A DNA stretch of 64,000 nucleotides from Bacillota bacterium (GTDB lineage: Bacteria; Bacillota; Clostridia; UBA1381). Where the stretch lies: assembly GCA_029007725.1 (NCBI GenBank), contig JAQXIJ010000047.1, forward strand, positions 1 through 64,000. The letters are read 5' to 3'. Shown here piece after piece: positions 1 to 64,000 of the stretch. How positions within the stretch are numbered: the first letter of the stretch is position 1; each line of letters begins with the position of its first letter. The notes beneath the pieces were generated by a model that made no database searches, had not been told where the DNA came from, and saw only the letters and a program-made list of their open reading frames with translations. A program made the position numbers and the translations under genes.

Positions 1-2
1 CA

Positions 3-533
3 GATCAGCAGGTAAGAGGCGCTATAGTATTGCCTCACGGTACAGGTAAAACCGCAAAGGTTTTAGTGTTTGCCAAGGGTGCAAAGGCTGAAGAAGCTAC
101 CGCTGCAGGTGCTGATTATGTCGGCGAAATGGAGCTTTGTACAAAAATTCAGAGTGAAAACTGGTTTGACTTTGACGTTGTTGTTGCAACACCAGACATG
201 ATGGGAGTTGTCGGTCGTTTGGGTAAGGTTCTTGGCCCTAAGGGTTTGATGCCGTCACCAAAGGCGGGAACAGTTACTATGGATGTTACAAAGGCTGTTA
301 ATGAAATTAAAGCAGGTAAAATCGAGTACAGACTTGACAAAACAAACATCATTCACTGCCCTATCGGTAAAGCTTCTTTCGGTAAAGAAAAGCTTACAGA
401 AAACTTTAATGCTATAATGGGCGCTATTATCAAGGCTAAGCCTTCTGCAGCAAAGGGTCAATATTTAAGAAGTGTTGTTGTTTCAACAACAATGGGCCCT
501 GGCATAAAGGTTAATGGCTCTAAGTTAGGTTAA
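3..533 (+). CDS. rplA: 50S ribosomal protein L1 (5' end outside window)
   Basis: The reading frame is open from the window edge, so the N-terminus is missing; about 176 residues remain of a protein usually near 230. The visible part starts with [16 protein letters not shown], a conserved L1 segment, and contains the [19 protein letters not shown] signature. L1 binds 23S rRNA at the L1 stalk and helps release deacylated tRNA from the E site. In many bacteria it also represses its own operon. It precedes the rplJ-rplL unit, the usual rplK-rplA-rplJ-rplL order, but a separate promoter and leader lie between rplA and rplJ. The TTG at 30 is only an internal codon. Confidence 0.97.
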
Positions 534-537
534 TTTG

Positions 538-577
538 TTTTTTTCTGGCATGTGGATGTTAAACTGCCAGAAAAAAA
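538..577. other. Inverted repeat after rplA
   Basis: A 13-base arm (T7 then CTGGCA) is repeated in inverted form 13 bases later (TGCCAG then A7). The T run lies 5' of the stem on both strands, so this is not a textbook intrinsic terminator. It may still act as an RNA stem that ends or protects the rplA transcript. It sits directly before the rplJ promoter. Confidence 0.5.
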
Positions 578-578
578 C

Positions 579-607
579 TTGACAAATTGTATTTTCTATG
601 CTATACT
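579..607 (+). promoter_or_regulatory. SigA-type promoter of rplJ-rplL
   Basis: A consensus -35 TTGACA (579-584), 17-base spacer and -10 TATACT (602-607). Transcription would begin near 614, just before the L10 leader. Confidence 0.8.
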
Positions 608-613
608 GTTATA

Positions 614-720
614 GTTAGAAATAAATCCGTAGACAGCAGGCAAAAGGTAAGTCCTGCCGAGGGTATTATTTAGTTTGATACTAATGGCTCTTTTCGTCTA
701 CGAAAAAGAGCCTTTCTTTT
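614..720 (+). ncRNA. Ribosomal protein L10 leader (autoregulatory attenuator)
   Basis: This untranslated leader matches the L10 leader family found before rplJ-rplL in Firmicutes. Bases 628-634 (CGTAGAC) can pair with 696-702 (GTCTACG), closing an L10-binding domain that contains a GCAGG/CCTGC helix. The second partner lies in the loop of a strong hairpin (GGCTCTTTTCG at 686-696 with CGAAAAAGAGCC at 701-712), which is followed by a T-rich run. The two folds are mutually exclusive, as expected for a transcription attenuator. In this family free L10 (or L10-L12 complex) binds the leader and lowers expression; the local mechanism is inferred. Confidence 0.8.
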
Positions 721-753
721 TTGAAAGGCATAAAACTTATAGGAGGTGACATT

Positions 754-1344
754 ATGCCAAGCGAAAAAGTTTTGGAGGCAAAAAAAGCGCAGGTGGCTCA
801 AGTTGTTGAAGCTTTAAATAGCGCTGCAACAGGCGTTTTGGTCGACTACAGAGGTATTACCGTTGAAGAAGACACAAAGCTGAGAAATGACTTAAGAGCA
901 GCAGGTGTTAAATATTTTGTTGTAAAAAATACATTACTTCGTTTAGCAGCAAATCAGGTTGGCCTTGAAGAATTGGATGATATGCTTCACGGTCCGACAG
1001 CTTTGGCAGTATCAGAGGATCCGGTAGCCCCGGCTAAGATTCTTTTTGATTTTGCTAAGGATAACGACAAGGTTGAAATTAAGACAGGTTTCATGGACGG
1101 AAAAGTAATTTCCATGGATGAGCTTACGACTCTTGCAAAGACTCCTTCAAAGGAAACTCTTATTGCAAAGATTATGGGCAGCTTAAACGCCCCTGTATCA
1201 AACCTTGTAAGATTGCTTAACACAATTGCTGAAGGAGGAGAAGAAATCTCTGACCTTATCGCAAAGAAAAATGCTGAAGCGGCTCCGGCAACTGAAGAAC
1301 AGCCTGCTGAGGCAACCGAAGAAAAACCTGCAGATGCAGAATGA
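754..1344 (+). CDS. rplJ: 50S ribosomal protein L10
   Basis: A 196-residue protein with the L10 N-terminal RNA-binding domain (LVDYRGITVEEDTKLR; KYFVVKNTLLRLA) and a helical C-terminus for L7/L12 dimers, ending in an acidic Ala/Glu-rich tail. L10 is the base of the ribosomal stalk that recruits translation GTPases. The ATG at 754 is chosen over the upstream TTG at 721 because AGGAGGTG lies 5 bases before it and the family starts at about MPSEKVLEAK. It is preceded by its own promoter and L10 leader and followed 27 bases later by rplL. Confidence 0.97.
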   Translation: MPSEKVLEAKKAQVAQVVEALNSAATGVLVDYRGITVEEDTKLRNDLRAAGVKYFVVKNTLLRLAANQVGLEELDDMLHGPTALAVSEDPVAPAKILFDFAKDNDKVEIKTGFMDGKVISMDELTTLAKTPSKETLIAKIMGSLNAPVSNLVRLLNTIAEGGEEISDLIAKKNAEAAPATEEQPAEATEEKPADAE

Positions 1345-1371
1345 TTAATTGATTTTTAGGAGGAAATTAAA

Positions 1372-1743
1372 ATGGCAGACATTCAGAAAATCTTAGATGA
1401 TATCAAAGAATTAAAATTATTGGAAGTAGCTGAGCTTGTTAAGCTTATGGAAGAAGAATTCGGCGTTTCTGCAGCAGCACCTGTAATGGTAGCAGGCGCA
1501 GTAGCTGAAGGCGGTGCAGCAGCTGCTGAACAGACAGAATTTGAAGTTGTTCTTGCTGAAGCAGGCGCTTCAAAGCTAGGTGTAATCAAGGTTGTAAGAG
1601 AACTTACAGGTCTTGGCCTTAAGGATGCAAAGGCATTGGTTGACGAAGCTCCTAAGTCTTTGAAGACGGGTGTTTCTAAGGATGAAGCTGAAAGCATGAA
1701 GGCTAAGCTTGAAGAAGCAGGCGCAAAGGTAGAACTTAAGTAA
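1372..1743 (+). CDS. rplL: 50S ribosomal protein L7/L12
   Basis: A 123-residue acidic protein of family length. It has the N-terminal dimerisation helix ([20 protein letters not shown]), an Ala/Gly-rich hinge (about residues 36-52) and the conserved C-terminal domain ([20 protein letters not shown]). L12 dimers bind L10 and stimulate GTP hydrolysis by elongation factors. A strong AGGAGG precedes the start. It ends 2 bases before the next gene, so translation of yceD is probably coupled to it. Confidence 0.98.
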
Positions 1744-1745
1744 TT

Positions 1746-2264
1746 ATGTTAATCGACCTGTCCGGCATTATTAAGGATTTTAGCGGTAAATTAATCATTT
1801 CGCAGCAGGTTCACATGGAATCTGCAAGATTTCTGGGTGAAGAGTTTGTTTTTAACGAACCTCTTAACATTAACGGATATATTGTCAACAATACCAAGTC
1901 ACTGGAGCTTGAAGCAACGGTTGCCGGCAAGATGTCCGTGCATTGTGCACGGTGCAATAAGCCCATGACAGTTGATATATCGTTTCCTGTTTCCGAGATA
2001 CTTGTACGTGATGACGGTGAAATGGCTCTGGATGAAGATGTTGTTCTATATTCCGGTACAGAAGTTGATTTAAATGAAGTAATTACCAACAGCTTTTTAA
2101 TGAATGTATCGGGAAAATATCTTTGCAGTGAGGATTGCAAGGGGATTTGTCCGCATTGCGGAACTAATCTTAATGAACATGAATGCAGCTGCAATAATGA
2201 TATTATTGACCCACGGTGGGAAAAATTAGCCGAGATTATGAAAAAAATGTCTGATACTGAATAG
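1746..2264 (+). CDS. yceD: YceD/DUF177 family protein
   Basis: A 172-residue protein of the DUF177/YceD family, which in bacteria and plastids supports 23S rRNA accumulation or large-subunit assembly. The central CARCNKPM motif and the C-terminal [17 protein letters not shown] pattern give several Cys pairs that could bind zinc. Its start lies 2 bases after the rplL stop and it is followed by rpmF 14 bases later. YceD is commonly paired with rpmF; direct linkage of the pair to rplL is less usual (more often it lies near plsX/fabH). Confidence 0.85.
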
Positions 2265-2278
2265 GAGGTGCGATTAAG

Positions 2279-2461
2279 ATGGCAGTACCTAAGGGTAAAG
2301 TATCTAAATCAAGAAGAGATAAAAGAAGAGCTAACTGGAAACTTGAAGTTCCTGGCATGGTAGAGTGTCCTCAGTGCCATGAATATAAGCTGCCTCATAA
2401 GGTTTGTAAGGCTTGCGGCTATTACAAGGGCAAAGAGGTTGTTAAGGTTTCAGATAAGTAG
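2279..2461 (+). CDS. rpmF: 50S ribosomal protein L32
   Basis: A 60-residue basic protein starting [18 protein letters not shown] with two CxxC pairs (CPQC at about 31-34, CKAC at about 44-47) forming the L32 zinc ribbon. L32 belongs to the large subunit near the peptidyl-transferase side. AGGAGGTG precedes the ATG. This is the last gene of the ribosomal unit, followed by a strong terminator. Retention of all four Cys marks the zinc-dependent paralogue type. Confidence 0.97.
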
Positions 2462-2465
2462 TTTT

Positions 2466-2494
2466 AAGCGGAGTGATTTTCACTCCGCTTTTTT
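2466..2494 (+). terminator. Intrinsic terminator of the rplJ-rpmF unit
   Basis: A perfect 10-bp stem (AAGCGGAGTG / CACTCCGCTT) with a 5-base loop, followed by four more T. It starts 4 bases after the rpmF stop. Confidence 0.9.
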
Positions 2495-2601
2495 GTGTAA
2501 TGAAGAAATTTATATGCAGCAGACCTATTCTGAATACGTTGAAACAGTCGCTAATACTATATGATTCTGTTCAATGAGAGTATATGTAGATTTATTTTTT
2601 G

Positions 2602-3459
2602 TTACAGTTTTTTTCTGGTAAAAAATTCGTCAGATGTCATATTCCCGTGACGGTTAAAGCGTTTCATAAGATACAGGCAATTTTTGTTATGGGAAATTTT
2701 GTTCATTCCCTCTATGCATGATAGAGTTATAATAAATCCGTTTTTTTGCAAAACACGTTCGCTTTCTTTGCTATACGCACCATAAGGATAGGTGTAAATT
2801 ATAAGTCTGAAGCTGCAATTAGAGTAAAATTGCGTCTGCATTTGTTGCATATCTTCATCAAAAATCTTTATATAATCAAGTGTAGCTTCATATTTATTCT
2901 TTCTCGAACCGTGGCGCAGAGCAGATATTGAATGGAAATTATATGAATGATTGCCGAATTCGACATTTTCTGAATCTACAAGACTGCCGATGTCGCACCA
3001 ACGCATATAACTGTAATTGTCATTTGTAATATTATTTTCCGAATATTCATCGGTGTAAGCACCGACTACCGAAAAAATCGCATGAGCATTATGCTTTTTT
3101 AAAATCGGGACAACATACTTGAAGTTGTTGTACATTCCGTCGTCAAAGGTTAAAAGCACCGGTTTATCGGGTAGTGGCTCTTTATTATATACGTATTTAA
3201 TTAACTGCTTTGCTGAAATACTTGTATAACCGCAATTTTCAAGATATTCGAGATCGGATTCAAAATTTTCAGGTGTTATTACGTATTTTCCTGTTCTTGT
3301 TTTGTCGGGATTTACGCTATGGTACATTAATATCGGCAAATCAAAGGGTGTGTCTTCCTCAAAGGTTGTCACCGCTTCAAAGTTGCCGATGACCGAAACA
3401 GCGAAAAAAAATATTGCAAAAAAAATCAGACTTACAAATATTCTGCGTTTATAATTCAT
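2602..3459 (-). CDS. Polysaccharide deacetylase (NodB homology domain), membrane-anchored
   Basis: 285 residues. An N-terminal basic start and a hydrophobic segment (about 6-25) suggest a membrane anchor or uncleaved signal, so the catalytic part would face outward. NodB-fold motifs are visible: LPILMYHSV near the start of the domain, LLTFDDG with the metal-binding Asp pair (about residues 103-107), an HxxxxH-like NHSYNFHS, and YPYGAYS. Such enzymes remove acetyl groups from cell-wall or secreted polysaccharides (peptidoglycan, chitin-like polymers). The substrate cannot be told from the sequence. It is a single-gene unit converging on the rpmF terminator. Confidence 0.9.
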   Translation of the reverse strand: MNYKRRIFVSLIFFAIFFFAVSVIGNFEAVTTFEEDTPFDLPILMYHSVNPDKTRTGKYVITPENFESDLEYLENCGYTSISAKQLIKYVYNKEPLPDKPVLLTFDDGMYNNFKYVVPILKKHNAHAIFSVVGAYTDEYSENNITNDNYSYMRWCDIGSLVDSENVEFGNHSYNFHSISALRHGSRKNKYEATLDYIKIFDEDMQQMQTQFYSNCSFRLIIYTYPYGAYSKESERVLQKNGFIITLSCIEGMNKISHNKNCLYLMKRFNRHGNMTSDEFFTRKKL

Positions 3460-3487
3460 TTTATCACCCGATAATAATATATGAGCA

Positions 3488-3523
3488 CAAAAAAAAGCTA
3501 TTCCATAAAACTATGGAATAGCT
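3488..3523 (-). terminator. Intrinsic terminator of the fba operon
   Basis: On the minus strand an 11-bp stem (AGCTATTCCAT / ATGGAATAGCT) is followed by a run of T. It starts 13 bases after the fba stop codon and lies before the deacetylase gene. Confidence 0.88.
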
Positions 3524-3536
3524 CGTATTAAAAGCG

Positions 3537-4400
3537 TTAAGCCTTACCTACAGAACCAAAAAGTTCCATTTTTTCTTTAACGATAACCTTAATTGCCTCA
3601 AATCCCGGAGCAAGAAGCTTTCTCGGGTCAAATCCCTTGCCTACAAGGTCTTTGCCTTCTTCGATGTACTTTCTTGTAGCTTCCTGGAAGTATAGCTGGC
3701 ACTCTGTGTTTACGTTGATTTTTGCAACACCTAGAGAGATAGCCTTTCTGATCATATCAGCCGGAATGCCTGTGCCGCCGTGAAGAACAAGCGGAAGGTC
3801 ACCAACGAGAGACTTTGTGTTTGCAAGTGCGTCAAAATCAAGACCTTTCCAGTTTGCCGGATATTTGCCATGAATATTGCCGATACCTGCTGCAAGGAAG
3901 TCAACGCCTAGGTCAGCAATCATTTTACATTCCTTCGGATCTGCAACTTCGCCGGCACCGATTATGCCATCTTCTTCACCGCCGATTGAACCGACTTCGG
4001 CTTCTAGTGAAATACCCTTTTCGTGGCAAACCTTAACAAGCTCTTTTGTTTTTGCAATGTTTTCTTCGATGGGATAGTGTGAACCGTCGAACATTATTGA
4101 AGAAAAGCCGGCTTCAATACATTTGTAAGCACCCTCATATGTGCCGTGGTCAAGATGAAGAGCTACCGGAACAGTTATTCCCATTTCTTCAACCATGGCA
4201 GATACCATGGCAGATACTGTCTTAAAACCGGTCATATACTTGCCTGCACCCTCTGATACACCCAAAATTACAGGTGAGTTGTTTTCTTGTGCTGTTGCAA
4301 GAATTGCCTTTGTCCATTCCAAATTGTTGATGTTAAACTGACCTACAGCATATTTGCCTGATACAGCCTTGTTCAACATTTCTGTTGCTGAAACTAACAT
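3537..4400 (-). CDS. fba: Class II fructose-1,6-bisphosphate aldolase
   Basis: 287 residues. It interconverts fructose 1,6-bisphosphate with dihydroxyacetone phosphate and glyceraldehyde 3-phosphate in glycolysis and gluconeogenesis. Class II features: PVALHLDHGTYEGA (catalytic Asp and zinc His), the second zinc-binding stretch EAEVGSIGGEEDG, GIGNIHGKY, and LVLHGGTGIP. The C-terminal NVNTECQ binds phosphate. CAAGGAGGAAA precedes the ATG. It is last in a minus-strand unit with ogg and a zinc-ribbon protein, although the 32-base gap before it has TATACTATAA-like sequence and might hold a promoter of its own. Confidence 0.96.
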   Translation of the reverse strand: MLVSATEMLNKAVSGKYAVGQFNINNLEWTKAILATAQENNSPVILGVSEGAGKYMTGFKTVSAMVSAMVEEMGITVPVALHLDHGTYEGAYKCIEAGFSSIMFDGSHYPIEENIAKTKELVKVCHEKGISLEAEVGSIGGEEDGIIGAGEVADPKECKMIADLGVDFLAAGIGNIHGKYPANWKGLDFDALANTKSLVGDLPLVLHGGTGIPADMIRKAISLGVAKINVNTECQLYFQEATRKYIEEGKDLVGKGFDPRKLLAPGFEAIKVIVKEKMELFGSVGKA

Positions 4401-4432
4401 AATAAAGTTTCCTCCTTGTTTTATAGTATATA

Positions 4433-5032
4433 TTAATCAAGTACAATGGCACTTGTGTTTAATAACATATCCAGACTGTCTGCGTTTGCTGGGATTTCTT
4501 TTGTTTTATCGCAAGTTCGGCAACGGAGCGTGATTTTTTCGTTGTCAATCTCTATGGAAATCATTTTGCTGCCGCAGCTGCACGTAACGTTCCCCTCATT
4601 TGCTAGAGTATTTATTCTTTCAACTATTTCAAAAATTGTGTTAAGCTCATCACCGATGGTGTATTCGTCCTGAAACTGTGCAAAAAGCTCCTCTTGCTGC
4701 TCTATTTCATGCTGTACGCGCGCCTTATCACCTGCAAAAAAAATACCTATGCCTGTTTCGGGGCAGTGCAGTGCTAAAAAAGGCGACTGCCAAAAATGTA
4801 TTTTGCTTATATTAAATGTGTGGTAGCCGTCACATACAGGGCATGTGACTGTTATGGAATACTTGTCTTTTTTTTGTGCAACGGTAATACAGTCGTCACG
4901 GCATGAAACACCTTTGCAGGCAAAAACGGCAGGCTTACTGTCCGAGAAATCAAAAAGTGATACATCTTTGTAATTGATTATTGAGCAGAAAGGACAAATG
5001 TATGCAAGTGTTTTTTTAAATTCTTTTATCAT
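4433..5032 (-). CDS. Uncharacterised cysteine-rich (zinc-ribbon-like) protein
   Basis: 199 residues; no family recognised. Three Cys clusters are visible: CPFC plus CxxxxCRDDC near the N-terminus (about 13-48), TCPVCDGYHTF followed by HCPETG (about 80-110), and CSCG...LRCRTC near the C-terminus (about 150-180). The middle part (about 108-145) is predicted helical and charged (DKARVQHEIEQQEELFAQF). This looks like a string of zinc ribbons joined by a coiled segment; a nucleic-acid or protein-binding role is possible but not shown. It starts 3 bases after the ogg stop and is followed by fba, so the three are probably co-transcribed. Confidence 0.75.
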   Translation of the reverse strand: MIKEFKKTLAYICPFCSIINYKDVSLFDFSDSKPAVFACKGVSCRDDCITVAQKKDKYSITVTCPVCDGYHTFNISKIHFWQSPFLALHCPETGIGIFFAGDKARVQHEIEQQEELFAQFQDEYTIGDELNTIFEIVERINTLANEGNVTCSCGSKMISIEIDNEKITLRCRTCDKTKEIPANADSLDMLLNTSAIVLD

Positions 5033-5035
5033 AAC

Positions 5036-5902
5036 TCAAATTCCAATCTTATTTTCACGTGCCCAGAAGAAAAGATATTGCTGGGCAAATCCACCGAGTG
5101 CACCGAATTTTTCCTTGGCAAATGCAGAAATAGCTTCTTTTGTCTGCTCTTCCGAAAAATAGCAGTGCTCGACAATCCGCTTTATCCAAACATCAACCGG
5201 AAAACTGTCACTTTTTCCAAGGCTGAACAAAAGCACGCATTCGGCAACCTTGCTGCCAACTCCGTTTAATTTCAAAAGCTCTCTCTTAGCATATTCAAAA
5301 GAGGATTTTTTTAAACACTCAAGGTCGATAATCCCGCTGCTGACGGCCTTTGCGGAATTTAAAATATACTTGTCGCGGAAACCTGCCCTTATAACCGAAA
5401 TGTCCTCTGCGGAAAGCTGCGACAGGCGTTCGGGTGACGGGAAAGAGTGGTAAATGTTCCCCATATAGTGTATTTCTTCTCCGAAGTTTGTGCACAAGGA
5501 ATCGATAATTTTTTTTATGCGCGGAATATTGTTGCTTGCTGAAATTATAAATGAAATCAGACATTCAAACGGATCTTGATTAAGGATTCTTATGCCGCTG
5601 CCGAAATTCACGGCACTTTCCATAATTTCATCGGACGAAAGTGCGGATTTTATTCTGCCGTAATCACGGTGCATATCAAAATAATCACACCAGACACGGT
5701 TCCAGTCCTCCTTTGATGTGCCAAAAAGAGTAAGAGTATCGCCGTTTTGGGCAATTTTAAGCGCTTTGCCGTATGCAACACCTATGTATCCGTCGTTGCA
5801 TTTGTTCCAGCGAAAGCACTGTCCGCAGTCAAAGATATGCTCAAGCTTAAAATCCCTTACATTTTTAACTATTAAGTTATCATTATCTTCAATAATCCTC
5901 AT
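5036..5902 (-). CDS. ogg: 8-oxoguanine DNA glycosylase/AP lyase, OGG1 family
   Basis: 288 residues. The enzyme excises oxidised guanine from DNA. It resembles eukaryotic OGG1 along its length: DCGQCFRW (as GQSFRW in OGG1), DPFECLISFIISASNNI, then the helix-hairpin-helix LNGVGSKVAE with the probable catalytic Lys218 and the Asp237 of FPVDV. The 19-residue Lys-Asp spacing equals K249/D268 of human OGG1. A longer frame extends upstream to 6034, but the extra 44 residues are hydrophobic and non-homologous, so ATG 5902 is used; no clear Shine-Dalgarno is seen. First gene of the ogg - Cys-rich protein - fba unit. Confidence 0.88.
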   Translation of the reverse strand: MRIIEDNDNLIVKNVRDFKLEHIFDCGQCFRWNKCNDGYIGVAYGKALKIAQNGDTLTLFGTSKEDWNRVWCDYFDMHRDYGRIKSALSSDEIMESAVNFGSGIRILNQDPFECLISFIISASNNIPRIKKIIDSLCTNFGEEIHYMGNIYHSFPSPERLSQLSAEDISVIRAGFRDKYILNSAKAVSSGIIDLECLKKSSFEYAKRELLKLNGVGSKVAECVLLFSLGKSDSFPVDVWIKRIVEHCYFSEEQTKEAISAFAKEKFGALGGFAQQYLFFWARENKIGI

Positions 5903-5980
5903 AACCCATTTATTATAACATAATTTTATTGCATTATCAATAAAATTAAAAAAAAATGTAGAAAATAATACGGGAAATAA

Positions 5981-6008
5981 TAGACATATTTTTAAAATGT
6001 GGTATAAT
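5981..6008 (+). promoter_or_regulatory. Promoter of the M18 aminopeptidase gene
   Basis: TAGACA (5981-5986), 16-base spacer and TATAAT (6003-6008), 66 bases before the start codon. It lies in the divergent gap with ogg. Confidence 0.65.
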
Positions 6009-6074
6009 AGTATGCAGAAAATCGTAACAGGCATTTAAAAGTTTTACAGCTTTATATCGGAAAGGAAGATAGAA

Positions 6075-7481
6075 ATGATAGATAAAAAAATGTATGAACA
6101 GCTTGCATATAAGCCGAAAAATGTGTATGACTGCATGACACCGGAGCAACGCCGCGAAATGATGGATATGTGTGAAGAATACAGAAAATTTCTTGACGCC
6201 GGAAAGACCGAGCGTGAATGTGTTAAAACTGCTGAGAAAATGGCTAATGAACATGGATTTGTACCGTTTGACAGTGTGGACTCGTTGAAGCCGGGAGATA
6301 AGGTATATATGATAAACAGAAAGAAAAACATTCTGCTTGCGGTAATAGGAGATGGAGATATTACAGAAGGAATCAATATTGTCGGTGCGCATATTGACTC
6401 GCCAAGACTCGATTTAAAGCAGAATCCGCTGTATCAGTCTACCGAAATGGCACTGTTGAAAACCCACTATTACGGCGGAATGAAAAAATACCAGTGGACG
6501 GCACTGCCTCTTGCACTTCACGGAGTTATATATACAAAGGACGGAAACCAGGTAGAGGTTTGTATTGGTGAAAAGGATGACGATCCGGTTTTCTGCGTAA
6601 CGGATCTTTTGCCTCATTTGGCAAAAACTCAGATGGAAAAGAAGCTTTCCGAGGCTATTGAGGGCGAGGCACTGAATATTCTTATCGGTGGAATGGGAAT
6701 AAACGGCAGCGATATAGACGACAAGGTAAAGCTAAATATTCTGAACATATTAAACATTGCTTACGGAATCAAAGAAGAAGACTTCATAAGCGCGGAGCTT
6801 GAGGTAGTTCCAGCATTTAAGGCGAGAAACGTGGGACTCGACAACAGCTTTGTCGGAGCTTACGGTCAGGATGACAGAGTGTGCGCGTTTACATCTCTAA
6901 AAAGCATATTTGACATAGAGGCACCGCACAAAACTGCTCTTTGCCTGCTTGTAGATAAAGAAGAAATAGGTTCGACCGGAAACACAGGAATGCTGTCAAG
7001 ATTCATTGATATGGCAATAGCAGAGCTTATTGAAAAACTGACAGGAAAATGTGATATGCTGATGTTTAACAGGGTTATAAGAAATTCTGCTTGTATGTCC
7101 AGCGATGTAAGTGCGGCTGTTGACCCTAATTATATTGAAGTATTTGAAAAACAGAACTCTTCATATGCCGGTCACGGCATGGCGCTTATGAAGTATACCG
7201 GTTCAAGAGGGAAATCGGGTGCTTCGGACGCTTCGAGTGAATTTGTGCATGAAATTACAACAATTTTGAATAACGATAACGTTATCTGGCAGACCTGCGA
7301 GCTTGGAAAGGTTGACCAAGGCGGCGGCGGAACAATAGCGATGTATATTGCAAACTTGAATATTGACGTTATTGACTGCGGTGTGCCGGTGCTTTCGATG
7401 CACTCGCCATTTGAAGTGACAGCAAAAGGAGATATCTATATGGCATATAAGACTTATATGGCATTCTATCGCGACAGATAA
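6075..7481 (+). CDS. M18 family zinc aminopeptidase
   Basis: 468 residues, close to the bacterial M18 length. These cytosolic di-zinc aminopeptidases release N-terminal, often acidic, residues from peptides. Visible metal and catalytic motifs: VGAHIDSPRLDLKQ (zinc His and following Asp), GAYGQDDRVCAF (bridging Asp), DKEEIGSTG (catalytic Glu and zinc Glu), and SMHSPFEV near the C-terminus (zinc His). GGAAAGGAAG precedes the ATG. It stands alone between its own promoter and a terminator. Confidence 0.93.
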   Translation: MIDKKMYEQLAYKPKNVYDCMTPEQRREMMDMCEEYRKFLDAGKTERECVKTAEKMANEHGFVPFDSVDSLKPGDKVYMINRKKNILLAVIGDGDITEGINIVGAHIDSPRLDLKQNPLYQSTEMALLKTHYYGGMKKYQWTALPLALHGVIYTKDGNQVEVCIGEKDDDPVFCVTDLLPHLAKTQMEKKLSEAIEGEALNILIGGMGINGSDIDDKVKLNILNILNIAYGIKEEDFISAELEVVPAFKARNVGLDNSFVGAYGQDDRVCAFTSLKSIFDIEAPHKTALCLLVDKEEIGSTGNTGMLSRFIDMAIAELIEKLTGKCDMLMFNRVIRNSACMSSDVSAAVDPNYIEVFEKQNSSYAGHGMALMKYTGSRGKSGASDASSEFVHEITTILNNDNVIWQTCELGKVDQGGGGTIAMYIANLNIDVIDCGVPVLSMHSPFEVTAKGDIYMAYKTYMAFYRDR

Positions 7482-7514
7482 ATATTATGCGGTGTATTAA
7501 AAATGCACTGTTTC

Positions 7515-7549
7515 AAATAAAAATACGCTTTTTGCGTATTTTTATTTTG
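7515..7549 (+). terminator. Intrinsic terminator after the M18 gene
   Basis: A 14-bp A/T-rich stem (7515-7528 with 7534-7547), T5 loop, and a short T run. The following stretch 7550-7715 is A/T-rich and shows no gene. Confidence 0.75.
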
Positions 7550-7715
7550 CATAAATGCAGCAATAATGAGGCAAGATCTATGCCGTGGTGATCGATTTTG
7601 TTCCTACAGAGGCAATTGCGATATTAAAACAGTTATAAAAAAACAATAAAAATGCATAAATATACATTATATATTTATAAAAATACACAAAAATATAAAT
7701 ATTTTAGAAAAGCAC

Positions 7716-7744
7716 TTGACAAATATCTTTGTGTGTGATACTAT
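7716..7744 (+). promoter_or_regulatory. Promoter of the pyr operon
   Basis: TTGACA (7716-7721), 17-base spacer and TACTAT (7739-7744). It places the start of transcription near 7751, just before the PyrR-type leader. Confidence 0.75.
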
Positions 7745-7750
7745 AAATAC

Positions 7751-7863
7751 AGTCTTTAAGATTGGTACTGAGATGCCGACAAGATATTGTATTTAATAGG
7801 ATATGGCCTGAAAGACGGGCTATTGCTATATGCAAATCTCTTGTCGTGGCGAGAGATTTTTTT
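7751..7863 (+). promoter_or_regulatory. PyrR-type pyrimidine attenuator (pyr leader)
   Basis: The segment 7755-7783 aligns with the PyrR binding loop of Bacillus pyr leaders: TTTAA, then TTGG closing a loop TACTGAGATG against CCGA, then CAAG, compared with the family pattern of a stem around a TCCAGAGAGG loop. Bases 7778-7784 (GACAAGA) can also pair with TCTTGTC (7838-7845), forming an antiterminator that disrupts the terminator stem AATCTCT (7835-7841) / AGAGATT (7852-7858) with its T7 tail. By analogy, UMP-bound PyrR stabilises the first stem and causes termination. pyrR itself is not in the window. Confidence 0.78.
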
Positions 7864-7950
7864 GTTGTAATTTTTTGCGGAAAAATATGTATAAATTATT
7901 ATTATATAACAATATTAGTTTGTAAGAACACAATGTGAAAGGAAACACTG

Positions 7951-9204
7951 ATGAACTGTTTTTTGAGCGGCGCCTGCGCGTGGATAAACAATGCTTTTGT
8001 AAAAGCCGATATAACAGTTTCGGACGGAAAAATAGCGGCTGTCGGCAAAAAAAATATAAACGGATTCCATAAAATAGACTGCACGGGACTTTATGCTTTC
8101 CCAGGGCTTATTGACGTTCACGTGCATTTGCGTGAACCTGGATTTGAATATAAAGAAACGATTGAAACCGGAACATTGGCTGCCGCAAAGGGAGGTTTTA
8201 CCGCCATTTGTGCAATGCCTAATCTTAATCCCGTTCCGGATTCCGAGGAACACATCAAACGTGAACTTGATGCTATATCAAAAACGGCGAAGATAGGTGT
8301 TTTTCCGTATGCCGCAATTACTGTGGGAGAAAATGGTGAAAAGCTTACCGATATATCGGCTCTGTCAAAAAAAGCGGTTGCATTTTCGGACGACGGACAC
8401 GGTGTGCAGTCGGAGTCTGTCATGCTGTCTGCAATGGCTCTTGCAAAAAAATACGATAAAATCATAGCCGCACATTGTGAGGATAATACCCTACTTAATG
8501 GCGGCTATATTCATATGGGCGAATACGCAAGACAGCATAATCACAAGGGAATATGTTCTGAAAGCGAATGGAGACCGATAAAACGCGATCTTGAACTTGC
8601 AGAAAAAACCGGCTGTAAATACCATGTGTGTCACATTTCGGCAAAGGAAAGCGTGGAACTGATAAGAAATGCAAAAAAGCAAGGTATTGATGTAACCTGC
8701 GAAACAGGACCACACTATCTGGCTTTTTCAGATATGGATTTAAAGGAAGACGGCAGATTCAAGATGAATCCGCCAATTCGCGCAAGAGAGGACAGGCAGG
8801 CGCTTATTGAGGGGATAAAGGACGGAACGATTGACATGATTTCAACCGACCACGCTCCGCATTCAGAAGAGGAAAAATCGCGTGGCTTGAGCGGTAGCTT
8901 AATGGGTGTAGTTGGAATTGAAACAGCTTTTTCTGCGGCATATACCTATCTTGTAAAAACCGGAATTATATCACTTGAAAAGCTGATTGCACTTATGCAT
9001 GACAATCCTATGCGGAGATTTGGAATAGGAAACAATATTTCAGTCGGAAACGAGGCAAACATAACATTGTTCGACCTTGAAAAAAAATATACTGTAAATC
9101 CGAAAAGCTTTGTATCAAAGGGTAAAAGTACGCCGTTTGATGGGATGGAGCTATTTGCAGAATGTAAGATGACGATGTACAAGGGGGAAACGGTATGGGA
9201 ATGA
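7951..9204 (+). CDS. pyrC: Dihydroorotase
   Basis: 417 residues, class I bacterial type. It cyclises N-carbamoyl-L-aspartate to dihydroorotate, step 3 of UMP synthesis. Binuclear zinc motifs: DVHVHLREPG (HxH), FSDDGHG, AAHCEDN, CHIS and TDHAPHS with the catalytic Asp. GAAAGGA precedes the ATG. It is the first gene of the pyr operon, right after the attenuator, and overlaps carA by 10 bases. Confidence 0.96.
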   Translation: MNCFLSGACAWINNAFVKADITVSDGKIAAVGKKNINGFHKIDCTGLYAFPGLIDVHVHLREPGFEYKETIETGTLAAAKGGFTAICAMPNLNPVPDSEEHIKRELDAISKTAKIGVFPYAAITVGENGEKLTDISALSKKAVAFSDDGHGVQSESVMLSAMALAKKYDKIIAAHCEDNTLLNGGYIHMGEYARQHNHKGICSESEWRPIKRDLELAEKTGCKYHVCHISAKESVELIRNAKKQGIDVTCETGPHYLAFSDMDLKEDGRFKMNPPIRAREDRQALIEGIKDGTIDMISTDHAPHSEEEKSRGLSGSLMGVVGIETAFSAAYTYLVKTGIISLEKLIALMHDNPMRRFGIGNNISVGNEANITLFDLEKKYTVNPKSFVSKGKSTPFDGMELFAECKMTMYKGETVWE

Positions 9205-10292
9205 ACTATGACAGAAAAATTGTTCTAGAGGATGGCAGCCAGTACTATGGCTACGGATTCGGAAGCAACAGCGAAAGAATATGCGAAATTGTATTTAATA
9301 CCTCAATGGTTGGTTATCAAGAGATAGTTTCCGATCCGTCATATACTTATCAGATGGTTGTGATGACATATCCGCTTATAGGCAATTACGGTATAACTGA
9401 TGATGATTTTGAAACCAAACTGCCTACAATAGGCGGACTGGTTGTACGTGACTATAACGATATGCCGAGCAATTTTAGATATACAAAAACACTTTCGGAG
9501 CTTATGAGCGAAAATAATATTCCGGGGATTTACGGTGTCGATACTCGAAAAATTACGCGCAGCATACGCGATCTAGGCAGCAGAAAAGTACTCATAACTG
9601 CAGCTGACACTAGTATAGACGATGCAATGGAGCTTATCAAAACCACCGAAATACCGAACAATGCCGTTGCGCGCGTTAGTTGCAAAAAGAAATGGTATTC
9701 CAGAACATCAAACCATAAATATAACATAGTTGCAATTGACTGCGGAATAAAACTTAATATCATAAGAAGCCTTAATAAGCGCGGCTGCAACGTTACTGTT
9801 GTGCCGTACAACACTACAGCGGAGGAAATTGAGTTTATGAAACCGGACGGAGTCTTTTTGTCGAACGGCCCCGGAAACCCGGAGGACGTGACCGAGGTTA
9901 TAGAAACGGTCAAAAAGCTGAAAGGAAAATTTCCGATTTTTGGGATATGTCTGGGTCATCAGATAATTTCGCTTGCATATGGGGCAAAAACGTATAAGCT
10001 TAAATTTGGTCATCGCGGAGGAAACCATCCTGTAAAGAATCTTTTGACCGGCAAAATAGAAATAACAAGTCAAAACCACAGCTATGCGGTCGATGCGGAG
10101 TCGGTAAAAAACACACCACTTGGAATTACGCATATGAACATACTTGACAACACTGTCGAAGGCGTGGAATATAAAAAGGACAATGTATTTTCGGTTCAGT
10201 ACCATCCGGAAAGTGCACCGGGGCCTCAGGACAGCGGATATTTGTTTGATAAATTCCTTAAAAACATAAAGGAGGCTCAGAGAAATGCCTAA
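9195..10292 (+). CDS. carA: Carbamoyl-phosphate synthase small (glutaminase) subunit
   Basis: 365 residues. It hydrolyses glutamine and channels ammonia to CarB. An N-terminal CarA domain ([18 protein letters not shown]) is followed by a class I glutamine amidotransferase domain with the nucleophile Cys in GICLGHQ and the His/Glu of QYHPES. The start at 9195 is favoured by GGGGG 8 bases upstream; ATG 9201 is also possible. It overlaps pyrC at its start and carB by 8 bases at its end, indicating translational coupling. Confidence 0.97.
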
Positions 10293-13200
10293 AAGAACTG
10301 ATTTGAAAAAAATCCTTGTTATCGGCTCAGGACCTATAGTAATAGGTCAGGCGGCGGAATTTGACTATGCCGGAACTCAGGCGTGCCTGGCGCTTAAAGA
10401 AGAGGGCTATGAGGTTGTTTTGGCAAACTCAAATCCGGCAACGATTATGACAGATACAACCATAGCGGACAAGGTATATATGGAGCCTTTGAATCTTGAA
10501 TATGTTGCAAAAATTCTGCGTTATGAGCGTCCCGACGCGATTGTTCCGGGAATAGGAGGTCAAACCGGACTTAACATTGCAATGCAGCTTGCCAAAAAAG
10601 GAGTCTTACATGAATGTCATGTGGAACTTTTGGGTACAAGCGTCGAAAGCATAGAAAGAGCTGAGGACAGAGAACTGTTTAAGGAGCTTTGTGAAGAGCT
10701 TGGTGAGCCTGTTCTGCCATCAAAAATTACGCATAACATGGAAGAAGGAAAAAGGGCGGCTGACGAAATAGGATATCCGGTTGTTCTGCGCCCGGCATTC
10801 ACGCTCGGAGGAACGGGCGGCGGTTTTGCCGATAATGAAGAAGAACTGTGCGAAATCATGAAAAATGCCCTTCAGCTTTCACCGGTTTCACAGGTACTTG
10901 TCGAAAAGAGCATAAAGGGATATAAGGAAATAGAATATGAGGTAATGCGCGACAGTAATGACACTGCAATCACCATTTGCAACATGGAAAATCTTGATCC
11001 GGTCGGTATACACACCGGTGACTCGATTGTTGTCTGCCCGAGCCAGACACTTACAAACAAAGAATATCAGATGCTGCGTGACAGCGCACTAAAGCTTATC
11101 AGAGCACTGAAAATTGAGGGCGGATGCAATGTTCAATTCGCGCTTGACCCGCAGTCCTTTCAGTACTATGTAATAGAAGTAAACCCAAGAGTGTCTAGAT
11201 CTTCCGCTCTTGCATCAAAGGCGAGCGGATATCCAATCGCCAGGGTTTCGGCAAAAATTGCGGTTGGCATGACGCTTGACGAAATTCGGATTGCAAATAC
11301 TCCGGCATCTTTTGAGCCGACACTTGACTATGTGGTAACAAAAATGCCGCGTTTCCCATTCGATAAATTTGCATCGGCATCAAACAAGCTTTCAACTCAG
11401 ATGAAGGCAACCGGAGAGGTTATGGCAATAGGCAGAACTCTTGAAGAAAGTCTGCTCAAAGCAATACGCTCACTTGAAATCGGAATATGCCATTTGTATA
11501 AGTCAAAGTTCGATAAGGACAAAATGAGTGTCGACGATTTGTTTGATTATATCAAAGAGGGAACCGATGACAGGATATATGCGATAGCGCAACTTATGTG
11601 GCTTGGTGTTGACCATTCTAGAATATGCAACGTTACGCAAATAGATATGTTCTTCCTTGACAAAATAAAAAAAATTGTTGATTTTGAAAAGGTTCTCGAA
11701 GCAAACGTCGGTGATGCTGATATTCTTTATAAGGCAAAGAAAATGGGTTTTTGCGACAAGTACATTGCACACCTCTGGAAAATGAAAGAAGACGATGTTT
11801 TTGAAATACGAAAATCGCACAAAATGTTTCCGGTATATAAGATGATTGATACATGTGCAAGCGAATTTGAAAGCTACATTCCGTATTTTTACTCAACCTA
11901 TGAAGAGGAAAACGAGTCTGTCATAAGTAAAAAAAAGAAAATTCTTGTTCTCGGTTCCGGACCTATCAGAATCGGACAGGGTGTGGAATTTGACTATTCA
12001 ACAGTCCATGCGGTAAAAACAATAAAAAATTCGGGATATGAGGCAATTATAGTAAACAATAACCCCGAAACGGTTTCGACTGACTATACAACCAGCGATA
12101 AGCTGTATTTTGAACCGCTTACAGTTGAGGACGTTATGAATATCATCGAGCTTGAAAAGCCGATCGGTGTTATTGCATCGCTCGGAGGTCAGACCGCAAT
12201 TAATCTTGCCGAGCCGTTGGCTGCAAGAGGCGTTAAAATAATCGGCACCGACTGTGACGCGATAGACAGGGCAGAAAACCGTGATTACTTTGAAAAAATT
12301 ATGGAACAACTGAAAATTCCGCAGCCTAAGGGAAAAGCAGTAACGAATATAGAGGACGGAGTTTCGGCGGCAAAAGAAATAGGCTACCCTGTTCTTGTGC
12401 GTCCGAGCTATGTTCTCGGCGGACGTGCGATGCAAATTGTGGCAAACGAAGAGGGATTGAGGATGTATCTTAAAACGGCGGTTGAAATTGACGAGGAACG
12501 CCCGGTTCTGGTAGATAAGTATATCGTCGGAAAAGAGCTTGAAGTTGACGCCGTGTGCGACGGAACGGACGTGTTTGTGCCGGGAATTATGGAGCATGTC
12601 GAGCGAACAGGTATTCACTCGGGCGACAGCATCAGTGTGTATCCGACATTCAGCGTTTCGCAGAAAGCGAAAGACACAATTCTTGATTATACCAAAAAAC
12701 TCGGACTCGGAATAGGTATTGTCGGACTGTTTAATATACAGTTTATAGTCGACAAAGAGGAAAATGTGTATGTAATTGAGGTAAACCCACGTTCTTCAAG
12801 AACGGTGCCGTTTTTGTCGAAATCTACTGGATATCAGATCGCGGATATCGCAACGCTGGTTATGCTCGGTCATTCTCTTAAAGAACAGGGCCACGGAATA
12901 CTGTATCCCGAGGAGCGCAAGAGATGGTACGTCAAGGTTCCCGCGTTTTCTTTCTCAAAAATAAGGGGTTTAGACGCCTATCTGTCACCGGAAATGAAGT
13001 CGACAGGCGAGACTATTGGCTACGATAATAAGCTTAACCGTGCGCTTTATAAGGCATTAAAGGCTTCGGGAATGAATGTTGTAAATTACGGAACGGTGTT
13101 TGTGACCGTTGCGGACAAGGATAAGGAAGAAGCGCTTCCGCTTGTCAGAAGATTTTATAATCTTGGCTTTAATATTGAGGCGACTGAGGGAACGGCGGCG

Positions 13201-13473
13201 TTTTTGAAAGCGAACGGCATAAAAACGCATGCTATGGCTAAAATAAGTGAGGGAAACGAAGAAATTCTGACAGCTATACGAAAGGGTTATGTAAACTACG
13301 TCATAAACACTCGTGAGCTTAACTCAATCAGTGAAGAAACCGACGGTTACCGTATAAGACGGTGTGCGGTTGAAAATAACGTGACCATGTTTACTTCACT
13401 CGATACAGTGCGTGTTCTTCTGGACGTGCTGGAGGAAATGACCTTCACTATTTCAACGATTGACGAGGAATAA
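10285..13473 (+). CDS. carB: Carbamoyl-phosphate synthase large subunit
   Basis: 1062 residues, full family length. It makes carbamoyl phosphate from bicarbonate, ammonia and two ATP. The N-terminal half (about 1-400) is the carboxyphosphate ATP-grasp unit ([42 protein letters not shown]), then the oligomerisation region (about 400-545), the second ATP-grasp half ([31 protein letters not shown]), and a C-terminal MGS-like allosteric domain (about 930-1062) where nucleotide effectors usually bind. AAGGAGG precedes the ATG inside the carA end. Confidence 0.98.
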
Positions 13474-13503
13474 ATGTTGTAAAAAGGAAAGGAACAGTGA
13501 TAT

Positions 13504-14235
13504 ATGAAACAGTCTTATTTCAAGCTTCTGTCGAACAGATGCATTGCAAAAAGTGTATATGAAATGAAACTTTTGGGCGATACGAGCGGCATAATTTTAC
13601 CAGGGCAGTTTGTTAATATAAAAATTGACGGTCTGTTTCTGCGCCGCCCAATTTCAATCTGCGACTATGACGAAAATTCTCTTACAATCATATATAAGGT
13701 TGTTGGAAAGGGCACAAGCACCATGTCTACCATGAGCGAAGGCGCATGGCTCGATTTGCTTGTCGGACTTGGAAACGGCTTTAACATTACTGACAGCGGA
13801 AAAGCACCGCTTGTAATCGGCGGCGGAGTGGGTGTTCCGCCTATGTACAATCTTGCAAAGGAGCTTTCAAAAACCGGTGCAAATGTTACAGCAATACTCG
13901 GCTTTAATGCAAAGGACGAGGTATTTTATAAAGAAAAATTTGAAGAAATCTGCGACAGAGTGTATGTGACGACCGTAGACGGGAGCGTAGGTACAAAAGG
14001 ATTTGTGACAGATGTTATGAAAAATCTTGAATATTCATATTTTTATACCTGCGGTCCGTACCCAATGCTTAAGGCGGTTTATGACACGTCAAAAACAAGC
14101 GGCAGCTTTAGCTTTGAAGAAAAAATGGGTTGTGGCTTCGGTGTCTGTATGGGCTGCAGCTGCAAAACAAAATACGGAAACAAGCGTATTTGCGCCGATG
14201 GCCCCGTTTTGACTAAGGAGGAAATAATATGGTAG
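13504..14235 (+). CDS. pyrK: Dihydroorotate dehydrogenase electron-transfer subunit
   Basis: 243 residues. PyrK carries FAD and a [2Fe-2S] cluster and lets the class 1B PyrD use NAD+. FAD-binding RRPISICDY, the NAD-binding GGGVGVPPMYNLAKEL, and a C-terminal Cys set (CGFGVCMGCSC..ICADGPV) for the cluster are visible. AAAGGAAAGGA precedes the start. It overlaps pyrD by 7 bases, matching its role as partner of the next gene. Confidence 0.95.
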   Translation: MKQSYFKLLSNRCIAKSVYEMKLLGDTSGIILPGQFVNIKIDGLFLRRPISICDYDENSLTIIYKVVGKGTSTMSTMSEGAWLDLLVGLGNGFNITDSGKAPLVIGGGVGVPPMYNLAKELSKTGANVTAILGFNAKDEVFYKEKFEEICDRVYVTTVDGSVGTKGFVTDVMKNLEYSYFYTCGPYPMLKAVYDTSKTSGSFSFEEKMGCGFGVCMGCSCKTKYGNKRICADGPVLTKEEIIW

Positions 14236-15140
14236 ATACAAGGGTTAATTTAAGCGGACTTGAACTTGACAATCCGATTATTCCCGCCAGCGGAACATTC
14301 GGCTACGGTTATGAATTTTCACGGCTTTACGATATAAATATTCTGGGTTCTTTTTCTTTTAAAGGAACTACAAAAGAACCGCGGTTCGGCAATCCTACAC
14401 CAAGAATTGCGGAATGTACATCCGGAATGATTAATTCGGTGGGGGTGCAAAATCCAGGGGTCGACAAGGTTATAAGCGAAGAACTGCCCAAGATGAAGAC
14501 CTTTTTCAAAAAAAAGGTTATAGCAAATATCAGCGGATTTTCGATAGAGGACTATGCCTATACCTGCGAAAAACTCGACACGGAAGAGCAGGTGGGGCTG
14601 ATTGAGGTCAACATAAGCTGCCCAAATGTGCATAACGGCGGTATGAGTTTCGGAGCAGATGCAAAAAATGCTGCTGATGTAACAAAGGCTGTCAAAGCTG
14701 TTACGAAAAAACCTGTATATATAAAGCTTTCACCGAATGTCACTGATATTGCGGAGATTGCAAGAGCGTGTGAGAATGCGGGTGCCGACGGCATTAGCAT
14801 GATAAATACACTTCTAGGAATGAAAATAGATTTAAAGACGAAAAAGCCCGTAATAGCAAATAAAATGGGCGGCTTTTCGGGTGCTGCCATAAAGCCGGTT
14901 GCAGTGCGAATGATATATCAGGTGTATGACGCGGTGAACATTCCCATTATCGGAATGGGCGGAGTTGAAACAGCAGAGGACGTTATTGAGCTGATGCTGG
15001 CTGGAGCGACGGGAGTTTCTGTCGGAGCGGCAAACCTTGTAAATCCGTATGTATGCAAGGATATTATAGAAAATCTTCCGGTGGTTATGAAAAAATACGG
15101 CATTTCCAGTCTAAAAGAAATTATCGGAGGTGCACACTGA
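14229..15140 (+). CDS. pyrD: Dihydroorotate dehydrogenase catalytic subunit, class 1B
   Basis: 303 residues. It oxidises dihydroorotate to orotate with FMN and passes electrons to PyrK. Motifs: PIIPASGTFGYGYE, the active-site Cys region NISCPNVHNGG, SMINTLLGMKID, and the phosphate-binding GMGGVETAEDV and TGVSVG. TAAGGAGG precedes the ATG. It overlaps pyrF by one base (TGATG). Confidence 0.96.
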   Translation: MVDTRVNLSGLELDNPIIPASGTFGYGYEFSRLYDINILGSFSFKGTTKEPRFGNPTPRIAECTSGMINSVGVQNPGVDKVISEELPKMKTFFKKKVIANISGFSIEDYAYTCEKLDTEEQVGLIEVNISCPNVHNGGMSFGADAKNAADVTKAVKAVTKKPVYIKLSPNVTDIAEIARACENAGADGISMINTLLGMKIDLKTKKPVIANKMGGFSGAAIKPVAVRMIYQVYDAVNIPIIGMGGVETAEDVIELMLAGATGVSVGAANLVNPYVCKDIIENLPVVMKKYGISSLKEIIGGAH

Positions 15141-15838
15141 TGGGTAAAGATGTAATTGTAGCCTGTGACTTCAGCAGTAAAGCCGATGTTATGGCATTTT
15201 TGGACAGATTTAGCAGCAGAAAACCGTTTGTAAAAATTGGTATGGAGCTGTTTTATGCCGAGGGTGCAGAAATTGTGCGCGAAATCAAAGCGCGGGGTCA
15301 CAAAATATTTCTTGACTTGAAATTATGCGATATTCCAAACACTGTCAAAAAGTCAATGCACGTGCTTTCGGGATTGGATGTGGATATGTGTAATCTTCAC
15401 GCTTTCGGAACAAAAGCGATGATGGATGCGGCTATGGAGGGACTTACGCGTGAGGACGGTACAAGGCCGATGCTTATTGCCGTAACTCAGCTGACCTCTA
15501 CCAGCGAAGAACGTATGAAAAGTGATTTGCTTATAAACGAACCACTCGAAAAAGTGGTAATGCACTATGCAAAGTGCGCCGCACAGTGCGGTCTTGACGG
15601 AGTGGTATGCTCGCCGCTTGAGGCAAGAAATGTCAAAGTAGTATGCGGTGAAGGATTCATGACGGTAACGCCGGGAGTGCGCTTTGCAGATGATGATGTT
15701 GGTGACCAGGTACGCATAACAACCCCTGCAAAAGCAAAGGAACTCGGTTCGGACTATATAGTTGTTGGACGTCCGATAACTCAGGCGGCTGACCCGGTTG
15801 CCGCATATGAAAGATGTATAAGAGAATTTGTTGATTAA
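15140..15838 (+). CDS. pyrF: Orotidine-5'-phosphate decarboxylase
   Basis: 232 residues, class I PyrF. It converts OMP to UMP. The catalytic DLKLCDIPNT (Asp/Lys/Asp), MTVTPGVRF and VVGRPITQA phosphate-binding motif are present. A longer frame reaches back to 15053, but ATG 15140 is chosen because CGGAGGTG lies before it and the protein then begins with the family's VIVACDFS. 139 bases without a clear signal separate it from pyrE. Confidence 0.95.
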   Translation: MGKDVIVACDFSSKADVMAFLDRFSSRKPFVKIGMELFYAEGAEIVREIKARGHKIFLDLKLCDIPNTVKKSMHVLSGLDVDMCNLHAFGTKAMMDAAMEGLTREDGTRPMLIAVTQLTSTSEERMKSDLLINEPLEKVVMHYAKCAAQCGLDGVVCSPLEARNVKVVCGEGFMTVTPGVRFADDDVGDQVRITTPAKAKELGSDYIVVGRPITQAADPVAAYERCIREFVD

Positions 15839-15977
15839 AACGTAAACGGAGATAATAGGCAAAACAGACCGCATAGTCCTTTTGTGCGGGATGAAAAGCC
15901 TTATCATAACAAAATTGCGCATTGTTTTGTTCTTAATTTGTACCGCCGTTGGCGGAGAAACGGAGATTGCTATTGCC

Positions 15978-16616
15978 ATGGAAAAACTTATTGCAAAGGA
16001 TTTATTATCAATAGGCGCAGTGTTTTTAAAGCCGGAGGATCCATTTACTTGGGCAAGCGGTATAAAAAGCCCCATTTACTGTGACAACAGGCTGACGCTG
16101 ACAGCGCCTAATGTAAGAAACGATGTTGAAAACGGACTTGCTGAAGTAATTAAAAAGTACTATCCAGACGCAGATGTTCTGATGGGAACATCGACAGCAG
16201 GAATTGCTCATGCGGCTATAACTGCGCACATTTTGGGTATGCCTATGGGCTACGTCCGATCCGGTGCAAAGGATCACGGCAGACAAAACCAGATTGAGGG
16301 AAGGCTTGAAAGGGGACAAAAGGTTGTTGTTATTGAGGATCTCATTTCGACCGGCGGAAGCGTGCTGGAAGTTGTGGACGTTTTGAGGAAGGCTGGCGCA
16401 GAGGTTCTGGGCATTGCGTCAATTTTCACATATGGTATGAAAAAGGGAATTGAGCGCCTTTCTGCTGCAAACGTAAAAAATATCAGTCTTTCAAATTTTG
16501 ATGCGGTAATTGAAGTTGCCGCCGAAGATGGCTATATTAAAAAAACCGATATCGCGCGTCTTATCGCGTTCAGAAACAATCCGAGCGACGAAAGCTGGAT
16601 CGGAGGTAAAAACTGA
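15978..16616 (+). CDS. pyrE: Orotate phosphoribosyltransferase
   Basis: 212 residues. It transfers phosphoribose from PRPP to orotate. [16 protein letters not shown] at the N-terminus, [17 protein letters not shown] (catalytic loop), and the PRPP motif [13 protein letters not shown] identify it. A longer frame opens at 15882, but those 32 extra residues are hydrophobic and not family-like, so ATG 15978 is used; the nearest purine-rich stretch, CGGAG, is about 11 bases upstream. The stop overlaps pyrB by one base. Confidence 0.95.
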
Positions 16617-17530
16617 TGCGAAGTCTGATTAATATAACCGATTTGTCGGTCGAAGAAATCGAAGAGCTTATTGCGGTTGCGAACGACATCATAGATAACC
16701 CCAAAAAATACCGAGAAAAATGCAGATATAAAAAAATTGCGACGCTGTTTTATGAACCGTCAACCAGAACGCGTTTGAGCTTTGAGGCAGCCATGCTGGA
16801 GTTGGGCGGAAGCGTGCTTGGTTTTTCACAAGCGAGCAGCTCGTCGGTTTCAAAGGGAGAGAGCGTTGCTGATACTGTCAAAACCGTTTCATGTTATGCC
16901 GACATAATCGCAATGCGGCACCCAAAAGAGGGTGCGCCGCAGGTCGCTAAAATGAATGCCGGTATTCCGGTAATCAATGCCGGTGACGGAGGACATAACC
17001 ATCCGACGCAGACACTTGCAGATTTGCTTACAATTTATCGAGAAAAGGGCAGACTGAATAACTTTACCATCGGCTTTTGCGGAGATTTAAAGTTTGGCAG
17101 AACAGTGCATTCTCTGATAACGGCGCTGTCACGCTATACCGGAATCAAAATTGTGTTAATTTCGCCGGAGGAACTGAAGCTTCCAAGCTATGTAAAAAAG
17201 GATATTTTGCAAAAGAACAATATCGAATATGTGCAAACTACCGATTTGGAAGCAGTAATGCCGGAGCTTGATATTCTGTACATGACTCGAGTGCAGCAGG
17301 AAAGATTTTTTAACGAAGAGGATTATTTGCGGCTTAAGGACAGCTATATTTTAACCCCGGAAAAGCTGAAAAACGCAAAGGTGGATTTGTGTATTATGCA
17401 TCCGCTGCCGCGTGTGAATGAAATTGCACCGTCCATCGATAATGACAGCCGCGCGTGTTATTTTAAACAGGTCAAAAACGGAAAATTCATGCGTATGGCG
17501 CTTATATTAAAGCTTTTGGAGGTGCAGTGA
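16616..17530 (+). CDS. pyrB: Aspartate carbamoyltransferase catalytic chain
   Basis: 304 residues. It condenses carbamoyl phosphate and aspartate. The carbamoyl-phosphate motif [13 protein letters not shown], the 80s-loop equivalent [30 protein letters not shown] and HPLPRVNEI are all present. It follows pyrE with a one-base overlap and is followed by the regulatory chain PyrI, so the enzyme is probably the allosteric catalytic-regulatory holoenzyme. Confidence 0.97.
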
Positions 17531-17946
17531 TGAAGATAGATTCTATAACAAATGGCATTGTTATCGATCACATTTCCGCCGGAAACGGCATGAAGCTGTA
17601 TCAGCTTTTAAACCTTGATGCGCTTGACTGCTCGGTTGCGATTATAAAAAATGCTCCGAGCAAAAAGACCGGAAAAAAGGATATAATAAAAATCGACTCG
17701 GATTTCGACGTGGATATGGATATTCTAGGTTACGTTGACCCGGGTGCGACAATCAGCACAATTAAAAACGGAAAAATTGCTGAAAAAAACAAGATTGATT
17801 TGCCGGAAAAGCTTACAAATGTAATCTTCTGCAAAAATCCGAGATGCATAACGACAACAGAGCAGGGAATAGATCATATTTTCAAGCTGACCGACATAGA
17901 AAACCGCGTCTATCGCTGTATTTATTGCGAAACAAAGGCAAAATAG
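17530..17946 (+). CDS. pyrI: Aspartate carbamoyltransferase regulatory chain
   Basis: 138 residues. An N-terminal nucleotide-binding domain (GIVIDHISAGNGMKLYQLL) and a C-terminal zinc domain with four Cys (CKNPRC...YRCIYC) are seen. PyrI gives ATCase its CTP/ATP response in the family. The ATG at 17530 is preferred to the GTG at 17527 because TTTTGGAGG is then 8 bases upstream and the pyrB stop overlaps by one base. With the PyrR-type leader this gives two levels of pyrimidine control. metY begins 39 bases later with no terminator between. Confidence 0.94.
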   Translation: MKIDSITNGIVIDHISAGNGMKLYQLLNLDALDCSVAIIKNAPSKKTGKKDIIKIDSDFDVDMDILGYVDPGATISTIKNGKIAEKNKIDLPEKLTNVIFCKNPRCITTTEQGIDHIFKLTDIENRVYRCIYCETKAK

Positions 17947-17985
17947 TAAATTTTGTCTTGATTTTTTTGAAGGGAGCTGTCTGAA

Positions 17986-19263
17986 ATGGGAAATTACAGT
18001 ATAGAAACAAATTGTGTTCAAGGAGGATATAAGCCGAAAAACGGCGAGCCCAGAATCCTGCCTATATATCAGAGCACTACATATAAATATGATTCGTCGG
18101 AGCATCTGGGCGATCTTTTTGACCTGAAGGTGCCGGGACATATGTATTCGAGGATTTCCAACCCGACACTGGAATGTGTTGAGAATAAAATTGCACAGCT
18201 TGAGGGCGGTGTCGGAGCAACGCTTACGACATCGGGACAGGCGGCAAATTTACTTGCAATTTTAAACATAACCTCATGCGGACAGAATTTCGTCAGCCTT
18301 TCATCAATTTACGGAGGAACGATAAATCTGTTTGCTGTAACCTTAAAGCGCATGGGCATAGAGGTAAGGTTTGCCACCCCAGAAATGACCGATGAGGAAG
18401 TTGATGCACTGTTTGATGAAAACACGCGACTGATGTTCGGCGAAACCATAGCAAACCCGGCTCTAAAGGTACTTGATATTGAAAGATATGCAAAGCTTGC
18501 GCACAGACACGGTGTTCCGCTTTTGGTAGACAATACTTTTGCCACACCAATTTTATGCAGACCGATTGAGTTCGGAGCAGATATTGTCATTCATTCTACA
18601 ACAAAATATATGGACGGTCATGCGGCGGTTGTCGGAGGAGTGATAGTCGACAGCGGAAAATTTGACTGGACAAAAGGTAAATTTCCTGAAATGACAGAGC
18701 CTGATGAATCATATCACGGAATTTCTTATACCGAAAGCTTCAAAAATGCCGCATATATCACAAAGGTCAGAGTACAGCTTATCCGTGACTTTGGAGTTGC
18801 ACCAAGCGCAATTAATGCTTTTTTGCTGAATTTGGGACTAGAAACTCTTCATGTCAGAATGGAAAGGCACTGTGAAAATGCTTTAAAGGTCGCAAAATTT
18901 CTTGAATCAAGTGACAAAATTACATGGGTAAACTATCCAATGCTTGAATCGAGCGCGGAGCGCAAGCTTGCGGAAAAATATATGCCCGGGGGTTGCTGCG
19001 GCGTTATATCATTTGGTATTAAGGGCGGCAGAAGCGCTGCGGTTAAATTTATGGACAGCTTAAAGCTTGCGGCAATTGTAGTTCATGTTGCCGATGCAAG
19101 AACGAGCGTGCTGCACCCTGCAAGCACAACACATCGGCAACTGACGGACGAGCAGCTTGTTGACGCTGGAATAAGCGCAGACTTAATCAGAATGTCGGTT
19201 GGCATCGAAAATGCAGATGATATTATAAGCGATATAAAACAAGCGCTAAATGAGGTGGAATAA
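17986..19263 (+). CDS. metY: O-acetylhomoserine sulfhydrylase (aminocarboxypropyltransferase)
   Basis: 425 residues, the length of MetY-type Cys/Met-metabolism PLP enzymes. It makes homocysteine from O-acetylhomoserine and sulfide. YSRISNPT near the N-terminus, VDNTFATP, and the PLP-lysine motif [10 protein letters not shown] are visible. GAAGGGAG precedes the ATG. It overlaps metA by one base. The pair follows pyrI closely and seems to share the pyr transcript; no SAM riboswitch or T-box is seen in the 39-base gap. Confidence 0.93.
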
Positions 19264-20180
19264 TGCCTATTAAAATTCCTAACGACCTGCCTGCAACGAA
19301 AACGCTGCACAAGGAAAACATTTTTGTCATAACAGAAAAGCGCGCATTGACGCAGGATATAAGACCGCTTAAAATTCTGCTTCTGAATCTTATGCCTACA
19401 AAAATCCGCACAGAAACACAGTTTTCGCGTCTTTTAGGAAACACTCCGCTTCAGGTAGAACTCGAATTTTTGCAGACAGCAACGCATAAGGCAACACATA
19501 CGGATGAACAGCACATGATATCGTTTTATAAAACCTTTGATGAAATAAAAAATAATAAGTATGACGGTATGGTTATAACCGGCGCACCAGTAGAGCAGAT
19601 GGAGTTTGAAGAAGTCAACTATTGGCAGGAACTTTGCGAAATTATGGAATGGAGCAAAACACATGTGACGAGCACCTTTCATATATGTTGGGCAGCACAG
19701 GCGGGTCTTTACTATCACTACGGCATAAAAAAGCATGCAATGGACAAAAAGCTGTTCGGCATTTTTGAGCATAAGGTAGAATATAAAAAATCAATACTCT
19801 TCCGAGGTTTTGATGATGTTTTCATGGCTCCGCATTCGCGTTATACAACGGTTTTGAGAGAGGATATAGAAAATGTTCCGGAGCTTAAAATTATGGCTTC
19901 TTCAAAGGAAGCTGGTGTATATGTAGTAATGACGAACAGGGGCAGACAGATTTTTGTCACCGGTCATCCTGAATATGACGCTGATACGCTTAAAGATGAA
20001 TATTTCCGTGATAAAAACAACGGACTTGATATTGATGTGCCAAAAAATTATTTTCCCAATGACAATGATACAAAAAAGCCGATTGTTTCTTGGCGCAGCC
20101 ATGCAAACCTGTTATATTCAAATTGGCTAAACTACTTTGTATATCAGACAACACCATATGATATAGATAACATACATTAA
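19263..20180 (+). CDS. metA: Homoserine O-acetyltransferase (MetA type)
   Basis: 305 residues of the MetA family, often named homoserine O-succinyltransferase. The nucleophile Cys142 (FHICWAAQ) and the C-terminal VTGHPEYD are present. Position 111 is Glu ([11 protein letters not shown]). In studied MetA proteins Glu at 111 goes with acetyl-CoA use and Gly with succinyl-CoA, so acetylation is predicted. This agrees with the neighbouring O-acetylhomoserine sulfhydrylase. It is the last gene before a strong terminator. Confidence 0.92.
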
Positions 20181-20218
20181 AAAACAATCATACCGCAAAT
20201 GCGGTATGATTGTTTTTT
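20181..20218 (+). terminator. Terminator of the pyr-met unit
   Basis: A 16-bp perfect stem (20181-20196 with 20201-20216) with an AAAT loop and a T-rich end, beginning at the metA stop. It is the first intrinsic terminator seen after the pyr attenuator. Confidence 0.92.
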
Positions 20219-20808
20219 GCAGTCATATATTAAAAAAAATCAAACATTTTCTTATCTGGAAAAATTTTATATATTTGTTGACTCTCAGCCTGTTTTCCCT
20301 ATAGCATAGAATCCGGGGGTGTCTCTAAATCTAAGACGTGATATAACCCGTATACCTATTCTGTTATAGTATAAATATTTGATGAAGTAATCCATTATAT
20401 TTCATTGCACAATACACGGTTAATAGTCTTACTGATATTCCATACATATGAAAGGATTTTAAAATATCATTTGCTTATTTAAGTTTTCGATTCTCACGTT
20501 CTAACTACAATATGCGCTTTGCTGAAGCATAATACATTAGACTTGTTTTAAGGGATTTCTTCAATTTACGTAGATTTAGCCAATCCGCAATTATATAATA
20601 TTGAAGTCCCAATTGCTCTGCTGACTTTTTACTATAATTTCAACAGATAAAATTTAATGATTCTACTTTACATTTCTTGCTGCACTTTGCTATTTTCAAA
20701 CATATTTCACTTTAATTCTATTATTATATCAGATTTTTGGATGTTTGAGATTTCTGCTTTGATTATACTACTCCAAAATAAAACTCCAAAATAAATTTAA
20801 AAAAAGTG
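20219..20808. other. A/T-rich gene-free stretch
   Basis: About 590 bases without an intact gene on either strand. All frames are broken by stops. Apart from the possible transposase relic listed separately (20505-20637), no repeats, terminator or RNA gene were recognised. The composition and decay suggest old insertion debris between the metA terminator and the first T-box promoter. Confidence 0.5.
20505..20637 (-). pseudogene. Possible relic of an IS3-type transposase OrfA
   Basis: A minus-strand frame of about 44 codons encodes KKSAEQLGLQYYIIADWLN followed by a Lys/Leu-rich stretch and a stop. It resembles the helix-turn-helix of IS3-family OrfA proteins (AxxLGI..tLxxW). There is no start codon, stops lie just upstream, and no OrfB or terminal repeats were found. 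The identification rests on a short motif only. Confidence 0.3.
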
Positions 20809-20837
20809 TTGACATATGACATATTGTGTGATATCAT
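20809..20837 (+). promoter_or_regulatory. Promoter of the first T-box unit
   Basis: TTGACA (20809-20814), 17-base spacer, TATCAT (20832-20837). The T-box leader begins about 15-20 bases downstream. Confidence 0.75.
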
Positions 20838-20849
20838 AATAAAAATTGA

Positions 20850-21119
20850 ATTCATAAAAGCTATGATGAAGACGGTCGAAACATTGCGTTTTTAGAGAGT
20901 TGACGGTTGCTGCGAGTCAATAACAATGTGTTTCAATGACTTATCCCTTCTGAGCTGAAGATGTGAAAATTACAGTAATGTCTTTCGTGATTGCTACGTT
21001 AGTGCATAGGGCTTGATAGAGTCTGAAGTGGTGTTGTATTTTGCTACAGCACAATTTGAGTGGTACCGCGGATTAGTAATCTAACCCGTCTCAAAGGTTT
21101 TCTTTGAGACGGGTTTTTT
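20850..21119 (+). ncRNA. T-box leader 1 (tRNA-sensing riboswitch)
   Basis: The T-box sequence GAGTGGTACCGCGG lies at 21058-21071. It is followed by a terminator with a 14-bp stem (21083-21096 with 21102-21115) and T6. Stem I features are present: a GATGAAG / CTTCTGAGC kink-turn-like base, AGAGAG, and the GGTTGCTGCGAG distal loop. The specifier codon register is uncertain: counting as in B. subtilis thrS and glyQS leaders (codon, one base, five bases, GAGC) gives AUC (Ile) at 20943-20945; CUU followed by A at 20940-20942 (Leu) is an alternative. Uncharged cognate tRNA would favour antitermination and expression of the ligase gene. Confidence 0.93.
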
Positions 21120-21140
21120 GATAAAAAGGAGTGATGCAAA

Positions 21141-23405
21141 ATGAATACAACCGAAGAAAAATTATTTGAAATTGCAGAAAGAATCAAGGAAATGCGCGAA
21201 ATTCTCGGTTATACAGTGGAGGATATGGCAAAGAGTACAGAGGTTTCCGTTGAAGAGTATAAAAAGCTTGAAAGCGGCACGGTAGACTTTCCGTTTACAT
21301 TTATCCATAAGTGTGCACTTGCGCTCAATCTTGAAATTACTGATATCCTTGAGGGTATAAGTGCAAATTTGTCGTCATATAATCTTACACGAAAAGGAAG
21401 AGGACAGGAAACGGCAAAAGAAGACGGCATAAGCATTGCAAATCTTGCACCGATGTTCAAACATAAAATTGCAGAGCCATATTACGTTACTTACGATTAC
21501 TCCGAAAAATTGCAGAATCAGCCGATTCATTTGACTACGCATAAGGGTCAGGAATTTGATATAATTTTAAGCGGAAAACTCAAGATTCAGATAGGAGAGC
21601 ATGCGGTAGTGCTGAATGAGGGAGACAGTATTTACTACAACAGTTCAACACCGCACGGAATGATTGCGGTCGGTGGCGAAAAATGTGTGTTCTGTGCAGT
21701 TGTGCTTCCGGGTGAAGGCAAGGCTGACGAAAAAGAGATAAAGGATACAATAGTTTCGGCACGTCAGCCGGGAAAACTGCTCATCAACAAGTTTATCAAG
21801 ACAAAGGAAGACGACACAGGCGCGCTGCAGGCAGTATCGTATGAAAATGAAGAAAAATTCAACTTTGCATTTGATGTTGTTGATGAAATCGCAAGAAAGT
21901 ATCCTGATAAGCTTGCAATGGTTCACGTTGACAACAACAAAAACGAAAAACGCTTCACATTTAAGGATATGAAAGATGCGTCAAGCCAAACGGCAAATTA
22001 CTTCAAGTCGCTCGGAATACAGCGCGGCGACAGGGTTATGCTTGTTCTAAAGCGAAACTACCAGTTCTGGTTTTCAATCCTTGCACTGCATAAGCTTGGC
22101 GCAATTGCAATTCCTGCAACCAATATGCTTCAGGAGCATGACTATACCTACAGATTTAACGCTGCCGGCGTAAAGGCAATCGTCTGTACTGCAGACGGCG
22201 ATGTAACACACCAGGTTGAGCTGGCAGAAAAGGATTCTCCGACGCTTAAAATAAAGGTTGTTGCAAACGGCTCGCGCGAGGGCTGGCATGACTTTAATGC
22301 AGAATACGGACTGTTCAGTAGAAAGTTTGTAAGGGAAGAGGACGCACCGTGCGGAAGTGACCCGATGCTTATGTTTTTTACCTCTGGTACAACAGGATAC
22401 CCGAAAATTGCAGAGCATAACTACAAATATCCTCTCGGACACTTTATTACCGCAAAATACTGGCACTGCGTTGACCCGACCGGTATCCACTTCACAATCG
22501 CCGATACCGGCTGGGGAAAAGCTCTCTGGGGAAAACTCTACGGTCAGTGGATGTGCGAGGCTGCTGTGTTTGTATATGACTTTGACAGATTCCATGCTTC
22601 GGATATTCTGCCTATGTTCAAAAAGTACAATATCACAACCTTTTGTGCGCCTCCAACAATGTACCGTATGCTGATAAAAGAGGATTTGTCAAACTATGAT
22701 TTAAGCTCATTAAAGCATGTTACAATTGCAGGTGAGGCACTTAATCCGGAAGTGTTCAAGCAGTTTAAAAAAGCAACGGGACTTTCTCTGATGGAGGGTT
22801 TCGGTCAGACCGAAACTACACTTACCATTGCGAACCTTGTCGGTATGACACCGAAGCCTGGCTCAATGGGTAAGCCGGTTCCGTCATATGATATAGATAT
22901 TGTGGACGCGGAAGGAAAATCGTGTGATATCGGTGAATCAGGCGAAATTGTAGTAAGAGTGGATAAAGAAATTCCATGCGGTTTGTTCATGGGATATTAC
23001 CTTAACGAAGAAAAGACAAAAGAGGTTATGCACGACGGACTTTATCACACGGGCGATGTTGCATGGCGCGATGAAGATGGCTACTTTTGGTATGTTGGTA
23101 GAACCGATGATGTAATCAAATCCTCAGGCTACCGTATCGGACCTTTTGAAATCGAAAATGTTATCATGGAACTGCCATATGTCCTGGAATGCGGAGTTTC
23201 GGCAGAGCCTGACGAAATCAGAGGTCAGGTTGTAAAAGCAAGCATCGTTCTGACAAAGGACAAACAGCCGTCCGATGAGCTTAAAAAGGAAATTCAGGAT
23301 TATGTTAAGCATAAGACTGCACCATACAAATATCCGAGAATTGTTGAGTTCAGAACAGAGTTGCCAAAGACTATAAGCGGAAAAATTATGCGTAATAAGC
23401 TATAA
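21141..23405 (+). CDS. HTH-cupin-AMP-dependent acyl-CoA ligase fusion
   Basis: 754 residues in three parts. Residues about 5-70 form an XRE-type helix-turn-helix (ERIKEMREILGYTVEDMAKS). About 110-190 form a cupin (HLTTHKGQEFDIILSG; DSIYYNSSTPHGMIAV). From about 225 runs an adenylate-forming acyl-CoA synthetase with FFTSGTTGYPK (about 411-421), EGFGQTETT (about 551), [32 protein letters not shown] and the C-terminal catalytic-Lys motif PKTISGKIMRNKL. It should activate a free carboxylate to acyl-CoA with ATP; the best match in style is the medium-chain/aryl acyl-CoA synthetase group. AAAAGGAGTG precedes the ATG. Control by a T-box suggests use in amino-acid synthesis. Whether the HTH binds DNA is unknown. 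Confidence 0.88.
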   Translation: MNTTEEKLFEIAERIKEMREILGYTVEDMAKSTEVSVEEYKKLESGTVDFPFTFIHKCALALNLEITDILEGISANLSSYNLTRKGRGQETAKEDGISIANLAPMFKHKIAEPYYVTYDYSEKLQNQPIHLTTHKGQEFDIILSGKLKIQIGEHAVVLNEGDSIYYNSSTPHGMIAVGGEKCVFCAVVLPGEGKADEKEIKDTIVSARQPGKLLINKFIKTKEDDTGALQAVSYENEEKFNFAFDVVDEIARKYPDKLAMVHVDNNKNEKRFTFKDMKDASSQTANYFKSLGIQRGDRVMLVLKRNYQFWFSILALHKLGAIAIPATNMLQEHDYTYRFNAAGVKAIVCTADGDVTHQVELAEKDSPTLKIKVVANGSREGWHDFNAEYGLFSRKFVREEDAPCGSDPMLMFFTSGTTGYPKIAEHNYKYPLGHFITAKYWHCVDPTGIHFTIADTGWGKALWGKLYGQWMCEAAVFVYDFDRFHASDILPMFKKYNITTFCAPPTMYRMLIKEDLSNYDLSSLKHVTIAGEALNPEVFKQFKKATGLSLMEGFGQTETTLTIANLVGMTPKPGSMGKPVPSYDIDIVDAEGKSCDIGESGEIVVRVDKEIPCGLFMGYYLNEEKTKEVMHDGLYHTGDVAWRDEDGYFWYVGRTDDVIKSSGYRIGPFEIENVIMELPYVLECGVSAEPDEIRGQVVKASIVLTKDKQPSDELKKEIQDYVKHKTAPYKYPRIVEFRTELPKTISGKIMRNKL

Positions 23406-23420
23406 ATTTCAAAAAAATGT

Positions 23421-23449
23421 TTGACATATATACAAATATATGGTAAAAT
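23421..23449 (+). promoter_or_regulatory. Promoter of the second T-box unit
   Basis: TTGACA (23421-23426), exactly 17 bases, TAAAAT (23444-23449). It lies 16 bases after the ligase stop codon, with no terminator between. Confidence 0.82.
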
Positions 23450-23462
23450 CAATAAAAATATT

Positions 23463-23747
23463 TAAAGGCGATGAAGGAGAGTGCTTCCGGGGTAGGCTTT
23501 CGGAGAGAGTTGGCGGTCGGTGCGAGCCAATTAAAGCTGATGCGGTTGTCTGTAGCTCCCGAGCTGGAAGGAAGAAAGCACTTTTGTGCAAGTAGAGCCT
23601 TCTCGTGATTGCTGCGTTAATGTATAGGGCTTGATGGAGTCTGAAGTGGTATTGCTTTTGTAATACAATTTGAGTGGTACCGCGGGTTATAATTTGTAAT
23701 TATTGCTCGTCACAAGGATTTTACTATATCTTTGCGACGGGCTTTTT
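23463..23747 (+). ncRNA. T-box leader 2 (tRNA-sensing riboswitch)
   Basis: Built like leader 1: GATGAAGGAGAGTG on the 5' side of stem I (AGTG resembles the loop-E AGTA), AGAGAG, a GGTCGGTGCGAG distal loop, CTCCCGAGC at the base, the T-box GAGTGGTACCGCGG at 23672-23685, and a terminator stem (23705-23719 with 23728-23742) followed by T5. The thrS/glyQS register gives GUA (Val) at 23552-23554 followed by G; UGU followed by A is an alternative. The leader appears intact although the ligase copy behind it is broken, so it probably still controls the oxidoreductase genes downstream. Confidence 0.93.
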
Positions 23748-23778
23748 GTTTACCCCAATACAGTTTGAAGGTATTATT

Positions 23779-25269
23779 TTGGGAAATTCATTAACAGGTC
23801 TTGATTTAAAGATCAAAGAGGTAGCTACAAGAATACGAGAACTGTCCGAAATTGAAGGTATGTCAACCGAAAAAATGGCGCAGCTTACTGATGTTTCCGA
23901 GCCGCTTTATGTAAAATGTGCATACAGTAGCGATGCTGAGCATAAAGATATTGAGCTGACAACGCATGCCGGCCAGGAATTTGATATCGTAATAAGCGGA
24001 ACGCTCAAGGTTCAGATTGGATCTCATAAAGAAATCCTGCACGAGGGAGATGCGGTATATTATGACAGCTCAACGCCGCATGGCATGATTGCACTTTACG
24101 GTAAGGACTGCGAATTTTATGCAATAGTTCTTTCGGCGGAGGGTGAAAAGCCGGATACAAACGCAACACCGGATCTGGAAAATCCGACCGAAAACAAGCC
24201 GCATCAGCCGTACAGGAGAATATATCGCAACTTCATTCATCCTAAAGAGGATGAAAACGGTGCGCTTATAGCGGTTGACTTTGAAAATGAGGATAAGTTC
24301 AATTTTGCCTTTGACGTTGTTGACGCACTGGCGGATAAAAGACCGGATAAGCTCGCGATGCTTCACCTTAATATAAACAAAAACTAGCGTCGCTTTACAT
24401 TTATGGATATGAAACACGAATCAAAAAGGACGGCAAACTATTTTAAGTTGCTAGGCATTAAAAAGGGCGCCAGGGTAATGCTTGTTCTGAAGCGCCACTA
24501 TCAGTTCTGGTTCTCGATTTTTGCGTTGCATAAGCTGGGCGCAATAGCGATTCCTGCGACAAATCAGCATCAGGAGCATGACTATACCTACAGATTTAAT
24601 GCTGCCGGCGTGAGCGCAATCGTTTGTACGGCAGACGGAGATGTGGATCATCAAGTTGGGCTTGCCGAGAAAGATTCCGAAACATTAGCGACAAAGATTC
24701 TTGTCGGCGGAACGCATAAAATCGGCTCAATTGGCAAGCCGGTTCCGACCTATGACGTTGATATTGTCGATCCTAACGGAAAGAGCGTCGGCATCGGAAA
24801 AAGCGGCGAGATTGTTATCAGAACCTCTGAAAAAAACGCCGTGCGGTCTCTTTAAGGGCTATTACCGTGATGAGGAAAGACAAAAGAGGCATGGCACGAC
24901 GGACTGTATCAAACAGGTGACGTTGCAATGCGCGATGAGGACGGATTTTACTGGTATGTAGGCAGGATCGACGACGTTATCAAGTCATCGGGATACAGAA
25001 TCGGACCCTTTGAAATCGAAAATGTCATTATGGAGCTTCCGTATGTTCTGGAATGCGGAGTTTCTGCGGCACCGGACGAGGTGCGCGGTCAGGTGGTAAA
25101 GGCAAGCATCGTGCTTACAAAGGGAACAGAAGGAACAGAAGAACTTAAAAAGGAAATTCAGAATTATGTAAAAGAGCATACCGCTCCTTATAAATATCAG
25201 CGCATTGTCGTATTCAAGGACGAACTGCCCAAAACAACCCGCGAAAAGATTATAAGGGCGAAGCTCTAA
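23779..25269 (+). pseudogene. Decayed second copy of the HTH-cupin-acyl-CoA ligase
   Basis: The gene is homologous to the one at 21141 along its length but broken. A TTG at 23779 is the only plausible start. Relative to the intact copy, about 75 residues are missing between the HTH and cupin; a TAG stop occurs at 24385 (NINKN-stop against NNKNEKRF); about 190 residues including the SGTTG ATP motif and the GQTETT motif are deleted near 24720; and two frameshifts follow near 24830-24890. The C-terminal part (24928-25269) is still well conserved, but the final Lys motif reads [12 protein letters not shown]. It cannot make a full ligase. The cupin part alone could still be translated. Confidence 0.9.
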
Positions 25270-25279
25270 AGGAGCAGCA

Positions 25280-25945
25280 ATGAAACATATTACACTTTTT
25301 GCTGGGCATTATGGAAGCGGAAAGACTAACATTGCCGTAAGTGTGGCAAAGTATTTGAAAAAGCAGGGTTTTGATACGGCTGTAGTAGATCTCGATATTG
25401 TAAATCCGTATTTTCGCACCAAGGACAGTGAGGATGAATTTAAAAAGCTTGGGATTCAGTTTGTGTGTTCGGAATATGCTAATACAAATCTTGATGCCCC
25501 CGCTTTGCCAAAGGAAATTTATAGCGTGCTGACCGATGAAAATGTAAAAATTATCATGGATATCGGCGGTGATGACCGCGGAGCTGTTGCTCTCGGACGC
25601 TATACACCGTCAATTCTTGAAGAAAACGACTATGATATGATGTTTGTGGCAAATTGCTACAGACCGCTTACAACAACTCCGGAAGAAGCATTTGAAGTAA
25701 TGCGCGAAATTGAAGCTGCATGCCAAATTCCGTTTACGGCGATTGTTAATAACTCAAACATCGGCGAGGAAACCACAGCTGCCGACGTTATTGCATCGTT
25801 TGAATATATAGAAAAGTTATCGAAGCTGAGCGGTTTGCCGGTTAAAATGACGACCGCTACTAAAAAAATATGCGAGGAACTGAAAAAAAAAGCGTTGGAT
25901 GTGTTTGAAATAGAACTGCAAAAAAAATATTACAGTATTAAGTAA
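25280..25945 (+). CDS. MinD/ParA-like P-loop ATPase
   Basis: 221 residues. Walker A GHYGSGKTN (about 9-17), DLDIVNPYFR (about 38-47, the switch I region of deviant-Walker ATPases) and the Walker B-like IIMDIGGDDRG (about 93-103) are visible. AAAGGAG lies 6 bases before the ATG. It sits between the ligase pseudogene and the ferredoxin subunit and is probably co-transcribed with the oxidoreductase. Relatives of this fold deliver metal clusters or activate enzymes, so a maturation or activation role for the oxidoreductase or ligase is a guess; no specific function is known to me. Confidence 0.8.
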   Translation: MKHITLFAGHYGSGKTNIAVSVAKYLKKQGFDTAVVDLDIVNPYFRTKDSEDEFKKLGIQFVCSEYANTNLDAPALPKEIYSVLTDENVKIIMDIGGDDRGAVALGRYTPSILEENDYDMMFVANCYRPLTTTPEEAFEVMREIEAACQIPFTAIVNNSNIGEETTAADVIASFEYIEKLSKLSGLPVKMTTATKKICEELKKKALDVFEIELQKKYYSIK

Positions 25946-25958
25946 AGGAGAGAACAAA

Positions 25959-26165
25959 ATGGCAAAACTGACTTTTAAAACAGACCTTTGCAAGGGCTGC
26001 GGGCTGTGTGTTGACGCCTGTCCGAAGCATCTTCTTGTAATCGCAAAAGACAAAATTAATCAAAAAGGGCACTCGCCGGTAGAAATTACCGACCAATCAC
26101 AGTGCATCGGATGTGCTTTCTGCGCAACCATGTGCCCCGACTGCATAATTACGGTAGAAAGGTAG
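25959..26165 (+). CDS. 4Fe-4S ferredoxin, delta subunit of 2-oxoacid oxidoreductase
   Basis: 68 residues with two complete cluster motifs, CKGCGLCVDACPKH (about 11-24) and CIGCAFCATMCPDC (about 48-61). It would hold two [4Fe-4S] clusters and carry electrons between the TPP site and external ferredoxin. AAAGGAGAG precedes the ATG. The order ferredoxin, alpha, beta, gamma is typical of KOR/VOR-type enzymes. Confidence 0.93.
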   Translation: MAKLTFKTDLCKGCGLCVDACPKHLLVIAKDKINQKGHSPVEITDQSQCIGCAFCATMCPDCIITVER

Positions 26166-26174
26166 GAAGAAAAA

Positions 26175-27239
26175 ATGACAGATAAAGTATTGATGAAAGG
26201 TAACGAAGCAATTGCAGAAGCCGCCATAAAGGCAGGCTGCCGTCACTATTTCGGATACCCTATCACACCTCAGACCGAAATCGCGGCATATATGGCGAAA
26301 AGAATGCCTAAAATCGGAGGAACATTCTTGCAGGCAGAGAGTGAGCTTGCCGCAATAAACATGGTTTACGGCGTTTCTTCAACAGGAAAAAGGGTTATGA
26401 CTTCTTCTTCAAGTCCAGGAATTGCTCTGAAGAGTGAAGGACTTTCGTATCTTGCCGGCGCTGATCTGCCTGCATTTGTCGTAAATGTTCAAAGAGGAGG
26501 CCCGGGACTGGGGGGTATTCAGCCGTCACAGTCCGACTATTTTCAGGCGACAAAAGCCGGAGGTCACGGTGATTTCAGAATGATTGTTCTTGCTCCGGCA
26601 TCTGTACAGGAAATGGCTGATCTTACAATAAAAGGATTTGAGCTTGCCGATAAATACAGAATGACGTCAATGATTCTTGCAGACGGTACAATGGGTCAGA
26701 TGATGGAGCCTGTTGAAATTAAGGACAACACAGAAATAAAGACCGTTGACAAGCCGTGGGCGGTAACAGGAACAGGATGCAAGCGAGAACATAATATTAT
26801 CAATTCGCTTTATCTGAAGCCTGATGAACTGGAAAAAGGCAACTTTGAACGATTTGAAAAATACAAAAAGGTCGAAGAAAACGAAACTATGTACGAAGAA
26901 TTTATGATGGACGATGCTGAGATTTGCGTAGTTGCTTTCGGAATTGCGGCGCGAGTTTCACAAAATGCCATCGTTGAGGCAAGAGAACAGGGAATTAAGG
27001 CAGGAATGATAAGACCGATTACACTCTGGCCATTTCCGAAAAAGCCTCTTTTGGCAGCTGCTGACAGAGTTAAAAAGTTTATTTCCGTCGAGCTGTCAAT
27101 GGGACAGATGATTGAAGACATTGAGCTTGCCATTCGCTGTAAAAAGCCGGTTGAGCTTTGCAACAGAACCGGAGGCATGATCCCGTCACCAGAAGAAGTT
27201 CTTGCAAAAATTAAGGAAGCAAACGGAGGTAATAACTGA
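26175..27239 (+). CDS. vorB: 2-oxoacid:ferredoxin oxidoreductase alpha subunit (VorB-like)
   Basis: 354 residues. The alpha subunit contributes the pyrimidine-binding domain of the TPP enzyme: GYPITPQTEIAAYMAKR, FLQAESELAAINMVYG and TSSSSPGIALKSEG at the N-terminus, and the C-terminal domain II (AFGIAARVSQNAI). The type resembles 3-methyl-2-oxobutanoate (VOR) and 2-oxoglutarate (KOR) oxidoreductases; sequence alone does not decide the substrate. The reaction, 2-oxoacid + CoA + Fd(ox) to acyl-CoA + CO2 + Fd(red), is reversible. It overlaps the beta gene by one base. Confidence 0.9.
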   Translation: MTDKVLMKGNEAIAEAAIKAGCRHYFGYPITPQTEIAAYMAKRMPKIGGTFLQAESELAAINMVYGVSSTGKRVMTSSSSPGIALKSEGLSYLAGADLPAFVVNVQRGGPGLGGIQPSQSDYFQATKAGGHGDFRMIVLAPASVQEMADLTIKGFELADKYRMTSMILADGTMGQMMEPVEIKDNTEIKTVDKPWAVTGTGCKREHNIINSLYLKPDELEKGNFERFEKYKKVEENETMYEEFMMDDAEICVVAFGIAARVSQNAIVEAREQGIKAGMIRPITLWPFPKKPLLAAADRVKKFISVELSMGQMIEDIELAIRCKKPVELCNRTGGMIPSPEEVLAKIKEANGGNN

Positions 27240-27988
27240 TGATAGTATTTGAAAAACCGAAATCATTAACAGACGCTCCACTGCACTATTGCCCGGGCTG
27301 TACCCACGGTATTGTACACAGACTGGTCGCACAGGCGATAGACGAGCTTGGCATCGAAGGCAGAACAATCGGTATAGCTCCCGTAGGCTGCTCTGTTATG
27401 GCATATGACTACTTTGCATGCGATATGGTGGAGGCATCACACGGACGTGCACCTGCTGTTGCAACCGGTATAAAAAGGGCTGACCCATCCAAGATTGTAT
27501 TTACATATCAAGGTGACGGTGACCTTGCTTCAATCGGTACTGCCGAAACGGTTCACTCTGCAACAAGAAACGAAAATATAACGGTAATTTTTATAAACAA
27601 CGCAATTTACGGAATGACAGGCGGTCAGATGGCACCGACATCCCTTCCGGGACAGGTAACCCAAACCTCACCTTACGGCAGAGATCCAAAGCTTTGCGGT
27701 TATCCGGTAAAGGTTTGTGAAATGCTTGCACAGCTTGAGGGCCCCGAATATCTTGAACGAGTTGCCGTAAATAATGTTAAAAATATCAAAAAAGCACAGG
27801 CTGCAATTAAAAAGGCTTTTGAAAATCAGATAAACAACAAGGGCTTTTCGCTTGTTGAGGTTATTTCTTCATGCCCGACAAATTGGGGAATGACTCCACA
27901 GGAAGCACTTAAGTGGATTGATGACAACATGATTCCTTACTATCCTTTAGGCGTTTATAAGGACAGAAGCAATGAGGAGGAGAAATAA
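27239..27988 (+). CDS. 2-oxoacid:ferredoxin oxidoreductase beta subunit (TPP-binding)
   Basis: 249 residues. It begins with HYCPGCTHGIVHR (cluster/TPP region) and contains the TPP-Mg motif TYQGDGDLASIG...FINNAIYGMTGGQ (about 79-122). It binds the diphosphate of TPP and decarboxylates, or in reverse carboxylates, the 2-oxoacid/acyl-CoA pair. One-base overlaps with both neighbours show strict operon structure. Confidence 0.92.
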   Translation: MIVFEKPKSLTDAPLHYCPGCTHGIVHRLVAQAIDELGIEGRTIGIAPVGCSVMAYDYFACDMVEASHGRAPAVATGIKRADPSKIVFTYQGDGDLASIGTAETVHSATRNENITVIFINNAIYGMTGGQMAPTSLPGQVTQTSPYGRDPKLCGYPVKVCEMLAQLEGPEYLERVAVNNVKNIKKAQAAIKKAFENQINNKGFSLVEVISSCPTNWGMTPQEALKWIDDNMIPYYPLGVYKDRSNEEEK

Positions 27989-28527
27989 TGGGTACATTAA
28001 ATATTTTAATCGCAGGCTTCGGCGGTCAGGGAGTTCTTTTTGCCGGAAAATGTCTTGCATATAAAGGTCTGATAGAGAATAAGCAGGTCAGCTGGCTTCC
28101 GTCCTATGGTCCTGAAATGCGCGGCGGAACGGCAAACTGCAGTGTAATTTTGAGCGATACCCCTGTCGGTTCGCCTATTGTTTCAAACCCAAACGTGCTT
28201 GTTGCAATGAATCTTCCGTCACTTGACAAATACGAAGACGCGGCTGTTTCGGGAGCTAAGGTTTTTGTTGATTCAACGCTTATAAGCAGGAATGTAAAAA
28301 GAACCGACGTAGACGCGTTTTATATTCCTGCAACCAAGATGGCTTCCGATATCGGAGCTCCAACACTTGCAAATATGATAATCATCGGCAAGCTCATAAA
28401 GGAAACAAGCGCCGTTGATTTTGACACGATAGAAGAGGGACTGAAAAATGTTATTCCCCCTAGAAAAGCCGATATGCTTGAGATCAATCTGAAAGCACTT
28501 AAAAATGGCTACGAATATAAGGAATAA
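27988..28527 (+). CDS. 2-oxoacid:ferredoxin oxidoreductase gamma subunit
   Basis: 179 residues. The GFGGQGVLFAGKCLA motif at about 10-24 and SWLPSYGPEMRGGTANC (about 40-56) mark the gamma subunit of pyruvate/ketoisovalerate oxidoreductases, which forms the CoA-binding interface. GAGGAGGAG precedes the ATG within the end of the beta gene. Last gene of the T-box-linked operon; a terminator follows 18 bases after the stop. Confidence 0.92.
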   Translation: MGTLNILIAGFGGQGVLFAGKCLAYKGLIENKQVSWLPSYGPEMRGGTANCSVILSDTPVGSPIVSNPNVLVAMNLPSLDKYEDAAVSGAKVFVDSTLISRNVKRTDVDAFYIPATKMASDIGAPTLANMIIIGKLIKETSAVDFDTIEEGLKNVIPPRKADMLEINLKALKNGYEYKE

Positions 28528-28545
28528 TTTTACAATTAATACAGA

Positions 28546-28583
28546 AAAAACTCGCAGTTTTTTTAACAAAACTGGGAGTTTTT
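28546..28583 (+). terminator. Terminator of the vor operon
   Basis: A 16-bp stem with one mismatch (28546-28561 with 28568-28583), closed by A runs on one side and T5 on the other. Confidence 0.85.
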
Positions 28584-28587
28584 CCTA

Positions 28588-28616
28588 TTGTCTATTTTTT
28601 AAATATGTGGTAAAAT
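28588..28616 (+). promoter_or_regulatory. Promoter of pyk
   Basis: TTGTCT (28588-28593), 17-base spacer, TAAAAT (28611-28616), 56 bases before the pyk start. Confidence 0.7.
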
Positions 28617-28671
28617 TAAATTTAAAGCGAATAATATTTAGAAGATGTGCTATAAGAGAGGATGTTGATAA

Positions 28672-30090
28672 ATGAGAAAAACGAAAATAATTTGCACTCT
28701 TGGACCTGCGACCGACGATATGAAGATAATGGAGCAACTGGTCGAAAGCGGTATGAATGTAGCACGAATAAATTTTTCACACGGCACTCACGAAGAACAG
28801 GGCAAAAGAATGCAGATGGTGCGTGATGTGCGAAGAAAATATAATAAACACGTTGCAATACTCCTTGATACAAAAGGACCGGAAATTCGTATAGGTAACT
28901 TTGAAAACGGCAGAATTGAACTGAAAGCCGGGGATGAATTTTATCTTTGCTGTGAGGATATCCTTGGAAATCAGAATTCGGTGAGCGTAACCTATAAAGA
29001 GCTTTATAAGGACATTGAGCCTGGAACAAGGATTTTGATTGACGACGGACTGATCGAGATGTTTGTTGAGTCAATTGAGGGAAAAAGAATCAAGTGCCGT
29101 GTGCAGAACAGTGGCGTAATTTTAAATCATAAGGGTGTTAATATTCCGGGAGTTCATGCAAATCTTCCGTATATGAGCGAAAAGGATATTTCGGACATAC
29201 TTTTCGGGATAGAGAATGATATTGATTTTATAGCGGCATCATTTGTGCGTTGCGCCGATGATATACGGAAGATAAGGCACCTTTTATTAAAAAACGGAGG
29301 AAACGATATAAATATAATTGCCAAAATTGAAAATCATGAAGGTGTAGAAAATATAGACGAAATTATCAGAGAATCCGACGGAATTATGATAGCCAGGGGC
29401 GATATGGGTGTTGAGCTTCCGGGTGAGGAGGTCCCGGTGGTGCAGAAAATGATTATAAAGAAGGTATATGAAGCCGGAAAGCAAGTTATAACTGCAACGC
29501 AGATGTTAGATTCCATGATGCAGCATCCGCGCCCGACACGTGCTGAAACAGCCGATGTTGCAAACGCTATTTATGACGGAACAAGCGCAATTATGCTTTC
29601 AGGTGAAACAGCTGCGGGAAAATTCCCGGTCGAATCGCTTAAAACAATGGTCAGGATTGCGGACAGAACAGAACATGATATAGACTACAGAAAACGCTTT
29701 TTCAACCACGACCGCCGCGCAAATCCAGATGTTACCGATGCTATATGCCATGCTACCTGCACGACCGCACATGACCTTAATGCCAGCGCAATAATCACGG
29801 TTTCAAAGTCCGGAAGAACGGCAAGAATGATTTCACGCTATCGCCCGTACTGTGATATAATTGGCTGCACGATTAAAGAAAAGGTTAGCAGACAGCTTAA
29901 TATGTCATGGGGCGTTACACCTATTCTGCTTGAAGAAAAAAATGATGTGTTTGAGCTTTTTGACCATGCGATAGATAGCGCAAAGCACGAAAACTTGCTT
30001 AAAGCAGGAGATATTGCGGTAATTACGTCCGGCGTACCTATGGGAATGTCCGGAACTACAAATATGATAAAGGTTCAGGTTGTTGAATAG
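28672..30090 (+). CDS. pyk: Pyruvate kinase
   Basis: 472 residues. It transfers phosphate from PEP to ADP in the last glycolytic step. TKIICTLGPATDD at the N-terminus, INFSHGTHEEQ, the active-site IIAKIENHEGVENIDEI (catalytic Lys), MIARGDMGVELPGEEVP and MLSGETAAGKFPVE are present. The length shows the core enzyme without the extra C-terminal PEP-utiliser-like domain of some Bacillus enzymes. It stands alone with promoter and terminator. Confidence 0.97.
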   Translation: MRKTKIICTLGPATDDMKIMEQLVESGMNVARINFSHGTHEEQGKRMQMVRDVRRKYNKHVAILLDTKGPEIRIGNFENGRIELKAGDEFYLCCEDILGNQNSVSVTYKELYKDIEPGTRILIDDGLIEMFVESIEGKRIKCRVQNSGVILNHKGVNIPGVHANLPYMSEKDISDILFGIENDIDFIAASFVRCADDIRKIRHLLLKNGGNDINIIAKIENHEGVENIDEIIRESDGIMIARGDMGVELPGEEVPVVQKMIIKKVYEAGKQVITATQMLDSMMQHPRPTRAETADVANAIYDGTSAIMLSGETAAGKFPVESLKTMVRIADRTEHDIDYRKRFFNHDRRANPDVTDAICHATCTTAHDLNASAIITVSKSGRTARMISRYRPYCDIIGCTIKEKVSRQLNMSWGVTPILLEEKNDVFELFDHAIDSAKHENLLKAGDIAVITSGVPMGMSGTTNMIKVQVVE

Positions 30091-30130
30091 AAAAAAATAG
30101 TAATTTCGTGTAAGAAATTACTATTTTTTT
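30091..30130 (+). terminator. Terminator of pyk
   Basis: A 17-bp stem (30091-30107 with 30114-30130) directly after the stop, ending in T7. Confidence 0.88.
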
Positions 30131-30146
30131 GTTGCACGGATAGCTA

Positions 30147-30175
30147 TTTACTTTTGCGGATATGTGAGTTATAAT
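30147..30175 (+). promoter_or_regulatory. Probable promoter of the SLH glycosidase gene
   Basis: A TATAAT (30170-30175) with a weak -35 TTTACT (30147-30152) at 17 bases. A second TATAAT overlaps at 30175-30180. Confidence 0.45.
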
Positions 30176-30208
30176 ATAATGGTTATCAAGAAAAGAGGTA
30201 TAGGGTAA

Positions 30209-32470
30209 ATGAAAAAAAGAATAATTGCGCTGCTGTTGGTAATCATGGCGGCGGCTCAGCCGGCTTATGCATCGATTTTGGGCAGTGTGTCTGAAAGCTG
30301 GTCGCATGATATTGCAAACGGTACGTATTTTTACAAAAACACATTTTTGTCACAGCAGTCCGGAGTAGGAATGCAGGCAGAATATTACGCCGAATATACT
30401 CCCAATGACAAGGTTGTGCCTGCTGTCGTCACGGCTGAGAGCATCTGGGGGCTGCGGACGATTACGTCTGCCGAAAAGTATATGCGCGATAACGGCATGG
30501 TTCCGCTTATCGGCATAAACGCGTCCTTTTTCTCATGGAAAACAGGTGTGCCAATGGGACATATCCTTAGTGACGGAAAGATTATGTCCAAGGATACCGA
30601 AACGTATCAATCGGTCGGATTTTTGGAGGACGGAAAGGCGTTTATTGCTCCGCTTTCCATAAAGACAACGCTGACTTCGGGAGATATGAGCGTTGATGTT
30701 GCACATATAAATAAATATAATCAGACAGTTACTGATGTCGTAAATCTTTACACAGAGGACTTTGCTGATAATAACCATACCGAATCTGCAGCACTGGATT
30801 TAATTTTGAACAATGTTGAGGGAACACTTGGAGTTGGAAAAACTGTAACCGCAACAGTTGAGGAAAAATTCAATTATACCGGATCGGTAAAAATCCCTGC
30901 TGGGAAAATTGTTTTGACAGTGAATGAAACAGCAAGACCGGAGCTATATGAGGCACTTAATTCGCTTAATGTCGGCGACAGGGTGACGATTTCGAGCAGT
31001 GCGTTGGATGATGAACGCTGGAAAATCGCTGTGAGCGGACTCGGGAGCGTCGGCGACACTTTGATTAAAAACGGTGAGGTTCAGAGTGGATTTCAAAAAG
31101 GGGCGGCACCTCGTACAGCGGTCGGAATAACAGAAAGCGGAAACGTGATTTTCTATGTTATCGACGGACGCCAGCAGCCTTACAGCTACGGTGTGCAGAT
31201 TCAGACCCTTGCAAATAGACTGAAAGAGCTTGGCTGCGTAGATGCAATTAATCTTGACGGCGGCGGCTCAAGCGCAATTTTGGGAGTATATCCGGGCAGC
31301 GACAGCTCGGCGATTTTAAACTCTCCGTCTGAGGGAAAACTGCGCACCTGTTCGAGCTATATTTTCCTTAAAAACGTGCAGCAGCCGACCGGGACCCCGG
31401 GACACCTGTATGCATATCCGTTTGAACAGCACTACCTGTCGGGATATTCTGAGGAGATATATCCTGTGACAGTGGACACGGCATATTATAAAATGAATAA
31501 TCCAGATGATCTTGCAATGACAGTAAGTGGCACCGAAAGCACGGTGGACGCGTCGGGAATACTGACGGCTAAAGGAGACGGCAAATTTACGGTAAATCTG
31601 TCCGGAGGCGGCGCGTCGGGAAGCGCCGTATATCATACCTATGAAACGCCGACTAACATAAACGTGTATAATGGCGAGACAAATGCAGAAATAAAGCGGC
31701 TTTCACTGCGTAAAGGAGATAGGGTAAAGCTGAGTATTACAGCTCAGCACTATTATATAAATCTTAAGGTGAACAAAGACTGCTTTAATTATGAGGTTAC
31801 GAACAATCTCGGTTATGTGGACGAAAACGGTGAGCTGGTAATCACGGCTAACAGCGGCAGCGGAGTGATGAGGGTTTCGGCAGGTGGTTATAGCAAGGAA
31901 ATTCCGGTTTCGGTTAACTTTGAAACGCCGTTTAAGGATATTTCGGAGCATTGGGCAAGAGATAACATACAAAATATTTATGAAAAGCACATTATAAGTG
32001 GTTATGAAACCGATAACGGGTTGTATTTTATGCCGGATAACAATATAACAAGAGAGGAATTTGCAGTTATAATGTGCAGATATATGGGAGTTGATGCGGA
32101 TGCCTACAAAAATACCGCAGTTGATTTTGCGGATGAAGCGGAAATATCGTCGTGGGCAAAGAGCGCGGCTTTTGCTTTGTATGAAAAGGGTATAATTACC
32201 GGAAAGGCAAAAGGAGATAAAATTTATTTTGCACCATCGGATACGCTGACACGCGCCGAGGCTATGACCATTTTAGGAAGAACACTTTCAGAGCAGAGCG
32301 AAGGCAGTTTGATTTTTGCTGACAGCGACAAAATTCCGTCATGGGCAGAGCAGTATATCGGCACAATGGTGTTAAATGGATATGTAAGCGGATATGAGGA
32401 TAATACATTAAGACCGCAAAGCAGCGTAACCCGTGCCGAAGCGGTTACAATGATTGCAAAAATGCAGTAG
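30209..32470 (+). CDS. Phosphodiester glycosidase-family (NAGPA-like) protein with SLH repeats
   Basis: 753 residues. A signal peptide (MKKRIIALLLVIMAAAQPAYA) directs export. About 50-390 match the NAGPA/phosphodiester glycosidase family: GINASFFS, PRTAVGITESGNVIFYVIDG and AINLDGGGSSA. A beta-rich linker (about 400-560) follows, then three SLH repeats (about 575-625, 635-690, 700-753: FKDISEHWARDNI, FADEAEISSWAKSA, FADSDKIPSWAEQYI) that bind pyruvylated secondary cell-wall polymer. The protein is therefore an S-layer-associated enzyme, perhaps acting on phosphodiester-linked sugars of the wall. AAAGAGG is upstream of the ATG. Confidence 0.9.
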   Translation: MKKRIIALLLVIMAAAQPAYASILGSVSESWSHDIANGTYFYKNTFLSQQSGVGMQAEYYAEYTPNDKVVPAVVTAESIWGLRTITSAEKYMRDNGMVPLIGINASFFSWKTGVPMGHILSDGKIMSKDTETYQSVGFLEDGKAFIAPLSIKTTLTSGDMSVDVAHINKYNQTVTDVVNLYTEDFADNNHTESAALDLILNNVEGTLGVGKTVTATVEEKFNYTGSVKIPAGKIVLTVNETARPELYEALNSLNVGDRVTISSSALDDERWKIAVSGLGSVGDTLIKNGEVQSGFQKGAAPRTAVGITESGNVIFYVIDGRQQPYSYGVQIQTLANRLKELGCVDAINLDGGGSSAILGVYPGSDSSAILNSPSEGKLRTCSSYIFLKNVQQPTGTPGHLYAYPFEQHYLSGYSEEIYPVTVDTAYYKMNNPDDLAMTVSGTESTVDASGILTAKGDGKFTVNLSGGGASGSAVYHTYETPTNINVYNGETNAEIKRLSLRKGDRVKLSITAQHYYINLKVNKDCFNYEVTNNLGYVDENGELVITANSGSGVMRVSAGGYSKEIPVSVNFETPFKDISEHWARDNIQNIYEKHIISGYETDNGLYFMPDNNITREEFAVIMCRYMGVDADAYKNTAVDFADEAEISSWAKSAAFALYEKGIITGKAKGDKIYFAPSDTLTRAEAMTILGRTLSEQSEGSLIFADSDKIPSWAEQYIGTMVLNGYVSGYEDNTLRPQSSVTRAEAVTMIAKMQ

Positions 32471-32506
32471 CAAAAATGGCAATGTTTTACATTACCATTT
32501 TTTTGC

Positions 32507-33412
32507 TTAATTGTCGTCTTCATAAAAATCAGGAATAAAGCTTTCTGATGCCGGGTCACCTTCTTGAATAAATGCATTTTCAATACCTAATCCGGCGGCA
32601 TAGTCAAGAATTGCGGCATAATGTTTTTTGCTGAGCTTGCGTTTCAGCTCTGGAAATTTGTTCGGAACGGTGTCAAGCGGAGTGTATTGGCTCATTATGC
32701 TCATAAAAATATTGTTTCCATATTCCGAGTGAAGATAGTCTATGATTTTTTTTGTATCAAACAAAAGACCGGGTAACATAAGATGACGGACGATTACACC
32801 TTTTTGAATAATGCCGCTTTCGTCAAAAACGCAAGGGCCAGTTTGTCGGTACATTTCTGCTATGGCCGCGGAAGCTGTTTTGAAATAATCCGCTGCATTT
32901 GAATACTTGACCGCATATCTATCATCAAAATATTTGAGATCTGGAAGATAGACGTCAATATAATTTGAAAGCAGTCTTATTGTTTCAGGTTTCTCGAAAC
33001 CGCTTGTGTTGTATACGATTGGAATTTGCAGTCCGTTTTTGCGTGCGGTGCAGAGCGCATTGATTATCTGCGGAACATAATGCGTAGGTGTGACAAGATT
33101 AATATTGTTTGCACCCTGATCCTGAAGATGTAGAAAAATATCCGAAAGATCACTTTCACTTATATACTTCCCATGATTTTGCGTGCTTATGCCATAGTTT
33201 TGGCAGAATACACATTTTAGAGTGCAGTGAGAAAAAAATATGGCACCAGAGCCGCTTTTTCCGGAAATGCATGGCTCTTCCCAAAAATGAAGTGCGGCAC
33301 GGGCGATTTTTATACGGCTGTTACTACCGCAGAAACCGATTTTACCGCTTTGACGGTTAACACCGCAGTTGCGTGGACACAATCGACAGTTTTTCAGTAT
33401 ATCGTAATTCAT
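32507..33412 (-). CDS. Radical SAM protein, PflA-like
   Basis: 301 residues. The radical SAM cluster motif CTLKCVFC lies at about 63-70, preceded by a Cys-rich start (CRLCPRNCGVNR...GFCGS) typical of uncharacterised PflA-like proteins. It would bind a [4Fe-4S] cluster and cleave SAM; the substrate is unknown. It is a single gene on the minus strand, with its start in the gap shared with the divergent methionine-gamma-lyase-like gene. Confidence 0.85.
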   Translation of the reverse strand: MNYDILKNCRLCPRNCGVNRQSGKIGFCGSNSRIKIARAALHFWEEPCISGKSGSGAIFFSHCTLKCVFCQNYGISTQNHGKYISESDLSDIFLHLQDQGANNINLVTPTHYVPQIINALCTARKNGLQIPIVYNTSGFEKPETIRLLSNYIDVYLPDLKYFDDRYAVKYSNAADYFKTASAAIAEMYRQTGPCVFDESGIIQKGVIVRHLMLPGLLFDTKKIIDYLHSEYGNNIFMSIMSQYTPLDTVPNKFPELKRKLSKKHYAAILDYAAGLGIENAFIQEGDPASESFIPDFYEDDN

Positions 33413-33481
33413 AATTTGTACCTCGTTTTCGCTATAATTTTAGCACAAAAATGGCTCCAATACAATTCTTTTATAAAAAGA

Positions 33482-33510
33482 TTGCAAAATATCGGTTTTT
33501 GGTATATAAT
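33482..33510 (+). promoter_or_regulatory. Promoter of the gamma-lyase-like gene
   Basis: TTGCAA (33482-33487), 17-base spacer, TATAAT (33505-33510), 29 bases before the start codon. Confidence 0.72.
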
Positions 33511-33538
33511 AATTAATTGTACGAAAAGAGGTATAGTG

Positions 33539-34825
33539 ATGTCAAAGAATAAATTTCTGAAAGAAAATTTTGGACTTTCTGAAGCTGTTTTGAATATTGT
33601 CGAAGAAGCAGAGACGACAGCGGCAAAGGCTTTTCGGCATATTGAGGATATGGCTGAGATCAATGAGATGAAGGTCATGAAGGCATTTGCCGATAACCGT
33701 CTGAGCGCAGAATATTTTATGGCTTCAAGCGGTTACGGCAGCGATGATATCGGACGTGATATGCTTGATAAAATTTATGCGCAGGTCTTTGAATCTGAAG
33801 ATGCGCTGGTAAGATATAACTTTATTTCGGGAACGCATACCCTGTCAACCATGCTGTTCGGAGTTTTACGGCCGGGTGATACAGTTGTTGCAATAACTGG
33901 AAAGCCGTATGATACTTTGGAAGAGGTTATCGGAATTGTCGGAAAGCCGGGCAACGGTTCATTAAAGGATTTCGGTATTAATTATAAGCAGATAGACCTA
34001 AAGTCCGACAGTGAACCGGACTATAACGCGATAAACAAGGAGCTTACCGAAAATAAAATAAAAGCTGTATGGATTCAGCGTTCAAAGGGCTATGGCGAAC
34101 GAAAGACTTTTTCCGCAAAAGAAATAGGTAAAATGATAAAGTTTGTAAAGGAAATTTCTCCAGATACGCTTGCGCTTGTGGATAACTGTTACGGTGAATT
34201 TACCGATGACAAGGAGCCTACATATTACGGTGCTGATCTATGCGGTGGCTCGCTGATAAAAAATGCGGGAGGCGGAATTGCGCCGACCGGAGGATACATT
34301 GCCGGAAAGGAGAAATATATAAATCTGTGTGCCTATAGGCTTTCCACAGTAGGAATTGGACGCGAAAACGGCGCAACACTTGGTATAAACAAGTGCCTTT
34401 ATCAAGGCTTGTTTTTTGCACCGCACGTTGTTTCGCAGGCACTTAAAAGCGCTGTGCTGTGCGCCGCAATTTATGAAAAGCTCGGTTTTGAGGTTGAGCC
34501 GAGGTCAGACGATGTGCGCCATGATATAATTCAGAGAATAAAACTGGGTTCGGAGAAGGCAATGATTGCCTTTTGCCGCGGAATCCAGCTTGGTTCTCCA
34601 GTTGATGCATATGTTAAGCCTGAGCCGAGCGATATGCCGGGATATCAGGAAAAAGTTATTATGGCGGCAGGGGCATTCAATCAGGGTTCTTCTATTGAAC
34701 TCAGTGCGGACGGACCGATTAAGCCGCCGTATACGATATATATGCAGGGAGGACTCACCTATGAGTCTGCAAAGCTCGGAATCATCATGTCGGTGCAGTC
34801 ACTTAAAGATGAAGGAGTTATATGA
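33539..34825 (+). CDS. Methionine gamma-lyase family PLP protein (aluminium-resistance family)
   Basis: 428 residues of the family once called aluminium-resistance proteins, now grouped with methionine gamma-lyases. ASSGYGSDDIGRDMLDKIYA, FISGTHTLS and the PLP-lysine region GSLIKNAGGGIAPTGGYIAG are visible. The substrate is not established for most members. The frame is open back to 33227, but ATG 33539 is chosen because a promoter lies at 33482-33510 and AAAGAGG lies just upstream. It overlaps or abuts the next gene, a metal-permease-like protein. Confidence 0.88.
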   Translation: MSKNKFLKENFGLSEAVLNIVEEAETTAAKAFRHIEDMAEINEMKVMKAFADNRLSAEYFMASSGYGSDDIGRDMLDKIYAQVFESEDALVRYNFISGTHTLSTMLFGVLRPGDTVVAITGKPYDTLEEVIGIVGKPGNGSLKDFGINYKQIDLKSDSEPDYNAINKELTENKIKAVWIQRSKGYGERKTFSAKEIGKMIKFVKEISPDTLALVDNCYGEFTDDKEPTYYGADLCGGSLIKNAGGGIAPTGGYIAGKEKYINLCAYRLSTVGIGRENGATLGINKCLYQGLFFAPHVVSQALKSAVLCAAIYEKLGFEVEPRSDDVRHDIIQRIKLGSEKAMIAFCRGIQLGSPVDAYVKPEPSDMPGYQEKVIMAAGAFNQGSSIELSADGPIKPPYTIYMQGGLTYESAKLGIIMSVQSLKDEGVI

Positions 34826-35664
34826 TGGATTTTATGATTGATGTAATAAAGGATTCATTTTTTGATTCAATGAAACTTTTGCCGCTTTTGTTTGCCATCT
34901 ATCTGATAGTCGAGTATCTGGAGCATAAAAATAACGGAGCGGTACATGGCATATTTAATAAATCAAAAAATATAGGACCTCTTTTGGGCGGAGTTTTCGG
35001 AATCATCCCACAGTGCGGATTTTCGGTAATTGCATCGGAGCTTTTTGCAAAGCACGCTATAACCTTGGGAACACTGATTGCGATTTTCGTTTCCACATCC
35101 GATGAGGCAATTCCGCTGCTGCTTGCGCATCCCGAAATGTTTGGCGACATGCTGAAGCTGATTGTGCTAAAATTTGTGATAGCGGTTGCGGCAGGCTTTG
35201 CGGTTGACCTTGTGTATGAGTCGAAAACTGAGTCACATAATGAATCCGATCACCATTTTCACGGCAATTGCGAAAGCTGCGATGACGGTGTTTTAAAATC
35301 TGCTGTTGTTCATGCGGTTAGAATTTTCATTTTTATATTCACTGTTAACATTTTACTAGGTCTTGCTGCCGAATATATTTCGCCAGCGATGGAATTTGTG
35401 ACTCATCACAAAGTGTTGCAGGCATTTGTTACGGCTCTGTTTGGACTGATACCAAACTGTGCGGCATCAGTTGTGCTTACCGAACTGTACATTGCCGGAA
35501 AAATAACCCTCGGCGCACTGGTAGGTGGACTGTGCACCGGTGCCGGAGTAGGATTAGTGGTGCTGTTTAAGCTAAACAAAAGCTTAAAACAGAACATGAC
35601 AATTCTTGCACTGATTTATTTTATTGGCGCTGTTTCCGGAATAGTACTGCAGTTTATGTTATAA
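34825..35664 (+). CDS. Putative ArsP_2/manganese-type membrane permease
   Basis: 279 residues with about eight hydrophobic segments in two homologous halves. Each half carries a similar motif, GGVFGIIPQCGFSVIASEL (about 50-69) and FGLIPNCAASVVLTELY (about 207-223). A His/Asp/Cys-rich loop (about 133-152: SHNESDHHFHGNCESCDD) separates them and could bind metal. This matches the 10-TM ArsP_2 / putative manganese transporter family. The ATG at 34825 is preferred because AAGGAG is then 7 bases upstream; 34822 is also possible. It is coupled to the gamma-lyase-like gene by a one-base overlap. Confidence 0.8.
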   Translation: MDFMIDVIKDSFFDSMKLLPLLFAIYLIVEYLEHKNNGAVHGIFNKSKNIGPLLGGVFGIIPQCGFSVIASELFAKHAITLGTLIAIFVSTSDEAIPLLLAHPEMFGDMLKLIVLKFVIAVAAGFAVDLVYESKTESHNESDHHFHGNCESCDDGVLKSAVVHAVRIFIFIFTVNILLGLAAEYISPAMEFVTHHKVLQAFVTALFGLIPNCAASVVLTELYIAGKITLGALVGGLCTGAGVGLVVLFKLNKSLKQNMTILALIYFIGAVSGIVLQFML

Positions 35665-35789
35665 CCGGCAAGTTTTGCAAGCTCGTTTTCAAGATATATT
35701 TTAAAACAGTCTTCGATAACTTTCTGAAAGTCATGGTTTGAGTCTATAACTGTGACTGTTATATCGGCGGCTGTTAATTTTTTACCCAT
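35616..35789 (-). CDS. Small hypothetical protein (57 aa) next to truncated sigK
   Basis: A 57-codon frame starting MGKKLTAADITVTVIDSNHD with an excellent AAAGGAGG 6 bases upstream. The start lies 18 bases after the sigK stop on the same strand. The C-terminal 15 codons overlap the end of the convergent permease gene. No family is recognised with confidence; the opening resembles small proteins of clostridial integrative elements, which is only an impression. The frame may itself be a truncated or fused remnant. Confidence 0.5.
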   Translation of the reverse strand: MGKKLTAADITVTVIDSNHDFQKVIEDCFKIYLENELAKLAGYNINCSTIPETAPIK

Positions 35790-35807
35790 TTTGATCCTCC
35801 TTTTACA

Positions 35808-36452
35808 TTAAGAAAGTTTCAATACATATGACCTTGAAATGCCCAAAATTTGAGAAATTTCTTTTTGCGTTTTTCTGCGCGTATTGTTTAGACCATAGCG
35901 CCAGCATAGAATTTTTTGCTCATCGGGGGTGAGAACGGTCCCCATTGCCTCATAGAGCTTTTTTATGTTGATTTTTAATGCAATCTCATCAAAAATATCG
36001 TCGTTGTCGGCAGGAAAAATGTCGGATATAGTCATGTTGTTGCCCTCTTTGTCAGTTCCTATGCTGTCTTCAAGAGATACATCATTGATGCTTTTTTTGT
36101 TCATACGCAGCATCATAAGAACTTCGTTTTCGATACAGCGGGCTATGTATGTTGTCAGCTTCGATGTCTTTGTTTGGTCAAACGTGTTTATGCCCTTGAT
36201 AAGTCCGATTGTTCCTGTCGAAACAAGGTCGTCAAAGTTGCTCTCGGTTGCATATTTTTTTGCAATGTGTGCGACAAGGCGCAGATTGTGCTCGATAAGA
36301 ATGTTTTTTGCATTTTCGTCGCCACCTGACCAAAGCTCTAGATAGTGTTGCTCTTCTTTCGGCGTAAGGGGTTTTGGGAAAGCATTACCGCCTCCGACAA
36401 AACCCAAAAGAAAGAGTATGTTATTAATAAGCTCGCAAAACATTTCAAGCAT
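35808..36452 (-). CDS. sigK: Sporulation sigma factor SigK, C-terminally truncated
   Basis: 214 residues. A hydrophobic pro-sequence (about 1-22) precedes NAFPKPLTPKEE, as in pro-SigK, which is cleaved in the mother cell. Region 2 (NILIEHNLRLVAHIAKKY; DDLVSTGTIGLIKGI; TYIARCIENEVLMMLR) and regions 3-4 (SLEDSIGTDKEGN; ILCWRYGLNNT; TQKEISQILGISRSYV) match SigK. The family then continues SRIEK..., but here the protein ends LKLS, losing about 25-30 residues including half of the -35 recognition helix. ATG 36452 is used because GAGGTGA lies 5 bases before it; the frame also contains a GTG at 36461. The truncation may be real inactivation or one half of a split gene. Confidence 0.85.
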   Translation of the reverse strand: MLEMFCELINNILFLLGFVGGGNAFPKPLTPKEEQHYLELWSGGDENAKNILIEHNLRLVAHIAKKYATESNFDDLVSTGTIGLIKGINTFDQTKTSKLTTYIARCIENEVLMMLRMNKKSINDVSLEDSIGTDKEGNNMTISDIFPADNDDIFDEIALKINIKKLYEAMGTVLTPDEQKILCWRYGLNNTRRKTQKEISQILGISRSYVLKLS

Positions 36453-36484
36453 ATAAATCACCTCAAAAAATAATATGCGGTATT

Positions 36485-36500
36485 ATGCACATATGTGCAT
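36485..36500. promoter_or_regulatory. 16-bp perfect palindrome upstream of sigK
   Basis: ATGCACATATGTGCAT, 33 bases before the sigK start. On the minus strand it is followed by CATATTAT, which partly resembles a SigE -10 element (CATACAnT). It could be a regulator site or part of a mother-cell promoter. Confidence 0.35.
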
Positions 36501-36514
36501 GAACGACTGTCCTA

Positions 36515-36547
36515 AAAAAATAACACCTCTGAAAGGTGTTATTTTTT
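36515..36547 (-). terminator. Terminator of coaX
   Basis: A 14-bp stem (36515-36528 with 36534-36547) rich in A/T at its base, with a T run on the minus strand. It overlaps the last codons of coaX. The symmetric A/T tails could also work on the other strand. Confidence 0.75.
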
Positions 36548-37300
36548 GTGATTGTTATATATTATCCATAGCCCCTTTAAAAGCAGTTTGTCATCATATA
36601 TAATTTTATGCCTGCAATGCTTGATAATACATTTGGAAAGTCCACCGGTAGCAACGATTGTTAGATTTTCTCCGATATCATCTTCAATTCTGTCGATAAT
36701 GCCGTCAAGCATTGCTGCAGAGCCGAAGATAGCGCCGCTCTTCATGGCATCGATTGTGTTTTTGCCGATAACGCTGTCCGGAGCTTCAAGGCTGATTGAT
36801 GGAAGAAGCGAAGTGGCAGAGGTGAGTGCCTGCTGCGAAATTTTCACGCCAGGAACGATAGCTCCGCCGATATATACTCCGCGCTTGTCGATAACAAACA
36901 GCGTAGTTGCGGTACCCATATCTATAAGAATAATGGGCGGCTTAAATTCGCTGAGAGTGGTGATGGCACCTACAACAAGGTCGTTCCCAAGCTGTGACGG
37001 ATCATCAAGCTCTGTTTTGAGGCCCTCGCTTCCTGAAACCATCATAGGTTCTTTTCCTATGACAAGGCGTACGGCGGATTTTATGGCGCTGTTAATCGGC
37101 GGCACAACTGAGGAAATTATTGCGCCCTCAAACAGATTGAGGTCAATATTGTTTATTAGAAGGATGTTTTTTAGCATTACCGCAAATTCCATATCGGTTT
37201 TTGAGGAATTGGTAGTAAGTCTGCCGTCAAAAATGATTTTTCCGTTCTCGATACAGCCGATAACAATATTGGTATTTCCCACATCTAATGCCAGAATCAT
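36539..37300 (-). CDS. coaX: Type III pantothenate kinase
   Basis: 253 residues. It phosphorylates pantothenate, the first step of coenzyme A synthesis. The ASKHA-fold motifs are present: LALDVGNTNI (N-terminal phosphate loop with Asp), DPSQLGNDLVVGA, LIDMGTATTLFVID, GGAIVPGVKIS and ATGGLSK. Length fits CoaX. It is a single gene, minus strand, between the metal ATPase and sigK. Confidence 0.95.
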   Translation of the reverse strand: MILALDVGNTNIVIGCIENGKIIFDGRLTTNSSKTDMEFAVMLKNILLINNIDLNLFEGAIISSVVPPINSAIKSAVRLVIGKEPMMVSGSEGLKTELDDPSQLGNDLVVGAITTLSEFKPPIILIDMGTATTLFVIDKRGVYIGGAIVPGVKISQQALTSATSLLPSISLEAPDSVIGKNTIDAMKSGAIFGSAAMLDGIIDRIEDDIGENLTIVATGGLSKCIIKHCRHKIIYDDKLLLKGLWIIYNNHKK

Positions 37301-37355
37301 AGCAAAATCTCCTTAGAATTTAATATCTGCATTATACACTATTGCGGCAATTATG

Positions 37356-39206
37356 TCAATCCTTTATGCGGAAAGCACGCAGTGCGTTGATGATTGCCAA
37401 AAGGCATACGCCGACATCGGAGAAAATAGCCATCCACATGGTTGCAATGCCGCAGACGCCGAGAATCATAACAGCCAACTTTATGCTTATGGCAAGGGCA
37501 ATGTTTTCGTTAACAATTCGCAGTGTTTTGCGCGAAATTGAAATTGAAAGCGGAACTTTCCCAAGCTCATCGCTCATAAGAACAATGTCGCTTGCCTCGA
37601 TAGCTGCATCGGATCCTACTCCTCCCATTGCGATACCTACGTCGGATGCAGCGAGCGCGGGTGCGTCGTTTATTCCGTCACCGACAAAGGCAGTTAAGGT
37701 GTTTTTTTTCATACTTTTGATTTTTGAAACTTTATCCTGTGGTAAAAGCTCAGCAAAATATTTAAGATTCAGCTTTTTTGCAACGGTTTCGGCATTTGTT
37801 TTTGAGTCACCGGTCAGCATAAACGCACCAACAGAGAGAGCCGAAAGATCTCTTATGGCTTTTTCTGCTTCCGGCTTTATTATATCCTCAATTACAATAT
37901 AGCCGACAAATTCGCCGTTCACGGCAAGATAAACAGCATTGCTGTCAAATACCTGTGTATTTTGTATTCCTTCTTTATCAAGGAATTTTTTTGTGCCTAT
38001 AAGAACATCTTTACCGTCTATTACAGCTTTTATCCCGTTTCCGGCAATTTCCTTGCATGACTTAATTTTACTAACATCTATTTCTTTTCCGTAAGCTTCT
38101 ACAATAGCCTTTGCTATGGGGTGAGATGAGCTGTATTCGGCATATGCCGCATACATAAGAGCTTCGGCCTTTATTCCTGTAACGCGGAGCGCACACACCT
38201 TAAATTTACCCTCGGTAATCGTTCCTGTTTTGTCAAATGCTATGCTGCCGACATTTGCGAGCGATTCAAGTGCGTTTGAGCCCTTTACCAAAATACCATT
38301 TTTTGAGCAGCAGCCAATACCGGAAAAGAAGGAAAGGGGAATTGATACTACCAGTGCACATGGGCATGAAACTACCAAAAACAGCATTGCAACATAGAAC
38401 CAGTGTTTGAAATCTCCGCCAAAAATCGGGGGGAGAATGGCGATTATTACTGCAAGAGTTACCACGATAGGTGTATATACCTTAGCAAATTTAGTTATGA
38501 ATTTTTCGGAATTTGATTTTTTCTCTGTTTCCACAAGCTCAAGTATTTTCGAGGCTGTAGATTCTGTAAACGTCTTTGTTACCTTTATTTTTAGCGTGGA
38601 ATCGGTATTTATGGAACCACTCAAAACGTTGTCGCCGACACTTGCCGATACAAAATTCGACTCGCCGGTCAGGGCTGAGGTGTCCATGTAGGCTTCACCT
38701 TCGATAATTTCACCGTCAAGCGGGACTTTTTCTCCTGCGGACACAAGAATTATATCCCCGACGGTAACGATTTCGGACGGAACGGTTACAAATTTTCCGT
38801 CAATAAGCTTGTGAGAAGTGTCGGCACGCAAATCCATAATTGCGGAAATTGATTTTTTTGAATTGTCAACAGCAATGTCAGATAAAAATTCACCTATTTG
38901 ATAAAACAGCATAACAGCTGCGGCTTCGGGGAATTCGCCTATAATAATTGCGCCGATTGTAGCGATAGTCATAAGAAAGCTTTCGTTAAAAATGTCTTTG
39001 ATACTCTTTACAGCATTAATCAGGATATCGTACCCGAGAATCATATATGCGGCAATAAATAAATAGTCAGACTTGATAAGAAAGGCAATAAGGAATAGTA
39101 CTGAGCCTGATATCAGGCGGATAAGCATCATGCGGTTTCCAGATTCTTCCTCACGATGACAACATGAATGCCCGCTACATGAATGTTCGTGGCAATGGCA
39201 GCTCAT
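37356..39206 (-). CDS. Heavy-metal P1B-type ATPase, probable Zn/Cd/Pb exporter
   Basis: 616 residues. It starts with a short His/Cys-rich tail (SCHCHEHSCSGHSCCH) in place of a full HMA domain. The transmembrane CPCAL motif, actuator TGES, phosphorylation site DKTGTIT, a conserved HP dipeptide (SSHPIAKA) and GDGINDAPAL hinge are present. CPC with the family pattern of helix 8 suggests Zn2+/Cd2+/Pb2+ export. The start MSCHCHEHS is chosen because TTTGGAGG lies 9 bases upstream; the frame extends five residues further. A promoter and an SmtB-like operator lie just upstream. Confidence 0.92.
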   Translation of the reverse strand: MSCHCHEHSCSGHSCCHREEESGNRMMLIRLISGSVLFLIAFLIKSDYLFIAAYMILGYDILINAVKSIKDIFNESFLMTIATIGAIIIGEFPEAAAVMLFYQIGEFLSDIAVDNSKKSISAIMDLRADTSHKLIDGKFVTVPSEIVTVGDIILVSAGEKVPLDGEIIEGEAYMDTSALTGESNFVSASVGDNVLSGSINTDSTLKIKVTKTFTESTASKILELVETEKKSNSEKFITKFAKVYTPIVVTLAVIIAILPPIFGGDFKHWFYVAMLFLVVSCPCALVVSIPLSFFSGIGCCSKNGILVKGSNALESLANVGSIAFDKTGTITEGKFKVCALRVTGIKAEALMYAAYAEYSSSHPIAKAIVEAYGKEIDVSKIKSCKEIAGNGIKAVIDGKDVLIGTKKFLDKEGIQNTQVFDSNAVYLAVNGEFVGYIVIEDIIKPEAEKAIRDLSALSVGAFMLTGDSKTNAETVAKKLNLKYFAELLPQDKVSKIKSMKKNTLTAFVGDGINDAPALAASDVGIAMGGVGSDAAIEASDIVLMSDELGKVPLSISISRKTLRIVNENIALAISIKLAVMILGVCGIATMWMAIFSDVGVCLLAIINALRAFRIKD

Positions 39207-39235
39207 AGAAAATACCTCCAAATGAATTCATGAAA

Positions 39236-39255
39236 ATATGAACAATTATTCATAT
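39236..39255. promoter_or_regulatory. SmtB/ArsR-family operator at the metal ATPase
   Basis: A 7-6-7 inverted repeat, ATATGAACAATTATTCATAT. Its core TGAACAnTTATTCA equals the known cyanobacterial smt operator core apart from one spacer base. It lies just downstream of the -10 element, where a metal-sensing repressor would block transcription. A second palindrome, ATGAATTCAT, lies at 39222-39231. No smtB/arsR/cadC gene is in the window. Confidence 0.72.
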
Positions 39256-39259
39256 TTAT

Positions 39260-39288
39260 ATTATATATTTATTTTTTTATTTTGTCAA
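39260..39288 (-). promoter_or_regulatory. Promoter of the metal ATPase gene
   Basis: On the minus strand TTGACA (39288-39283), 17-base spacer, TATAAT (39265-39260): a full consensus promoter, followed within 5 bases by the SmtB-like operator. Confidence 0.85.
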
Positions 39289-39319
39289 TATAAATTACAG
39301 AAAAACAGAAAAAATATGT

Positions 39320-39351
39320 AAAAAGGGTGTGCGGAAAAAATCCGCGCACCC
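39320..39351 (-). terminator. Terminator of the Cys/Arg mini-gene
   Basis: On the minus strand a GC-rich 11-bp stem (39341-39351 with 39325-39335, one G-T pair) followed by T5. It ends the mini-gene transcript before the ATPase promoter. Confidence 0.85.
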
Positions 39352-39366
39352 TTCGTTTGTTTCGTA

Positions 39367-39459
39367 TTAGAAACGGTCTCCACAGCAGCAACATCTGCAG
39401 CAACATCTTCTGCAGCAACGTCTTCTGCAGCAGCAGTGTCTTCTGAAAAAGCAACACAT
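39367..39459 (-). CDS. 30-residue Cys/Arg-rich mini-protein
   Basis: The frame encodes 30 residues, 14 Cys, 9 Arg and one His, starting MCCFFRRHCCCRRRCCRR. The DNA is a near-repeat of TGCTGCAGAAGA. AGGAGGTGA lies 6 bases before the ATG and a strong terminator follows, so it looks like a real independent gene. A sequence matching a SigK-type promoter lies upstream (39501-39528). No family is recognised. Metal binding (metallothionein-like) or disulfide cross-linking in the spore coat are possible roles. A GTG-started frame two bases later would give a Leu/Gln/Lys-rich peptide and is less likely. Confidence 0.6.
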   Translation of the reverse strand: MCCFFRRHCCCRRRCCRRCCCRCCCCGDRF

Positions 39460-39500
39460 ATAATTCACCTCCTCATATGTATGGAAACCGCTTGTTATTA

Positions 39501-39528
39501 TATAGTATTCCGCAGCATGGCATATAGT
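39501..39528 (-). promoter_or_regulatory. Possible SigK-type promoter of the mini-gene
   Basis: On the minus strand AC (39528-39527), 17 bases, then AATACTATA (39509-39501), compared with the SigK consensus AC-N16/17-CATAnnnTA; only the first base of the -10 differs. An overlapping TATAAT could instead serve SigA, but no matching -35 is seen. Confidence 0.3.
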
Positions 39529-39601
39529 GCAGGCTTTTGGAGAAAATGCGGTGCTTATTTACATAATGCCGTCATATAAATAAATGAAAGGATGGTGCCA
39601 A

Positions 39602-40471
39602 ATGGGATACGATTACAAAAAATGTACAGAGGATATTTCGGATATAACCTGCCGTTATCCGTTTGTTGAGCAGGCGGTAATAGGATACAGTGTAATGAAA
39701 AAGCCTATCCAGTGCCTTAGGGCAGGAAGAGGAAAGCTGAAAATTTTTATAAACTGTGCACATCATGGTTTGGAATATATAACCTCGGCGTTTATAATGA
39801 AGTTTTTGTACGAATATGCCGGATGTATACAGGAAAATAAGACCATGTTAGGATATAATGTGTGGGAATTTTATGATTTGGTAAGTATGTATGTTGTGCC
39901 TATGGTAAATCCGGACGGGGTTGACATTGCGGTAAACGGTGTGGATATCACTAATCCGTATCATCAGAAACTTATAAGCATGGTAGGCATACACAGCTTT
40001 AACAGAGTGTGGCAGGCTAATGCGGCAGGCGTTGACATAAATCACAATTATGATGCTGGGTGGCGTGTTGTAAAAACCCGTCCATCACCGACGAAATTCA
40101 GTGGTCCATACGCAGAAAGTGAGCCGGAGACAAAGGCAGTAGTTGACTTTGTGAGGAAGAATAATTTTGATATGTTGATTGCCTTTCATTCGCAAGGCGG
40201 CGAAATATATTACGATTTTGATGGAATGGCAGCAGAAAATTCACGAAGAATAGGGGAAAAAATGTCGGAAAGCAGCGGATATCCTATGTGTGTGCCTGAG
40301 GGAAGCGCAAGCTTCGGCGGTTGTAAAGATTGGTTTATAAAAGAGTTTGGAAAAGCGGGATTCACCGTAGAGATAGGACACGGCAGAAACCCACTTGAGC
40401 TGAATCAGATGGAGGACATTTACGAAAAAAATTCACGACTTATCCTAAGCGCAATGGAAGAGCTTATATAA
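39602..40471 (+). CDS. M14 family zinc carboxypeptidase
   Basis: 289 residues with no clear signal peptide. Zinc ligands HxxE (His55, Glu58 in NCAHHGLE) and the later His of IAFHSQGG, plus VDINHNYDAGW and the catalytic Glu of TVEIGHGRNP, place it in the M14 group that includes gamma-D-glutamyl-diamino-acid peptidases. A role in peptidoglycan peptide turnover is likely but not proven. The ATG at 39602 has GAAAGGATGG upstream; the frame extends six codons further. The end overlaps the convergent DUF554 gene by 8 bases. Confidence 0.88.
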   Translation: MGYDYKKCTEDISDITCRYPFVEQAVIGYSVMKKPIQCLRAGRGKLKIFINCAHHGLEYITSAFIMKFLYEYAGCIQENKTMLGYNVWEFYDLVSMYVVPMVNPDGVDIAVNGVDITNPYHQKLISMVGIHSFNRVWQANAAGVDINHNYDAGWRVVKTRPSPTKFSGPYAESEPETKAVVDFVRKNNFDMLIAFHSQGGEIYYDFDGMAAENSRRIGEKMSESSGYPMCVPEGSASFGGCKDWFIKEFGKAGFTVEIGHGRNPLELNQMEDIYEKNSRLILSAMEELI

Positions 40472-41144
40472 ACATACAAAGCAGTATCGGCAGAAACATT
40501 GCCGGTACGAAATTCATCACCTTGAATTTGCCAACAGACAGCATGTTAAGCGCAAGCGCAATTATTATCAATGAGCCGACACAGGTCATTTCGGCAACAG
40601 CGGCATCACTTAAATAGGGCGAAATCCACTGTGCAAGCAAAACAATTGAACCTTGATAAATCAATACAAAAAGCGAGGAAAACAGAACTCCTATGCCAAA
40701 GGATGAGGCAAAAATAATTGCTGAAATAAAGTCTATAAGTGATTTTGTATAAATCATGCTATTGTCGCCCGTGAGACCCGACCGGAGGGATCCGACTATA
40801 GCCATTGCTCCCACACAGAACAAAAGGCTTGCGCTTACAAAGCCTTCGGCAACAGAGTTTTTTTGACTGCCGTTTTTAAAATAGGACTGAAGCTTATTGC
40901 CGAGAGAGTTGAGATTGCCGTCAAGATTGGCAAGTTCGCCGATTATTGTTCCTATTGCCATTGAAATTATCGCAATTAGATGGTTTTTGCCCTTTAGAAC
41001 TCCGGAAATGCCTATGTACAAAACACATAGCCCCATTGCTTTAAAAAGCGCGTCAGATAGTTTTTTCGGAAATTTTGAGCTTATCAAAAGCCCGATTGCA
41101 CCGCCCGAAAGTACGGCAAGCATATTTACTATTGTTCCTGTCAT
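40464..41144 (-). CDS. DUF554 family membrane protein
   Basis: 226 residues with about six hydrophobic segments. The N-terminal MTGTIVNMLAVLSGGAIGLL and the FCVGAMAIVGSLRSGLTGDNS motif are typical of DUF554. These are predicted inner-membrane transport-like proteins without an established substrate. CGGAGA lies 8 bases before the ATG. Single gene. Confidence 0.85.
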   Translation of the reverse strand: MTGTIVNMLAVLSGGAIGLLISSKFPKKLSDALFKAMGLCVLYIGISGVLKGKNHLIAIISMAIGTIIGELANLDGNLNSLGNKLQSYFKNGSQKNSVAEGFVSASLLFCVGAMAIVGSLRSGLTGDNSMIYTKSLIDFISAIIFASSFGIGVLFSSLFVLIYQGSIVLLAQWISPYLSDAAVAEMTCVGSLIIIALALNMLSVGKFKVMNFVPAMFLPILLCMFI

Positions 41145-41217
41145 GGTATATCTCCGTTATCTTTTTTCTGTTATTATATCATTAAATATTTAATAAGTAA
41201 ATATATTGAATAAGCTG

Positions 41218-41246
41218 TTGTGAAAATTTGTGTAATATGTTATAAT
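41218..41246 (+). promoter_or_regulatory. Promoter of cca
   Basis: TTGTGA (41218-41223), 17-base spacer, TATAAT (41241-41246). Its position rules out the upstream GTG at 41220 as the start of cca. Confidence 0.7.
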
Positions 41247-41267
41247 GACAAAAGAAAGGCGGCGATA

Positions 41268-42611
41268 TTGTTGGAAATATTTCTTAATAATGGTGCGAAA
41301 AGGATACTTAAAATACTTGAAGCCGCCGGATTTTCGGCATATGTTGTAGGCGGCGCGGTGCGCGACAGCCTTATGGGAGCTGTTCCGTCCGATACAGATA
41401 TCGCCACAAGCGCAAGGCCGCAGCAGGTAAAGGCACTGTTCGGACATACAATAGATACCGGAATAAAGCACGGTACGGTTACCGTAATTGAGAACAAAAC
41501 CGGATATGAGGTTACAACATTTCGGTGCGAATCGGATTATCGTGACTCGCGCAGACCGGAACATGTCGCGTACATAACCGACATTCATACTGATTTAAAG
41601 CGCCGCGACTTCACGATAAACGCGATGGCATATCGCCCGGGCGAGGAGCTTATCGATGACTTCGGCGGGACTGAGGATTTGAAAAACGGAATAATCAGAA
41701 CTGTCGGTGTTCCCGAGGAACGCTTTAAGGAAGACGCGCTTAGAATGCTCCGCGCGGTACGGTTTGCCGCTTGCCTAAATTTTGAAATTGAGCCAGAAAC
41801 CTATAAGGCGATAAAAAAATGCTCTGTTCTAATTAAAAATATAAGCGCAGAGCGGATTCTGGGGGAAATGAACAAAATTCTTCTTTCCGATTATCCAGGA
41901 AAAATACGGCTTTTGTACGATACCGGTCTGCTGCGGTATATAATTTCGGATTTGTGTGTTTGTTTTGAAACTGAACAGAATAATAAATATCATATCTATA
42001 ATGTCGGCGACCATATCATTAAAGCAGTGGAAAATACACCGAACGACCTTATACTGAGATGGGCGGCACTGCTTCACGATATCGGCAAGCCTGAATCAAA
42101 AAGCAAGGACGCAAACGGCATATATCATTTTTACGGTCACCACCGCGAAAGCGTGAAAATGGCTGACAGTATTTTGCACCGCTTGCGTATGGACAATGAC
42201 TCAATCCACGATATTTTGATTCTTATAGAAAACCATGATGTCCGAATCGATTCTGGAGATGTTGCGGTAAAGCGAATGATGGCACGCACCGGAGAACAGC
42301 TGTTTTTGAAGCTGCTGATTTTGCAGGAGGCGGACAACCGGGCGAAAAATCCGTCCTTTTTGCCGGAAAAGCTTGCGCGGCTTGATAGTGTGTATAACAA
42401 ATATCAGCGCATCATAGCCGAAGGACAGCCGTATACCATGCAGCATCTTAAAATAAACGGTCGTGACCTGATAAAGCTTGGATTCAAGACAGGTAGGGAA
42501 GTCGGCGACACCTTAAAAGGACTTTTGGACGAGGTTTTGATTGATCCGTCGCTTAACAGCCGCGAATATCTGATAAAAAGGGCAATTCAGATGAAAAGAA
42601 AAAGAGATTAG
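41268..42611 (+). CDS. cca: CCA tRNA nucleotidyltransferase with HD domain
   Basis: 447 residues. It adds or repairs the 3' CCA of tRNAs. The class II nucleotidyltransferase head shows VVGGAVRDSLMG, SDTDIATSARP (catalytic carboxylates), RRDFTINAMAY and LRAVRFAA; a C-terminal HD domain shows LLHDIGKPESK and YGHHRESV. There is no ATG: TTG 41268 is chosen with AAAGG 8 bases upstream (TTG 41271 is next best). The gene converges on the flippase gene, with 9 bases between the stops. Confidence 0.93.
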   Translation: MLEIFLNNGAKRILKILEAAGFSAYVVGGAVRDSLMGAVPSDTDIATSARPQQVKALFGHTIDTGIKHGTVTVIENKTGYEVTTFRCESDYRDSRRPEHVAYITDIHTDLKRRDFTINAMAYRPGEELIDDFGGTEDLKNGIIRTVGVPEERFKEDALRMLRAVRFAACLNFEIEPETYKAIKKCSVLIKNISAERILGEMNKILLSDYPGKIRLLYDTGLLRYIISDLCVCFETEQNNKYHIYNVGDHIIKAVENTPNDLILRWAALLHDIGKPESKSKDANGIYHFYGHHRESVKMADSILHRLRMDNDSIHDILILIENHDVRIDSGDVAVKRMMARTGEQLFLKLLILQEADNRAKNPSFLPEKLARLDSVYNKYQRIIAEGQPYTMQHLKINGRDLIKLGFKTGREVGDTLKGLLDEVLIDPSLNSREYLIKRAIQMKRKRD

Positions 42612-42620
42612 CAGCTTGAT

Positions 42621-44231
42621 TTAAAGCCGCATAATCTCTTTTTTTGATATTAGTCCACAAAGAAAAACTGAAAGAACATATGTGATAAGCGCCGCGGCTG
42701 CCGCTGCAAAAAAGCCGAGCATATCGCTGCGGAGAAGTATGCACATCGGGTTGTAAAAAAAGTGTGCAGTGACGGTCATGAGAAGTGACGATACAATGAT
42801 TTTTACCAGAATACCTATTGAAATTAAGCGAATATGAAAATGCTTTTTAAGCGATGCAATATTCAAAATGAGCTGAATTGTTATTGCGGCAAAGCTGCTT
42901 ATAATTACTCCGATTATGTTGAGCTGAGGACAGTGAATGAGTATATATGAGAGAATTATTTTCACCGTAAGAGCGATTATGCCGAAAAGAAACGGGGTAA
43001 ATATTTTTCCTGAGGAATACAGTAGCGAGGAAATCAGCTGTTCGGTGGCAATCAGCACAAGCATAGGTGCCATGCATGAGAGCATATACGCCGAGGCGGT
43101 ATTGCTGAAAAGTATGTCTAAAATTTGACCGGAAAACATCATAAGCATAAAAGAGCATGGAATTGCAATAATAAGTACGATTTTGAGTGCGGACTGCACA
43201 GTGGTGTCGAGAAGTTTGTAATCTTCAAGAGCCAGTGCGCGGGTCACAATGGGCAGTACAGAAACCCCGAATGCCGCAAGTATTCCGACAGGCAGATTGA
43301 AAACTGTCATGGCATATCCGGAATATGCGCCGTAAAGCCATCTTGCACCGTCAAAGCCTAGCTGTTTGTCTGCGAGCAGATTGTCAAAAATATTTGTATA
43401 GCCGGAATAGCGCAGCAAAAAGCTGCGTGCTGATTCCTCAGAAAATACAATGTTTGTAAGGCGATTTCGTATTATTGAGGTTTCAAGCAGCGAAAGACTG
43501 CCCGATACAGTGGAGGTGAGAGTCATCGGCACTGCGATGACAAGTATGGCAGAAAGAATATCGTGTGCGGAACTTCGATTCCCATGAAACGAACGAAAAT
43601 CCTTTTTGTAGGGAATATAAAGCAAAAAAAGTATAAGCGTTGCAAAAATTTCTCCTATGGTGACACCGAATATGGCGGCGGCAGAGCTATATCTTACAGC
43701 AAATGATGAGAACCATTTTGCGAGAGAATAGCCGACTATAAGCTTTATAAATGCCTCGATTACCTGCGAAACGGCTGTCGGCGTCATATGCGAATACCCT
43801 TGAAAGCAGCTCTTGTATGCCGCGCCGAGCGCAACGAAAAATATTGCCGGAGATATTGCCTGTATCGCAGTTACTGCCTTGGGATCCTTCATTGCATATG
43901 CAAAAAAATCTGCGGCAAAATACATGATGACGCTTCCCGAAAATCCCAGAATACACATTATTGCGGTTGAAATGCGCATGACGAGGTGTATGTCGGCATA
44001 TTTTTCTTTTGCGATCAGCTCTGCAATGAGCTTTGAAATTGCAAACGGCATACCCGAAATTATGAAAGACAGTAGCATTATGTAAACCGAGAACGCGGTC
44101 TGATAAATTGCCATTCCTTCTTCGCCGAGAATGTATGTGAGTGGTATTTTCAGGATTGCTCCGAGAATTTTTGAAATGGTGTTGGCGGCAATCAGTATGA
44201 CTGTTCCTTTAAGAAAAGATTCTTGTTTCAT
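42621..44231 (-). CDS. spoVB: SpoVB/MurJ-type polysaccharide flippase (MOP superfamily)
   Basis: 536 residues with about 14 hydrophobic segments. The N-terminus (FLKGTVILIAANTISKILGAILKIPLTYILGEEG, shown in the pattern KG..iL..a..i.K.lG...riPl) is typical of SpoVB and related lipid-linked precursor flippases of Firmicutes. SpoVB is needed for spore cortex synthesis; a paralogue acts in vegetative cells. Which role applies is not decidable here. ATG 44231 is preferred to 44237 because GAAAGG is then at proper distance. Confidence 0.8.
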   Translation of the reverse strand: MKQESFLKGTVILIAANTISKILGAILKIPLTYILGEEGMAIYQTAFSVYIMLLSFIISGMPFAISKLIAELIAKEKYADIHLVMRISTAIMCILGFSGSVIMYFAADFFAYAMKDPKAVTAIQAISPAIFFVALGAAYKSCFQGYSHMTPTAVSQVIEAFIKLIVGYSLAKWFSSFAVRYSSAAAIFGVTIGEIFATLILFLLYIPYKKDFRSFHGNRSSAHDILSAILVIAVPMTLTSTVSGSLSLLETSIIRNRLTNIVFSEESARSFLLRYSGYTNIFDNLLADKQLGFDGARWLYGAYSGYAMTVFNLPVGILAAFGVSVLPIVTRALALEDYKLLDTTVQSALKIVLIIAIPCSFMLMMFSGQILDILFSNTASAYMLSCMAPMLVLIATEQLISSLLYSSGKIFTPFLFGIIALTVKIILSYILIHCPQLNIIGVIISSFAAITIQLILNIASLKKHFHIRLISIGILVKIIVSSLLMTVTAHFFYNPMCILLRSDMLGFFAAAAAALITYVLSVFLCGLISKKEIMRL

Positions 44232-44533
44232 GCACATTTTCCTTTCAAGTTGTTTGTACTATACTATTAATAATCACCTTTGGATATGTGCCGCGCATAT
44301 TAAACAGATGAAAAAATTATGCCCTTAAACCAACGAAAACAGGTAAAAAATACAATATTTATCTGTGTTTGAACCGAAAAAACATAAAACTTTACAAATT
44401 TTATTAAAAAAAATCGATAAATATGCTAAAAATTCACAGTATCTATTGACATTATCTGATATTTATAATAAAATGTGTATTCGTAAGGGGAATTTGTTTC
44501 CCGGTTATTATATTATTTTAGGAGGAAATCAAT
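44232..44533. other. Divergent intergenic region, flippase / hup
   Basis: About 300 bases, strongly A/T-rich. It contains the hup promoter listed next. The flippase side has AGTATAGTAC-like sequence near 44255 but no clear -35. No RNA gene or repeat was recognised. Confidence 0.5.
44446..44474 (+). promoter_or_regulatory. Promoter of the hup cluster
   Basis: TTGACA (44446-44451), 17-base spacer, TAAAAT (44469-44474), 59 bases before hup. Confidence 0.78.
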
Positions 44534-44809
44534 ATGAACAAAACCGAATTGATTGCAGCAGTTGCAGAAAAGGCAGCTCTGTCAAAGAAGGATTCAGAAA
44601 AAGCTGTAAACGCAACAATAGAAGCTATAGCATCAGCATTAAAGGACGGAGATAAAGTACAGCTGGTTGGCTTCGGTACATTTGAAGTAAGAGCAAGAGG
44701 AGCAAGAACAGGAAAAAATCCTCGTACCGGCGAAGCTATAAAGATTGCCGCATCAAAGGTTCCTGCATTCAAGGCAGGCAAGGCTTTGAAGGACGAAGTA
44801 AACAAATAA
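44534..44809 (+). CDS. hup: HU family DNA-binding protein
   Basis: 91 residues, the standard HU length. The signature [18 protein letters not shown] and the N-terminal [14 protein letters not shown] are present. HU dimers bend and compact DNA. TTAGGAGGAAA precedes the ATG. It starts a cluster of rqcP, yabP, yabQ, divIC and an S1-domain gene, an order conserved in many spore formers. Confidence 0.97.
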
Positions 44810-44821
44810 TCAAGAAAAGCC

Positions 44822-44853
44822 GGAAGCTTCTCGTTTTGGGAAGCTTTTTTTGT
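44822..44853 (+). terminator. Hairpin between hup and rqcP
   Basis: A short stem (GAAGCTTC-type, about 44824-44846) followed by seven T. It may partly terminate hup transcripts, giving high hup and lower downstream expression. Confidence 0.55.
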
Positions 44854-44866
44854 AATCGGAGGAAGT

Positions 44867-45106
44867 ATGAGACTTGACAAATATTTGAAGGTATCCAGAC
44901 TTATAAAACGCAGAACGGTCGCAAACGAGGCCTGCGACGCGCAGCGCATTCAGGTAAACGGAAGAGTGGTAAAGGCATCGTACGATGTTAAGGTCGGTGA
45001 CGTGATAGAAATGCGAATGGGCGAAAAAACAGTAAAAGTTGAGGTTTTGCAGGTTCTGGAGCATGTTTTAAAGGATGACGCATCTCTTATGTACAAAGTT
45101 TTGTAA
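44867..45106 (+). CDS. rqcP: RqcP, S4-domain ribosome quality-control protein
   Basis: 79 residues, almost entirely one S4 RNA-binding domain (MRLDKYLKVSRLIKRRTVAN...VNGRVVKASYDVKVGD). It matches B. subtilis YabO/RqcP, which helps RqcH add Ala tails on stalled large subunits. ATCGGAGGAAGT precedes the ATG. The short gap before it holds a small hairpin (AAGCTTC..GAAGCTTTTTTT) that may attenuate transcription after hup. Confidence 0.9.
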   Translation: MRLDKYLKVSRLIKRRTVANEACDAQRIQVNGRVVKASYDVKVGDVIEMRMGEKTVKVEVLQVLEHVLKDDASLMYKVL

Positions 45107-45155
45107 TATAAAAAAGGCACTTTCCATATCATTATAAAAAGGAGAGTGCTTTTTT

Positions 45156-45419
45156 ATGGAAACAGAAAAGAATCAGATGCTTACTCTGGACAGCCGAAAA
45201 AGGCTGACACTTACGCTTGTCGAAAATGTAGAAAGCTTTTCGGATGAAGAGGTAGTGCTTAAAACCGCTCTCGGAGGCATGACGATTAAGGGCAGTTCAC
45301 TGAAGATTGAGGATTTGTCGGTTCAGAACGGCAACATTGTCGTATCGGGAAAAATTGACAAAATGGATTTTGTGGAAATCAAAGAAAAACACAGCTTTTT
45401 TCAGAGACTTTTTAGATAG
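45156..45419 (+). CDS. yabP: Sporulation protein YabP
   Basis: 87 residues of the YabP/YqfC family (LDSRKRLTLTLVENVESFSDEEVVLKT; GSSLKIEDLSVQNGNIVVSG). Members are mother-cell sporulation proteins of unknown biochemical function. AAAAGGAGAG precedes the ATG. The gene lies between rqcP and yabQ as in other spore formers. A hairpin (AAAGGCACTTTCC.../GGAGAGTGCTTTTTT, about 45112-45156) spans the gap before it. Confidence 0.92.
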   Translation: METEKNQMLTLDSRKRLTLTLVENVESFSDEEVVLKTALGGMTIKGSSLKIEDLSVQNGNIVVSGKIDKMDFVEIKEKHSFFQRLFR

Positions 45420-45429
45420 GTGATGCAGT

Positions 45430-45867
45430 GTGATTGTGCCGTTTTCGTGTGAAATCAAATACTTTTTGTTGTCGCTTGCTCTGGGATTTGTGACCGGAAT
45501 TGGCTACGACCTGATACGCGCTCTTCCGGTTTGCCGAAAAAAACGCTGGATGTCCGACTCACTGTTTTGGTGCTTTGCGGCGGCTACAGCAGCATATGCG
45601 GTGATGGTCTTATTCGGAGGGGGTTTCCCATGGTATGCGGCTGTGGGAACGGGAATGATGCTTATTGTCTACTTTATTGCCTTGAGCGAATATGTCTTTC
45701 GACTGTTTTTTGTTATTACGGAAAAAATTTTATCCTTTTTTATGATTATTTTTAAATTTCTCTTGACACCTGCTCTTTTTTTGGGTAAAATAACATATGT
45801 ATATGTTTGCAAAATTCGTAATAAATTTTTTGAACGTAAGAAGGTAAATAATGATGAAAAAGCCTAA
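45430..45867 (+). CDS. yabQ: Spore cortex biosynthesis protein YabQ
   Basis: 145 residues, with three to four hydrophobic segments (about 8-25, 45-62, 68-86, 95-120) and a basic C-terminus. It resembles YabQ, a membrane protein needed for spore cortex formation in B. subtilis; identity rests partly on its position between yabP and divIC. The start is GTG 45430, 10 bases after yabP. It overlaps divIC by 17 bases. Confidence 0.82.
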   Translation: MIVPFSCEIKYFLLSLALGFVTGIGYDLIRALPVCRKKRWMSDSLFWCFAAATAAYAVMVLFGGGFPWYAAVGTGMMLIVYFIALSEYVFRLFFVITEKILSFFMIIFKFLLTPALFLGKITYVYVCKIRNKFFERKKVNNDEKA

Positions 45868-46147
45868 ATCCAGATTGAATTTTATGACCTGCATTGTTGC
45901 TATTACGGTTGTTGCATCGGTAGGCATGATAGTAAAGGGAATAATGATTCAGCCTCAGATATCCGCGAATAATGCTAAATTACAGCAGATAAACAAGGAA
46001 ATCGGTTATGAAAATCAGCGTATCAAGGAGATTGATTCGCTTATGGCAAAATCTGATTCCGATGAATACATAGAAAAAGTTGCAAGAGAAAAATTGGGTA
46101 TGATAAAATCCGATGAGATTGTCTTTGTAGACATCTCCGGTCAGTAA
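45851..46147 (+). CDS. divIC: Septum formation initiator DivIC/FtsL-like
   Basis: 98 residues: a short cytoplasmic start, one transmembrane segment (about 13-32), a coiled coil (about 38-65, NNAKLQQINKEIGYENQRIK) and the EYIEKVAREKLGMIKSDEI motif typical of DivIC. It is part of the divisome scaffold that activates septal wall synthesis. GAAGG precedes the ATG inside yabQ; ATG 45854 is also possible. Confidence 0.9.
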   Translation: MMKKPKSRLNFMTCIVAITVVASVGMIVKGIMIQPQISANNAKLQQINKEIGYENQRIKEIDSLMAKSDSDEYIEKVAREKLGMIKSDEIVFVDISGQ

Positions 46148-46172
46148 TACTTACGGGAGGAATTTCTTAAAT

Positions 46173-46613
46173 ATGAATTTGGAAATCGGAAGTATAGTTG
46201 AAGGAAAGGTTATAAACGTTATGCCGTTCGGTGCGTTTGTCGCTCTTCCGGAAAACAAATCGGGGCTTGTGCACATTTCGGAAATTACCAACGCTTTTAT
46301 AAAAGATATAAACAACTACATAAAACAGGGAGATATTGTAAAAGTTAAAGTAGTATCTATCGACAGTTCGGGAAAAATCGGACTTTCAATAAAGAAAGCT
46401 GAAACAAAACCGGAAAGACCGAAGCCTACCGAACCGAGCGGTCCCATAAGACCTGCCGACATTGACTGGAGCGCAAACGATGAGGCGGATTTGTCTTTTG
46501 AAGATAAGCTGTCCAAATTCAAAAAAGATTCCGACGCGAAAATGCTTGCATTAAAGCGTTCTAACGATTCAAAGCGTTCCGGCGGATACCGCAGGGGCGG
46601 AGGTACATATTGA
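46173..46613 (+). CDS. yabR: S1 RNA-binding domain protein (YabR type)
   Basis: 146 residues. The N-terminal 70 form an S1 domain (EIGSIVEGKVINVMPFGAFV; SGLVHISEITNAFI; VKVKVVSID). A Pro/Lys-rich linker, an acidic segment and a basic Gly/Arg tail (SKRSGGYRRGGGTY) follow. Similar proteins lie after divIC in Bacillus (YabR); the role is probably RNA or ribosome binding. GGGAGGAA precedes the start. Last gene of the cluster. Confidence 0.88.
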   Translation: MNLEIGSIVEGKVINVMPFGAFVALPENKSGLVHISEITNAFIKDINNYIKQGDIVKVKVVSIDSSGKIGLSIKKAETKPERPKPTEPSGPIRPADIDWSANDEADLSFEDKLSKFKKDSDAKMLALKRSNDSKRSGGYRRGGGTY

Positions 46614-46623
46614 CTTTAAGTAG

Positions 46624-46649
46624 GGGGGACTTTTTAAGACCCCCTTTTT
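46624..46649 (+). terminator. Terminator of the hup-yabR cluster
   Basis: GGGGG (46624-46628) pairs with CCCCC (46640-46644), with an inner CTT/AAG, followed by T5. Confidence 0.85.
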
Positions 46650-46734
46650 GTTGTAATTGGAGGATTGAAAAAACGGACAAGCCAAAATATATTTTTTTGC
46701 TGTTCGGGTTTTCCGAAAGGAGCTAATATTAAAC

Positions 46735-48177
46735 ATGGATATTAAAAATAACTTGACCTTGCTGACGGATTTTTATGAATTTACAATGTCAAACGGATTT
46801 TTTAATGAAGGATACGGTAATAAAATTGCATACTTTGATATGTTCTTCCGTGAAATTCCGGATGACGGCGGATTCGCAATTATGGCAGGCGTTGAACAGC
46901 TTATAGACTATCTGAAAAACCTTAAATTTGAAGACGCAGATATTGAATATCTGAGAAGCAAGGACATTTTCAGCGAAGAATACCTCGATTATTTAAAAAA
47001 CTTTAAATTCAAGTGCGATGTTTGGGCAATTCCTGAGGGAACGCCTATTTTTCCTCATGAACCGATAGTAATTGTGCGGGGGCCTGTGGTGCAGGCACAG
47101 TTTGTCGAAACTATGTTGCTACTTACCATAAATCATCAGAGCCTTATCGCTACTAAGGCAAACAGAATTGTACGCGCGGCAGACGGAAGACCGGTAATGG
47201 AGTTCGGCTCAAGACGTGCACAAGGGCCGGATGCGGCAATTTTGGGCGCACGTGCAACCTATATCGGAGGCTGCGTCGGAACGGCGTGCGCAATTGCCGA
47301 CAGAGACTATAAAGTGCCGGCTCTCGGAACCATGGCTCACAGTTGGGTTCAACTGTTTGACAGCGAATATGAGGCATTTGCTGCATATGCAAGACAGTAC
47401 CCCAACGGCTGTACTTTGCTTATTGATACCTACAATGTATTAAAATCCGGACTGCCTAATGCAATAAAGGTCTTTGATAATGTACTAAAGCCTATGGGTT
47501 ACAGACCGAAGGGTGTAAGGATAGATTCGGGTGACATAACCTATCTTTCAAAAAAATGCAGAAAAATTTTGGACGATGCAGGATATCCGGACTGCGGTAT
47601 AGTTGCGTCCAATTCGCTTGACGAATACATTATTCGAGATACACTTATGCAAGGGGCAAAAATCGATTCTTTCGGCGTGGGTGAGCGAATGATTACTTCA
47701 AAGGCTTCGCCTGTTTTCGGCGGCGTTTATAAGCTTGCGGCGGTTGAGGACGAAAATGGGAAAATTATACCGAAAATAAAGATATCAGAAAATGTGCAGA
47801 AGATTACAACACCTGGCTTTAAGCAGGTGTATAGACTCTATTCACATGAAAACGGCGCGGCAATAGCCGATGTGATAACACTGAATGATGAGGTTATTGA
47901 TGATACAAAGCCGTATGAGCTGTTTGATCCGGAACATACATGGAAGAAAAAGACGGTGACCGATTTTTATGTTCGTCCGCTTCTTAAACAAATTTTTAAA
48001 AACGGAGAATGTGTGTACGAAACCCCGGATATTAATGTTTTGCGGGAGTACTGCAAGCTGGAAGTTGAAAAGCTGTGGGAAGAAGTGAAGCGCTTTGAAA
48101 ATCCGCATGAATACTATGTTGATTTGTCGGCGGCGCTGTGGAAAATGAAGTATGAGCTTTTGGAGAAGCTGCAATAA
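46735..48177 (+). CDS. pncB: Nicotinate phosphoribosyltransferase
   Basis: 480 residues. It makes nicotinate mononucleotide from nicotinate and PRPP for NAD salvage. LLTDFYEFTMSNGFF, EFGSRRAQGPDAAILGARAAY-type stretch (here GARATYIGG), and GVRIDSGDITYLSKK are typical of the clostridial enzyme. GAAAGGAGC precedes the ATG. It overlaps tsaC by one base, so NAD salvage and t6A genes share a transcript. Confidence 0.94.
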   Translation: MDIKNNLTLLTDFYEFTMSNGFFNEGYGNKIAYFDMFFREIPDDGGFAIMAGVEQLIDYLKNLKFEDADIEYLRSKDIFSEEYLDYLKNFKFKCDVWAIPEGTPIFPHEPIVIVRGPVVQAQFVETMLLLTINHQSLIATKANRIVRAADGRPVMEFGSRRAQGPDAAILGARATYIGGCVGTACAIADRDYKVPALGTMAHSWVQLFDSEYEAFAAYARQYPNGCTLLIDTYNVLKSGLPNAIKVFDNVLKPMGYRPKGVRIDSGDITYLSKKCRKILDDAGYPDCGIVASNSLDEYIIRDTLMQGAKIDSFGVGERMITSKASPVFGGVYKLAAVEDENGKIIPKIKISENVQKITTPGFKQVYRLYSHENGAAIADVITLNDEVIDDTKPYELFDPEHTWKKKTVTDFYVRPLLKQIFKNGECVYETPDINVLREYCKLEVEKLWEEVKRFENPHEYYVDLSAALWKMKYELLEKLQ

Positions 48178-49211
48178 TGAATACTGTTATACTGAGGGAA
48201 ATCAATAACGAAACAATGGCGGAAATGGGAAGAATTATCCGAAACGGCGGACTTGTGTCCTTTCCGACTGAAACGGTATACGGACTGGGCGCAAATGCCT
48301 GTGACGACACGGCGGTACAGAGCATTTATGCCGCCAAAGGACGTCCGTCCGATAATCCGTTGATTGTGCATATTGCAGATGTGGCGGACATAGGCACCGT
48401 TGCGCGTGAAGTGCCGGAAAATGCAAAAAAAATTCTTGAAAAATTTGCTCCGGGACCGATTACGGTAATTCTGAAAAAACAGCCCTATATCAGCAATACT
48501 GTGACGGCAGGTCTTGATACTGTTGCGATAAGGATTCCGTCGCACCCGATTGCGCGTGCGCTAATACGTGCCGCAGGAGTGCCGATAGCGGCACCGAGTT
48601 CAAATCTTTCAGGGAAGCCGAGCCCTACAAAAGCCGAGCACGTTATTCATGATATGAACGGAAGAATCGATGCAATTATATGCGGCGGAGAATCGAACAT
48701 CGGAGTGGAATCGACGATTGTAGATATGACTGCCGAAAGACCTACGGTTTTAAGACCGGGCGGAATTACTCTTGAAGACCTGCGCACTGTTTGCCCAGAT
48801 GTTGCGGCGGACAGTCATATCTTGCAGTCTGTTGCGGAGGGAGAACAGCCGAAATGTCCCGGAATGAAATATAAGCACTATGCGCCGGACGCGGACGTCA
48901 CAGTTGTTGAGGGCAGCCGTGAATCTACCGAAAAAAAAATTAGTGAGCTTGTTGCGAAAGCAAAAGCTGACGGAAAAAAGGTCGGTGTGCTTGCAATGTC
49001 GGATATCGATTTCGGCGCGGATTTAAAACTTTCTTCGGGAAAGAATAACAAAGAGTTTGCAAACAGGCTTTTTGATGCTCTGCGCGAGTTTGATAATCAG
49101 AAAATCAGCGTTGTGTATGCACAGTTTTGCATTCAGGACGGATACGGTTTGGCTGTTAAAAACCGCTTGTACAAATCCGCCGGGAACAAGATTATTTATA
49201 CGGGAGATTGA
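48177..49211 (+). CDS. tsaC: L-threonylcarbamoyladenylate synthase
   Basis: 344 residues, the long Sua5/YwlC form: a YrdC domain (about 1-200; VSFPTETVYGLGANA, AAKGRPSDNPL, SNLSGKPSPT) and a C-terminal Sua5 domain (about 215-344). It makes threonylcarbamoyl-AMP for tRNA t6A37 synthesis. The next genes include tsaD, which uses this product. It overlaps pncB by one base. Confidence 0.95.
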   Translation: MNTVILREINNETMAEMGRIIRNGGLVSFPTETVYGLGANACDDTAVQSIYAAKGRPSDNPLIVHIADVADIGTVAREVPENAKKILEKFAPGPITVILKKQPYISNTVTAGLDTVAIRIPSHPIARALIRAAGVPIAAPSSNLSGKPSPTKAEHVIHDMNGRIDAIICGGESNIGVESTIVDMTAERPTVLRPGGITLEDLRTVCPDVAADSHILQSVAEGEQPKCPGMKYKHYAPDADVTVVEGSRESTEKKISELVAKAKADGKKVGVLAMSDIDFGADLKLSSGKNNKEFANRLFDALREFDNQKISVVYAQFCIQDGYGLAVKNRLYKSAGNKIIYTGD

Positions 49212-49213
49212 AA

Positions 49214-49660
49214 ATGAATATACTTTTTGTGTGTACAGGGAACACCTGCCGTTCACCTATGGCAGCGGCACTGTTCAATAAAATTGCGGTAAAGCGCAAT
49301 CTTGATGTGCGTATTGAATCGGCAGGTATTTTCGCAAACGAAGGCGAGCCTGCTTCAACCGAGGCGGTCGTTGCTATGAAAAAATACGGAATAGATTTGC
49401 TGGGGCATCATTCACAGAGCATAAACACCGAGCTTTTGGAAAAATGCGACCTGATACTTACCATGACGACTGCACATAAGATGCTGATAGAGCCATCGGC
49501 TCAAGGAAAGACTTTTACTTTGAACGAATATGCCGGAATGGACGAAGATATTCAGGATCCGTACGGCGGTGATGTTGAGGAGTACGAACGTTGTGCAGAG
49601 CAGATATATTCGGCGCTGCTTAAGGTTGCGGACAGGATCGCTTATGATTCGGATAAATAA
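49214..49660 (+). CDS. ywlE: Low-molecular-weight phosphatase, probable protein-arginine phosphatase
   Basis: 148 residues. The P-loop CTGNTCRS has Cys7, Thr11 and Arg13 and the general-acid Asp lies in DPYGGD. Thr at position 11 distinguishes the arginine phosphatase YwlE from tyrosine phosphatases, which have Ile. It would reverse protein-arginine phosphorylation. ATG 49214 is preferred to TTG 49208. It follows tsaC (ywlC) as in Bacillus, where ywlC and ywlE are near neighbours. Confidence 0.9.
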   Translation: MNILFVCTGNTCRSPMAAALFNKIAVKRNLDVRIESAGIFANEGEPASTEAVVAMKKYGIDLLGHHSQSINTELLEKCDLILTMTTAHKMLIEPSAQGKTFTLNEYAGMDEDIQDPYGGDVEEYERCAEQIYSALLKVADRIAYDSDK

Positions 49661-50078
49661 AATGACAAAAGCAGATGCTGAGGAACTTGCAGAGCTCGAC
49701 AGGCGTTGCTTTTCGGTTCCTTGGTCAAAAAAATCATTTGAAGAAGAGGCAGAAAACTCGCTTGCAGTATATTTTGTCGCCCGTGACGGCAAAATGATTG
49801 TCGCTTACAGCGGATTTTGGCGCGTATGCGGTCAGCTGCAAATAACAAATGTGGCTGTTCTGCCGGAATTTCGGCGGAAGGGAATTGCATCCACACTTGT
49901 TAAAAAAATTATTGAAGAGGCAAAAGATGCTGAAACCATTACCCTTGAGGTGCGCGAAAGCAACGAGCCTGCAATAAGACTTTATGAAAGATTTAGTTTT
50001 AAAAGAATGGGAGTGCGCAAAAATTTTTACCGTTTGCCGAGGGAAAATGCACTTATTATGACGCGGGGAGAATTGTAA
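49644..50078 (+). CDS. rimI: Ribosomal-protein-alanine N-acetyltransferase RimI
   Basis: 144 residues, a GNAT fold with the acetyl-CoA loop [14 protein letters not shown] (about 73-86) and [19 protein letters not shown]. RimI acetylates the N-terminal Ala of S18 in E. coli. The start at 49644 overlaps ywlE by 17 bases and has ACAGGA upstream; ATG 49662 is an alternative. It overlaps tsaD by one base, the usual rimI-tsaD pairing. Confidence 0.9.
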
Positions 50079-51088
50079 TGGATACACTTATACTTGGAAT
50101 TGAAAGCTCGTGCGACGAAACAGCTGCCGGCGTGGTAAAAAACGGCAGAGAGGTTTTATCAAACGTGATAAATACACAGATAGATTTTCATAAAAAATAT
50201 GGAGGAGTAGTACCGGAAATCGCATCACGGAAGCATATAGAAAATATAGATTCAGTGATTGACGAGGCGCTGGAAAATGCCGGTGTCACCCTTGCCGATA
50301 TTGATGCTGTGGCGGTTACATACGGACCAGGTCTTGTCGGTGCGCTGCTTGTAGGAGTTTCGGAGGCAAAGGCCATAGCATATGCCTCGGACAAGCCGCT
50401 TATTCCGGTTCATCATATCCGCGGACATATATCCGCGAACTTTATTTCTCACAAAGAGCTCGAACCACCGTTTGTCTGCCTTGTTGCTTCGGGCGGGCAC
50501 AGCCACATAGTTGAAGTGTGCAGCTATACCGATTTTAAAGTGCTCGGCAGAACTCGTGACGATGCAGCAGGTGAGGCTTTTGATAAAATTGCGCGTGTTT
50601 TGGGACTCGGATATCCCGGTGGTCCGCTTATAGATAAGCTTGCAAAAGAGGGAAATCCGACAGCGGTTGAATTCCCGCGAGTTAAAATGGATAAAGATTC
50701 ACTTGATTTCAGCTTTTCAGGAGTAAAAACCGCGGTTATAAACTTTCTTCACAAGGCAGATCAAAAGGGAGAAACGGTGAACAAGGCCGATATTGCGGCA
50801 AGCTTTCAGAATGCCGTTACCGATGCTTTGTGTGAACATACCATAGAGGGTGCACTGCGTACCGGTCATAAAACTGTGGCTATTGCAGGCGGAGTAGCCG
50901 CAAATTCTCAGCTTCGCAAAAAAATGACAGATATGTGCGCAAAACACGGCATAAGCGTTGTATATCCGCCTTCGGTTTTGTGTACCGACAACGCGGTTAT
51001 GATAGCATGCAGCGGATACTACAGCTATAGGGAAGGGGAATTTGCCGGTCTTGATTTAAACGCCGTGCCAAATTTGCCGCTTACATGA
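50078..51088 (+). CDS. tsaD: tRNA N6-threonylcarbamoyladenosine transferase TsaD
   Basis: 336 residues, ASKHA fold. It transfers threonylcarbamoyl to A37 of ANN-decoding tRNAs. [14 protein letters not shown] at the N-terminus, metal-binding [11 protein letters not shown], the ASGGHSH loop, and [11 protein letters not shown] are present. TsaB and TsaE, its usual partners, are not in this window. A terminator follows. Confidence 0.97.
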
Positions 51089-51090
51089 TA

Positions 51091-51120
51091 AAAAGCTTCT
51101 CAAAAAAGAGAAGTTTTTTT
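51091..51120 (+). terminator. Terminator of the pncB-tsaD operon
   Basis: Stem CTTCTC/GAGAAG with outer A/T pairs and one bulged G, loop A6, then T7. Confidence 0.85.
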
Positions 51121-51127
51121 GATATAT

Positions 51128-51155
51128 TTGCATTTTGACGAAAATGTGTTATAAT
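51128..51155 (+). promoter_or_regulatory. Promoter of lepA
   Basis: TTGCAT (51128-51133), 16-base spacer, TATAAT (51150-51155), 40 bases before lepA. Confidence 0.68.
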
Positions 51156-51194
51156 AAAAACAATGTATCATATAGAATTAAACGGAGATAAAAT

Positions 51195-52991
51195 ATGCAG
51201 GATAAAATCAGAAATTTTTGTATAATTGCGCATATAGACCACGGAAAATCCACTCTGGCGGACAGACTGCTTGAGCTCACAGGCGAGGTTGAAAAGCGCG
51301 ATATGGAGGAACAGCTGCTTGATGATATGGATCTTGAACGTGAGCGAGGAATAACGATTAAAGCTCATGCCGTGCGGATTAAATACAAGGCAAAGGATAA
51401 CAATGAGTATATTTTGAATCTTATAGATACGCCGGGACATGTCGATTTCAACTATGAGGTGTCTAGGAGTCTTGCGGCGTGCGAAGGCGCGATTATGATA
51501 GTTGACGCCTCACAGGGAATTGAGGCGCAGACGCTTGCAAACACATATCTTGCAATAGAGCATGACCTTGAGGTTGTACCGGTAATAAACAAAATCGATC
51601 TTCCGAGCGCAAACCCCGAAAATGCAATCCGGGAAATTGAGGACATAATTGGTATTCCTGCCGAGGATGCACCATGTGTTTCAGCTAAAACTGGACTTAA
51701 TGTAGAACAGGTATTGGACGCAATTGTTGAGAAAATTCCGGCGCCTAAAGGGGATCAAAATGCGCCGCTTAAATGTCTTATTTTTGATTCATATTACGAC
51801 AGCTATAAAGGCGTAATAGTATATGTACGCGTTAAGGACGGAACACTGAAAGCCGGAGAAAAAATCCGCATGATGGCAACAGGAGCTGAATTTGAGGTGG
51901 TTGAGGTTGGCTACATGCATCCGAGCGGCTTAAGACCGACTGATGAACTGTCGGCAGGTGATGTTGGATATATTGCGGCAAGCATAAAATCTATTCAGGA
52001 TACGTGTGTTGGCGACACGGTTACAAAATGCTCAAATCCGGCAGACAAGCCGCTGCCGGGTTACAAAAAAGTCAATCCTATGGTTTATTGCGGAATATAT
52101 CCGGCTGACGGTGCGCAGTACGAGGATTTAAAAGAGGCTTTAGCAAAGCTGCAACTTAACGATGCTTCACTAAAGTTTGAGCCGGAAACGTCAATCGCGC
52201 TCGGCTTTGGTTTCAGATGCGGATTTTTGGGACTTCTTCATATGGAAATCATTCAGGAGCGTCTTGAGCGTGAATACAATCTTGATTTGATAACAACTGC
52301 ACCGAGTGTAATTTATAAGGTGCATAAAACAAACGGCGAAACAATTATGGTTGACAATCCGACCAATCTCCCGTCACCTGCGGAGATTGAATATATGGAA
52401 GAGCCTATGGTAAATGCGGATATTATGGTGCCGGTGGATTTTGTAGGCAACGTTATGGAGCTTTGCCAGGAACGCCGCGGAATTTTTAAAAATATGACAT
52501 ATATGGAAGAGACACGTGCACAGATTCATTATGAGCTGCCGCTTAATGAAATTATTTATGACTTTTTCGATGCGCTGAAGTCAAGAACAAAGGGATATGC
52601 CTCCTTTGACTATGAGCTTAAAGAGTATATGCGTTCTGATCTAGTAAAGCTTGATATACTGCTAAACGGTGAAACGGTTGATGCGCTGTCTTTTATAGTG
52701 CATAAAGACAGCGCGTACAGCCGCGGCAGACGAATGGCAGAAAAGCTTAAGGAAGCAATTCCTCGTCAGCTGTTTGAAGTTCCGATTCAGGCTGCAATAG
52801 GCTCGAAAATTATCGCGCGCGAAACTGTTAAGGCAATGCGCAAGGACGTTCTTGCAAAGTGCTACGGCGGTGATATAACACGAAAGAAAAAATTGCTTGA
52901 AAAACAAAAAGAAGGAAAAAAACGAATGCGCCAGGTGGGCAGCGTAGAGGTGCCACAGGAAGCATTTATGTCGGTACTGAAGCTCGATTGA
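51195..52991 (+). CDS. lepA: Elongation factor 4 (LepA)
   Basis: 598 residues. G1 motif [15 protein letters not shown]2 [11 protein letters not shown]3 DTPGHVDF, G4 NKIDLPSA; the C-terminal LepA-specific domain ends KMRQ-like [24 protein letters not shown]-type tail. It is a ribosomal GTPase implicated in initiation and back-translocation. GGAGAT precedes the ATG. Single-gene unit with its own promoter and terminator. Confidence 0.97.
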
Positions 52992-53003
52992 TATTAGTAT
53001 ATG

Positions 53004-53043
53004 GCAGTGATAAAATTATTGAATTTTGTCGCTGCTTTTTTTA
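53004..53043 (+). terminator. Terminator of lepA
   Basis: A 14-bp stem with G-T pairs (53004-53017 with 53022-53035), followed by a T-rich run. The rest of the gap to 53253 is A/T-rich; TTGACA at 53117 lacks a partner -10 at normal spacing. Confidence 0.75.
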
Positions 53044-53253
53044 TACGCGAATTTAATAATTACCATAACTTACAACTTGAATTTTAGTTTCCCATAGTGT
53101 ATTATATGACTTGTGGTTGACAAAAAATTATGTGCTTAAAAAAAACAGTTAATTTGAGCCGTTTCTGTTTTAAATTGGCAAAATTTTATGTAAACCGCAG
53201 ATATAGTATAGGCAGAATACCAAAAAGTATTCAAATTAAAAGGAGGACAAAAA

Positions 53254-55833
53254 ATGAAAGGTTCAAAAAAAATCCTTGCCGGGTTTTTAACCGCCATAAT
53301 GTCAGTATCTTCACTTGGCGCGGTGTCTTTTGCATCAGGAATACCTGTTGACGTTCAGGGGACACGCTACGAGGAACCTATCCAGATTCTTCAGGCACTT
53401 GATATAATGAACGGTGACGGCGATGGAAATTTCAGACCGAACGACACAATCAAGCGTTCAGAGGTAACAAAAATGGCAGTCCTTGCAATGGGACTGGGTG
53501 ATGCGGCAGAGTCTGCAAGAGGCGAAAGCAAATATCCCGACGTATCAATAGACCACTGGGCAAACGGCTATATCAATGTAGCTACAGCACTTGGCTTGGT
53601 TGTAGGCTATGACACAGGCGCTTTTTTGCCTGAAAAGGAAATCACATACACAGAGGCAATGACAATTATGGTGAGAGCTATGGGATATGAGGTTCTTGCC
53701 GAGTCAAAGGGAGGCTTCCCGCAGGGTTATTTGGTTGTAGGCTCAAACAACGGACTGACCAAAAATGTTCAGGGTTCAAACACAGACCCGATTTCAAGAG
53801 GAAACGTCGCATATATGACGGTCAACGCTCTTAACGCAAAAATGATGGAGCAGACAGGCTTCGGAACAGATACAAAATGGGAAGTTACAGACAAAACTCT
53901 TTTGAAAGACGTTTTGGAAGTTACAAAGGCAACAGGTCAAATTTCGGCTGTTGAAGATACAGGAATTACCGGACCTTCAAGCCTTAAAGCAGGTCAGATA
54001 AAAATCGGAACAGAGATTTTTGAAACTGCTTATAACATGAACAATCTTTTGGGATATAACGTAACTTATTACTACAAAGAAAATGACAAGGGCGAAAACG
54101 AAGTAATTCTTGCCCTGCCGGACAGCAATAAAAATCAGACATATACCGTTCCCGCAAAACTTTTTGAAGAGGTGACGGACAAGGGTGCTTACAAGGCAAT
54201 CAAATATTACAAGAACGATAACTCAACTTCAACGAGCTATTTGACTCTTGAAAAAGAAGCAACCTTGATTTATAATGGAAAGCACGAAGAACTGGACTAT
54301 GATCTTGTTGACATAAACGGAAGCGCGGGCTATGTAACGCTTCTGGACACAGACAACAATGGCAGATACGATATTATTTTCGTGACAGAATATCAGAATA
54401 TAGTTGTCGACGAGGTTACTTCTACAAACAAGATTATCGACAAGTACGGCAATCCGACAATCAAACTTGATGACGATGATGAGGATTTGATTTACAGAAT
54501 TCAGATTGGATCTCAAGAACTTAAACTGAGTGACCTTGAAGAATACGATGTTTTGTCCATTGCGGAAAGCAAGGACAAAAAGCGATATGACATTCAGGTA
54601 TCGCGCAAAACCGTTGAGGGCAAAATTACAGGTTCTGACGAGGACGGTTACTTTATAGACAGAGTTCACTATGATATAGCAAACAACTATAAAGAGGATC
54701 TTACACTCGGCACAGAGGGAGTGTTCTACCTTGACGTATCTGGTGCTATTGCAGGTGTTGACACAACAGTGACAGCGTCTTCAAACTATGCATACCTTAT
54801 TAAAGCATATACAACCGAAGCTACCGAAACTTCAACATTTAAGGTATTCACTAAGGACGGAAAAGAAACAGTTCTCACTGCAAATGACAAAATCAGATTT
54901 AACGGAAAGAGCGGAACAAAGGCAGAAGAGGTGGTTGAAGCAATCAACGCAGGCGGTACAACAGAGAAGCAGCTTATAACCTATTCGCTTAACTCCGATG
55001 GAAAGCTGATTTCAATAAACACAGCCAAGGACAACACAGAAACAAACGCAGTTGATAAATCTGTTTTTACAAAGAATTTTGTTTACGAAAACGAAAAGTA
55101 CAATGCTACAACAAAGTCAATCGGTAAGGTAAGACTTAATTCTGCAACAGTTATATTTGATATAAACGAGGACAGCCAGGACTACAAGATCGGCAAGCTG
55201 TCAATGTTTGAGGATAAGTCGTCATATAATGTGACAGCATATGATATGGGTGATGATTTTGTAGCAAAAGCGGTGGTTGTAACCGATTCTAACCTTCAAA
55301 CAAACGCAGAATCTTCCATTGCGGTTGTTTCAAAGGTAAACGAGGCGTCTAATGATGATGACGAAACAACCGATCTTCTGACAGCATATCAAGATGGTAA
55401 GCTTATAACTGTTTATGCTGAGGATAAGGGCGTTCTTGTTAAAGGCGAAAATAACAAGCAGCTTGAAACAGGCGATATTATTCAGTATGTGACAAACGCA
55501 AACGGAGAAATCACAAATATTAGAGTACTGTTTGATATAAATGACAAAGCAAAAGAATTCGAAACTCAAGTTGTTGAAAACCTTAAAACAGTTTACGGTA
55601 AGGTAACGAGAAAGTTCTCTAACTCTATGAACGTAACCGTAAACGACGGAAGCGTTATGAATCTGCAGCTGTCAGGCGACGTTGTTGTTTACAGTGTGGA
55701 TACAACACTTTCAAAGAATAACGTATCTGTAGTAACCACAGGTGATATACAGAAGTACGATGATGACGAAGGTAACAGAGTCTTTGTAAAGATCTATAAA
55801 GATGTTGTTCAGGAAGTCGTAATCATTAAATAA
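53254..55833 (+). CDS. Large SLH-domain surface protein
   Basis: 859 residues. A signal peptide (about 1-29, ending VSFASG) is followed by three SLH repeats (about 35-80, 88-140, 145-200: ALDIMNGDGDGNFRPNDTI, YPDVSIDHWANGYI, YTEAMTIMVRAMGYE). The remaining 650 residues are rich in Asp, Lys, Thr and Val with beta-strand patterns; LLDTDNNGRYDIIFV (about 365) resembles a calcium-binding EF-hand-like loop. The protein is probably an S-layer or S-layer-associated component held to the cell wall polymer. AAAAGGAGGAC precedes the ATG. A similar gene follows, so the two may build a common surface layer. Confidence 0.88.
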   Translation: MKGSKKILAGFLTAIMSVSSLGAVSFASGIPVDVQGTRYEEPIQILQALDIMNGDGDGNFRPNDTIKRSEVTKMAVLAMGLGDAAESARGESKYPDVSIDHWANGYINVATALGLVVGYDTGAFLPEKEITYTEAMTIMVRAMGYEVLAESKGGFPQGYLVVGSNNGLTKNVQGSNTDPISRGNVAYMTVNALNAKMMEQTGFGTDTKWEVTDKTLLKDVLEVTKATGQISAVEDTGITGPSSLKAGQIKIGTEIFETAYNMNNLLGYNVTYYYKENDKGENEVILALPDSNKNQTYTVPAKLFEEVTDKGAYKAIKYYKNDNSTSTSYLTLEKEATLIYNGKHEELDYDLVDINGSAGYVTLLDTDNNGRYDIIFVTEYQNIVVDEVTSTNKIIDKYGNPTIKLDDDDEDLIYRIQIGSQELKLSDLEEYDVLSIAESKDKKRYDIQVSRKTVEGKITGSDEDGYFIDRVHYDIANNYKEDLTLGTEGVFYLDVSGAIAGVDTTVTASSNYAYLIKAYTTEATETSTFKVFTKDGKETVLTANDKIRFNGKSGTKAEEVVEAINAGGTTEKQLITYSLNSDGKLISINTAKDNTETNAVDKSVFTKNFVYENEKYNATTKSIGKVRLNSATVIFDINEDSQDYKIGKLSMFEDKSSYNVTAYDMGDDFVAKAVVVTDSNLQTNAESSIAVVSKVNEASNDDDETTDLLTAYQDGKLITVYAEDKGVLVKGENNKQLETGDIIQYVTNANGEITNIRVLFDINDKAKEFETQVVENLKTVYGKVTRKFSNSMNVTVNDGSVMNLQLSGDVVVYSVDTTLSKNNVSVVTTGDIQKYDDDEGNRVFVKIYKDVVQEVVIIK

Positions 55834-55876
55834 TCGTTTTTTAAATGCTCTTAATATCTTCTCTATACAATTAGAG

Positions 55877-55906
55877 GCAGCGGTACTTATGTGCCGCTGC
55901 TTTTTT
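55877..55906 (+). terminator. Terminator of the first SLH gene
   Basis: A 10-bp GC-rich stem (55877-55886 with 55891-55900, one G-T pair), TTAT loop, T6. Confidence 0.9.
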
Positions 55907-55990
55907 GTGTACTGTTTTAAGAATTAAATACAATATATTGTATAAAAATTAATGCAATGTTACAAATATTATACAAATTATTAAGAAATA

Positions 55991-56019
55991 TTGATAAAAT
56001 TAAATAAATATGTTAGTAT
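55991..56019 (+). promoter_or_regulatory. Probable promoter of the second SLH gene
   Basis: TTGATA (55991-55996), 17-base spacer, TAGTAT (56014-56019). The region 55907-55990 before it is A/T-rich without other signals. Confidence 0.55.
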
Positions 56020-56025
56020 TAAGCT

Positions 56026-56156
56026 ATAATGATATATATGGGAGAAAAAGTCTGAATAAATTTGCTCGCGGCACCTCTTGTTTTAAAGAGATCGGTGAAC
56101 AATTTTCTTTCAGCCTTGAATTTGTGCATCATGCACAGGAAGGAATGGTTGTAAAT
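56026..56156 (+). other. Long untranslated leader of the second SLH gene
   Basis: About 130 bases between the likely transcription start and the ATG. It can fold as CACCTCTT (56071-56078) with AAGAG and GGTG (56085-56098) around a T4 loop. It matches no riboswitch family known to me. The open frame through it is not family-like. Confidence 0.4.
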
Positions 56157-57998
56157 ATGAAAAAAACAGTTAAAGTGATAATCGCATCGGCACTGTCATT
56201 TGCTGTGGCAATGCCGGCTTTTGCGGCTACATTTTCGGATGTAACCGAAACGAATACATATAAATGGGCATATGAATCCGTTGAAGACATGGCGGAAAAG
56301 GGCCTTGTAAGCGGATATGAGGACGGCACTTTCAAGCCCGGAAAAAGTGTTTCAAGAATGGAGGCATTTGCCCTGTTTGCAAGACTCATGGGTTCAAACA
56401 GTGATGTAAACAAAAATATTGTTGAATATGCAAAAAGGAAATATGCCGCAAAGCTTGCGGACTACAAGCTTTCGTATGCTGAGGGCGACATCGCATACAT
56501 GTTGTACCGCGGAGTACTTTCAGAAAGTGAGCTGGACACATATTTCAAGGATGAAAAAAAATCTGAACCTATGCCGCGCCACGAGGCTGCGGTTCTTATA
56601 ACAAAGGCTATGTATGCCGAAGAAAGGGCAAAGGATGAGGTACTTGTGGATATGGACTATACCGATATCGCAAGCATTCCTAAAACTGCAAGACAGTATG
56701 TTTATTATGTTACACAAAAGGGAATAATGTCAGGAATGGGTGACGGTACGTTCTCCCCGAATACATCCGTTCTGAGAGGGCAAATTGCGGTTATGCTGTC
56801 AAGAACATCAGATACGGTAGAATATTCCTTTGAAAAAGCTAAAATAGCCGGTATTGATACCAATGTAAAAAATCTGTCTATAGTTACCGATTCGGGAGAA
56901 ACAGAAACAATCGGATATTCCGATAATACCGTGTTCATGATTGAAGGCGAAAAGGTTCTTCCAAGTCAGTTTGTCGATGGTCAAAACATCTACATGACGT
57001 ATATTGAGGATGACCAGAAGATTTCACTGGCTTTTGCTGATGTCTTAAATTCAAAGCCGGATATGACGATAACCGGAATATATCAGGGATATGCAACAAA
57101 ATCAGGAAAGGTCAGCATTAACGTAAAAGGCGTTTCAGGATCTTCGCTTTCCTCTTACAGCTGTGCAGATGACGTAAAGGTTCTTATAGATGGCAAAACC
57201 TCTGACGTGAACAAGATAAAAAGCGGTGATTATATATCTTTTGTTGTGTCGGACGATGAGGTTATAAGCGTTTCATGTATGCAGAAGAGTGAAACAATAA
57301 AAAATGCCGAACTTGAAAATGTTGACCCACTCGGAACAATCACGATAAAGCACGCGGATACCGCATATGACGGAAAAACATATGCACTTTCAAGCGAAGC
57401 CAAAATATATAAAAACGGCTCTGTGATTGACTATTCTTCGCTTTACCGCGGAGATACTCTGACAATTACGCTTGAATACGGCTTGGTTAAAACTATTGTT
57501 GCAACCTCAAAAACTTCAACGGTTTACGGCACGGTGAAGGGTTATGAGATTTCGGCATCGCCAAAGCTGACAATCAAGACCAACGGTGAAGAGGTTACAT
57601 ATGACATACCTGCAGATGTGACCGTTACAATAAACAATCAAGCCGCAAAGCTTGCCGACTTCAATATCGGCGACAGCGTAACGCTTACAATCGAAAGCAA
57701 TGCTGTAACAAAGATTACGGCTACAGCAACAAACGGAACTGCGACAAACGCTGCACTTACCGGTGTCGTTACCGGTGTAAACCCAAGTCTTAATGTAATA
57801 ATAATTTCTTATGACGAAAACGGTTCAAAATCTACAGCATACATCACCTGTAAGAGCACGACAAAGTTTTATATTCTACCGGCATTTTCCGAAACAACAA
57901 TAAGCAAAATTTCAGAGGGGGATACTGTATCGGCATACGGCTCGTATTCAAACGGTGTGTTCATGTGCACTGCTGTTACCATTGCTGCTGCTCAATAA
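56157..57998 (+). CDS. SLH-domain surface protein
   Basis: 613 residues. Signal peptide (MKKTVKVIIASALSFAVAMP, cleaved near AFAA), three SLH repeats (about 25-70, 85-140, 160-215: YEDGTFKPGKSVSRMEAFALF; SGMGDGTFSPNTSVLRGQIAV), then about 390 residues of repeated beta modules (LSSEAKIYKNGSVIDYSSLYRGD; IPADVTVTINNQAAKLADF), which look like tandem small beta domains with a KNG/IDG turn and a recurring GD. ATG 56157 gives a clean signal peptide; GGAAGG lies 13 bases upstream, somewhat far. It is probably a wall-bound adhesin or S-layer protein. Confidence 0.86.
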   Translation: MKKTVKVIIASALSFAVAMPAFAATFSDVTETNTYKWAYESVEDMAEKGLVSGYEDGTFKPGKSVSRMEAFALFARLMGSNSDVNKNIVEYAKRKYAAKLADYKLSYAEGDIAYMLYRGVLSESELDTYFKDEKKSEPMPRHEAAVLITKAMYAEERAKDEVLVDMDYTDIASIPKTARQYVYYVTQKGIMSGMGDGTFSPNTSVLRGQIAVMLSRTSDTVEYSFEKAKIAGIDTNVKNLSIVTDSGETETIGYSDNTVFMIEGEKVLPSQFVDGQNIYMTYIEDDQKISLAFADVLNSKPDMTITGIYQGYATKSGKVSINVKGVSGSSLSSYSCADDVKVLIDGKTSDVNKIKSGDYISFVVSDDEVISVSCMQKSETIKNAELENVDPLGTITIKHADTAYDGKTYALSSEAKIYKNGSVIDYSSLYRGDTLTITLEYGLVKTIVATSKTSTVYGTVKGYEISASPKLTIKTNGEEVTYDIPADVTVTINNQAAKLADFNIGDSVTLTIESNAVTKITATATNGTATNAALTGVVTGVNPSLNVIIISYDENGSKSTAYITCKSTTKFYILPAFSETTISKISEGDTVSAYGSYSNGVFMCTAVTIAAAQ

Positions 57999-58013
57999 AA
58001 ATTATACATAATA

Positions 58014-58046
58014 AGGGCTGTGATTTTTGGTTACAGCCCTATTTAT
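58014..58046 (+). terminator. Probable terminator of the second SLH gene
   Basis: A 10-bp stem (AGGGCTGTGA 58014-58023 with TTACAGCCCT 58031-58040) followed by a weak T-rich ATTTATT. Confidence 0.7.
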
Positions 58047-58076
58047 TATATAAACCCGAATGTTAAGAGGTAAAAT

Positions 58077-59213
58077 ATGAAGAAATTTGATAAGTACAGA
58101 ACTTGGGTAATGGCATTTATTTTTGTTGTTGCGGTAATACTCGTTTATAAAACATTTGACAATTTCTATAAAATTGGTTCAGTTATAAGTCTGATTTTTT
58201 CCGCACTATCACCGTTTATAACCGGATTTGTTTTGGCATATATCCTAAATATGCCATGCAAAAAAATCAATTCCTTTTGCCTTAAAAGTAAATACGACTT
58301 TTTGAAAAAGCACAGCAAAAAAATAAGCATTTTAGGTGTGTATGTGCTGACATGCCTGTTTATATATGTACTGATGCGAGCGATTTTTCCGGCCCTGTAT
58401 AAAAATATTCTTGATTTATACAGCAATATTCCAGCATATTTTGACAGGGCAATAAACACGATTCTTGAATGGCAGAAAAATGCGAATATTTCGATTTTTG
58501 AAGTGAATGAAATTAACGCAAAAAATGCATTTAATAAATTTTTGGGCAAAATAGACATAACCGAATTTTCAAAATATGCACAGGGCGTAATAGATATCAC
58601 ATCAGGTCTGGTAAACTTTTTTATTGGCATCATCATTTCGGTATACATGCTTATAGATAAGGAAAAGATTATAAATTCCGCAAAACATGTTTGTGACGTC
58701 CTTTTAGGTAAAGAAAGGAATGCATTGCTGTTTAACGTATTGGGAATGGTGAACGATATTTTTGAAACCTATGTCTATTCAAGGGTGATAGACGGTCTTA
58801 TAATGGCTGTGCTTTCAACGGTTGTTTTGTCAATTCTCCGAGTAAGATACGCAATGATTCTGGGCGTGATGATAGGCGCAATGGATCTGATTCCGTATTT
58901 CGGCTCGATAATTTCTTCTGTACTGGCAGTAATAATAACTTTCTTTACCGGCGGAATTTTTCGCGCAATATGGACCGGTGTTGCAATGCTTATTCTGCAG
59001 CAGATTGACGGAAACTATATTGGACCTAAAATTATGGGAAATATGCTTGATATTTCGCCGCTGTGGATAATCTTTGCCGTAACCATGGGCGGAGGACTGT
59101 TCGGAGTTATAGGTATGGTTCTTTCGGTGCCAGTGCTTATAGTTTTAAGGCGTATTTTAAGCAATATCATAGAATTAAAGGAACAAAAACAGGAAAATGA
59201 CACGTATGAATAA
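58077..59213 (+). CDS. AI-2E family transporter (PerM-like)
   Basis: 378 residues with about eight hydrophobic segments. The C-terminal half shows family motifs: VLSILRVRYAMILGVMIGAMDLIPYFG and QQIDGNYIGPKIMGN. Members include TqsA-like exporters and Na+/H+ antiporter-like proteins; the substrate is not predictable. AAGAGG precedes the ATG. It overlaps the next gene by 8 bases. Confidence 0.9.
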   Translation: MKKFDKYRTWVMAFIFVVAVILVYKTFDNFYKIGSVISLIFSALSPFITGFVLAYILNMPCKKINSFCLKSKYDFLKKHSKKISILGVYVLTCLFIYVLMRAIFPALYKNILDLYSNIPAYFDRAINTILEWQKNANISIFEVNEINAKNAFNKFLGKIDITEFSKYAQGVIDITSGLVNFFIGIIISVYMLIDKEKIINSAKHVCDVLLGKERNALLFNVLGMVNDIFETYVYSRVIDGLIMAVLSTVVLSILRVRYAMILGVMIGAMDLIPYFGSIISSVLAVIITFFTGGIFRAIWTGVAMLILQQIDGNYIGPKIMGNMLDISPLWIIFAVTMGGGLFGVIGMVLSVPVLIVLRRILSNIIELKEQKQENDTYE

Positions 59214-60372
59214 GATTGTGATTATAGGCGGAGGCGCGTCAGGACTTGCGGCTGCAATTTCGGCGGCAAGGTGCGGCGCATTTGTCACAATTTCAGAAAA
59301 AAATGACAGGGTGGGGAAAAAACTTTTGTCAACTGGCAACGGAAGGTGCAACTTTACAAATATCAATGCGTCATTTAAGGACTACAATACTGATTTTGTA
59401 CGTCCTGTAATGGATAGATTTCCTCCTGAAAGAACGATTGATTTTTTTAAAGGTCTTGGTGTGATTCCGAAAATTGAAGCAGAGGGCAGAGTTTATCCGA
59501 ACAGCTGTCAGGCATCAGCTGTGCTTGACGTGCTGCGGCTTGAGGCTGACAGGCTCGGGGTTTTTGTAAAAACAGAATTTGATGCTGTAAGAGTACAAAA
59601 AAAAGGAAACGGATTTGAGATTTTCTCTAGAAAAAATGAAAAGATTTATGCGGATAAAATAATTTTTGCCGCCGGCGGAAAGGCTGCACCGAAAACAGGC
59701 TCGAATGGCAGCGTATATCCGTTGCTTGAGTCGCTCGGCCACAGAATAACCCTGATCAAACCGTCGCTTGTTCAGATAAAGACAGAAAAAAGCATTGGCG
59801 GCGTCCGTCAGTACGGCAGAGTTTTTTTGTCAGACGGCAAGGAACGCACAGGCGAAATTCAATTTAATAATTACGGGATTTCGGGGATTCCGGTTTTCGG
59901 ACTGTCAAAATATATTAGTGCGGCGGATATGGTCTATATTGATTTACTGCCAGATTATACAGAAAAAGAGGTTTTGGAGATTTTACAGGCAAGACCGGTT
60001 CAGATGCTTGAAACCTATCTTGTGGGAATCTTGAATAAAAATCTTGCGCATTTACTTTTAAAGGATTGTAAAATTGTGCCGCTGTCGCGTCGAAGCGATT
60101 CACTTTCTGAAAGCGAAATCAGGAAAATTGCTGCCAAAATTAAATGCTGGGGCTTTACTGTGACAGGGGTCATGTCTTGGGATAATGCGCAAGTAACATC
60201 GGGAGGCGTTTGTACAGACGATATAAATCCGGAAACGCTTGAATCCAAGCTGGTTAAAAATGTGTATATAACAGGTGAGCTTCTTGATGTTGACGGCGAC
60301 TGCGGCGGGTATAACCTGCAATGGGCATGGGCAAGCGGATATGTTGCGGGGAAAGAGGCGGCAAATGTATAG
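59206..60372 (+). CDS. HI0933-type NAD(P)/FAD-dependent oxidoreductase
   Basis: 388 residues. The dinucleotide-binding start IVIIGGGASGLAAAISAAR, the family motif SEKNDRVGKKLLSTGNGRCNFTN, and a C-terminal GELLDVDGDCGGYNLQWAWASG are diagnostic of the HI0933/YhiN family, flavoproteins of unknown reaction. ATG 59206 is preferred to 59197 because the latter leaves only 2 bases after AGGA. It overlaps both neighbours, so it belongs to an operon with the next flavoprotein. Confidence 0.92.
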   Translation: MNKIVIIGGGASGLAAAISAARCGAFVTISEKNDRVGKKLLSTGNGRCNFTNINASFKDYNTDFVRPVMDRFPPERTIDFFKGLGVIPKIEAEGRVYPNSCQASAVLDVLRLEADRLGVFVKTEFDAVRVQKKGNGFEIFSRKNEKIYADKIIFAAGGKAAPKTGSNGSVYPLLESLGHRITLIKPSLVQIKTEKSIGGVRQYGRVFLSDGKERTGEIQFNNYGISGIPVFGLSKYISAADMVYIDLLPDYTEKEVLEILQARPVQMLETYLVGILNKNLAHLLLKDCKIVPLSRRSDSLSESEIRKIAAKIKCWGFTVTGVMSWDNAQVTSGGVCTDDINPETLESKLVKNVYITGELLDVDGDCGGYNLQWAWASGYVAGKEAANV

Positions 60373-61912
60373 GATTGATAATATAAAAGTACCACTGGGC
60401 AGAGAAATCACCGCTGATGATATTGCAAAAAAAGCAAGTATTGGCAGGGAGCATATAAAAAGCTATAAAATACGAAGAAAATCCGTTGACGCACGAAGAA
60501 AAAGCAATGTGCACTATGTGTTTTGCACTGATGTAGAAACGGATGTAAAACTTTGCGGATTTGATGAAGTGACTGAAGAAAACTACATTTTTCCAACGGG
60601 AAAGCCACGTGAAAACCGCCCTGTTGTTGTCGGAGCGGGCCCGTGCGGACTTTTTGCAGCGCTTATGCTTTCGAATGGTGGGTACAGACCGATTTTGATT
60701 GAACGCGGTACAGATGTTGATACGCGAAAGACAGCGGTCGAAAGGTACTGGAAGACAGGTTTTTTGGATACCGAAACAAATGTTCAGTTTGGCGAGGGCG
60801 GAGCGGGAACCTTTTCCGATGGCAAGTTAAACAGCGGAATTCATGACAAACGGTGCAGGTTTGTGCTTGAAAACTTTGTAAAATTTGGTGCCGATGAAAG
60901 GATAGTCTATGAAGCTAAGCCTCATATAGGCACTGATGTTTTGTCCAAAGTAGTAAAGAATATGCGTATGGAAATTGAAAAAAACGGCGGAGAGGTACGC
61001 TTTTTGAATAAACTTTCTGGAATTGAAACAAAAAACGGAGCCGTTTCGGCGGTTATGGTCGACTTCCCGGACGGCAGATACAGACTTGAAACCGATGCTG
61101 TGCTGCTTGCAGTAGGTCATTCAGCACGCGATACCTATAGTATGATAAAAAAACTCGGCGCAAAAATGGAGCAGAAAAGCTTTTCGGTCGGAGCACGGAT
61201 TGAGCACAGGCAGTCACTTATAAACAAGAGCCAGTACGGCGATTTTGCAGACGCGCTTGAGGCTGCTGATTATAAGCTATCTGTGCATTATGCCGGCGGA
61301 AGAAGCGCGTATACCTTTTGTATGTGTCCCGGAGGAAGCGTTGTTGCCTCGGCCTCTGAAATCGGTACCATTGTTACAAACGGAATGAGCTTTTCGGCAC
61401 GTGACGGGGAAAATGCAAATAGTGCACTTTTAGTTAATGTTACTCCGTCTGATTTTGCATCAGATGATCCGTTGGCGGGTGTATATTTTCAGGAAACAAT
61501 TGAAAAAAAAGCATTTATAGCAGGAGGAAACAATGGGAATGCTCCTGCGGAGTATCTGTCTGATTTCCTAGGCACAAAGCCAGATAAAAAAGTGAAGCCG
61601 ACTTATCTGCCAGGAGTTACATTCTGCAATATAGAAAAAATTTTTCCTGATTTTGTGACTGAAACAATGAAAAGAGCTATTTTTGATTTTGACAGGAAAA
61701 TAAAGGGGTTTGCAGACGGAGGTGCAGTTCTGACTGCACCGGAAACGCGCAGTTCCGCACCGGTGAGAATTTTGAGAGACAAAGAAAGTTTTATGTCGAA
61801 CATAAAAGGGCTTTATCCATGCGGCGAAGGAGCAGGATATGCCGGAGGAATAATGAGCGCTGCGGTGGACGGAATTAAGGTTAGCGAAATTATTGCAGGA
61901 GGAAAGAATTAG
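60365..61912 (+). CDS. FAD-dependent dehydrogenase, uncharacterised (COG2509 type)
   Basis: 515 residues. An N-terminal 85-residue domain (YRIDNIKVPLGREITADDI..IKSYKIRRKSVDARR) precedes the FAD-binding VVVGAGPCGLFAALML. NVQFGEGGAGTFSDGKLNSG and the C-terminal LYPCGEGAGYAGGIMSAAVDGI are typical of this large flavoprotein family. The reaction is unknown. ATG 60365 lies within the end of the preceding gene. The longer frame back to 60275 is an overlap artefact. Confidence 0.92.
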   Translation: MYRIDNIKVPLGREITADDIAKKASIGREHIKSYKIRRKSVDARRKSNVHYVFCTDVETDVKLCGFDEVTEENYIFPTGKPRENRPVVVGAGPCGLFAALMLSNGGYRPILIERGTDVDTRKTAVERYWKTGFLDTETNVQFGEGGAGTFSDGKLNSGIHDKRCRFVLENFVKFGADERIVYEAKPHIGTDVLSKVVKNMRMEIEKNGGEVRFLNKLSGIETKNGAVSAVMVDFPDGRYRLETDAVLLAVGHSARDTYSMIKKLGAKMEQKSFSVGARIEHRQSLINKSQYGDFADALEAADYKLSVHYAGGRSAYTFCMCPGGSVVASASEIGTIVTNGMSFSARDGENANSALLVNVTPSDFASDDPLAGVYFQETIEKKAFIAGGNNGNAPAEYLSDFLGTKPDKKVKPTYLPGVTFCNIEKIFPDFVTETMKRAIFDFDRKIKGFADGGAVLTAPETRSSAPVRILRDKESFMSNIKGLYPCGEGAGYAGGIMSAAVDGIKVSEIIAGGKN

Positions 61913-61913
61913 C

Positions 61914-63077
61914 ATGAAATATTTTTCGGAGGCTAGAGCGGATTCGAAGGAGGTGTTTTTCGACAAACTGAAGAGTAACGGGTTTTCGGGAGTTGTGCTG
62001 AAGGTATCCGACAACCTTGCAGAGCAGATTGGGTTTGCATCAAAATATGAACTTGAGGCATGGATTAAGTGCGAAAACAGCGAAACGGCTGAATACAGTT
62101 GCGCGATGATTGACGGTTTTAGAGTGGATTTTGGGGAAACATCGTTTAAAACCGTTACGTCGGCAATGCTCGAAAAAATCAAAGATTCTTTGTCAAAAAC
62201 GGATTTTGAATACATTACAGGGATAATTTCACCGCTTCCGACTATAACAAAACCGTACATTAATTACTCTCTTGCAGAGAAATACCGCAGCAGTTTTGGC
62301 AGTGACTTTTTTGAATATATTAAAATTTTGTTCGATGAGGAAGAAGGGTTAAACTCCTTCCGCTCTTGGTATTTTACCAATGCATTTGAGCTGATTTTTG
62401 ATGAACTGGTCAGGCCGATTAAAGTATGGTGCGATAGTTACGGAAAGAAATTTTCGGCATTTGCTGAAGATGTTGGAGGTATACATCCGATAAATTACGG
62501 AATTTTTCTTGAAATGATTTATGAGCATAATGTAAGTGTGTCGTTTCTCTATCCGAAAAGCTGTGAATATCCAATAGCTGCGTCCGGCTTTAAAAGCGGC
62601 GGGTTTGTTTTTGCAGAAACAGACGACCTGCTACAGAAAGCATATTATGAAAATATTGTTTGTGAAAGAATTTCGGGCAAAGAAGCAGCACCGGTCAATC
62701 CGGATATTTTGCTTATCATTCCGTCGCGCGGGGTCATGGAACGATTTGTATTCAAGAATAAACGGCTCAAATATAACATAGAAAGCCCGGCGGGCGAATC
62801 TGCGGCTGAGGGAATGTACTACGCTGATATGCTTTATGAAAAAGGATTTGATTTCGGTGCAGCGGATGAATTTACAATTGAAAAATTAGGTAGTGTCAAA
62901 AACGGAAAATTTTTGCTTTTCGGCAGAGAATACGGTCAGATTATAGTTTGCAGAAGCTGCACCTTTTCGGATTCTGGAATCGAACTTTTGAACAAGGCAT
63001 ACGAAACAGGTGTCTGCATAAATAATTCGGGACTTCTGGATATTTTGAATTCGGAACTTTTGGAAGAAAACATATAG
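61914..63077 (+). CDS. Uncharacterised protein, possibly TIM-barrel glycosidase-like
   Basis: 387 residues without signal peptide. The middle (about 135-225: YRSSFGSDFFEYIKILFDEE; SWYFTNAFELIFDELVRPI; WCDSYGKKFSAFAEDVGGIHP) faintly resembles the catalytic barrel of GH106-like glycoside hydrolases (family Rhamnosidase-like), but the typical flanking domains are absent. I cannot assign a function. AGGAGGAAAG lies 10 bases before ATG 61914. It sits between two flavoproteins and rluB and is probably co-transcribed with them. Confidence 0.7.
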   Translation: MKYFSEARADSKEVFFDKLKSNGFSGVVLKVSDNLAEQIGFASKYELEAWIKCENSETAEYSCAMIDGFRVDFGETSFKTVTSAMLEKIKDSLSKTDFEYITGIISPLPTITKPYINYSLAEKYRSSFGSDFFEYIKILFDEEEGLNSFRSWYFTNAFELIFDELVRPIKVWCDSYGKKFSAFAEDVGGIHPINYGIFLEMIYEHNVSVSFLYPKSCEYPIAASGFKSGGFVFAETDDLLQKAYYENIVCERISGKEAAPVNPDILLIIPSRGVMERFVFKNKRLKYNIESPAGESAAEGMYYADMLYEKGFDFGAADEFTIEKLGSVKNGKFLLFGREYGQIIVCRSCTFSDSGIELLNKAYETGVCINNSGLLDILNSELLEENI

Positions 63078-63086
63078 GAGAATATT

Positions 63087-63812
63087 ATGGGAGAAATAGT
63101 CAGACTTCAGAAATATATTGCAATGTGCGGAGTGGCATCAAGACGCGCTGCTGAAAACCTTATCTCAGAAGGCAGGGTAAAGGTAAACGGAAAAACTGTG
63201 AACGAACAGGGGATTAAGGTGGAAATAGGAGCCGATACGGTCGCCCTAAACGGAAAGGAGATAAAGCCGAACAGAAAGAATTATTATATCATGCTTAACA
63301 AGCCAATAGGGTATGTTTCTACAGTTCATGATCAGTTTGAACGTCCGACTGTAGTGGATTTGTTAAAAAACGAAATAAAAACACGCATTTTCCCGGTTGG
63401 CAGACTGGACTATGACACCGAGGGACTCTTGCTTCTGACAAACGACGGTGACTTTACTTATAAGGTAACCCATCCGAAATTTAAAGTAGATAAAACATAT
63501 ATTGCGGTTTTAAAGGGGGGAATTTCAATAAAAGGTCTTGCAGAGCTGCGAAAGGGTGTAACGCTTGATGACGGCTTTGTTACATCGCCTGCGCAGCTCG
63601 AAATGCTGGATGCCGACAACGGTCACACAACAATAAAAATAACAATTCATGAGGGTCAAAACAGGCAGGTACGTCGTATGTTTGAAAGCGTTGGAGCAAG
63701 GGTGGTTGAACTTCAGCGAATTTCGGTAGGTAATGTTGAACTTGGTACGCTCCCGCTTGGCAGATGGCGATATCTCACTGCACATGAAATAAATTATCTA
63801 AAAAATTTGTAA
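63087..63812 (+). CDS. rluB: Ribosomal large-subunit pseudouridine synthase B
   Basis: 241 residues: an N-terminal S4 domain (VRLQKYIAMCGVASRRAAENLI) and an RsuA-type catalytic domain with GRLDYDTEGLLLLTNDGDF holding the catalytic Asp and EGQNRQVRRMFES. It converts a 23S rRNA uridine in the peptidyl-transferase region to pseudouridine. ATAGGAGAAT precedes the ATG, 9 bases after the preceding gene. Last gene of the operon. Confidence 0.93.
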   Translation: MGEIVRLQKYIAMCGVASRRAAENLISEGRVKVNGKTVNEQGIKVEIGADTVALNGKEIKPNRKNYYIMLNKPIGYVSTVHDQFERPTVVDLLKNEIKTRIFPVGRLDYDTEGLLLLTNDGDFTYKVTHPKFKVDKTYIAVLKGGISIKGLAELRKGVTLDDGFVTSPAQLEMLDADNGHTTIKITIHEGQNRQVRRMFESVGARVVELQRISVGNVELGTLPLGRWRYLTAHEINYLKNL

Positions 63813-63820
63813 ATTTTACT

Positions 63821-63852
63821 AAAACATATGCCTGTAGGCATATGTTTTTTTT
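63821..63852 (+). terminator. Terminator after rluB
   Basis: A 12-bp stem (AAAACATATGCC 63821-63832 with GGCATATGTTTT 63837-63848), TGTA loop, further T. Confidence 0.88.
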
Positions 63853-63883
63853 GCGTTAAATAGTGAAAATTTTATCAAACCCC

Positions 63884-63912
63884 TTGAAAAATGGTTTTAT
63901 TTATTGTAAAAT
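63884..63912 (+). promoter_or_regulatory. Promoter of the gene at the window end
   Basis: TTGAAA (63884-63889), 17-base spacer, TAAAAT (63907-63912). Confidence 0.7.
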
Positions 63913-63989
63913 GTATAATGAGGTAAATTTGAACAATTTATTTGCATATAATTTTGCCCACAAAGCGTGAACTGAAGGGAGGAAAATTT

Positions 63990-64000
63990 ATGACAGCACC
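63990..64000 (+). CDS. Start of an unidentified gene (truncated by window)
   Basis: ATG ACA GCA CC, preceded by AGGGAGGAAAA at good distance and by a promoter at 63884-63912. Only three codons (MTA) are visible, so the product cannot be named. Confidence 0.6.

Follow-up and report, generated by a model that had tools for sequence, protein, structure and literature searches.

The window, that is, the whole stretch of 64,000 nucleotides that was analysed, carries two T-box leaders, each followed by an acyl-CoA ligase gene, and a group of genes for a predicted 2-oxoisovalerate oxidoreductase (VOR). The genome from which it derives is a draft assembly, 97.6% complete with 1.15% contamination. The first leader consists of the following parts.

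20809..20837, forward strand: promoter-like site of leader 1 (TTGACA-17-TATCAT), 11 of 12 matches in a consensus scan, a pattern match only
20854..21096, forward strand: T-box leader 1, Rfam RF00230, 115.8 bits against a gathering score of 93
20868..20871, forward strand: GAAG, 5' strand of the stem I helix closing the specifier loop, pairing with 20947-20950; covariation in 123 leaders
20943..20945, forward strand: specifier codon AUC (Ile), as read by comparison with relatives
20946..20946, forward strand: C following the codon; the 79 automatically placed Ile-class leaders have A (43), C (31) or G (5) at this place
20947..20950, forward strand: CUUC, 3' strand of the closing helix, with U20951 and the K-turn GAGC coming next; covariation
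21061..21064, forward strand: UGGU of the antiterminator bulge, for A73-CCA; read from the sequence
21083..21115, forward strand: intrinsic terminator, 15-pair stem with a T run; folding z-score -6.2

The second leader is built from corresponding parts.

23421..23449, forward strand: promoter-like site of leader 2 (TTGACA-17-TAAAAT), 11 of 12 matches in a consensus scan
23462..23717, forward strand: T-box leader 2, RF00230, 80 bits, E-value 6.6e-18 in its genome
23476..23479, forward strand: GGAG, 5' strand of the closing helix, pairing with 23556-23559 (CUCC); covariation in 123 leaders
23552..23554, forward strand: specifier codon GUA (Val), as read by comparison with relatives
23556..23559, forward strand: CUCC, 3' strand of the closing helix, with C23560 and GAGC coming next; covariation
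23675..23678, forward strand: UGGU of the antiterminator bulge, for A73-CCA; read from the sequence
23704..23748, forward strand: terminator hairpin with a T run; folding z-score -5.7

Leader 2 scores below the gathering threshold of 93, yet every part of a T-box is present in it, including the promoter-like site, the stem I helix and motifs, the Val codon, the UGGU bulge and the terminator hairpin. The T-run hairpins of both leaders represent intrinsic terminators that would compete with the antiterminator. The genes controlled by the two leaders are listed below.

21141..23405, forward strand: HTH-cupin-AMP-dependent acyl-CoA ligase, 754 amino acids, intact (Pfam HTH_19, Cupin_2, AMP-binding); predicted 2-methylbutyrate-CoA ligase
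23674..25269, forward strand: second ligase, a pseudogene interrupted by an in-frame stop (TAG, 24385-24387), lacking the segment that corresponds to residues about 379-560 and frameshifted after it
25280..25945, forward strand: P-loop NTPase with a weak CbiA match, conserved between the ligase and vorB in nearly all loci
26175..27239, forward strand: VorB, 2-oxoisovalerate (3-methyl-2-oxobutanoate) oxidoreductase alpha subunit; NF005507, 551 bits, cut-off 399
27239..27988, forward strand: Vor TPP-binding (beta) subunit, PF02775; PorB_KorB family below its cut-off
27988..28527, forward strand: Vor gamma subunit, PF01558; NF006323 below its cut-off

Among the NCBIfam-type models no family was found above its cut-off for the beta and gamma subunits; both are encoded alongside VorB, which exceeds its own cut-off, and VOR activity is predicted for the three. 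The order T-box (AUC), ligase, T-box (GUA or GUC), ligase, NTPase, vorB, vorA, vorC recurs, by comparison, in dozens of loci. Upstream of leader 1 (14229-20180) lie the pyrimidine genes pyrD, F, E, B and I, as judged from their translations, directly followed by genes for an O-acetylhomoserine sulfhydrylase and MetA (homoserine O-acetyltransferase, above cut-off), and a ribosomal protein L10 leader (RF00557, 55.5 bits, above the gathering score) occupies positions 609-727 of the window.

Stem I register and specifier codons

In the thrS and glyQS leaders of Bacillus subtilis the specifier codon is followed by one base, a five-base helix and GAGC. The order in leader 1 is AUC (20943-20945), C20946, CUUCU (20947-20951) and GAGC (20952-20955), and in leader 2 GUA (23552-23554), G23555, CUCCC (23556-23560) and GAGC (23561-23564). 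Folding of stem I as single sequences gave z-scores of -0.35 and +1.90 for the two leaders, and related leaders were needed instead. A ligase set was assembled from 70 genomes of the same family and 80 named contigs, mostly of uncultured gut and rumen Clostridia, T-box motifs were sought upstream of the ligases, and the register of codon, one base, helix and GAGC was applied to them.

Automatic placement in the related leaders that precede the same kind of ligase gave 79 AUC, 43 GUA and 4 GUC, and no other triplet. Six more leaders, whose K-turn or helix differs in sequence, were placed by eye, two as AUC (L045, L117) and four as GUC (L074, L086, L090, L095). The resulting 132 leaders comprise 81 of the Ile class, all with AUC, and 51 of the Val class, with GUA in 43 and GUC in 8, and have no exceptions. 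The three codon columns are invariant in the 79 automatically placed Ile-class leaders, where C or U almost always stands before the codon, while in the Val class the third codon base is A or C, a synonymous alternation. Four standard pairs of the closing helix are formed in 122 of the 123 related leaders (mean 102 and maximum 108 in 2000 shuffles), as GAAG:CUUC, GGAG:CUCC, GAGG:CCUC, GAAA:UUUC or GGGG:CCCC; conservation of these helix columns is partly built in, as the search patterns demanded purines in the 5' strand and pyrimidines in the 3' strand, whereas the codon columns were left free and their conservation is beyond chance. The covarying four-pair helix begins one base past the codon and thereby defines where the specifier loop ends. 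The initial annotation had proposed AUC and GUA as specifiers on the Bacillus register, and both codons are borne out by these relatives. The codon, the single base and GAGC of that register hold, but only four positions of the helix form standard pairs (GAAG:CUUC in leader 1, GGAG:CUCC in leader 2), not five; the fifth is a mismatch, U.U and A.C respectively.

The same register was read in other leaders of the same genome, where it returned the expected amino acids: AAC-A-CCCGG-GAGC (Asn) for asnB, ACC-A-CUUUG-GAGU (Thr) for thrS and UUC-C-UUUCG-GAGC (Phe) for pheS. A leuA leader in the same assembly reads CUC-A-CUUCC-GAGC (Leu), a control that was used cautiously since its 8-kb contig may be foreign, asnB, thrS and pheS being safer; no LeuA of this type was found in eight relatives, and the leaders of the LeuA-type genes of relatives read CUC-A or CUC-G. 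The discriminator bases that were read are A73 in tRNA-Val(UAC), U73 in tRNA-Cys, G73 or U73 in tRNA-Ser and U73 in tRNA-Thr. The bulge of the thrS leader is UGGA, matching the U73 of tRNA-Thr, and UGGU in both leaders of the window is complementary to A73, as checked for tRNA-Val. A tRNA-Ile(GAU) gene was not found among the tRNAs read from the draft assembly, which do not include every tRNA hit.

It is exceedingly improbable that the specifiers are other codons, namely Leu (CUU) or Ser (UCN) in leader 1 and Cys (UGU) in leader 2. Shifted frames give mixed amino acids in the related leaders, with the sole exception of the +1 frame of Ile-class leaders, where UCN is constant because AUC is followed by A, C or G. 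That frame, however, would leave no base between the codon and the helix and would turn the Leu codon of the leuA leader (CUC-A) into Ser. In leader 1 the initial annotation had found CUU-A to fit the rule of a purine after the codon better than AUC, which is followed by C. The triplet before AUC, however, varies in relatives (CCC, CCU, CUU, CAU and others, i.e. Pro, Leu, His or Thr), and the C ceases to be an objection because the pheS leader tolerates C at this position, as do 31 of the 79 Ile-class leaders. UGU, which had also been allowed for leader 2 (as UGU-A), occurs in most of its relatives but is destroyed in those with G-GUA, A-GUA or G-GUC. The Cys and Ser readings are excluded further because UGGU demands A73, which neither tRNA-Cys nor tRNA-Ser carries.

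Ligases and their codon classes

The best NCBIfam match of the first ligase is MbcS (NF047394), to which it is related at 446.7 bits, below the equivalog cut-off of 850. Its best match among solved structures is 3etc of Methanosarcina acetivorans (677 bits), over the whole ligase part. The second, Val-controlled ligase is broken in the window though its T-box is kept, and is intact in related genomes. In a tree of 127 downstream ligases (FastTree, local support) the Ile and Val classes are split by one branch with a support of 100, and the codon class changes once on the tree as against 38 times in shuffles.

Eight alignment columns differ between the two ligase classes with more than 90% conservation within each, seven of them in the HTH-cupin part. 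The catalytic domain holds a single fixed class difference, at residue 459 (Gly in Ile-class ligases, Ala in Val-class ligases). This residue aligns with Val310 of the E. coli acetyl-CoA synthetase (Acs) and is Gly in 3etc. Val310 belongs to the acetyl pocket, as judged from the Salmonella enzyme. A natural reading is that Gly459 would provide a larger pocket for a five-carbon acid and Ala459 a smaller one for a four-carbon acid. The enzyme of structure 3etc, MacsMa, prefers 2-methylbutyrate as substrate (PMC10455477). The branched-chain substrate class that had been suggested for the ligase and the oxidoreductase from the codons is supported by this closest solved structure and by the score of VorB above its curated cut-off.

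Proposed supply of isoleucine and valine in the carriers

Searches for the canonical pathway in the nine genomes of the genus recovered IlvC in none and IlvD in none (0/9 each; these are metagenome assemblies, in which single absences can be gaps), nor any acetolactate synthase (IlvB) over the cut-off. The same searches recovered IlvC in 47 and IlvD in 51 of the 70 family genomes, and both in 14 of 14 control genomes. The branched-chain aminotransferase IlvE_II (TIGR01123) is present above its cut-off. By this comparison the genus appears to be devoid of the IlvB-IlvC-IlvD route and to retain the final transamination.

Among 48 further genomes carrying the operon, IlvC is absent in 43 and IlvD in 38, which represents a strong trend only, as kinship makes the genomes non-independent and no completeness is given for the 48. 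Fisher tests of the ligase against loss of IlvC or IlvD gave p of about 1e-6, values that depend on kinship and are descriptive only. Five carriers have IlvC, and these possess a full-length LeuA besides IlvD; the operon is thus not a replacement in every case. TIGR00970 was considered as a completeness control for the 48 carriers and found unsuitable, as many have only a divergent, weakly scoring LeuA-type gene. At three loci of genomes that lack IlvC this gene is preceded by a CUC (Leu) T-box (L043 17534, L045 2251, L049 17576); its product is HMGL-like and far below the LeuA equivalog cut-offs, with a LeuA dimerisation domain in the complete L045 gene. Leucine may be made there from VOR-derived 2-oxoisovalerate.

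By comparison, leader 1 is a T-box with the specifier for tRNA-Ile (AUC) and leader 2 one with that for tRNA-Val (GUA), and the operon very likely makes isoleucine and valine from branched-chain acids in place of IlvB-IlvC-IlvD. During a shortage of isoleucine or valine the matching uncharged tRNA would pair with the specifier and the UGGU bulge, stabilise the antiterminator and allow transcription into the ligase and vor genes. The ligases would activate 2-methylbutyrate in the Ile branch and isobutyrate in the Val branch to their CoA thioesters, which VOR with reduced ferredoxin would carboxylate to 3-methyl-2-oxovalerate and 2-oxoisovalerate, and the branched-chain aminotransferase would convert these two 2-oxoacids to isoleucine and valine. 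As the second ligase is broken in the organism of the window, the first would have to serve both acids there or valine would come from outside; the vor genes would still be switchable from either leader.

The same specifiers might accompany a different use of the enzymes, in which the ligase and VOR serve the synthesis of branched-chain fatty acids for membrane lipids or the fermentation of amino acids. VOR enzymes also work in the oxidative direction, in peptide fermenters. MbcS of Staphylococcus aureus, moreover, feeds 2-methylbutyryl-CoA and isobutyryl-CoA into lipid synthesis (PMC10026030). Induction by uncharged tRNA, however, suits the supply of amino acids and not their breakdown, the loss of IlvC and IlvD with IlvE kept points to a need for 2-oxoacids, and vor would be superfluous in an operon for lipid synthesis; such a use is considered unlikely. 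There is similarly little likelihood that both leaders are decaying relics in this genome, as might be suspected from the broken second ligase and the 80 bits of leader 2. Leader 1 and its ligase are intact, leader 2 has lost none of its parts, and intact vor genes follow it.

Extended to the other carriers, the biosynthetic reading of the operon suggests that many gut and rumen Clostridia have probably replaced the Ile/Val pathway by a tRNA-gated capture of branched-chain fatty acids, with tandem T-boxes, a dedicated ligase for each (Gly for 2-methylbutyrate, Ala for isobutyrate) and a shared VOR. As the T-box codon names an amino acid, it provides the probable direction, synthesis, and the probable acid for two generically annotated ligases and the VOR. 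If this is true, the carriers rely on protein-fermenting neighbours to excrete these acids, and the acid taken by each ligase can be read from the codon. It would then be possible to predict which of the uncultured gut species have to obtain 2-methylbutyrate and isobutyrate from their neighbours, which would help the design of growth media.

A T-box was also observed at another locus (L171, G000:C61:4000-18000, reverse strand), where it lies (about 5.5-5.8 kb) before an acyl-CoA ligase (3822-5462) that is followed by genes at 2070-3803, 1497-2066 and 167-1468 for IorA (TIGR03336, above cut-off), IorB and a PaaK-like ligase. UAC (Tyr) is the probable specifier, as UGGU fits A73 and an ACG (Thr) reading does not, and the locus resembles an aromatic version of the branched-chain operon; leaders of this type were found only at L171 and L178. 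At 6961-8712 the same locus encodes a 583-residue protein with an HMGL-like N-terminus joined to an AMP-binding domain, adjoining IlvE.

Comparison with known systems

The two leaders share with the K-turn/AG bulge/apical-loop T-boxes (RF00230; glyQS and thrS of B. subtilis) the stem I K-turn, the specifier loop, the UGGN bulge, the terminator, the AGAGA and GGUUG-type apical motifs and the order of codon, one base, helix and GAGC. Unlike in glyQS and thrS, two T-boxes stand in tandem here, Ile and then Val, within one ligase and VOR operon; C often follows the Ile codon, and the closing helix has four pairs and a mismatch.

MacsMa, the best structure match of the first ligase, shares with it Gly at the position of Acs Val310, but the ligase described here has an N-terminal HTH and cupin and is placed under a T-box. 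MbcS of S. aureus activates both 2-methylbutyrate and isobutyrate (PMC10026030). It is the best family match and serves lipid synthesis, whereas the present ligase stays below its equivalog cut-off.

That rumen and gut bacteria can grow on branched-chain acids in place of amino acids has been recognised, through labelling studies, since the 1960s. A description of the present regulon was not found in the open-access literature searched, outside the scope of which lie the T-box surveys PMC2271356 and PMC2650889, and an earlier mention is possible. Robinson and Allison, as cited in PMC2812497, reported in 1969 that rumen anaerobes make isoleucine from 2-methylbutyrate. The proposed anaerobic carboxylation of 2-methylbutyrate to isoleucine is shared with the reductive carboxylation of such acids that is known from rumen anaerobes and methanogens; to that biochemical work the present comparison adds a conserved operon, which carries RNA control specific to each amino acid.
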